Below, one piece after another: positions 1-32,107 of a stretch of DNA of 32,107 nucleotides. Under the pieces are notes generated by a model that saw only the letters and a program-made list of their open reading frames with translations, was not told where the DNA came from and did no database searches. The stretch spans positions 57,500 through 89,606 of the forward strand of contig PGYT01000031.1 in NCBI GenBank assembly GCA_002839805.1, written 5' to 3'. The position numbers were made by a program, and so were the translations under genes. Position 1 is the first letter of the stretch; every line of letters begins with the position of its first letter. The DNA is from Ignavibacteriae bacterium HGW-Ignavibacteriae-2. Lineage in GTDB: Bacteria; Bacteroidota; Ignavibacteria; Ignavibacteriales; Melioribacteraceae.

Positions 1-393
1 TATTTGATTTATTTGGTTTGAAGCGGGACCCCACTGGTTTAATTCAATCGGATTGAAAAAGTCATTTTATACGATTATTCCCAATTGAGAATAAATAATT
101 CAAATAGAAGTATTGAGGAAAAATTGAATTATTTTTTCCAAAAACGGATAAGAGTAGTACAAAATTACAGTTTCTGTGTAATTAACAGTATAGTAAAAAA
201 GTTTCTTAACGCCTTTTTTCAGAATCAGGAATATTTTAAAATTGAATCCATGGAATATTCATTCCAACCGAAAAATTCATTAGTCGGTAAAGAGGATTTA
301 AGATTATTATTTCGCCTAATAAATTGATTATAAGAACCGAACACGGATTTTCAAATTAAACAACAAACTTTCATAAACTAAAAGGAAGATCTG
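1..393. other. Left-edge stretch without a convincing gene
   Basis: No supported gene. The only open frame of any size runs from a TTG at 85 to 327 (80 codons). It has no ribosome binding site, no signal peptide and a low-complexity Asn/Lys/Phe-rich composition typical of AT-rich noncoding DNA, so I do not call it. The stretch contains a 7-1-7 inverted repeat (TTCAATC-G-GATTGAA, 43-57) and a small 6-bp inverted repeat (TGGAAT/ATTCCA, 251-266). The promoter of the gene at 394 should lie here, but I cannot point to boxes with confidence. Confidence 0.6.
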
Positions 394-3171
394 ATGAAAA
401 AATTTACAATTTTTCTTTTTCTATTCGTTTGTTCTTGGCTTTCAGCTCAAACCCCAGAATGGGAATGGTTGAATCCGCTACCGACAGGCGTATCACTAAA
501 TGCTGTATATGCGCCAAGTGAGAACACAGTGTGGGCTTTCGGTGATGTATCTGCGCTGCTAACCACTAAAGACGGCGGAATAACCGCAGTAGTAAATTAT
601 ATCGATCCGCAACAGAGAGATCTTATTGCTGTTTCTTTCGCCAGCGCTAATGTTGGATATACGGTTGGTGAAGATGGACTGATGATGAAAACTATTAATG
701 GGGGTCTATCCTGGAGCGCTATAAACCACACTATGGGTGATTTGGATTTTTACAGCGTAGGCGCTGCAAGCGAACAAGTTGTTTACGTTGGAGCATCTAG
801 CGGTAAATTATTTAAAACTGCCGATGGAGGCACTACGTGGACCGAATTAAATTCAGGAGTTACAAAAACAATTTATACAATTGACGTAGTTTCTCCCAAT
901 AACATTTATGCAGCTACCGCATCAGGCGGTGGATTAATACAATCAAAGAACGAAGGGGCTACCTGGACAAATGTTACTCCGGCAGGACTCACTAAAACCG
1001 TTAAGACTATCGATTTTATAGATGCCGCCAATGGTTGGGTTGCAGAAGATACCAATTACAAAATATTTGCCACAAAGGACTCCGGTAAAACCTGGACCTC
1101 AGTAGCTTTAACAGATAAATATTCGATAACTAAAATACTTTTTGTTGATAATCAAACAGGGTTTTTAGTTAATGCAGCAGGAAACGTTTTAAAATCTATC
1201 GATGGCGGGGCAACATGGTCTAACCCAATTAACCTGACTATCAACGATTTTTATGATTTAACTTATGTGAAGGGCACAAACGTATTATACGCAGTTGGTC
1301 GATATGGAGTTATTGCGAAGACAACTGATTTGGGAGCTACATGGACAAATGTTTCAACTGCTGTATATGAAGAAGATTTTCGCGTGTGTAAATTTTTTGA
1401 CGAAAAAAACGGTATGGTTGCCGGCGGAGCAACATCAGGCTTCGGTAATATTCTGCTTACAAACGACGGCGGTGACTCCTGGACTGCTGCAAATTACAAT
1501 TTAGGAAGCAGAGTTTATGGAGTTGCAACCCCAACACGTGATATTTGGTATGTAGCGAGACAAAGCTCCAATTTAATCGCTAAAACAACCGACTGCGGCG
1601 CAACTTTTGTTGAACAAGCTACTCCTCTTGCAAGCGCCACTAAACATTTTTATGATGTTGAATTTCCTAATGAAAATTTTGGTATGGCAGTTAGAAGCGG
1701 CGGTGAAATTATTAAAACTGAAGATGGCGGCGCTAACTGGGTTGAATTAGCGACACCAACTACTAAAGCTATTTACGCGGTAACTGTTCTTAATAATCAA
1801 AACGCTTTTATATGTGGAAGCGGCGCTTTCCGTACAACTGACGGTGGAACTACATGGGAAGAAATGGATATTAAAATCCCCGGCACATTTTTTAGCATGA
1901 ATTTCTATGGTGATAAATTGGGTTATATTGCCGGTTACAGTGGCGGATACCCTCAATTAACAAAAACAACTGACGGTGGAAACACCTGGAATGCTATCAA
2001 TTTTCCGACTGATTTTGACAGATTCGGAAGTGTTTGGGCAATTGAAATTATAAATCCTCACGCAGTTTGGTTAGGATTAATAAACGGTGATATGTTATAC
2101 TCCGAAGATGGCGGCGATACCTGGAATGAGTACCCCAGAATGCACAAGAGCACAATATTCGGAATTTCTGCAGTCGGCAAAAAAATGTATCAGGCAGGCA
2201 ACGGCGCTATTATTATGAAAAGCTCAATTCCTGCAAACTTAGTAGATATTGAACCCAGCATAGTTGCTGTTGAGGATGTTGCCGATGATCAGGGTGGTAA
2301 AGTAAGATTAACAATTAAAGCCAGTTCCAACGACACACCCGTATTGAATAAAATAGTTAGTTATTCTGTATGGCGTGAAAATACTTCCGGATTGTGGGAT
2401 GCAATAGGTTCGTTCTCGGCTTTGCAAACTAACTATTATTATTATGTTGCTCCTACACTTGGCGATTCTACTGTGGATGCGGTTACATGGTCTAAGTTTT
2501 ATGTTACTGCTCACACCGCAAGTCCAAAATTATATTATTTATCAGATGCGGCCAGCGGTTACTCAATTGATAATATCGCACCAAATGTACCGGGTGGTTT
2601 TGTAGCAAAATTGGGTGACGCGATTGTTGAATTAAACTGGGAGATTTCAAAAGACCTTGATTTCAGATATTTTGAAATTTACAGATCTACCGAAGAGAAT
2701 TTTGACCCCACTACTGCTGATCCAATTGCAGTGCTGACCAAAAATTTATATTCTGATAATGAAGTGTCAGTTGGAACCAAATATTATTATAAATTAGCAG
2801 CGGTGGATTTTGCCGGAAACAGAAGCGAATATACATCAACTATTTCCGCACTTGTTACAGGCGCTGAAAATGTAATGGGAATGGTACCTGAAGATTATAC
2901 GATTTCACAAAATTATCCTAATCCGTTTAATCCATCTACAACTATTAAATATGGTGTGCCGGAAGAAAGTAACGTTAAAGTTACTATTTATAACACTTTA
3001 GGCGAAGTTGTATTAAATGTAGTTAATACGGTTCAGAGAGCGGGATATCATGTAATTAATTGGAACGCTTCTAATGTTCCTTCTGGAATTTATTTCTATT
3101 CCATTGAAGCTAATCCTTTAAGTGGTGGAAAAGGATTTAAAGCTTCTATGAAAATGATGTTAATAAAATAA
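394..3171 (+). CDS. Secreted YCF48/Asp-box propeller protein with FN3 and T9SS sorting domain
   Basis: Predicted extracellular protein of 925 residues, exported by Sec and then by T9SS. Residues 1-19 are a signal peptide ending in SAQ. Residues about 25-615 carry 13 copies, some degenerate, of a (T/S)xDGGxTW motif. This is the Asp-box/BNR signature of YCF48 (HCF136-like) beta-propellers, and the number would fit two seven-bladed propellers. About 727-822 is a fibronectin type III domain. About 831-925 is a type A T9SS C-terminal domain opening with QNYPNPFNPSTTIKY and ending SGIYFYS...MLIK. An AAAGGAAG ribosome site sits just before the ATG. It is followed by a hairpin, so it may be its own transcript upstream of module A. 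It is the only one of the three propeller proteins here with an FN3 domain. The role is unknown; ligand binding or a scaffold at the cell surface is inferred. Confidence 0.88.
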   Translation: MKKFTIFLFLFVCSWLSAQTPEWEWLNPLPTGVSLNAVYAPSENTVWAFGDVSALLTTKDGGITAVVNYIDPQQRDLIAVSFASANVGYTVGEDGLMMKTINGGLSWSAINHTMGDLDFYSVGAASEQVVYVGASSGKLFKTADGGTTWTELNSGVTKTIYTIDVVSPNNIYAATASGGGLIQSKNEGATWTNVTPAGLTKTVKTIDFIDAANGWVAEDTNYKIFATKDSGKTWTSVALTDKYSITKILFVDNQTGFLVNAAGNVLKSIDGGATWSNPINLTINDFYDLTYVKGTNVLYAVGRYGVIAKTTDLGATWTNVSTAVYEEDFRVCKFFDEKNGMVAGGATSGFGNILLTNDGGDSWTAANYNLGSRVYGVATPTRDIWYVARQSSNLIAKTTDCGATFVEQATPLASATKHFYDVEFPNENFGMAVRSGGEIIKTEDGGANWVELATPTTKAIYAVTVLNNQNAFICGSGAFRTTDGGTTWEEMDIKIPGTFFSMNFYGDKLGYIAGYSGGYPQLTKTTDGGNTWNAINFPTDFDRFGSVWAIEIINPHAVWLGLINGDMLYSEDGGDTWNEYPRMHKSTIFGISAVGKKMYQAGNGAIIMKSSIPANLVDIEPSIVAVEDVADDQGGKVRLTIKASSNDTPVLNKIVSYSVWRENTSGLWDAIGSFSALQTNYYYYVAPTLGDSTVDAVTWSKFYVTAHTASPKLYYLSDAASGYSIDNIAPNVPGGFVAKLGDAIVELNWEISKDLDFRYFEIYRSTEENFDPTTADPIAVLTKNLYSDNEVSVGTKYYYKLAAVDFAGNRSEYTSTISALVTGAENVMGMVPEDYTISQNYPNPFNPSTTIKYGVPEESNVKVTIYNTLGEVVLNVVNTVQRAGYHVINWNASNVPSGIYFYSIEANPLSGGKGFKASMKMMLIK

Positions 3172-3194
3172 AACTTGTACTTCATGTACATTCA

Positions 3195-3232
3195 GACAGA
3201 GCCCGAATTCCTTTTTCTGTACGGGCTCTGTC
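3195..3232 (+). terminator. Perfect 11-bp inverted repeat, probable terminator hairpin
   Basis: GACAGAGCCCG (3195-3205) and CGGGCTCTGTC (3222-3232) are perfect complements around a 16-nt loop, placed in the 86-bp gap between the propeller gene and the TonB receptor. No clear U-run follows, so it could be a weak terminator, an attenuator or an RNA-stability element. A smaller TGTAC/GTACA stem lies just upstream at 3176-3190. Confidence 0.55.
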
Positions 3233-3257
3233 ATATGATTTAGGCGGCTTTTCATAA

Positions 3258-5951
3258 ATGACAAATAATAAAAAAATAATTTTTCAGATTATAATATTTC
3301 TGTCTTTTAATGTTAGCGTTTCTTTGATCGCTCAGGGAAACCTTGCTGTATTAAAAGGAAAAGTAACTGACAGCCGAGGTGAAATTCTACCATTTGCCAA
3401 TATTATACTTAAAGAGAATAATGTTGGTGTAGCCTCCGATGCTAACGGAAACTACAGACTTTCAACTAGACCCGGCGTTTATACTGTTGAGATTTCATTT
3501 GTAGGTTATGAAACTTATACTGATAAAGTTATTCTCGCGGAAAATAGAGTCCTTGAGATCAATTACTCCTTAAAAAGCATCTCATTTAATATCGGGGGAA
3601 TTGAAGTAATTGGTACAAATGATTTTATTCCATTGGAATCTACAACAAAAACAGAAATTTCATCAGGCGAAATTGAGCACATTCAGGCATCCAGTCTAAA
3701 TGATGTTATGCAGTTGATTCCCGGTGTTGAAACAACTAATCCTACCTTAAATGAAGTTTCACAAGCTCAGATTAGAGGCGGAGAAGGTTATGGAACCCAA
3801 ATAATGTTAGATGGCGCGCCAATATCTAATAACTCGAATATGCAGGAAGGTGTTGGAATCAGCACAAGCCGCGGAGTTGATATGAGGGCTATTCCGGCGG
3901 AGAATATTCAGAAAGTTGAAATTTTAAGAGGTATTCCATCCGCCAAATATGGAGATCTTATAGACGGACTGATCATTGTTAAAACAAAATCTTCCGTGCA
4001 GCCGGCAAGATTTAAAATGAAGTACAATCCCAATATTTATGAGGCAAATCTAGGAAGCGGTGTTTCACTCGGAGAGTGGGCTGTTAACGGAAACATAAAT
4101 ATCGCTTCTTCTCAAAGGGATATTAGAATTGAAGGAGACGGATATACAAGATTAGCTCTTCAATTATCCACTGAAAGAAACAGCGAGTCATTTTCGGCGC
4201 ATAACATTATATATTTTACTCGTGCTTTTGATGAACGGTTAGAACAACCAGGTTATGCTCTTCGCGAAGCATCGTATAACAAAGATATAACGGCGAAATA
4301 TACAGGGAATTTCGATTTTGTTTTCAACAGTTTCAGCGAGCTTAACACAAGTATTTCAGTTAATTATACTAACCGGGATTCTTATTTTCAGCAGCTGATT
4401 TCAAGGGATAACATTGTTATTTCCGATCGTGTAACTGAAGGCACCCAAGAAGGTTTTATGGTTTTCGGAACGTATCTGGGTAAAAAGTGGGTTAAAGGGG
4501 AGGAGTGGAATTTATACGCAAACACCGACTATACCAACAGGTTCTATACAGGCGACTATTTAAATAGTTTACTCGCCGGATTTACATGGAAAAATGATTT
4601 TAACATAGGGAAAGGTATTGTTTTCGATCCCTTGTACCCGCCGTCCTTGTCTGTGCCTACTCCAAGAATTAGAACGTTTAATCAAATTCCCTCCTACCAG
4701 AGTTTAAGTTTTTATTTGGAAGACAAAATTGTTGGCAAGTTTATAAAACCATTTACACTTCAAATAGGATTCCGTTATGATATTTACCGACCTACGGGTA
4801 TAGATTTTAAAGGACTGTGGGGCAAAGGAGATTTAATTAAAGGTAAGAACGGTTCATATTTTAATCCAAGAATTAATTTCTCGTATAATCTTACCGAGTA
4901 CACTCAGTTGAGATTAAACTACGGCACAACTACTCTGGCTCCTAATTTTGCGAGAGTTTTCGCGCAGGATGATTATTTCGATATAGTTGATACGAGCTCG
5001 GTGGTTGATCCTGGCAATCCGGAAAGTAACTTCTCTCTTGTTTCAACATATATTAAAAAGGTATCGAATCCTGAGTTGAAAGCGCCAAAGCAGAAAAAAT
5101 ATGAAGTGAGTCTTGATCAGGAAATAGGTTTCTTCGGATTTAGTTTAACGGGTTTTATAAATAGAACCGATAACGATTTTAGCACTATTGAGAAACCGGT
5201 TATCTTTTATAAATACTCCTATCCATTGTATCCTGATTTGACAAACAGATCAGTTAAAGACACGCTTATGGATACATACTATTCTACCATAAATGACGGG
5301 TGGTCAGAAACAAAAGGAGTGGAATTTTCATTAAGGACAAAAAAAATAGCTATTGTAAATACAATCTTTAAAATGGATGCTTCTTATTATTATAAAACAA
5401 GCGGAGTAAAAAATAATTTTTACTTCAGTACTATGAGATATATTAAAGAGCTAGGAATAGAAGTATTCCCGCGATATAACGACTATTCAACGTATTCGAA
5501 AAATCTCCTTATAAACTATCGTTTCGATATACAGGCAGAACCTTTGGGTGTTTGGGTAACTTTGCATCTTCAGCAAAAAGTTGTTGAAATAGACGGACGA
5601 AAAAATTATGCTGATACATTAGCTACCGGATACTATACAGCCGCGGGAGAATTAGTTTCAATTCCGGAATCTCAAAGAACAAATCCTTTGTACGAAAAAC
5701 TATCGCGCAACATTGAATCATATCAATTAAATGAAGAAAATAAACCAGTAAATTGGCTTGTAAACTTAAAGGTTAGTAAATCTTTATGGCAGGGCGCTGC
5801 AATTTCTTTTTACGTAAATAATTTGCTTGCCAGTAATCCTTTATATAAAAGCGCTAGAAGTACCGACAAATACCCTTCCTATACAAGGAGAAATCCTGGC
5901 ATCTTTTATGGAATAGAATTTCATTCATCTTTAGATGGTTTATATAAATGA
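3258..5951 (+). CDS. TonB-dependent outer-membrane receptor, module A (no STN domain)
   Basis: Predicted outer-membrane TonB-ExbBD-energised importer of 897 residues. Residues 1-26 are a signal peptide ending in IAQ. About 30-110 is a CarboxypepD_reg-like beta-sandwich (GKVTDSRGEILPFANI, later VGYETYTDKV). A possible TonB box (GGIEVIG) is near 113-119, then a plug (GVETTNP, QIRGGEGYG, MLDGAPISNN, VEILRGIPSAKYGD) and a long beta-barrel ending NPGIFYGIEF. It is clearly paralogous to the receptor at 15120: for example, SGEIEHIQASSLNDVMQLIPG here matches SGEIEHYQATHLGDVLDLVPG there. Unlike that paralogue it has no N-terminal STN domain, so it should not signal directly to FecR. Its stop overlaps the next start (ATGA). 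The substrate is unknown; the neighbours suggest a metal or a peptide/protein cargo. Confidence 0.9.
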   Translation: MTNNKKIIFQIIIFLSFNVSVSLIAQGNLAVLKGKVTDSRGEILPFANIILKENNVGVASDANGNYRLSTRPGVYTVEISFVGYETYTDKVILAENRVLEINYSLKSISFNIGGIEVIGTNDFIPLESTTKTEISSGEIEHIQASSLNDVMQLIPGVETTNPTLNEVSQAQIRGGEGYGTQIMLDGAPISNNSNMQEGVGISTSRGVDMRAIPAENIQKVEILRGIPSAKYGDLIDGLIIVKTKSSVQPARFKMKYNPNIYEANLGSGVSLGEWAVNGNINIASSQRDIRIEGDGYTRLALQLSTERNSESFSAHNIIYFTRAFDERLEQPGYALREASYNKDITAKYTGNFDFVFNSFSELNTSISVNYTNRDSYFQQLISRDNIVISDRVTEGTQEGFMVFGTYLGKKWVKGEEWNLYANTDYTNRFYTGDYLNSLLAGFTWKNDFNIGKGIVFDPLYPPSLSVPTPRIRTFNQIPSYQSLSFYLEDKIVGKFIKPFTLQIGFRYDIYRPTGIDFKGLWGKGDLIKGKNGSYFNPRINFSYNLTEYTQLRLNYGTTTLAPNFARVFAQDDYFDIVDTSSVVDPGNPESNFSLVSTYIKKVSNPELKAPKQKKYEVSLDQEIGFFGFSLTGFINRTDNDFSTIEKPVIFYKYSYPLYPDLTNRSVKDTLMDTYYSTINDGWSETKGVEFSLRTKKIAIVNTIFKMDASYYYKTSGVKNNFYFSTMRYIKELGIEVFPRYNDYSTYSKNLLINYRFDIQAEPLGVWVTLHLQQKVVEIDGRKNYADTLATGYYTAAGELVSIPESQRTNPLYEKLSRNIESYQLNEENKPVNWLVNLKVSKSLWQGAAISFYVNNLLASNPLYKSARSTDKYPSYTRRNPGIFYGIEFHSSLDGLYK

Positions 5952-7135
5952 AAAAAAAGATTTTACCAATTATATCGGCATTATTTTTATTATTAATAAA
6001 TTCCTGCGATACATCGGTGGCTATAGAGGAAAAACCGATCGATAAAGATCGTGAAACAGTTTTTAAGATAAGCCTCGTAGATAAAACAGGTAATTTGTTA
6101 AAATTATATGGAAGCCAGAAAGTTGTAAATACTGAAGTACTGCTTAAATCAAACTCTTTGGGAGTCGAATATAAGCTTACTTCGGACGACGAAGGTCAAA
6201 TTTCATTTTCAGGTGTACCCTCGGATCTGTTTCTTGTTTCTGTTAAAAGAAACCTTACACGTGAAGAAATGTTGGTTTTAAGAGGACAGGAGCTTGATTT
6301 CTATCGGCTCGTAAATTCTAAAATAAATTTAATTGAACTTAGAGCTGACAATAAAAATGTAATTGAAGTGCCTCTTGATACCTTAATTTTGGATTCACCC
6401 CTTAAGATAAGCGAAATATATGCGTGCGGACCACCCTCGGCAGGATTATATTTTCATGATAAGTATATTGAAATTTTTAATCAGTCCGATTCTACTGTAT
6501 ATCTCGATGGATTATTGATTGTAGATGTTTACGCAAGCAGTTATTACGGACTTAATTATATAGACGATCCCAAATATATTCATTCAAAAAGCATTTGGAA
6601 GTTTCCTGGCAGAGGGACTGATTACCCGATTCATCCGGGTGAATTTAAAGTTTGTGCTGAAGACGGACTCGATCATAGAATGAATGCCCCTTATAGCGTA
6701 GATCTGTCTCATGTAAGTTTTGAGTTTTATAAGGATGACGCGCCCGACGTAGATAACGCTGCGGTGCCTAATATGATTAAAATTTATCAATCAGCCGGTA
6801 ACGACTGGTTGATTGGCGGAGAAAAAGATGCTCTCGTAATAGCGCAGTTCGATGAGGACTCGCTTATCTGGTATGACGATCAACTATTACTGCCCATAAA
6901 AAGCGTGCTCGACGGCGTTGAATATTTAGATGATTTAACAAAGCTGAAAGAAAAAACCCTTACTCCTATGATTGATGCAGGCGCGACGGGAGGAATAGAA
7001 TTTTATACCGGGAAAACAATGGAGCGTATACTAATTAATGAAAACGGAAAAATCAGATTAAAAGACGATAATAATTCCTCTTTCGATTTTAAAGTTTATG
7101 AACACCCTACTCCCGAATATCATAGCTCCTTATAG
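5948..7135 (+). CDS. DUF4876-type surface lipoprotein, module A
   Basis: Predicted lipoprotein of 395 residues. A short signal sequence ends in a lipobox LLINSC with the lipidated Cys at residue 20, so it is anchored in a membrane and probably faces the surface with its receptor partner. About 40-115 looks like a prealbumin/CNA-B-like sandwich (LTSDDEGQISFSGVPS). From about 155 there is a segment like a lamin-tail domain (ISEIYACG..., YIEIFNQSDSTVYLDGLLIV), followed by the marks FPGRG, YPIHPGEF, DHR and VPN, which recur in the paralogue at 18103. The start overlaps the receptor stop (ATGA), implying translational coupling. I assign DUF4876 from the pattern and from the receptor-DUF4876-DUF6850 gene order. 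No catalytic motif is visible; an accessory or substrate-binding role is inferred. Confidence 0.75.
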   Translation: MKKKILPIISALFLLLINSCDTSVAIEEKPIDKDRETVFKISLVDKTGNLLKLYGSQKVVNTEVLLKSNSLGVEYKLTSDDEGQISFSGVPSDLFLVSVKRNLTREEMLVLRGQELDFYRLVNSKINLIELRADNKNVIEVPLDTLILDSPLKISEIYACGPPSAGLYFHDKYIEIFNQSDSTVYLDGLLIVDVYASSYYGLNYIDDPKYIHSKSIWKFPGRGTDYPIHPGEFKVCAEDGLDHRMNAPYSVDLSHVSFEFYKDDAPDVDNAAVPNMIKIYQSAGNDWLIGGEKDALVIAQFDEDSLIWYDDQLLLPIKSVLDGVEYLDDLTKLKEKTLTPMIDAGATGGIEFYTGKTMERILINENGKIRLKDDNNSSFDFKVYEHPTPEYHSSL

Positions 7136-7139
7136 GTGA
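7134..7139 (+). promoter_or_regulatory. Ribosome binding site that decides the DUF6850-A start
   Basis: AGGTGA overlaps the TAG stop of the preceding gene and lies 5 nt before the ATG at 7145. The alternative GTG at 7136 is inside this site and has no site of its own, so 7145 is the better start. Confidence 0.6.
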
Positions 7140-7144
7140 ATTTT

Positions 7145-8650
7145 ATGCCCGTAAAAAAAAATATATTACTTTTAATTGCATTTTGCTTCTCGTTCAATTT
7201 ATTTGCGCAAAGTTATGCCGATAAATTTTTTAATCTGAATAATTATTTGAATCAGTATTATATATCCGAAAATCCAGCGTTTCTACACCTTGATAACAGC
7301 GATGAATTATTATCTATTTCATCAGGTTATAGCGGAACGGAAGGATCATTTAAAAAATTTGTTGATCCCGGTAAAACAACCAACTACTCTTTGTCGTTCG
7401 AGGGGAAAAAAACGCTTGATTCAATTCAGATCTTTAAAGGTTCGTTCTCTTTAAGCAAACAAGAATATCGCGACTGGCAGTGGAATTTTACAAAATATTA
7501 TAATTCCGGCACACCTTTTCTTATCGGGGATAGTACCACGGGAAAATCCAGATTTAACGGCATCAACATTCGTTCCGCTTATAACCGATTATTGATAGAA
7601 GGTTTATATGCCGGAGCTAAAATAAACTATTTTGTTGATGAAGGCTTAAAAACCATCTCCCCTCGTCCCGTCAGCGAACACAGGGAGATAGGATTAACAT
7701 TAGGTTTGGGATATTATTTAACTACCAATTTCGTTGCCGGTATTTCTATAGGCATGTATGACAACTTCGAAAAAATAAACTACAAAGAAGACGAAGGCGC
7801 GATTTATCAGGAAACAAAAATTTATAAATACAGTGGCTTGGATCTGCCGCAGATCCTTTCTAAAAAAACAGAAAGCAGATATTATTATTACAATGGTTAT
7901 AAAGGGAATTTGGGTTTCGATTTTAAGATGAATGAAAAAATTAAAGTCGTTTCGAAATTTGAATTAGAAAACTTGCGAAGCAGTATTAGTGATGGTTCCA
8001 CAAGACCTTACGATGTTGGTTACTATAATGTTAATAACTATTCCGGTCAATTAGCCGCAGTCTATTTATTGGAATATTTTTCAGGATTTATGAATTACGA
8101 ATATTTTAATACAGCAGGTTGGGCTAAACATCCTTATTATAATATATTGTTGATGGAGAATGAAGGGGAACATCACAAAATTGGATTGGGCTGTAATTAT
8201 AGAATTACAAACAATTTGTCCATGGCATCTGATGTATCTTACAAATTGGGCTCGATTGAGTATAACGACTATTACAGCGGTCTTGACTGGAATGGCGACA
8301 GCAACGAATTTAATTTTAAATTTGGCTTAAACATTGCCGTATCTTCTATTATAAAAACAAAATTGATTTACGGTTATGGGGTAAAAAAAATATTCGATGC
8401 GACAATGAATTATATCGGGGAATCTTTTTTTTCTAGTAATCCTAGAAGAACCGACGCGCTTTTTTTACTGACCGATTACAGCAATCATTTTGTCGGCGCT
8501 GAATTTAACCTGTTATTAGAAAAAGCCGGTAAAATTTGTTTTAATATCAATTATAACAAATATAGTCCTGATGAGTCATCGGTTCAATATAAGAATAGTG
8601 ATCTTAACAAAGTTGAATTATTACTTGAATACAGGGTGAATGTTTATTAG
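7145..8650 (+). CDS. DUF6850-type outer-membrane beta-barrel protein, module A
   Basis: Predicted outer-membrane protein of 501 residues. Residues 1-22 are a signal peptide ending in FAQ. The remainder is dominated by alternating hydrophobic/polar, Tyr- and Asn-rich strands typical of a porin-like barrel, and it ends in an aromatic/hydrophobic strand (VELLLEYRVNVY) consistent with a BAM recognition C-terminus. An early segment ENPAFLHL resembles YNPAWLIA in the gene at 19220, which holds the same place in module B. I assign DUF6850 from this resemblance and the gene order; the family has no known biochemical function. A role as partner barrel or assembly factor for the adjacent receptor/lipoprotein is inferred. 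The ATG is chosen by the AGGTGA site; a GTG three codons upstream is possible. Confidence 0.7.
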   Translation: MPVKKNILLLIAFCFSFNLFAQSYADKFFNLNNYLNQYYISENPAFLHLDNSDELLSISSGYSGTEGSFKKFVDPGKTTNYSLSFEGKKTLDSIQIFKGSFSLSKQEYRDWQWNFTKYYNSGTPFLIGDSTTGKSRFNGINIRSAYNRLLIEGLYAGAKINYFVDEGLKTISPRPVSEHREIGLTLGLGYYLTTNFVAGISIGMYDNFEKINYKEDEGAIYQETKIYKYSGLDLPQILSKKTESRYYYYNGYKGNLGFDFKMNEKIKVVSKFELENLRSSISDGSTRPYDVGYYNVNNYSGQLAAVYLLEYFSGFMNYEYFNTAGWAKHPYYNILLMENEGEHHKIGLGCNYRITNNLSMASDVSYKLGSIEYNDYYSGLDWNGDSNEFNFKFGLNIAVSSIIKTKLIYGYGVKKIFDATMNYIGESFFSSNPRRTDALFLLTDYSNHFVGAEFNLLLEKAGKICFNINYNKYSPDESSVQYKNSDLNKVELLLEYRVNVY

Positions 8651-8663
8651 CAAAGGAAATTTT

Positions 8664-10940
8664 ATGAAAACTAAAATACTTGCGTGCTTTTTTTATTTTG
8701 TATCCGCCATAACTCTTACCGCTCAATGGAAGGAGGTTCTGCAGCCGGATGTAAAAGAAATGCAGGATGTATTTTTTATAAATGAAAATACCGGGTGGAT
8801 TGTAGGCGTGGAAGGTTTTGTGCTTTTTACTACCGACGGAGGACTTAACTGGATTCAGAAATCTGTAGGTACAGAAAAAGATCTTGCAAAGGTGTTTTTT
8901 ATTGACGAACAAAACGGATGGATAGGAACGGGGAATAATCTTAATCCTTCCCCTGGCGGTAGTATTCTAAAAACCACGGATGGAGGCGAGACTTGGACGG
9001 AGATAAATTTCGGCTCGCTTAAACCTAATTTCGAATTTACCTACTTAGACGCTTTGCAGTTTCTTGATACACAAACAGGATTTATTGTTGCCGGCAGATA
9101 TAACAATAATTTTATATTAAAAACAGATGACGGCGGTTTAACCTGGTCTATTCGGGATTCACTAATTTCTTTGGGATCACAATATCATCGATGGTCAGAT
9201 ATAAGTTTTTATGATAGTTTCAGGGGTGTTGTTGCGGGTTCGGAAAAAAATAAAATTAAGTACACTCTCGATGGAGGCAATACCTGGACATATTCAACCC
9301 CTATACAGGATGGTTTTTTTAACGATTTAAGAAAAGTTATATGGGTTAACGAGTCTACAGTTTTGCTTATAGGCGAAGGAAATGAATTTTGGAGTATTGC
9401 AACCCCTGTATACAGATCAAAAGATAATGGACAAAATTGGGAGGTACTTACAGAGAAACCTGCGAAAAGTTATAACCGTGTAAAAGACGCGTATAAAAGA
9501 GATGGACAAAATATTGTGGCTGTCGGTTCAAACGGATTTTCACAAGCGTTTGTATATAAATCAACCGATGGAGGAACAACTTGGAAAACACGTACCGCTG
9601 ATTTTGCCTATTCCATCAAAGCAGTATCGGGATATAATGATAAACTTTGCGCAATTGGCAACAGTGGACATATAATAATTTCGAGCGACTTAGGGGAAAC
9701 CTGGAAAATTATTAAAATAAATCCGATTTCCAGTATTCAAACAATTCAATTTATTGATGATGTGGCTTTTGCAGTAACAAGAAACAGTGATCTTATGTTT
9801 AATAAAAACAATGGTTACGCGGAATGGCAATATTTTAGTTATGCAAATTCTCCTTCAACAATAGCAATGCAGTTTTTGGATTCACAAACAGGTTTTGTGC
9901 TTAAAGATAACAAACATATTAGCAAAACAACTGATGGCGGATTAACTTGGACAAACAAGCTGTTATATAATCTGTTCAACGCGCGCAATAAAGGCTGCGA
10001 TATAGTGTTTCCAAGTGCCCAGGTTGGTTATGCTTTAATGAGTCTGGACGAATATACAGACTACTATTTATATAAAACCACTAATGGAGGAGACTCATGG
10101 CTTCCGGCAAAGTACTTTAGTGGTCCCGAATCCATTTCCGGCGGCTTAGTGTTTTTTGATGAATTGAATGGGTTCATTTTCGGTCCTAATACATGGGTTG
10201 TAAAAACAGAAGATGGTGGAAAAAACTGGACTGTAATAACATTGCCGGATGTGCTGGAAAGTCATAAAAAAAGAGATTTTAAAGATTTAACAAAAGTTGA
10301 TGATAATATTGCATGGGCCGTTGGAGATGGACTTCTGTATAAAACTTCCGATAAAGGAAACAACTGGGAAATTGTAAACCACAACATTTCAGAAATTGAT
10401 TCTTCTTTTTATTCAGTCTCTTTCTACAATAACTTAGAGGGTTATATCGCTTGTTATAACGGGGTTATACTTAAAACTACAGACGCGGGTACTAGTTGGA
10501 CCAAAGATGAAACTTATAAAAATAAATATTACTTATACAGCATGGACATTAACAGCGATGGTAAAGTTTTTATCGGCACCAGCAACGGACATATAATTGG
10601 CTGGGATGTTACTGTTGATGTTGAAGAAAGTGTTCCGGCAAATCAGCCAAAAGATTTTAGGCTTTCGCAAAATTATCCGAATCCATTTAATCCTGCAACA
10701 GTTATCGAATACTCTATTCCATCGGTCCCAACAAATCAAAATGACGGGCCAGGAAATTTAGTGATATTAAAGATCTATGATATGCTGGGGCGGGAAGTCT
10801 CTACGCTTGTTAATCAATTTCAAAAACCCGGCAGCTATAAAGTAAACTTTAATGCCGGGGGTTTAAGCAGCGGTACGTATTTCTATAAATTAACTTATGG
10901 CCATTTCGTTTACACTAATAAAATGCTTTATCTCAAATAA
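8664..10940 (+). CDS. Secreted YCF48/Asp-box propeller protein with T9SS sorting domain, module A
   Basis: Predicted T9SS-exported surface protein of 758 residues. Residues 1-21 are a signal peptide (ends in LTAQ). About 25-640 carry 13 (T/S)xDGGxTW-like Asp-box motifs, the eighth being degenerate (NKNNGYAEW). About 662-758 is a type A T9SS C-terminal domain (QNYPNPFNPATVIEY, then GSYKVNFNAGGLSSGTYFY, KMLYLK). The ATG at 8664 is preferred over an upstream in-frame ATG at 8640 because AAAGGAAA (8652-8659) sits at the right distance and the signal peptide starts there. It lies 13 nt after the DUF6850 stop, so it is probably cotranscribed with module A. It has the same organisation as the proteins at 394 and 20714 but no FN3 domain. 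The ligand is unknown; a surface adhesive or binding role is inferred. Confidence 0.88.
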   Translation: MKTKILACFFYFVSAITLTAQWKEVLQPDVKEMQDVFFINENTGWIVGVEGFVLFTTDGGLNWIQKSVGTEKDLAKVFFIDEQNGWIGTGNNLNPSPGGSILKTTDGGETWTEINFGSLKPNFEFTYLDALQFLDTQTGFIVAGRYNNNFILKTDDGGLTWSIRDSLISLGSQYHRWSDISFYDSFRGVVAGSEKNKIKYTLDGGNTWTYSTPIQDGFFNDLRKVIWVNESTVLLIGEGNEFWSIATPVYRSKDNGQNWEVLTEKPAKSYNRVKDAYKRDGQNIVAVGSNGFSQAFVYKSTDGGTTWKTRTADFAYSIKAVSGYNDKLCAIGNSGHIIISSDLGETWKIIKINPISSIQTIQFIDDVAFAVTRNSDLMFNKNNGYAEWQYFSYANSPSTIAMQFLDSQTGFVLKDNKHISKTTDGGLTWTNKLLYNLFNARNKGCDIVFPSAQVGYALMSLDEYTDYYLYKTTNGGDSWLPAKYFSGPESISGGLVFFDELNGFIFGPNTWVVKTEDGGKNWTVITLPDVLESHKKRDFKDLTKVDDNIAWAVGDGLLYKTSDKGNNWEIVNHNISEIDSSFYSVSFYNNLEGYIACYNGVILKTTDAGTSWTKDETYKNKYYLYSMDINSDGKVFIGTSNGHIIGWDVTVDVEESVPANQPKDFRLSQNYPNPFNPATVIEYSIPSVPTNQNDGPGNLVILKIYDMLGREVSTLVNQFQKPGSYKVNFNAGGLSSGTYFYKLTYGHFVYTNKMLYLK

Positions 10941-10946
10941 TATATT

Positions 10947-10951
10947 AAGGA
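10947..10951 (+). promoter_or_regulatory. Ribosome binding site supporting a TTG start
   Basis: AAGGA lies 8 nt before the TTG at 10960. This supports a non-ATG start for the C25 peptidase and argues against the in-frame ATG at 10897, which lies inside the upstream gene and would put a poor sequence before the signal peptide. Confidence 0.55.
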
Positions 10952-10959
10952 TAACAATC

Positions 10960-13167
10960 TTGAATAAAAAATATATCAATTCGTTTTTTCTGTTTGTTTT
11001 GATCCTGATTTTAAATGGATCTAATTTTGGTGAAAATATCCGTTCCTTTGCCGTTATAATAGATCAGCAGACTTATAACAAAACGCAAGATGCCGTTAAA
11101 GCTTATGCTGAGGCGCTAAATAAAGACGGGTTAAAAACTGAGCTAATTGTAAATGATTGGAAAAATCCGGATCAGGTAAAAGCTGAGATTATTAAACTAT
11201 ATAATTCCGGAGTTAATCTTGAAGGTGTTGTATTTGTAGGGGATATTCCAATTCCAATGATACGCAACGCTCAGCATCTTACATCGGCATTTAAAATGGA
11301 TGAGGACAAATACGATAGATTCAAATCCTCAATTTCATCGGACAGATTCTATGATGACTTCGATTTACAATTCGAATTTCAAGGTCAAGATTCAAACCAT
11401 ACATTATGTTTTTATTATACGTTAACTTCGGAATCCCCACAAAAAGTTGAGCGTGAAATTTACAGCGGAAGAATTAAAGCGCCTGTTTCCGATGAAAGTA
11501 AGTATCAAATGATTAGTAAATATCTATATAAGGCCGCTAAAACAAAATCCGAAAAAAATAAAATTGATAATGCATTTGTTTTTACAGGACATGGATATTA
11601 TAGTGAATCTTTAACTGCGTGGACGGACGAGCACGTATCCCTTAGAGAACAATTTCCTCAGCTTTTCATTCCCGGGGGCAATCTTGATTTCCTGAACTTT
11701 AATATGAGCAGGGAAATGAAAGAAATTCTTATGATAGAGCTGGAACAAAAAAATCTGGATATTGCCATATTTCATGCTCATGGTCATCCTGAAATTCAAT
11801 ATATACTCGATTATCCCAAAGCACAGTCAATACAATCCAATGTAGAGGAAATAAAAAGATTCCTGAGAAGTAAAGTAAGAGGGGCGCAAAGACGCAAACA
11901 GGATGTTGAGCAAGCAAAAAACTATTATAAAGAGAATTATAATGTGCCCGATATTTGGATGGCCGACGCTTTGAGTGATTCTTCAATTAAAGCGGACTCA
12001 ATTTATGATCATTCGCTGGATATATATTCTGAAGATTTGGATCTGTTTTCACCTCAGGCAAAAGTAGTTATGTTCGACGAATGTTTTAATGGATCTTTTC
12101 ATCAGGAGAATTATATAGCCGGTAAATATATATTCGGAGACGGAAACACTATTGTCGGAATTGCTAACTCTGTAAATTCGCTTCAGGATAAATGGGCAAA
12201 TGAATTCCTTGGACTTTTAAATTATGGCGTGCGATTGGGCAACTGGCATAAATTTACAAATTATCTTGAAAGTCATATTATTGGCGACCCTACCTTCAAG
12301 TTCGAAAATATTTATGACGCTGATGTTGATAACGCATTAACTGATAAAAAGGACAACAGCAATACCTGGAATAAATTTCTTAACAGCTCTTCAGTTCCAC
12401 TTAAATGTTTGGCTATTAGAAAATTATCCAAATTAAATGGTCAGGCTTTTTCAAAAAGTCTGGTGAATTACCTAAAAACAGATCCTTCATTCTTAGTTAG
12501 ACTTGAAGCTTTAACCCGATTAGCAGAATTGAATAATGACGATTTTCGAGAAGTATTGTTAACATCAGTAACCGATCCTTACGAATTAATTAGAAGAAAA
12601 AGTGTCGAATTAATGGGAAAAATAGGTAAAGACGAATATATACCGATAATATTAAAAACCGTTATCAATGATCCAAGCAACAGGGTATCGTTCAACGGAA
12701 GAAACGCTTTGTCGGTTATGAATCACGATAAAACTATTGAATCCGCAAAACAAATTGTAAACAGTATGCCATCATTTGTATCAAAACAACTGCTGATTGA
12801 TAACCTTACCGGATCATTCGAAAGAAATAAAAACTGGCTTTACGACGATATTTTGAAATCTATTCTTAATGACAGTCTTTCATTAAAGAAAAGAATTTCC
12901 GCAGTAAGAACTTTAAGAAATTATAACTTTATAGATGCAGTGCCACGACTGATTGATATTCTGAAAATGGAAAATATTGATGCAGCAATTAAAGTTAATA
13001 TTGTAGAAGCTCTGGGCTGGTTCAATTTTTTCTATAATAAGGACTTCATAATAAACGAACTTGAAAAATTATTGACAGGCAATAATTGCACTTCTGAAAT
13101 GAAAGATGAAATAGTTCAGACAAATTCCAGATTAATACAAGGCGCCAACGTTCCTATTACACCATAA
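10960..13167 (+). CDS. C25 (gingipain-type) cysteine peptidase fused to HEAT repeats
   Basis: Predicted exported cysteine peptidase of 735 residues. From the TTG start it opens with a hydrophobic signal or anchor (about 3-20). A caspase-like C25 fold follows: GVVFVGDIPIPMI, ERE(I)YSGRI, then a histidine cluster IFHAHGH (His272, 274, 276) and the nucleophile region VVMFDECFNGSFH with Cys375, followed by GNTIVGIANS. This His-then-Cys order matches gingipains. About 300-345 is a charged insertion between them. From about 468 to 730 are alpha-helical HEAT-like repeats. There is no T9SS C-terminal domain, unlike the YCF48 proteins. It is much shorter than, and organised differently from, PorU, the C25 sortase of T9SS. 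It is the last gene of module A, 19 nt after the propeller gene. A role in processing surface proteins or substrates is inferred. Confidence 0.8.
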   Translation: MNKKYINSFFLFVLILILNGSNFGENIRSFAVIIDQQTYNKTQDAVKAYAEALNKDGLKTELIVNDWKNPDQVKAEIIKLYNSGVNLEGVVFVGDIPIPMIRNAQHLTSAFKMDEDKYDRFKSSISSDRFYDDFDLQFEFQGQDSNHTLCFYYTLTSESPQKVEREIYSGRIKAPVSDESKYQMISKYLYKAAKTKSEKNKIDNAFVFTGHGYYSESLTAWTDEHVSLREQFPQLFIPGGNLDFLNFNMSREMKEILMIELEQKNLDIAIFHAHGHPEIQYILDYPKAQSIQSNVEEIKRFLRSKVRGAQRRKQDVEQAKNYYKENYNVPDIWMADALSDSSIKADSIYDHSLDIYSEDLDLFSPQAKVVMFDECFNGSFHQENYIAGKYIFGDGNTIVGIANSVNSLQDKWANEFLGLLNYGVRLGNWHKFTNYLESHIIGDPTFKFENIYDADVDNALTDKKDNSNTWNKFLNSSSVPLKCLAIRKLSKLNGQAFSKSLVNYLKTDPSFLVRLEALTRLAELNNDDFREVLLTSVTDPYELIRRKSVELMGKIGKDEYIPIILKTVINDPSNRVSFNGRNALSVMNHDKTIESAKQIVNSMPSFVSKQLLIDNLTGSFERNKNWLYDDILKSILNDSLSLKKRISAVRTLRNYNFIDAVPRLIDILKMENIDAAIKVNIVEALGWFNFFYNKDFIINELEKLLTGNNCTSEMKDEIVQTNSRLIQGANVPITP

Positions 13168-13178
13168 AAATATTAATA

Positions 13179-13207
13179 TAATGGGCCGAATAAAAATCGG
13201 CCCATTA
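13179..13207 (+). terminator. Hairpin terminator ending module A
   Basis: TAATGGGCCGA (13179-13189) and TCGGCCCATTA (13197-13207) form a perfect 11-bp stem with a 7-nt A-rich loop, 11 nt after the peptidase stop. A T-rich but interrupted tract follows. It separates module A from the sigma-factor operon. Confidence 0.75.
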
Positions 13208-13272
13208 CATTCACCTTATTTTCAAAATTTTGTTAAAAGTCCTCAGATTTCCTCATTATTATTTTAATTAAC

Positions 13273-13301
13273 GCATAATTATGCATTTGTTCCCATAATT
13301 A
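13273..13301. promoter_or_regulatory. Palindrome GCATAATTATGC with a 20-bp-phased half-site
   Basis: GCATAATTATGC (13273-13284) is a perfect 12-bp palindrome. Its core CATAATTA (13274-13281) recurs at 13294-13301, exactly 20 bp on, about two helical turns. It lies about 105 bp upstream of the sigma-factor start, where an operator would be expected. The AT-rich background weakens the case. Confidence 0.3.
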
Positions 13302-13310
13302 GAATTCTTT

Positions 13311-13323
13311 GAGAATGAGAATC
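13311..13323. promoter_or_regulatory. Fur-box-like sequence upstream of the ECF sigma factor
   Basis: GAGAATGAGAATC matches 11 of the first 13 positions of the classical Fur box (GATAATGATAATCATTATC), with two GAnAAT hexamers in tandem. The third hexamer is poor (CTAGTT). The site lies about 65 bp before the sigma-factor ATG. Iron control of FecI-type sigma genes is well known, which makes the placement meaningful, but only half of the site is good. Confidence 0.35.
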
Positions 13324-13388
13324 TAGTTATTATTGTTTATTTTTCCGCATTAACTTTATTGGATAAAAGAATCCACCTGTGCGTTTTG

Positions 13389-13937
13389 ATGAATGATGAA
13401 AGAATAGATGAAATAATAGTAAAAATTAAACAGGATGATGAAAACGCATTTCGTGAACTGTTTTTTATTCTCCATCAACCCGTTTATCGTTTTATTTATC
13501 GCATGATAAATGATTCCGAAATTTCCAAAGATCTTACTCAGGATACATTTATAAGATTTTGGAATTCAAGAAAAATATTAGACATATCTCAATCCCCTAC
13601 GGCATACATTTATAAAATCGGCAAAAACCTTACACTTAATCATATCCAGAGAAATGTGAAATTATCTCGGTTAGAGGATATTAAAAAAGTCTCTGATTAT
13701 TCAGTTAATGTTCATCTATATGATGAGTATGACAACAAAGAATTAATAAAAGATCTAAATAATGCTTTGCAGCTTTTGCCTGAAAGATGCAGAATGGTTT
13801 TTGTATTAAGCCGTTTTAATGAAATGAAATATACCGAAATTGCCGAAGTAATGGGTACTTCTTTACAAACTGTTAAAAATCAAATGAATAAAGCCCTGGG
13901 TTTGTTAAGAAAACACCTTGACGTTCATAAGGATTAA
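13389..13937 (+). CDS. ECF RNA polymerase sigma factor (FecI-like)
   Basis: Predicted sigma-70-family extracytoplasmic-function factor of 182 residues, acting on the genes of module B. Region 2 is about 19-55 (FRELFFILHQPVYRFIYRMI, SKDLTQDTFIRFWNSR, with SPTAYIYKIGKNLTLNHI following). Region 4 with its helix-turn-helix is about 125-180 (LPERCRMVFVLSRF, KYTEIAEVMGTSLQTVKNQM). I prefer the ATG at 13389 because the family homology begins at once (NDERIDEIIVKIKQ); an in-frame TTG at 13359 would add ten residues. No strong ribosome site is visible, suggesting low basal translation. It is followed by its FecR anti-sigma after 104 bp. A Fur-like site and a palindrome lie upstream. Confidence 0.9.
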   Translation: MNDERIDEIIVKIKQDDENAFRELFFILHQPVYRFIYRMINDSEISKDLTQDTFIRFWNSRKILDISQSPTAYIYKIGKNLTLNHIQRNVKLSRLEDIKKVSDYSVNVHLYDEYDNKELIKDLNNALQLLPERCRMVFVLSRFNEMKYTEIAEVMGTSLQTVKNQMNKALGLLRKHLDVHKD

Positions 13938-14041
13938 AAATTTAATAGTACTTTTTTCTATTTCCGGTGTATTTATTAAGTATACAATCAACTGGAATTG
14001 TTTAAAATATTTGGTTGTTATAATTAAGCAAGGGAAAGAGA

Positions 14042-15109
14042 ATGACTGAAGAAATATTCGTTAGATATATTAACGACGACCTTAACGATGATGAACGCGA
14101 AGAGTTTGAGCAATGGCTGAATTCCAATTCAGAGAATAAAAAAAGTTTTAACGAGTTTAAAAATTTCTGGATTATATTCGATAAACTGCCCGCCGCCGAT
14201 TTACCCAATACTTTGACCCAATGGGAAGCTATTCAGCGTAAAATATCAGAATCAAGTTCAATTAGTAAAACTAATGTCTCAGATAAAATATTCAATAAAT
14301 CAAAAGGGCACTACGGTCAATATTCGAGTGTAGGGCAATGGATTGTAAAAATAGCGGCTGTATTGATAATTGCATCCCTTGTTGTTCTTGTTGATTATAA
14401 AACTCCCGTTAATAAACCGGATTCCGCACAATTAGTAACTCCAGTTGAAAAAAATGAAATATATACCCGAAAAGTTGCAAAGGGTGAAACGGCCACAGTG
14501 CGTCTTGCAGACGGTTCCTATGTAAAAATAAATTCCGATAGTCAGGTAAAATACCCGCGTTTTTTCGAAGGGGAAGAGCGATTGGTGGAACTTAAAGGAG
14601 AAGCCTTTTTTATTGTTGAATCCAATAAAAACAAACCATTTAAGGTGAAAATCGGGGACATTATCACCGAGGTAGTTGGTACTGAATTTAATATTAAGGC
14701 TAGAGGATCCTGCAGTTATGAGCTTGTTGTAGTTAAGGGGGAAGTAAAAGTTTACAAAGACGCTTCAGTGTCTTCGAATCCGCATAGTGTTAAACGTGGT
14801 GAGATGATTACTTATAATATGACCAGAGGATTTTCAAAACCTAGAAAAGCCGAAAACGATCATCTTACAGCCTGGCTTCAGAATAAAATTTCTTTTAGAA
14901 ATACGAGATTGGAAGAAGTTTTGCAAGAAATTGAAAGGCTTTATGACGTAAATATTAAACTAATGGACTCTGATATTAAAGAAAAACGATTGACCGGTGT
15001 TTTTGAGAAAAAATCTTTAAAAGAAACTTTAAACGCTATATCAATTTCGCTAGATCTAAACATTGTTTATTCGGAACATTCAATTATTGTAGACAAAATA
15101 ACTAGATAG
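14042..15109 (+). CDS. FecR-family anti-sigma factor
   Basis: Inner-membrane anti-sigma regulator of 355 residues that should hold the ECF factor inactive until the STN-type receptor reports substrate. The N-terminal about 60 residues form the cytoplasmic anti-sigma region (FVRYINDDLNDDEREEF, FNEFKNFWIIFDKLP). One transmembrane helix is at about 100-118 (WIVKIAAVLIIASLVVLV). The periplasmic FecR domain is about 140-260 (VRLADGSYVKINSDSQVKYP, LKGEAFFIV, VVGTEFNIKA, VVKGEVKVY). A DUF4974-like C-terminal domain occupies about 280-350 (FRNTRLEEVLQEIERLYDV, LTGVFEKKSLKETL), as is usual in Bacteroidota/FCB FecR proteins. AGGGAAAG sits just before the ATG. The receptor gene starts 10 nt after its stop. 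Confidence 0.93.
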   Translation: MTEEIFVRYINDDLNDDEREEFEQWLNSNSENKKSFNEFKNFWIIFDKLPAADLPNTLTQWEAIQRKISESSSISKTNVSDKIFNKSKGHYGQYSSVGQWIVKIAAVLIIASLVVLVDYKTPVNKPDSAQLVTPVEKNEIYTRKVAKGETATVRLADGSYVKINSDSQVKYPRFFEGEERLVELKGEAFFIVESNKNKPFKVKIGDIITEVVGTEFNIKARGSCSYELVVVKGEVKVYKDASVSSNPHSVKRGEMITYNMTRGFSKPRKAENDHLTAWLQNKISFRNTRLEEVLQEIERLYDVNIKLMDSDIKEKRLTGVFEKKSLKETLNAISISLDLNIVYSEHSIIVDKITR

Positions 15110-15119
15110 AAAACGAATA

Positions 15120-18098
15120 ATGACAATTCAAAAATTTGTATTTCGCCTAATTAAAAGATCATCGGGTCTCATGATGCTTGTTATGGTTTCTGTTGTGTTG
15201 CTGTCATTTCAAGTGAGCGGAAAAACATTCTCCAAGCAACAAAACGTCAAAAAACAGACTGCTTTGATTTCGACCGATAAAGCGGAGCTCGACATACTTA
15301 AAAAAAGAATAAATATTAAGGCTGTTAATTCTAATTTGCAGGTGTTCCTGGATCGTTTGTCCGTTGAATCCGATGTGTTTTTTATATACGAAAACGAGTT
15401 GATAAATAAAGAAATAACAAATCTTGAATTTGAAAATGAGGAGTTGGGTGAAATTCTGGATAAACTTCTTACAAATTATGATATAGGGTTTATGCTTTTG
15501 GATGAAAACCGAATCGTAATCGCTTCGTTAGAATCACTTCAGGATAAAACAGGAAGAATTAAAGGGATAGTCACGGACGAAAAAGGAGTCTTACTCCCTG
15601 GCGCAAATGTAATAGTTGATGAGAATAAATTCGGCAGTGCATGCAGTCACAGGGGGATGTACGTAATAAGCAATTTGAAACCTGGGCGCTATACTGTTAA
15701 ATCTTCTTTTATAGGTTATAAACCTCAAATTAAAACAGTAATGGTTTTACCAGGTAAAACAACGGAATTAAATTTCGAATTAATGGCCGAATCTTTCCAA
15801 ATTGGAGGAATTGAAGTTACCGCGGCTCAGGAACTGTTGCCTACAGAAGTTAATTCGAAAACAGAAATAAATAGCGGGGAAATAGAGCATTACCAGGCTA
15901 CCCATCTTGGTGATGTGCTTGATCTTGTGCCGGGAATTCAGAAAACGGATAATCCCGGGATTGGAAAAACAAGTAAGGTTGCAATACGCGGCGGTTCGGA
16001 AGATGCTTTATCCGCCTTCGGCACAAAAGTTATTATAGATGGTATCCCAATTTCTAATAATGTTAATCTTCAATACGAATCATTGGTGGGCTCAAAATTC
16101 GGCGGATCCACAATGGGAAGCAGTATCGATTTAAGAACAATTCCTGCAGATAATCTCGAAAATATTGAAGTTATAACGGGTTTGCCTTCAGTTAAATACG
16201 GCGATTTTACTTCGGGTATCATTAATATTAAAACAAAAACCGGTGTAAGTCCGCATAGATTAAAAATAAAAACAAATCCTAAAAATAATGAAACCAACCT
16301 TGGCGGTGGATTTGCTCTAAATAGCGGTGCTTCTTTAAGTTACAATGTAAACGCCGCAACAAGCCAGCGTGACCTTCGACTTGATGGTGATGAATTTACA
16401 CGTTATACGGGACAGCTTGTTCATAACGACTTTTTCTTTTCAGGCTGCGTGAATAATAATATCAAATTTAATATGCAGGGAATTTACGATGAAGAAGAAC
16501 CTGAGAATGATTATAGCAAAACAAATAATTATAATCGCGGTTTTGAAGTAGGACTTGCCGATTGGGGCGAATATGTCAGTCAGGGCGAAACTTCAAAAAT
16601 TGAATACAACGCTTACGTTAGAATGAAAAGGATTAATTCGCGCAAATCCAAATTACTAACCTCAGATATGCGCGTATTGCCGAACGGGGATAGTGTTACT
16701 TCGTATATCGGTGTTGTAAAAAACGAAGGACTTGAATGGACCAGCGGGGCTACCTTCGATTGGAATTCGGTTTTTTTCACTGGTCAGTACATTCATAAAG
16801 TTTTGGCGGGTATCCAGTTTAGCTATGAAGCTAATACAGGTGACGGGATTATAATAGATACATTATTCAATTATTATGGGGCCGATTCAAAAAAACGTTC
16901 CTATTCATACGATAACATACCGGCATATAAAATTTTAAGTTTATATGCTGAAGATAAAATTACAGGACACCTTTTATTTGATTTTTCACTTATGTTCGGG
17001 TTTAGATATGAGATGTATAATCCTCAGAAGTTTAATATAACCGGTCTTTGGGGAGACGGGGATATAATTCAATCAAAACAAGGAACTTATTTTAATCCTC
17101 GAGCAAGTATATTGGTTTATTTGAGTGATCAAAATCAATTAAGATTAAGCGCCGGAAAAACTAGTAAAGCTCCTCCTCTCTCATCTTTATATAAACCCAA
17201 TGATGTTTTAACGTGGCGCAATCCTTATAGCCGCGACCTGCATTATGTTACCATAGATTTAAAGAGACCAAATCTGAAAGGTTATTCGGAACTTCAATTT
17301 GAAATTGGATACGATCATAAGTTCTTCAATTTTTTGGGTCTTTCATTAACTGGTTATTATAAAGAAAGAAATAACGAAATTGAGTCATCGCGACTGCCGG
17401 TTTTTATTGAAACCGATTTGAGCGGCGCAAATGAACTCTTTTATATCGATACATACTCTTCAGATGAAAATTTCGGTTCATCAATTACAAAAGGAATTGA
17501 ATTTTCATTAAAGACGAATAAAATAAAATCTATCAATACCACATTAATTATTAACGGATCTTACAGTTACAGAAATAAACCGGGCTCTACAATTGTATAT
17601 GACAAAAATCCCGACGAAAGTTTGGGACAATACGAAAATTATATCGTTCACACATCTACAGGTGATCAGCTTTATGGTTGGACTTATTTGGCCGCTGGTA
17701 ATTGGAAAGATCAGTTACAACTGAATTATTATATGCAATACACTCACCCAGAATTAGGATTGTGGATCACTTTGAGGGCGGAACAGCTTTTCAGTGATAG
17801 ATCGAAAAAGTATAATCTTGAACCTGTAGATGAATCCTTGTTAAATCCTGAAAAGTTAATATCCCGTGAGTACGAAGGACAAATAAAAACAAAACCGATT
17901 AAATGGCTTTTTAATTTCAGCATAAGCAAATCCTTATTCCCAGGCGCTGAAGTTTCTTTCTATGTTAATAATTTTTTGGATGACCCTGCTGTGTATTCAT
18001 ATTATCAAAGCTATAACACAAAAATATATAGTAATCGGAATCCCGATTTATTCTACGGGCTCGAATTCAGTATGATATTTGACGAAATAATTAAATAA
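15120..18098 (+). CDS. TonB-dependent receptor with STN signalling domain, module B
   Basis: Outer-membrane importer and signal transducer of 992 residues. A signal or anchor segment is at about 15-35. The STN domain follows at about 55-135 (LDILKKRINIKAVNSNLQVF, LGEILDKLLTNYDIGF), the part that contacts FecR. The CarboxypepD_reg-like sandwich is about 144-230 (IKGIVTDEKGVLLPGANVIV). IGGIEVTAA at about 228 is a possible TonB box. The plug (VAIRGGSED, VIIDGIPISNN, IEVITGLPSVKYGD) and a barrel ending NPDLFYGLEF complete it. It is a paralogue of the receptor at 3258 over the sandwich, plug and barrel (for example GLWGDGDIIQSKQGTYFNPR against GLWGKGDLIKGKNGSYFNPR). It is adjacent to the sigma and FecR genes, so it forms a complete FecA/FecR/FecI-like relay. 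The substrate is unknown. Confidence 0.93.
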   Translation: MTIQKFVFRLIKRSSGLMMLVMVSVVLLSFQVSGKTFSKQQNVKKQTALISTDKAELDILKKRINIKAVNSNLQVFLDRLSVESDVFFIYENELINKEITNLEFENEELGEILDKLLTNYDIGFMLLDENRIVIASLESLQDKTGRIKGIVTDEKGVLLPGANVIVDENKFGSACSHRGMYVISNLKPGRYTVKSSFIGYKPQIKTVMVLPGKTTELNFELMAESFQIGGIEVTAAQELLPTEVNSKTEINSGEIEHYQATHLGDVLDLVPGIQKTDNPGIGKTSKVAIRGGSEDALSAFGTKVIIDGIPISNNVNLQYESLVGSKFGGSTMGSSIDLRTIPADNLENIEVITGLPSVKYGDFTSGIINIKTKTGVSPHRLKIKTNPKNNETNLGGGFALNSGASLSYNVNAATSQRDLRLDGDEFTRYTGQLVHNDFFFSGCVNNNIKFNMQGIYDEEEPENDYSKTNNYNRGFEVGLADWGEYVSQGETSKIEYNAYVRMKRINSRKSKLLTSDMRVLPNGDSVTSYIGVVKNEGLEWTSGATFDWNSVFFTGQYIHKVLAGIQFSYEANTGDGIIIDTLFNYYGADSKKRSYSYDNIPAYKILSLYAEDKITGHLLFDFSLMFGFRYEMYNPQKFNITGLWGDGDIIQSKQGTYFNPRASILVYLSDQNQLRLSAGKTSKAPPLSSLYKPNDVLTWRNPYSRDLHYVTIDLKRPNLKGYSELQFEIGYDHKFFNFLGLSLTGYYKERNNEIESSRLPVFIETDLSGANELFYIDTYSSDENFGSSITKGIEFSLKTNKIKSINTTLIINGSYSYRNKPGSTIVYDKNPDESLGQYENYIVHTSTGDQLYGWTYLAAGNWKDQLQLNYYMQYTHPELGLWITLRAEQLFSDRSKKYNLEPVDESLLNPEKLISREYEGQIKTKPIKWLFNFSISKSLFPGAEVSFYVNNFLDDPAVYSYYQSYNTKIYSNRNPDLFYGLEFSMIFDEIIK

Positions 18099-18102
18099 TT
18101 AT

Positions 18103-19206
18103 ATGAAAAAAAATTATTACACCATTGTTTTTTTAGCACTGCTGCTCATTAGCGCATGCAAGGAAGAAGGTCCGGTAAATATTGATGGACAAGCTGAATG
18201 GAAGATTTATACTATTTGGGACCGTTCTGCTTACGACAGTGATGATCCTTTCAAACCGTTAAGCAATGCCAAGATAGTCTTTAATTATGACTACGGCGAA
18301 TTTTCGAAACTAACCGATGAAAATGGTGTGCTTAAATTATATAATCTTCCTTCCGGGATTTATACAATTTCGGTTGTTGGCAGCCACCCTGAAGATGATA
18401 ACATTTTTCTTGTCGGAAATAAAAAAGAAATTCGAATATGGTCCGGCGGTTCATACATCGATACAATTTTTACAATGGCTGTCTCGAGTTCCGGCATTGC
18501 AATAAACGAGGTTTATTTTGCAGGTCCGGTTAATAGAATATTTTATTTCTTCGACCAGTTTGTTGAGTTATACAATAGTAGCAATGAGATAAAATATCTG
18601 GACGGTATGGTGCTGATGCGGGTTTCTGGAAATCAGGATGATGGAGAACGTGGGCCGGGCGCAGATGAAAATTCAGACGGTGATATTGATGGTATAACAT
18701 ATGCTTATCAGTTTCCGGGTAAACCCGGAGGAAAAGAATATCCTTTCCTTCCGAAAACTTTTCTCGTAATAGCTTCTGATGCTGTGGATCATAGAAAATA
18801 TGTTTCAACCAGCATAGATTTAACTATTGCCGACTGGGAGTGTTATAATCAATACGCGAGTAATGAGTCCGATAACGTCAATGTACCTAATCTTTTAAAC
18901 TTGTTTCCCGAAAAAACTACAGACTTTTATATTTCTCTCGGCAGCGATATAGTTGTTCTGGCTACGGGCGAAGATACCGATCTTGAAGACGGTCTTGACA
19001 TAGATACTATTATTGACGGGTTGGAATATGATATGAACGTGACCTCACTTAAAACATTAGATGACAGAGTAGATAGAGGAAGAGCAAAAGCGCCCGCCAA
19101 ATATTCGGGTCAATCCATTCAAAGAAAAGTACCAGGAGTTGATACAAACGACGGAACTTTGGATTGGGAAATTTTAAACGGTACAACACCCGGTTATCAT
19201 AAATAA
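18103..19206 (+). CDS. DUF4876-type surface lipoprotein, module B
   Basis: Predicted lipoprotein of 367 residues, 4 nt after the receptor stop. The signal ends in a lipobox LLISAC with Cys19 as the lipid attachment residue, followed by KEEG. About 25-105 is a beta-sandwich with a CarboxypepD/CNA-B look (LTDENGVLKLYNLPSGIYTI). From about 130 there is a lamin-tail-like segment (IAINEVYFAG, QFVELYNSSNEIKYLDGMVL). The marks FPGKPG, YPFLPKTFLVIA, DHRKYV, SIDL and NVPN align in order with the module A lipoprotein. The acidic loop GADENSDGDIDG at about 187-198 resembles a calcium-binding loop; the module A paralogue lacks it. The function is not known; a partner of the adjacent receptor is inferred. 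Confidence 0.78.
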   Translation: MKKNYYTIVFLALLLISACKEEGPVNIDGQAEWKIYTIWDRSAYDSDDPFKPLSNAKIVFNYDYGEFSKLTDENGVLKLYNLPSGIYTISVVGSHPEDDNIFLVGNKKEIRIWSGGSYIDTIFTMAVSSSGIAINEVYFAGPVNRIFYFFDQFVELYNSSNEIKYLDGMVLMRVSGNQDDGERGPGADENSDGDIDGITYAYQFPGKPGGKEYPFLPKTFLVIASDAVDHRKYVSTSIDLTIADWECYNQYASNESDNVNVPNLLNLFPEKTTDFYISLGSDIVVLATGEDTDLEDGLDIDTIIDGLEYDMNVTSLKTLDDRVDRGRAKAPAKYSGQSIQRKVPGVDTNDGTLDWEILNGTTPGYHK

Positions 19207-19219
19207 TTAATTATCTGGT

Positions 19220-20692
19220 ATGAATAGAATGAAAATTAAATCCGGCGCAATAATTTTTTTACTTTTCTTATCGATCAATACATTTGCTCAAAAAAGCAGA
19301 ACCATGGCTATGGGTAATTTGAGCTACTCAATTATTGACAGTGATTACAGTATTAATATGTTCGATATCGGATATAATCCCGCTTGGCTAATAGCTGATA
19401 GTAAAGACGCAAAATTGGAGTTTACCCCTAACTATACTAATTCCAAATATGATTTTGCCAGAAAATATTCGCCCGAATCGTCAGACAATTATAATATATT
19501 CTCCACCGCTGTTAAACCATTAGGAAACGCAGGTACCTTTAGGGGTTCGGCTTCATATAATTATCTTAGTATGAATAATTATAATAGAACAATTGAATTA
19601 AACCCTTATACAGGTAAAGGATTTTTTTACGCTGATACTACCAACGGCGATTTTACCTATAAAGGACCTTCATTTCAACTTATGCATAGCTTAAAGCTCT
19701 CAGAAAAAATATACATTGGAGGATCGGTTAATTATAAAGTCTGGGACGGACTAAAAGAAATTTCATCATACGCTATTACAACATTTAGAGATGTTAATTT
19801 AAATGTAGGTGTAGCTTATAGTTTGCTCGACAACTTGACTCTTGGTACAAATTTCATTTTCAACAGTTCTCAGGAGAATATCGAAATAAACGACCCCAAT
19901 AATCTTAGTATTACTATTGATAATATTTTTGGTGAAAATTATTCAGTCCGTCTGATTACTGGTGATAAAAACGAAAAAATTAGAAATAGCTCTTCAGTAA
20001 CAAATTTTCAAATTCAGTGGCAGCCCGCAATAAATATTGACGTTTTATTCACCGGATCTTTAGAGAACGCCAACTCCGCTCTGTTAAATTCTAGTTCTGC
20101 AACATTTAAAGACAGGGAGGATAGTTACGCAAACTTTTATGGTGTTAATGCTGGTCTGATATCTCAGTACAGAATTAGCAAAGAATTTATCGCGGGACTC
20201 AAAGCCCAATATAATAAACTTGAAAGCTGGACAAAACTTAGCGCAAAAAATCTGAAAATTTGGGACTGGGAAACTAATAGATCAATTGTTGGCTTGGGAT
20301 TATCATATAATCCAGCTAATTCCGATTTTCTAATCGGAGTTGAATATGAGTTTTCAGATTTTTCAGCTGACTCATCAAAATATATTGACAATAAATACAA
20401 TTCGATTTCTTCGATCGATCATTTAGTTAAAATCGGAGCGGAATATAAACTTTTATCCTCACTGATTTCACGAGCTGGATATAATTATCAAAAAGTTGGA
20501 GAGGATCTCATTTTCGGCGCAAAAGATCTAACATTAAACAGATTTACATTGGGGCTGGGGATTAAACTTACCGAAGCATTCACGCTCGACTTTTCCGTGG
20601 ATTATATTCTTATGAAGCCTGGGACAACAAATAATAATATCAGTAACGACATATTTGTTTGCTCTGCTACATTAAGGACATACACTTTTTAA
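19220..20692 (+). CDS. DUF6850-type outer-membrane beta-barrel protein, module B
   Basis: Predicted outer-membrane protein of 490 residues. The signal peptide covers about 1-24 (ends in TFAQ). Many amphipathic strands rich in Asn, Ser, Tyr follow (for example SLKLSEKIYIGGSVNYKVW, FTLGLGIKLTEAFTLDFSVD), and it ends in RTYTF with a terminal Phe, the typical last residue of a BAM-inserted barrel. It sits 13 nt after the DUF4876 gene and occupies the same slot as the protein at 7145, with which it shares YNPAWL/ENPAFL near the N-terminus. The start could also be the ATG three codons in (19229); the ribosome site is weak for both. Function is unknown; it is likely a structural partner of the receptor complex. 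Confidence 0.7.
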   Translation: MNRMKIKSGAIIFLLFLSINTFAQKSRTMAMGNLSYSIIDSDYSINMFDIGYNPAWLIADSKDAKLEFTPNYTNSKYDFARKYSPESSDNYNIFSTAVKPLGNAGTFRGSASYNYLSMNNYNRTIELNPYTGKGFFYADTTNGDFTYKGPSFQLMHSLKLSEKIYIGGSVNYKVWDGLKEISSYAITTFRDVNLNVGVAYSLLDNLTLGTNFIFNSSQENIEINDPNNLSITIDNIFGENYSVRLITGDKNEKIRNSSSVTNFQIQWQPAINIDVLFTGSLENANSALLNSSSATFKDREDSYANFYGVNAGLISQYRISKEFIAGLKAQYNKLESWTKLSAKNLKIWDWETNRSIVGLGLSYNPANSDFLIGVEYEFSDFSADSSKYIDNKYNSISSIDHLVKIGAEYKLLSSLISRAGYNYQKVGEDLIFGAKDLTLNRFTLGLGIKLTEAFTLDFSVDYILMKPGTTNNNISNDIFVCSATLRTYTF

Positions 20693-20713
20693 AAAACGAG
20701 GAGACTACCTGTT

Positions 20714-22942
20714 ATGTTAAATAAGTTATATTGTTTTGTTTTAATAATATTTATTACCACGGTTTCTGCTCAGGAATTTCAAAAAGTTAATTCTGAAACT
20801 TACCCTCCGTTAAAAGATATTTTCTTCATAAATGATAATACCGGCTGGATTGTAAGCGATAGAGATTTTGCTACTAAGCTGCCGGTAATTTTAAAAACCA
20901 CCGACGGAGGTGTAACATGGTTCCAACAGAATCATGACGTTTTCGATAAATTTCTATACTCGGTTTTCTTTATAGATGAAAACAGAGGCTACGTTGGCGG
21001 CAGCGGAGACCTACTTTTAAGTACTACAGACGGTGGAGACACTTGGGTGTCTTCTGCCGTAGGATCATCCGGTGGTTCGGTAAAAGATATTTATTTCGCA
21101 AATGAGTCGACCGGATGGCTACGTTTATCTAAATCGTCCAATGCACAAATCCTTTATACAAATGACGGCGGAACTACCTGGAAAGAAGTGCTTAAGGTTT
21201 CAAAAGATCTTTATTCGATGAGTTTCGCCGGGTTAAACGTGGGTGTGGCGGCTGGAAAAAGTAAAGATGATATGTATTATACAACAGATGGTGTTACATG
21301 GAGATTGGGCGAATCTGAAAATTACGGGGATTATATTTACACTAAAACAAACTGCAACGCGCTTTATATGGTCACTGAAAATTTTGTTTACGGAGTAGGC
21401 TGGGGTTCTGCTTCAGCGGGTTTGCAGCCGTCAATATTAATTAAATCTACTAATGGTGGCAAAACATGGAAATATCTCGATCAATCTGATGAAAATAAAG
21501 TTTATGCAAATATAAACGATATGTATTTCGAAAACGGGCTTAGCGGAATATGTTTCGGGGGCGGAGCTCAATACGGAAGTGTTGCTTTAAGAACAACTGA
21601 CGGCGGTAAAAAATGGATTCCAATAGAAACGTCTTTCGGATTTAATATTTATGCTACTGCAAAAGCAGGAAATAAACTTTTTATTGTTGGCGCCGGTGGA
21701 AATATCGCCTATACAACGGATATGGGTGTTTCCTGGACTAATATTACACCAATGCCGGAAGCTACCCTGTATAGCATAACATTTCCTGGTGGTAACTCGG
21801 GCTATGCTGCTGGTTTCGACGGACTGCTCGTAAAAACTACCGACGGCGGTCAAACATGGATCCCTCAATATGTTGCCGTTAATAAATCCTGCCCTAAAAT
21901 TGAAAACATATTTTTTGTTGATGAAAATGTAGGATATATTGGGCGCGCATACGGAATGATAGTTAAAACTACTGATGGTGGCGACAGCTGGAGCGTATTA
22001 AGAGAAGCGGGAATGAGCTCTTTTGAAAATTATTACGCGCTAAATTTTCTTGACGCTGACTTCGGTTATATCGCAGGAAGAATTGATAAGGATATTGATA
22101 TTTTATTTAAAACCACCGACGGCGGAACAACATTTACAGAAAAATCCAATAATTTCCAGGAATCTATTTATGGTATTCATATCATAGATAAGAATAATGC
22201 TGTATTTGCTGGTGATGATTTATTGCTGGCCTATACTGAAGATGGTGCGGAGTCGTTTAAAAGGGCAAATATTATGGGAGCTTCGCATACAGATTCTACC
22301 ACTGCGGTTGACTTTATCGACTTTATTGGGAAAACCGGACTGGCGGTGGGGCAGAATATGATATTTAAAAGTGAAGACGGCGGGAAGAATTGGAATAAGT
22401 CATTATTCGATTCGGTTGATATCGCCTTTGAAGGCATACTAATTATTAGCGACCAAATATATTATGTAATTGGTGATAAAATTATATATCACTCAATAGA
22501 TGGCGGTGCAACGTGGACAGATGTTACAAATAGCGAAGAAATTGACGAGTATCTAAGAGCGATTGCCATTAATGAATCGAGCAATACCATTTGGCTTTCG
22601 GGTAATGGATCTAGTATTTATAAAGCTGACTGCCCTTATCCTCCCACTTCAATTAAATTAGTTTCCTCAGAAGTACCGGAAAGTTTTAACCTGGACCAAA
22701 ATTATCCGAATCCGTTTAATCCGATGACAAAAATCAATTATAATATTACGGAATCAGGATTTGTGGAACTTAACGTATTTACATTAACTGGTGAACTAGC
22801 GGCAAAACTTGTTAATAAAGTTCAAAAGGCCGGTTCTTACTCAGTTAATTTTAACGCTGAAAATTTAGTCAGCGGAATTTATTTCTACACTTTATCGAGT
22901 AACAAAAAAATAACAACTAAAAAAATGGTGCTATTAAAATAA
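20714..22942 (+). CDS. Secreted YCF48/Asp-box propeller protein with T9SS sorting domain, module B
   Basis: Predicted T9SS-exported surface protein of 742 residues. Residues 1-19 form a signal peptide ending in VSAQ. About 22-635 hold 13 Asp-box-like motifs ((T/S)xDGGxTW; a few degenerate, such as TEDGAESF and TTDGVTW), the same count as in the proteins at 394 and 8664. About 654-742 is a type A T9SS C-terminal domain (QNYPNPFNPMTKINY, GSYSVNFNAENLVSGIYFY, KMVLLK). A strong GAGGAGA ribosome site (20698-20704) precedes the ATG by 9 nt. It is the last gene of module B. A ligand-binding or scaffold role at the surface is inferred. Confidence 0.88.
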   Translation: MLNKLYCFVLIIFITTVSAQEFQKVNSETYPPLKDIFFINDNTGWIVSDRDFATKLPVILKTTDGGVTWFQQNHDVFDKFLYSVFFIDENRGYVGGSGDLLLSTTDGGDTWVSSAVGSSGGSVKDIYFANESTGWLRLSKSSNAQILYTNDGGTTWKEVLKVSKDLYSMSFAGLNVGVAAGKSKDDMYYTTDGVTWRLGESENYGDYIYTKTNCNALYMVTENFVYGVGWGSASAGLQPSILIKSTNGGKTWKYLDQSDENKVYANINDMYFENGLSGICFGGGAQYGSVALRTTDGGKKWIPIETSFGFNIYATAKAGNKLFIVGAGGNIAYTTDMGVSWTNITPMPEATLYSITFPGGNSGYAAGFDGLLVKTTDGGQTWIPQYVAVNKSCPKIENIFFVDENVGYIGRAYGMIVKTTDGGDSWSVLREAGMSSFENYYALNFLDADFGYIAGRIDKDIDILFKTTDGGTTFTEKSNNFQESIYGIHIIDKNNAVFAGDDLLLAYTEDGAESFKRANIMGASHTDSTTAVDFIDFIGKTGLAVGQNMIFKSEDGGKNWNKSLFDSVDIAFEGILIISDQIYYVIGDKIIYHSIDGGATWTDVTNSEEIDEYLRAIAINESSNTIWLSGNGSSIYKADCPYPPTSIKLVSSEVPESFNLDQNYPNPFNPMTKINYNITESGFVELNVFTLTGELAAKLVNKVQKAGSYSVNFNAENLVSGIYFYTLSSNKKITTKKMVLLK

Positions 22943-22999
22943 AATAATTTTCCGTGGCTGTCCTGTAGGTAGTTGAAGATTATTTGTACTGAATTATTT

Positions 23000-23013
23000 G
23001 TCTTCCGGAAGAC
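23000..23013. promoter_or_regulatory. 14-bp perfect palindrome between module B and the peptidase operon
   Basis: GTCTTCCGGAAGAC is a perfect 14-bp palindrome, and pairing resumes beyond one mismatch on each side (ATTT.../...TAAT, 22996-23017). It lies 57 bp after the propeller stop and about 178 bp before the M28 gene, in an otherwise AT-rich gap of about 250 bp. It has no loop and no U-run, so it reads better as a dimeric operator than as a terminator. Confidence 0.4.
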
Positions 23014-23190
23014 TAATTAAAAATACAAATGAACGCAGCTCAATAATAGAATTACAGTGCAGCTTCTTATTCAAACCTGTTAATAATTATCACAATTTGT
23101 TAAACAATAATAATGTAAACGGGATTGTTGTTTTTAAAATGAAGATTTCAACAAAAAAATATCAACTTTTTAACGGAGTTTCCGCTGATT

Positions 23191-24927
23191 ATGAAAAATA
23201 AAATTTATTATATACCCATTCTGCTTTTCAGTTTTATTCAAATTATTAATGCACAAGTATTACCTGGTTATGAAGACGGTTTAAAGACAATATCGGCTAA
23301 AGAATTAAAGCAGTACGTCTATTTTCTTGCGGATGATAGTATGAAAGGAAGAGCCGCAGGCAGTGATGAAAATCTTCTTGCCGCAATGTTTATTGCCGAA
23401 AAATTTAGAGAAGCTGGTCTGACACCAGCATTCCCTGACAAATATAATCGTAAGAAAGAAGAATCAGACTATAAAGCTCCCCTTAAAATTTCTAATTCCG
23501 GTTTGTATGATGAGTTCTTCCAGAAGTTTACACTTCAAAAAACCAAACTAACTGAAAACTGCGCATTATCGGTAACACAAAAAAATGAAGTCGGTTCGGT
23601 TGAAGTCTCTTATGAAATGGGCAAAGATTTTTTTATAAAATATTCCGGCGGTGAAGACGTTAAATATGAAGCTCCCATGGTATTTCTGGGATACGGAATT
23701 TTCGACGGCGAAAATGGTTACTCTGATTTTGTTGATTCTGATGGAAAAGAAATAGACTTGAAAGATAAAATTGCGGTAATGGTCGATAGTTATCCCCAAG
23801 CAAATGATACTGCCAGTGCCTTTTCAATAGCCAATAAAATTGAATATAGGATATTTAAACACAAAGCCAAATATGCTTTGGATAAAGGCGCACTAGCTGT
23901 GTTTTCAGTCCAGTCTCCATTATTTCAGGAAGCGCCAGTTGATATTAAATATGATAAAACGCTCGATTTGGCCGAAAGGGTTTATACAAACCTGCACGAA
24001 AGAGAAAGAAAGGAAATACCTGTAATTTATCCCACAAATAAAATTGTAAAAGAAATATTTGAACACATGTGTGATAAAGATTTAAAATCTTTGTTAACCA
24101 AAATTGATACAGAGCTAAAACCACAGTCTTTCGAATTCCCAAATATCAGCGTATCCATAAAAATTGATTTGGAATATGAAACGTTAAATACACAAAATGT
24201 AATTGCATATTTAGAAGGAAGCGATCCTGCACTAAAAGATGAAGTTGTTGTTTTCAGCGGTCATTATGATCATGTGGGGATTGGAGAATATGGCGCACTG
24301 GATAAATCCCGCATTGGGGAAGTGCATAACGGCGCGGATGATAATGCGAGTGGAACTTCAGGCCTAATTGAATTAGCGCAGGCTTTTTCCGTAAGCAAAC
24401 CTAAACGAAGTGCAATATTTATAGGTTTTAGCGCTGAAGAAAATGGATTGTTGGGTTCAAAATTTTATGTTCGCAACCAGCCTGTATTCCCCATTGAAAA
24501 AACTGTCGCTATAATCAATCTTGATATGATAGGTAGAAATGCACCGGAATTGGTTTGGGTTGGCGGCGCTTTTTACGGCAGAGACATAATTGAAACCGCT
24601 AAGCAGGCTAATTCATTAGTAGGAATGGAACTGCTTTATAATATTGGTTTTCTTGGCAATGCAAGCGATCAGGCCCCGTTTCTTCATGAAGACATACCGG
24701 CAATATTTTTCTTTGCGGGTTTGCACGATGATTATCACACCCCTGATGATGATGCCGACAAATTGGATTACAATAAAATGAAAAGAATAACAGATCTCGC
24801 TTTTTTAAGCGGTTGGATTCTTACCAATCAAGAAAAAAATCCTGTTTATGTGGATATACCAATGGACGAACGTTCTGAAATAGTTAAAGATTCTGTAAAA
24901 AGGCAGAGAAAGTTCGAGAAAAAATAA
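23191..24927 (+). CDS. Exported M28-family zinc aminopeptidase
   Basis: Predicted periplasmic or secreted metallo-aminopeptidase of 578 residues that would trim peptides from the N-terminus. Residues 1-22 are a signal peptide ending in INAQ. About 140-330 look like a PA-type insert (FLGYGIFDGENGYSDF, KDKIAVMVDSYP). The M28 catalytic core follows with the two-zinc ligand set in order: His358 (GHYDH, with Asp360), the GADDNASG loop (Asp383/384), Glu416-Glu417 (SAEENG; base and ligand), Asp445 (NLDMIG) and His516 (DDYHTPDD). All key residues are present. There is no T9SS domain. GGAG lies about 12 nt before the ATG, a long spacing. The M16 gene begins 26 nt after its stop, so the two are probably cotranscribed. 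Confidence 0.92.
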   Translation: MKNKIYYIPILLFSFIQIINAQVLPGYEDGLKTISAKELKQYVYFLADDSMKGRAAGSDENLLAAMFIAEKFREAGLTPAFPDKYNRKKEESDYKAPLKISNSGLYDEFFQKFTLQKTKLTENCALSVTQKNEVGSVEVSYEMGKDFFIKYSGGEDVKYEAPMVFLGYGIFDGENGYSDFVDSDGKEIDLKDKIAVMVDSYPQANDTASAFSIANKIEYRIFKHKAKYALDKGALAVFSVQSPLFQEAPVDIKYDKTLDLAERVYTNLHERERKEIPVIYPTNKIVKEIFEHMCDKDLKSLLTKIDTELKPQSFEFPNISVSIKIDLEYETLNTQNVIAYLEGSDPALKDEVVVFSGHYDHVGIGEYGALDKSRIGEVHNGADDNASGTSGLIELAQAFSVSKPKRSAIFIGFSAEENGLLGSKFYVRNQPVFPIEKTVAIINLDMIGRNAPELVWVGGAFYGRDIIETAKQANSLVGMELLYNIGFLGNASDQAPFLHEDIPAIFFFAGLHDDYHTPDDDADKLDYNKMKRITDLAFLSGWILTNQEKNPVYVDIPMDERSEIVKDSVKRQRKFEKK

Positions 24928-24953
24928 TCAGGATAAAAAGTGAGGTTATAAAA

Positions 24954-27737
24954 ATGAAATCAAATTTTAATAAATCAATAATTCTATTACTACTCATTGT
25001 TCTTTGTTTTTCAATTGAAAGCAACGCTAAAACAAATATTTATGAGGAGGGAAAACTTTACCGTCATAAGCTTGATAACGGACTTGTAGTTTTAACAATG
25101 GAACGGCATATAGCTCCTTTAATTTATCATCAACTCACTTATAAAGTTGGCGCGAGAAACGAGAAATTAGGCTATACGGGAATTTCGCATATAGTTGAGC
25201 ATATGATGTTTAAAGGCACGCAAAAATTTAAAAAAGGTGATGTGTCAAAATTGATTTCATTAAACTCCGGAATGTTTAACGCTTTTACAATGCGCGACAT
25301 GACAAGCTATTATGAATATATGCCCGCGAATAAAATCGAACTAGCTATGGATATTGAATCAGATAGAATGATGAATAGTATTTTTGACCCGGATGAATTT
25401 AAATCCGAAGTGGAAGTTATTAAGCAGGAAAGACGAATGCGAGTTGAAAGCAACGCTCAGGGTGTTTTTAGTGAAGCCCTTTATAATATTGCCTATCAAA
25501 GTCATCCGAATCAAAATCCGGTTATTGGCTGGCCCAACGATCTTGATAATATTACTCGAAACCAGGCATACGATTATTACCAAAAATATTATACTCCGAA
25601 TAACGCTTTTCTTGTTCTCATTGGGGACTTTAACACTGAAGATATTATAAAACTTACAGAAAAATATTACGGCGGTATCCCCAAAGGGCCGGAGCTTAAG
25701 GAAGAATCACTTTATGAAGAAGAACAACTTGTAGAAAAATCTTTTAAGTATACTCATAACGATTTCCAATTTCCTATACTTACTATGTCCTTCCATATTC
25801 CGGTTTATACTCATAAAGATATTGCCGCATTAAAAGTCGGCACGAAAATTTTGTGCGAAAAAAGTAGAACTTCAAGATTGTATAAACTTCTTGTTGAAAA
25901 TGAAAAAATCGCTACAACAGTAGCTGGTGGCTTTGGTATTACGAAAGATCCTGGATTGTTCAGAATATCAGTTACAGTAAAAGCAGACAGCTTAATAGAA
26001 AAAACAAAAGGGCTTATATTAAATGAAATTGCTCTTATGCAAAATGAGAATATATCTGATTATGAGTTAGAAAAAACCAAGAACAGGTTTAAATTCGCTG
26101 AAGTTCAAAGCGGCGTAAAAAATGTGGAGCTTGGCAGAAGAATAAGTATGTTCGAAGCTTACTACGGATGGGAAAGCTATGATAAATATATAAATAGTGT
26201 TAAAACCGTAAGCAAAGAAGATATAAAAGATGTAATGAAAAAATATCTTCTTACAACCAACCTTACCGTAGGCATAATGATGCCCAAAGAAGGTGAAACA
26301 GATTGGCAGAATAGAAAACCAATAAATATAGAAGATTTAGATGAGGAAGGAAATTCTTTCTATTATAAAAATCCATGTCCCTTTGACGATTTACCGCTAA
26401 TTACTGAAGATGATTTTGAGGATATAATTTATCCCAAAAAAATCGCTCCTCTTATTAAAGAAGCAAAACTATCCAATGGTATTAAGGTTTACACTATCGA
26501 AAATCATCTTGTCCCATCAATTTCCTGTGCGGGATATATAAATACGGGAATGATAGAAGAAACTTTTCAGGGCGCTCAGCCGGGCATTACTGATTTGCTT
26601 GCTTCGGTTATGAATAGGGGAACCGAAAAAGATGATTACGAAACTTTATCCGAACGAATGAGTTTTATTCCAATTTCTTTCGGGGTAAACGGAGGGCTTA
26701 AAGGGCTGTCCTTTATGGGCAATTCCTTAATTGAGAATAAAGATGAAATGTTTAACACGGGATTCGAAATTCTTACTATGCCTCGCCTCGATAAAAAAGA
26801 TATTGAAATGATTAAAAGTAAAAATATTCCAAAGATAGAAAAAAGATTGTCCTCTACCGGAATGAAAGCTTTTTATTATATGTATGATACTATTTATAAA
26901 GAACATCCCTTTTCTACTAGCGTCCCGGAAGTTGAGTCATTCAAAAAAATTACTCGAGAAGATTTGATCGGTATTCATAAAAAATATTTTCGACCTGAAT
27001 TAACTTCCCTGCTGATTGTGGGAGATATGAGTCATTCGGAAATGGTTGCTACAGCTGAGAAACATTTTGGCAAATGGAAAAATAATAATCAGCCCGTCAC
27101 TCCCATAGAAATGCCAACAACACTTCCTCTAAAAGGAAGAGTTATTAAAGTATTTAAAGACAACGATTATAAACAATGTACTATAAATATTGGATTCGCA
27201 CCGGTTAATAATATTCTTCCTGAAGATGAAGAGGCTGTAAATATTCTAAATTATATACTGGCTTCAAGCGCTCTTACATCAAGAATTGGATTGGAGCTCA
27301 GAGATAAACAGGGATGGATATACGGTTTAAAAAGCGAACTTCACTCCCAGACGACAGGGATTGGTTATTGGAAATTAAATACTAAAACTTCCGTAGAAAA
27401 TACAGCCAATGTTATTAAGGGTATTTTCGAACAAATCGATCTGCTCGAGAATAATGGTGTAAGTGATGAAGAGTTAAAAAACGCGAAAAATCATTTATTG
27501 GGACTCCTTCCTTTTTATGTTGAAACCCCTGACGATATAGCAAATATTGTAATCAATACGATAATTAGGAATGAACCACTTGATAATTATGATAAAATAG
27601 CGGAAAGAATTATCAGCGTTACGAAAGAAGACGTAGTTAAAATGGCGGAAAAATATTTACAGAAAGATAACTGTGTTATTGTTGTTGATGGACCCATAGA
27701 AGAAAATTCGTTGGATTATTTAATAGAAGCACTTTAG
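24954..27737 (+). CDS. Exported two-domain M16 peptidase (FusC/PqqL-like architecture)
   Basis: Predicted periplasmic zinc peptidase of 927 residues with both M16 halves in one chain. The signal peptide covers about 1-25 (ends in SNA). The N-terminal half has the inverted zinc motif HIVEH (His79, Glu82, His83), with Glu159 in KQERRMR at the expected distance as third ligand. The C-terminal half starts at about 495 and has GITDLLASVMNRGT where the motif would be, so it is catalytically dead. The substrate-binding region DKQGWIYGLKSELHSQTTG is present near 785-803. The length and active/inactive arrangement match FusC and PqqL, periplasmic M16 proteases linked to TonB receptors (FusC cleaves imported ferredoxin). 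A GTGAGG ribosome site precedes it. It lies between the M28 gene and the ferredoxin gene. The natural substrate here is unknown. Confidence 0.92.
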   Translation: MKSNFNKSIILLLLIVLCFSIESNAKTNIYEEGKLYRHKLDNGLVVLTMERHIAPLIYHQLTYKVGARNEKLGYTGISHIVEHMMFKGTQKFKKGDVSKLISLNSGMFNAFTMRDMTSYYEYMPANKIELAMDIESDRMMNSIFDPDEFKSEVEVIKQERRMRVESNAQGVFSEALYNIAYQSHPNQNPVIGWPNDLDNITRNQAYDYYQKYYTPNNAFLVLIGDFNTEDIIKLTEKYYGGIPKGPELKEESLYEEEQLVEKSFKYTHNDFQFPILTMSFHIPVYTHKDIAALKVGTKILCEKSRTSRLYKLLVENEKIATTVAGGFGITKDPGLFRISVTVKADSLIEKTKGLILNEIALMQNENISDYELEKTKNRFKFAEVQSGVKNVELGRRISMFEAYYGWESYDKYINSVKTVSKEDIKDVMKKYLLTTNLTVGIMMPKEGETDWQNRKPINIEDLDEEGNSFYYKNPCPFDDLPLITEDDFEDIIYPKKIAPLIKEAKLSNGIKVYTIENHLVPSISCAGYINTGMIEETFQGAQPGITDLLASVMNRGTEKDDYETLSERMSFIPISFGVNGGLKGLSFMGNSLIENKDEMFNTGFEILTMPRLDKKDIEMIKSKNIPKIEKRLSSTGMKAFYYMYDTIYKEHPFSTSVPEVESFKKITREDLIGIHKKYFRPELTSLLIVGDMSHSEMVATAEKHFGKWKNNNQPVTPIEMPTTLPLKGRVIKVFKDNDYKQCTINIGFAPVNNILPEDEEAVNILNYILASSALTSRIGLELRDKQGWIYGLKSELHSQTTGIGYWKLNTKTSVENTANVIKGIFEQIDLLENNGVSDEELKNAKNHLLGLLPFYVETPDDIANIVINTIIRNEPLDNYDKIAERIISVTKEDVVKMAEKYLQKDNCVIVVDGPIEENSLDYLIEAL

Positions 27738-27772
27738 AAAATTAATAATATAAATTACAGGACGCGGAGAAA

Positions 27773-29719
27773 ATGAAAAACAAACCTCGTATAATTATTC
27801 AGCTACTTATACTTTTAATGATTCTGTACGTTGCTATACGCCCCTTATTCGACGTTAGCTATGCTGGGGATTTTGAAGCTTATTGTCCGTTTGGTGGAAT
27901 TTCTTCACTTTTCAGCAAACTTGAGATGGGAACAATGTCATGCTCAATGAGTGAAGTTCAAGTAATGATGGGCATTGGACTTCTTGTTGGTGTAATACTT
28001 ATAGGTAAACTTTTCTGCAGCTATATTTGCCCCATTGGTGCGGTAAGTGAGTGGTTGGGAAAATTGGGAGCAAAATTAAAAATCAGAATGGATTTACCTT
28101 CTTATATCGATAGACCGCTACGTTCATTAAAATATATCCTTGTATTTATTACGATCTATTTTACTATGACGAGTAGCGAATTATTCTGTAAAGAATTTGA
28201 GCCATACTTTGCGGCAGTTAATTTATTCGGAAATTCTGATATTAATTTGACATACGCTATTATAGCATTTGCAGTAACTATTATCGGAGCAGTTGTATTT
28301 CGTTTGTTCTGGTGCAAATATCTTTGTCCGTTGAGCGCTATGAGCAACATATTCTTAAATGTGTTCCCGGTTTCAATAGCCATTATTATATTTATCCTTA
28401 TAAATGCATTTGTTGCTCCATTAAGTTTTGTTTGGCTTTTGGCTGTTATAGTGTTAATTGGATTGATAAGTGAAGTTGGTTTCTTAAAAAGTTTCATTCT
28501 TCCGGCGGCAAAAATTGTGCGAAACACAGATACTTGCACTAGTTGTGGGATCTGCGAAGCAAATTGCCCACAGGGGATTGATATAACTAAGTATAATGTA
28601 ATAAATCATGCAGATTGTAATTTGTGCACTGATTGCGTTTATGCCTGCCCAGTAAAACAATCATTGCAAATAAACAACAAAAAATCGACCAAATATCTTG
28701 CGCCTATTGCTACAGTTGTCCTTATTCTTGTCAGTTTGGGATTTTCCACACAGATAGAATTTAAAACTATTTCGGAAAGATGGGGGAATTTTGATGAACT
28801 TGAAAACGTCGGCGTCTTTACTAAAGAAGGACTTAAAAATGTAAAATGCTATGGCAGCGCCATGTCATTAAAAAATCAGATTCAGAAAGTTGAAGGTATT
28901 CATGGACTTGACGCTTATGCGGCTTCTCATACTGTAGAAATATATTACGATAAAAACAAACTGTCTGAATTGGATGTTAAGAAGGTGATTTTCTCACCGA
29001 TAAAACAAAAAGTAAGAAATATTAAAGATAAGTCCATAGATTCATTATCTATTTACGAAGTGGGGATAAATAATTTATTTGATAAGGTAGATGATACTAA
29101 TCTTGTATTCGCTTTAAGAGAAAAAGATGGTGTTTATGGGTTTGAAACATATTTTGGCGAACCAGTTAAAGCGATTATATATTATAATGAATCATTGATA
29201 AATCCTAGTGGAATTGATTCTTTAATAAATACGAAAGTTATTGAAATAAAGAAAAAGAATGGAGTGCAGCAGCTTGAACTAAACTTCGAAATTGATGGAA
29301 AAGGAAAAGTTACAGGGAAAATGGGCCGTTATGAATATGAAAAAAACATGTTTCCTGAGTTTGACAGACAGTTTAATAAATATGAAACCAAAGACGAGGC
29401 AAAACTTTCAGTGCTTATTTATCCGATGCCGGAAGCCGGTCACCCCTTATTAAAGATGAGGTTAAGTTATTTAACAAGCCATTTGTCCAAAGACCCGGGA
29501 ATTGTGAGGATGAGAACTTATTATGAGGACGAACCGATGGCTATGATTTATTTTGATTCAGAGCTTACAAACCTTGAAAAAGTTAAAGAAGCAATTAAAA
29601 ACCCTGTTCTGAGAGTTAGTTTTTCAAATGGTACCGAAAAAGATGTTAATAATCCTTACAAAAGCAAACCAGATGGAAAAGTGATTTTAGCCGGCGAACT
29701 TCCGGAAGATAAAAAATAA
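27773..29719 (+). CDS. Membrane 4Fe-4S protein (NapH/NosR-like) with three C-terminal HMA-like repeats
   Basis: Predicted inner-membrane electron-transfer protein of 648 residues. Hydrophobic segments occur at about 5-24, 65-82, 118-136, 161-180, 197-232 and 308-326. An AYCPFGG motif (Cys38) is of the kind seen in NosR/NapH-type proteins. CxxxCP motifs lie at 82-86 and 181-185. Two cytoplasmic-type 4Fe-4S clusters are built from Cys255, 258, 261, 265 and Cys282, 285, 288, 292. The last about 300 residues hold three HMA-like ferredoxin folds at about 350-412 (KCYGSAMS, GIHGLDAYAASHTVEIYYD), 428-495 (GVYGFETYFGEPVKAIIYY) and 544-622 (GIVRMRTYYEDEPMAMIYFD). Only the first keeps one cysteine (Cys359). 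GCGGAGA precedes the ATG. It is the last gene before the terminator at 29762. It may supply electrons to reduce a metal or a cofactor in the periplasm; this is inferred. Confidence 0.8.
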   Translation: MKNKPRIIIQLLILLMILYVAIRPLFDVSYAGDFEAYCPFGGISSLFSKLEMGTMSCSMSEVQVMMGIGLLVGVILIGKLFCSYICPIGAVSEWLGKLGAKLKIRMDLPSYIDRPLRSLKYILVFITIYFTMTSSELFCKEFEPYFAAVNLFGNSDINLTYAIIAFAVTIIGAVVFRLFWCKYLCPLSAMSNIFLNVFPVSIAIIIFILINAFVAPLSFVWLLAVIVLIGLISEVGFLKSFILPAAKIVRNTDTCTSCGICEANCPQGIDITKYNVINHADCNLCTDCVYACPVKQSLQINNKKSTKYLAPIATVVLILVSLGFSTQIEFKTISERWGNFDELENVGVFTKEGLKNVKCYGSAMSLKNQIQKVEGIHGLDAYAASHTVEIYYDKNKLSELDVKKVIFSPIKQKVRNIKDKSIDSLSIYEVGINNLFDKVDDTNLVFALREKDGVYGFETYFGEPVKAIIYYNESLINPSGIDSLINTKVIEIKKKNGVQQLELNFEIDGKGKVTGKMGRYEYEKNMFPEFDRQFNKYETKDEAKLSVLIYPMPEAGHPLLKMRLSYLTSHLSKDPGIVRMRTYYEDEPMAMIYFDSELTNLEKVKEAIKNPVLRVSFSNGTEKDVNNPYKSKPDGKVILAGELPEDKK

Positions 29720-29729
29720 AATTGTTTCA

Positions 29730-29750
29730 TAAGGTGATGAGAATACCTTA
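29730..29750 (+). repeat. Small hairpin after the ferredoxin gene
   Basis: TAAGGT (29730-29735) and ACCTTA (29745-29750) form a 6-bp stem with a 9-nt loop, directly before the larger terminator. It may help stabilise the 3' end. Confidence 0.3.
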
Positions 29751-29761
29751 CTGTTGTTAGT

Positions 29762-29805
29762 TAACCCCATGTGCGACTTTTTTGTTGCCCGTGGGGTTAT
29801 TTTTT
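29762..29805 (+). terminator. Strong intrinsic terminator of the peptidase/ferredoxin operon
   Basis: TAACCCCATG pairs with CGTGGGGTTA (29790-29799) with one G-U. The stem continues inward through GCGAC/GTTGC after one mismatch around a T6 loop. ATTTTTT follows directly. It separates this operon from typA. Confidence 0.9.
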
Positions 29806-29904
29806 AATTCCAATTAAACCCATTTAACTAAATCGCCTCTGTTTACAAATTAATTCGGTTAGTTATTTTAATATATATAAGTTATCTTTTATCTTGACTT
29901 ACAG

Positions 29905-29922
29905 GTTACTTTTGAGTTACTT
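29905..29922. promoter_or_regulatory. Possible typA promoter region with GTTACTT direct repeat
   Basis: GTTACTT occurs at 29905-29911 and 29916-29922, 11 bp apart. TACTTTTG (29907-29914) matches the TAnnTTTG -7 box of Bacteroidota promoters, but no good -33 box lies at the usual distance. A TTGACT is at 29894. The promoter for typA must be near, but the exact boxes are uncertain. Confidence 0.25.
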
Positions 29923-29954
29923 GTCCGGCTTGATTTTTAAAAATTGGAGATTTT

Positions 29955-31763
29955 GTGAAAAATATTAGAAATATTGCAATTATTGCCCACGTTGACCATG
30001 GAAAGACGACACTAGTAGATCAGATTCTAAAACAGTGCGCAGTATTTAGAGACAACCAGGTAGTTAGAGAAAGGTTTCTCGATTCAAATGATCTGGAAAG
30101 AGAAAGAGGAATTACCATTCTTTCCAAAAACATAAGTATTCCTTACAAGGATTTTAAAATTAATCTTATAGATACTCCGGGTCATGCCGATTTCGGTGGA
30201 GAAGTTGAGCGGGTTCTAAAAATGGCCGATGGAGTTTTGCTGCTTGTGGATTCTTTTGAGGGACCAATGCCTCAGACAAGATTCGTTTTAGAAAAAGCTC
30301 TTAACCTACATCTTAAGCCGATAATAGTTATCAATAAAATAGATAGGGCCGATAACCGTCCGGAAGAAGTTCTTGACGAAATTTATGACTTATTTATTGA
30401 ATTGGACGCGAGGGAAGATCAATTGGATTTTCCTTATGTTTTCGCGAGTGGAAGGGATGGTTGGGCAGTAAAAAGTTTAAAGGACAAGCCTGTAAATCTT
30501 AATCCATTGCTCGATTCCATAATTAACGATATTCCCAGCCCGCCTAAAATGAAAGGTTCAACACAAATTCAGATAACAACACTTGACTATAACGACTATG
30601 TGGGTCGTATCGGAGTGGGCCGAGTATTTAGAGGCACATTAAATAAGAACGAAAAACTTTCAATTATAAAAAGAAATGGAAATATTCACGAAGTTTCAAT
30701 TAAGCAGTTATTTGTATTCGACGGATTAAACCGTGTAGAAGTAGCTACAGTTAGCAGCGGTGATATTTGCGCTATTGTAGGTGTTGTCGATATTGACATT
30801 GGCGATACAATTTCTTCTTCCGAAAATCCCGAACCTCTTCCTTTAATATCAATAGATGAGCCTACTATAAGTATGACTTTTACAGTCAACAATTCACCAT
30901 TTTATGGGAAGGAAGGCAAATTTGTTACTTCGCGTCAATTGCGGGACAGGTTATATAAAGAACTTGAGCATAATGTAGCTATGCGTGTTAACGAAACGGG
31001 ATCACCTGATTCTTACAAGGTTTCAGGAAGGGGAATTCTTCATTTATCCATTTTAATTGAAAATATGAGAAGAGAAGGTTACGAACTTCAGGTACGCGAA
31101 CCGAAAGTGATTTATAAAACTATTGACGGTAAAAAAGCAGAACCGATTGAAGTTCTTGTTGTAGACGTCCCTAATGAATCGGCCGGAAAAGTAATTGAAA
31201 TGGTTGGACAACGCCGCGGTGAAATGACTAAAATGGAAAACAAAGGTACTATGACTAAGCTCGAATTTCACATACCTTCACGTGGAATTATGGGGCTTCG
31301 CACAAAAATGCTTACTGCAACTGCAGGTGAAGCGATTATGCATCATCGTTTTTATCAGTATGAATTCTTTAAAGGTTCTATTGGAAAATCAAAAAACGGT
31401 GTTCTTATATCCATGGGTGAAGGAATAAGTACTGCATATGCCATAGACTCTCTTCAGGATAGAGGCAAATTTTTTATCGAACCGGGTGAAAATATTTACA
31501 CGGGTCAAATAGTTGGTGAGTATAATAAAGAAAGCGATATTGAGGTTAATGTACAGAGAGGGAAAAAGCTTACTAACATGCGAGCCTCGGGATCTGATAA
31601 AGCCGTAAAAATAGTTCCGGCGATAAAATTTACTTTAGAAGAGGCACTCGAATACATTCAAGACGATGAAATGGTTGAAATTACACCACAGTCTATCAGA
31701 ATGCGAAAATTGTATCTTGATACGAACGAAAGAAAAAGATTTAATCTCGGAAAAAAAGTTTAA
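29955..31763 (+). CDS. typA: Translational GTPase TypA/BipA
   Basis: Ribosome-binding translational GTPase of the EF-G/LepA superfamily, 602 residues, close to the usual 600-615. The G-domain motifs are complete: AHVDHGKTT (11-19), RERGITI (49-55), DTPGHADF (73-80) and NKID (127-130). Domain II, the EF-G-like domain III and the TypA-specific C-terminus follow (SGRGILHLSILIENMRREGYE, GMVQRRGEM-type segment, RKLYLDTNERKR). The start is GTG, supported by GGAGA (29946-29950) 4 nt upstream and by family alignment at once from KNIRNIAIIAHVDHGK. It is flanked by terminators on both sides, so it is a separate transcription unit with no visible link to the uptake genes. Confidence 0.97.
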   Translation: MKNIRNIAIIAHVDHGKTTLVDQILKQCAVFRDNQVVRERFLDSNDLERERGITILSKNISIPYKDFKINLIDTPGHADFGGEVERVLKMADGVLLLVDSFEGPMPQTRFVLEKALNLHLKPIIVINKIDRADNRPEEVLDEIYDLFIELDAREDQLDFPYVFASGRDGWAVKSLKDKPVNLNPLLDSIINDIPSPPKMKGSTQIQITTLDYNDYVGRIGVGRVFRGTLNKNEKLSIIKRNGNIHEVSIKQLFVFDGLNRVEVATVSSGDICAIVGVVDIDIGDTISSSENPEPLPLISIDEPTISMTFTVNNSPFYGKEGKFVTSRQLRDRLYKELEHNVAMRVNETGSPDSYKVSGRGILHLSILIENMRREGYELQVREPKVIYKTIDGKKAEPIEVLVVDVPNESAGKVIEMVGQRRGEMTKMENKGTMTKLEFHIPSRGIMGLRTKMLTATAGEAIMHHRFYQYEFFKGSIGKSKNGVLISMGEGISTAYAIDSLQDRGKFFIEPGENIYTGQIVGEYNKESDIEVNVQRGKKLTNMRASGSDKAVKIVPAIKFTLEEALEYIQDDEMVEITPQSIRMRKLYLDTNERKRFNLGKKV

Positions 31764-31777
31764 TTTTTTATACTATC

Positions 31778-31809
31778 AAATTTGGGGGCTAATTGGGCCC
31801 CCTAAATTT
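31778..31809. terminator. Bidirectional terminator between convergent genes
   Basis: AAATTTGGGGGC (31778-31789) pairs with GCCCCCTAAATTT (31797-31809) with a single bulged T. It lies between the stops of typA (+) and the T9SS-cargo gene (-); the A/T-rich outer stem gives U-runs in both directions. Confidence 0.75.
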
Positions 31810-31819
31810 GTTTCGATTA

Positions 31820-32107
31820 CTATTTAATTAAAGCAAGTTTTATTGTTTTTGAAAATGCACCGTGTTTAACGGATGCGGCTGTAAAATCAAATCTGCAGTA
31901 ATAAATACCGCTCGAAAATTTTGACGCATCCCAGCTAATATTATGAACACCCCGGTCAATGCTACCACTGAATAAATTTGTAACTTCCTGACCTATTGAA
32001 TTATATACCCTTATATTCAAATTACTTTTTGTTGAAATATAGTAACGAATATTAGTTATCGGATTAAACGGGTTCGGAAAATTTTGTTCAATCTGATAAA
32101 CAACCGG
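31820..32107 (-). CDS. T9SS type A sorting domain of a truncated cargo protein
   Basis: C-terminal 95 residues of a gene on the - strand whose 5' part lies beyond the right edge. The frame is open to 32107 and begins mid-domain (VVYQIEQNFPNPFNPITNI). It continues LNIRVYNSIGQEV, then GVHNISWDASKFSSGIYYCRF and ends IKLALIK-stop, the full plan of a T9SS type A C-terminal domain. The protein is therefore secreted by T9SS, but what it is cannot be said. An internal ATG at 32018-32020 is not a start. It converges on typA with a shared terminator. Confidence 0.85.
   Translation of the reverse strand, partial: PVVYQIEQNFPNPFNPITNIRYYISTKSNLNIRVYNSIGQEVTNLFSGSIDRGVHNISWDASKFSSGIYYCRFDFTAASVKHGAFSKTIKLALIK

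Follow-up and report, generated by a model that had tools for sequence, protein, structure and literature searches.

A membrane ferredoxin joined to a C-terminal part of another kind

Within the window, that is the whole 32,107-nt stretch of DNA analysed here, lies a gene whose product joins a membrane ferredoxin to three predicted folds resembling heavy-metal-associated (HMA) domains, none of which carries the CxxC metal site. The open reading frame begins with ATG and spans exactly the following positions:

27773..29719, + strand: FeS-HMA protein, 648 aa, membrane ferredoxin plus three HMA-like domains (ORF, Pfam, homologues)

Homologues with 48–61% identity over nearly their full length were found in 14 of 57 relatives (15 of 58 with the window's own genome included), one of them being cut by a contig end. 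Fer4_5, Fer4_10 and Fer4 matched the N-terminal half at or above their Pfam cut-offs. PF00403 (HMA) was found below threshold at residues 355–399 and HMA_2, also below threshold, at residues 363–439; Pfam gave no HMA match for copy 3 and most of copy 2. Against PF00403 the C-terminal part scored 18.3 bits, under the gathering score of 24.8, and the match reached E ≤ 0.01 in 11 of the 32 members of alignment A2 (best 2.6e-6). A2 is the alignment of FeS-HMA C-terminal parts from 32 homologues from whole genomes and leaves out the copy of genome G387 (L101), which is split into two frames.

The NCBIfam matches were all far from their cut-offs. The best was NosR (NF046105; 41.2 bits, cut-off 1000), besides NapH/MauN (TIGR02163; 38.8 bits, cut-off 213), CcoG (TIGR02745; 20.3 bits, cut-off 316.7) and the MerTP fusion (NF033556; 33.8 bits, cut-off 180; residues 292–406, E 2.4e-8). 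The last has a membrane helix followed by HMA, as in residues 292–406 here; to our knowledge MerTP carries no ferredoxin. Neither an FMN-binding domain nor a PepSY/PepSY_TM domain such as FoxB-like metal reductases carry was among the 16 Pfam families listed for the protein up to E 10, a list from which filters drop most weak matches. From these results, standard libraries show a NapH/NosR-like membrane ferredoxin with a hint of one HMA domain. The preliminary description of the N-terminal half as NapH/NosR-like is borne out as a likeness and not, on the NCBIfam scores, as family membership.

A search of plasmids with the C-terminal part gave no match. Spirochaete matches at 21–23% identity (L023, L024) had many 4Fe-4S sets and, by eye, no HMA, and were set aside together with three short ferredoxin matches (L025–L027) and a match over 55 residues in the region of copy 1 (L028). 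We met no description of the FeS-HMA family in the accessible parts of the open-licence literature, where PMC6769254 has as its subject the copper proteins of beta-proteobacteria and not this family.

Invariant cysteines and predicted topology of the membrane half

The elements of the membrane half are as follows, with conservation counted over the relatives:

27773..28762, + strand: N-terminal membrane-ferredoxin half, residues 1–330 (family-averaged hydropathy, loop charges)
27884..27886, + strand: C38 of CPFGG, predicted extracytoplasmic; invariant in 32/32, L in the NapH-like paralogue
27941..27943, + strand: C57, predicted extracytoplasmic; invariant in 33/33, gap in the paralogue
28016..28033, + strand: first CxxxCP motif (C82, C86); 33/33, common to the paralogue
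28187..28189, + strand: C139, predicted extracytoplasmic; invariant in 33/33, gap in the paralogue
28313..28330, + strand: second CxxxCP motif (C181, C185); 33/33, common to the paralogue
28535..28651, + strand: two 4Fe-4S sets (C255–C292), predicted cytoplasmic (Pfam Fer4_10, Fer4); eight Cys in 33/33

The CPFGG motif, the CxxxCP pair and the two 4Fe-4S sets are all present, as first described. None of the window protein's 16 cysteines varies among the relatives (C38 conserved in 32/32, the others in 33/33). Twelve of them make up the CxxxCP motifs and the 4Fe-4S sets, and all twelve also occur in the best-scoring paralogue of the same genome (L044 4403-5515), which is 36% identical to FeS-HMA over residues 34–199; C38, C57 and C139 do not occur in this one paralogue compared. 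We read the paralogue as a NapH-like frame beside genes taken for NrfH and NrfA. NapH/MauN-type ferredoxins share with FeS-HMA the two CxxxCP motifs, the two 4Fe-4S sets and the membrane core, but lack the HMA-like repeats.

Family-averaged hydropathy gave six transmembrane helices, at about residues 7–25, 64–82, 157–175, 197–215, 219–237 and 308–326. A seventh at about 118–135 fell below the cut-off (best 19-residue mean 1.28, 15-residue mean 1.52). The loop on one side of it (83–117) is rich in K and R (6.4 K+R, 3.5 D+E), while that on the other side (136–156) is acidic (1.1 K+R, 4.0 D+E), and from this pattern a helix at 118–135 seems to be present. When it is counted, the ferredoxin loop is estimated to lie inside and the C-terminal repeats outside, and C38, C57, C139 and C359 are predicted to lie outside the membrane; when it is left out, the repeats come to lie inside. 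The membrane-topology prediction suggested earlier for placing the repeats thus puts them outside, an estimate that hangs on this weak seventh helix.

Three predicted HMA-like folds

27773..29719 was said to end in three HMA-like repeats, a claim that would fall if the three segments were not beta-alpha-beta-beta-alpha-beta folds. AlphaFold2, run on the 32-homologue alignment A2 (mean pLDDT 93.8, pTM 0.85), predicted this fold three times, with all six elements in each copy, so that the preliminary interpretation is upheld. A single-sequence run on the whole protein had a mean pLDDT of 34.5 and was left unused. The units are:

28808..29011, + strand: HMA-like copy 1, residues 346–413 (AlphaFold2, hhalign, sub-threshold Pfam HMA)
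29042..29254, + strand: HMA-like copy 2, residues 424–494 (AlphaFold2, VIA match to 3dxs with Z 9.2, hhalign)
29261..29371, + strand: insert between copies 2 and 3, residues 497–533, a hairpin, a helix and a short strand (AlphaFold2)
29405..29620, + strand: HMA-like copy 3, residues 545–616, with helix 1 in pieces (AlphaFold2, hhalign, VIA)

Profile comparison with hhalign related the copies to one another and to 30 canonical HMA domains. Copies 1 and 2 scored 43.6 against a maximum of 15.2 among 30 column-shuffled controls, copies 1 and 3 36.5 (control maximum 14.0) and copies 2 and 3 58.0 (20.1). Against the canonical domains, copy 1 scored 34.9 (15.1), copy 2 28.1 (21.0) and copy 3 28.5 (21.6). 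All six pairings exceeded all 30 shuffled controls, which argues that the repeats are more than chance; the narrowest were those of copies 2 and 3 with HMA, whose alignments span the second half of the fold alone (41–42 columns). The insert, used as a negative control, scored 14.1. The hhalign E-values are pairwise and carry no database calibration.

Among solved structures, VIA-align placed copy 2 on 3dxs (HMA7) with Z 9.2 and an rmsd of 2.1 Å over 74 residues, and on 2qif (CopZ) and 3cjk with Z 8.7 each. The top-scoring structures are HMA domains: all 11 rows with Z ≥ 8.0 are HMA domains of copper ATPases or chaperones. Rows at Z 7 and below include the unrelated eEF1B, eIF4E and a monooxygenase, partly on copy 3. 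The match of copy 3 to ATP7B repeat 2 (2lqb; Z 7.1, rmsd 2.5, 74 residues) barely exceeds the scores that 3fj2 (Z 6.5) and eIF4E (6.3), both unrelated folds, reach there, so that the case for copy 3 is carried mainly by the profile comparison and the AlphaFold2 model. No row fell on copy 1 alone, which is no argument against copy 1. Foldseek gave no match to the predicted model at E ≤ 1e-3, and its list mixed HMA entries (2rml at 3.0e-3, ATP7B) with a polyketide ABM domain (3.4e-3), monooxygenases and eIF4E.

Invariant residues at the CxxC-equivalent positions

In their predicted fold the copies are like known HMA domains (PF00403; HMA7, CopZ, CopA), from which they differ in carrying CxxS, DxxD or no site and in following an electron carrier as a set of three. 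The positions in question are:

28847..28858, + strand: C359-x-x-S362 at the CxxC position of copy 1; both residues 33/33 (aligned to the canonical CxxC)
29081..29092, + strand: D437-x-x-D440 at the CxxC position of copy 2; both residues 33/33 (low-score global hhalign, spacing, model position)

The hhalign alignment of copy 1 sets the first CxxC cysteine against C359 and the second against S362; in a low-scoring global alignment, D437 and D440 of copy 2 face the two cysteines. The global alignments scored 25.3, 20.4 and 18.0 (probabilities 32, 11 and 6%) and served for reading off residues at the CxxC position only. The spacing agrees with this assignment. Of the 30 canonical domains, 29 show, 16 residues past the first cysteine, a G, N or D followed by V, I, L or M (14 of them also have one at 19), and in copies 1 and 2 the glycine after helix 1 likewise comes 16 residues on from the site. 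In the AlphaFold2 model, helix 1 begins directly after C359 in copy 1 and directly after D437 in copy 2, and its first turn holds S362 and D440, respectively.

Each of the four residues is invariant in 33/33, against a background in A2 of 23 invariant positions among 318; the chance of all four being invariant is about 2e-5, a post-hoc figure. No conserved CxxC equivalent was found in copy 3 among the 33 relatives, where M552 and H570 are each conserved in 32/33. One further cysteine occurs elsewhere in the C-terminal part in 5 of the 33 relatives listed, none of them at an HMA site. The CxxC metal site is thus absent from all three copies, its place being taken by CxxS, by DxxD and by nothing conserved. 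The preliminary description had rightly counted a single cysteine in copy 1 of the window protein and no cysteine in the other two copies, but its word "degenerate" understates the case of copies 1 and 2, where CxxS and DxxD are invariant; these two sites look as if they had been changed and then held fixed. Its further suggestion, that metal might be bound through other residues, gains some support from copy 2, whose invariant DxxD would be a candidate metal site.

The cysteines could also serve without any metal. The protein might be a periplasmic thiol reductant whose electrons reach C359 and the other outer cysteines, paired as dithiols/disulfides, and so keep a receptor or a secreted protein in the reduced state; the HMA-like units would then serve for docking only. 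The four invariant outer cysteines are even in number, three of them are lacking in the paralogue compared, and copy 3 retains its fold with no conserved metal site, all of which would fit. This explanation is nevertheless rather improbable in our judgement: C359xxS362 has no resolving cysteine of its own, Pfam found no thiol-disulfide protein in the part of the neighbours that was scanned, and the invariance of D437 and D440 is left unexplained.

A TonB-dependent receptor locus around the gene

The genes preceding FeS-HMA in the window are, in order:

13359..13937, + strand: ECF sigma factor (Pfam)
14042..15109, + strand: FecR-type anti-sigma factor (Pfam)
15120..18098, + strand: TonB-dependent receptor with a carboxypeptidase-regulatory-like domain (Pfam)
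18103..19206, + strand: DUF4876-cluster protein (BLAST cluster; PF16215 match here, G000:C7:76262-76486)
19220..20692, + strand: DUF6850-cluster protein (BLAST cluster, whose member L041 14627-16084 matches PF21012)
20714..22942, + strand: YCF48-like beta-propeller with a T9SS sorting tail (Pfam)
23191..24927, + strand: M28 peptidase (Pfam)
24954..27737, + strand: M16 peptidase, ending 35 bases before the FeS-HMA start codon (Pfam, coordinates)

DUF4876 and a TonB receptor therefore accompany the gene here, and these uptake-type surroundings lay outside the preliminary description. DUF4857, a frequent partner in relatives, was found nowhere in the window's own genome, which thus has the receptor half of the locus without DUF4857. 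Another receptor module lies upstream of this locus.

FeS-HMA was detected in 11 of 395 genomes sampled across the larger phylum (E ≤ 1e-30), all 11 from one class, and in 30 of 391 sampled from that larger class (E ≤ 1e-60); together with the 15 of 58 given above this makes 34 different genomes, all of one class among the genomes sampled. The profile searches scored the best three candidates per genome, so distant relatives may be missed. Named records with matches are Melioribacteraceae, Melioribacter and Ignavibacteriales. The copy of genome G658, at a contig edge, was excluded, which left 33 loci for examination. At least one of TonB receptor, DUF4876, DUF6850, ABC ATPase, DUF4857, M16 and M28 lay on the same stretch in 28 of them, the neighbour classes being BLAST clusters with Pfam names taken from representatives; the other five (L040, L099, L103, L107, L109) stand outside the cluster. 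Across the 391 class genomes, DUF4876 occurred in 28 of 30 genomes with FeS-HMA versus 11 of 361 others (Fisher 1.5e-31) and DUF4857 in 20 of 30 versus 2 of 361 (Fisher 3.8e-24), both tests ignoring shared ancestry and linkage.

In seven of the 33 loci, FeS-HMA, an ABC ATPase, a permease of about 222 aa and DUF4857 follow one another on one strand, with gaps of 0–17, 8–38 and −4 to −1 bases. This layout is like that of NosR-NosFY, and NosR is itself a membrane polyferredoxin with a CxxxCP pair. FeS-HMA might accordingly be imagined as a NosR-like maturation factor that, with the ABC ATPase and permease, provides the electrons by which an extracellular metalloprotein, itself a product of the locus, matures. 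Although NosR was the best NCBIfam match, the score lies far under its cut-off, no FMN-binding domain is among the Pfam families listed, FeS-HMA differs from NosR in its HMA-like C-terminus, no metalloenzyme partner was identified and the window's genome has no DUF4857. We regard such a role as rather improbable too.

PepSY_TM_like_2 proteins occur in 22 of the 34 FeS-HMA genomes and share one fetched stretch with FeS-HMA in four loci (L087, L088, L090, L091), which rules out that FeS-HMA is a clean replacement of PepSY_TM. DUF4857 was found in nine of 247 genomes sampled across the larger phylum, three of the nine lying outside the class. Two of these three (stretches L149, L150, L151) have a TonB receptor, DUF4876, ABC and DUF4857. 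L149 and L150 also hold PepSY_TM_like_2, DUF6850 was identified in L150 (by Pfam) and L151 (by BLAST), and no FeS-HMA match was found in these three fetched stretches. The third genome (L152) has a looser gene set that lacks DUF4876.

Iron, copper and a proposed role in metal uptake

Loci of related composition respond to iron. BT3625–33 of Bacteroides thetaiotaomicron, which encode DUF4857, a hypothetical protein, an ABC ATPase, two PepSY-associated TM proteins, a fimbrillin-family protein, two DUF4876 proteins and a TonB receptor, rose 37–128-fold in iron depletion and were termed a putative fimbrillin locus by the authors (PMC10434189). They share DUF4857, the ABC ATPase, DUF4876 and the TonB receptor with many relatives of the window, whose own genome differs in having no DUF4857; unlike FeS-HMA loci they have PepSY-associated TM proteins, and no membrane ferredoxin is listed for them in the accessible part of that paper. 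BT1933–39 (HEAT, DUF4876, TonB receptor) rose 3.5–7.4-fold and Porphyromonas gingivalis PG1019–22 (DUF4876, TonB receptor) 21–215-fold in iron depletion (PMC10434189). Both pair DUF4876 with a TonB receptor as in the window, the Bacteroides set adding a HEAT-repeat protein, and their entries there name no membrane ferredoxin, unlike the window. PG1019/1020 are also tabulated, at 4–9-fold, in work on oxidative stress (PMC10101095), for which reason the P. gingivalis response may not be specific to iron. By analogy with the B. thetaiotaomicron and P. gingivalis data, iron induction of TonB/DUF4876/DUF4857-type loci may carry over to FeS-HMA loci. Some of the PepSY_TM proteins characterised, a small number, act as periplasmic ferrisiderophore reductases (PMC13038864).

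On these grounds, that related loci are iron-induced and that PepSY_TM reductases are known, an electron-transfer role in metal uptake would be the most economical reading, with iron first and copper second. We propose, tentatively and with somewhat less than even confidence, that FeS-HMA serves a TonB-dependent metal-acquisition locus as its electron-transfer component, or reductase, the metal most likely being iron. A cytosolic donor would load the two 4Fe-4S clusters, which together with the CxxxCP-bearing membrane core would pass electrons across the inner membrane. At the periplasmic face, C38, C57, C139, C359 and the HMA-like repeats would receive or dock an imported metal complex, which would then be reduced and released for transport. 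On the computed side stand the fold, the invariant sites, the topology estimate, the gene neighbourhood and the co-occurrence across genomes; the direction of electron flow, the identity of the metal, its binding by CxxS and DxxD and the reductase activity we infer. Counting against this proposal, among other points, are the missing DUF4857 of the window's genome, the five loci outside the cluster and the VIA-align result that the top structural neighbours are copper proteins.

The same structural neighbours bear on copper. CcoG is a membrane polyferredoxin of the same general kind as FeS-HMA, and the protein could be a cupric reductase like CcoG or CrpH from which oxidase assembly receives its Cu(I); C359xxS would then be a Cu(I) relay site in weakened form. 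In keeping with this, every VIA row at Z ≥ 8.0 is a copper domain, TIGR02745 matched weakly, and CrpH, a PepSY_TM protein and possible periplasmic copper reductase, shares an operon with a TonB-dependent copper importer (PMC13038864, PMC12914433). We consider a copper role unlikely, if the most serious of the competitors, given that the related loci respond to iron (PMC10434189), that S and D replace Cys in 33/33 and leave the site no second soft ligand, and that the TIGR02745 score lies far under the cut-off.

A more specific form of the iron proposal, which we put forward as doubtful, is a periplasmic iron-handling HMA relay. Here the CxxC site would have been remodelled to CxxS and DxxD so as to suit a harder metal, the HMA folds would be covalently tied to a metal-reducing membrane ferredoxin, and C38, C57, C139 and C359 might together make up a cluster or transfer site on the outer side. 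We met no DxxD iron site in an HMA fold in the open-licence literature.

Knowledge of the periplasmic reduction and hand-on of TonB-imported metals extends to few proteins, including PepSY_TM reductases. A membrane ferredoxin joined to HMA folds with rebuilt sites would offer a testable alternative route, and such a relay, if true, would give TonB uptake loci a second, non-heme means of achieving what a PepSY_TM reductase does. The family may also serve as a natural experiment on what the HMA fold does once its thiols are gone, and its loci provide a candidate setting for DUF4857, DUF4876 and DUF6850 proteins outside Bacteroides.

A duplicated receptor module flanks a HEAT-repeat gene

Pfam matches and BLAST clusters showed that a module consisting of a TonB receptor, a DUF4876 protein, a member of the DUF6850 cluster and a YCF48-like T9SS protein is present twice within the window, with a HEAT-repeat gene between the copies:

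394-10940, receptor module, first copy
10897-13167, HEAT-repeat protein, 756 aa (HEAT_2 the sole Pfam match)
13359-22942, receptor module, second copy

The listed start of the HEAT-repeat ORF overlaps the preceding ORF. Its N-terminal part presumably resembles a C25 (gingipain-like) peptidase. As described in a passage of PMC10434189, the iron-responsive BT1933-39 set of B. thetaiotaomicron likewise includes a HEAT-repeat gene.

Other settings of the FeS-HMA gene

The gene for the membrane ferredoxin with HMA-like domains (FeS-HMA) was also seen in other surroundings. In G211 (L103, 6919-10847) it follows a gene that we read as NrfH-like and a cytochrome c552 gene (PF02335 match); the window's genome has the NapH-like paralogue (L044) in similar surroundings. 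In G036 and G038 (L035, L036) it is followed by genes resembling molybdenum-cofactor genes, which we read as moeA, mobA and moaA. The G387 copy (L101, 15013-16984) is broken into two overlapping frames, which may reflect a real break or an assembly error. Six loci (L085, L087, L088, L090, L091 and L100) carry in the same cluster a gene pair encoding PepSY_TM_like_2, a small family, and DUF4920, the latter labelled from a PF16267 match in the one protein scanned. This pair may be a further partner.
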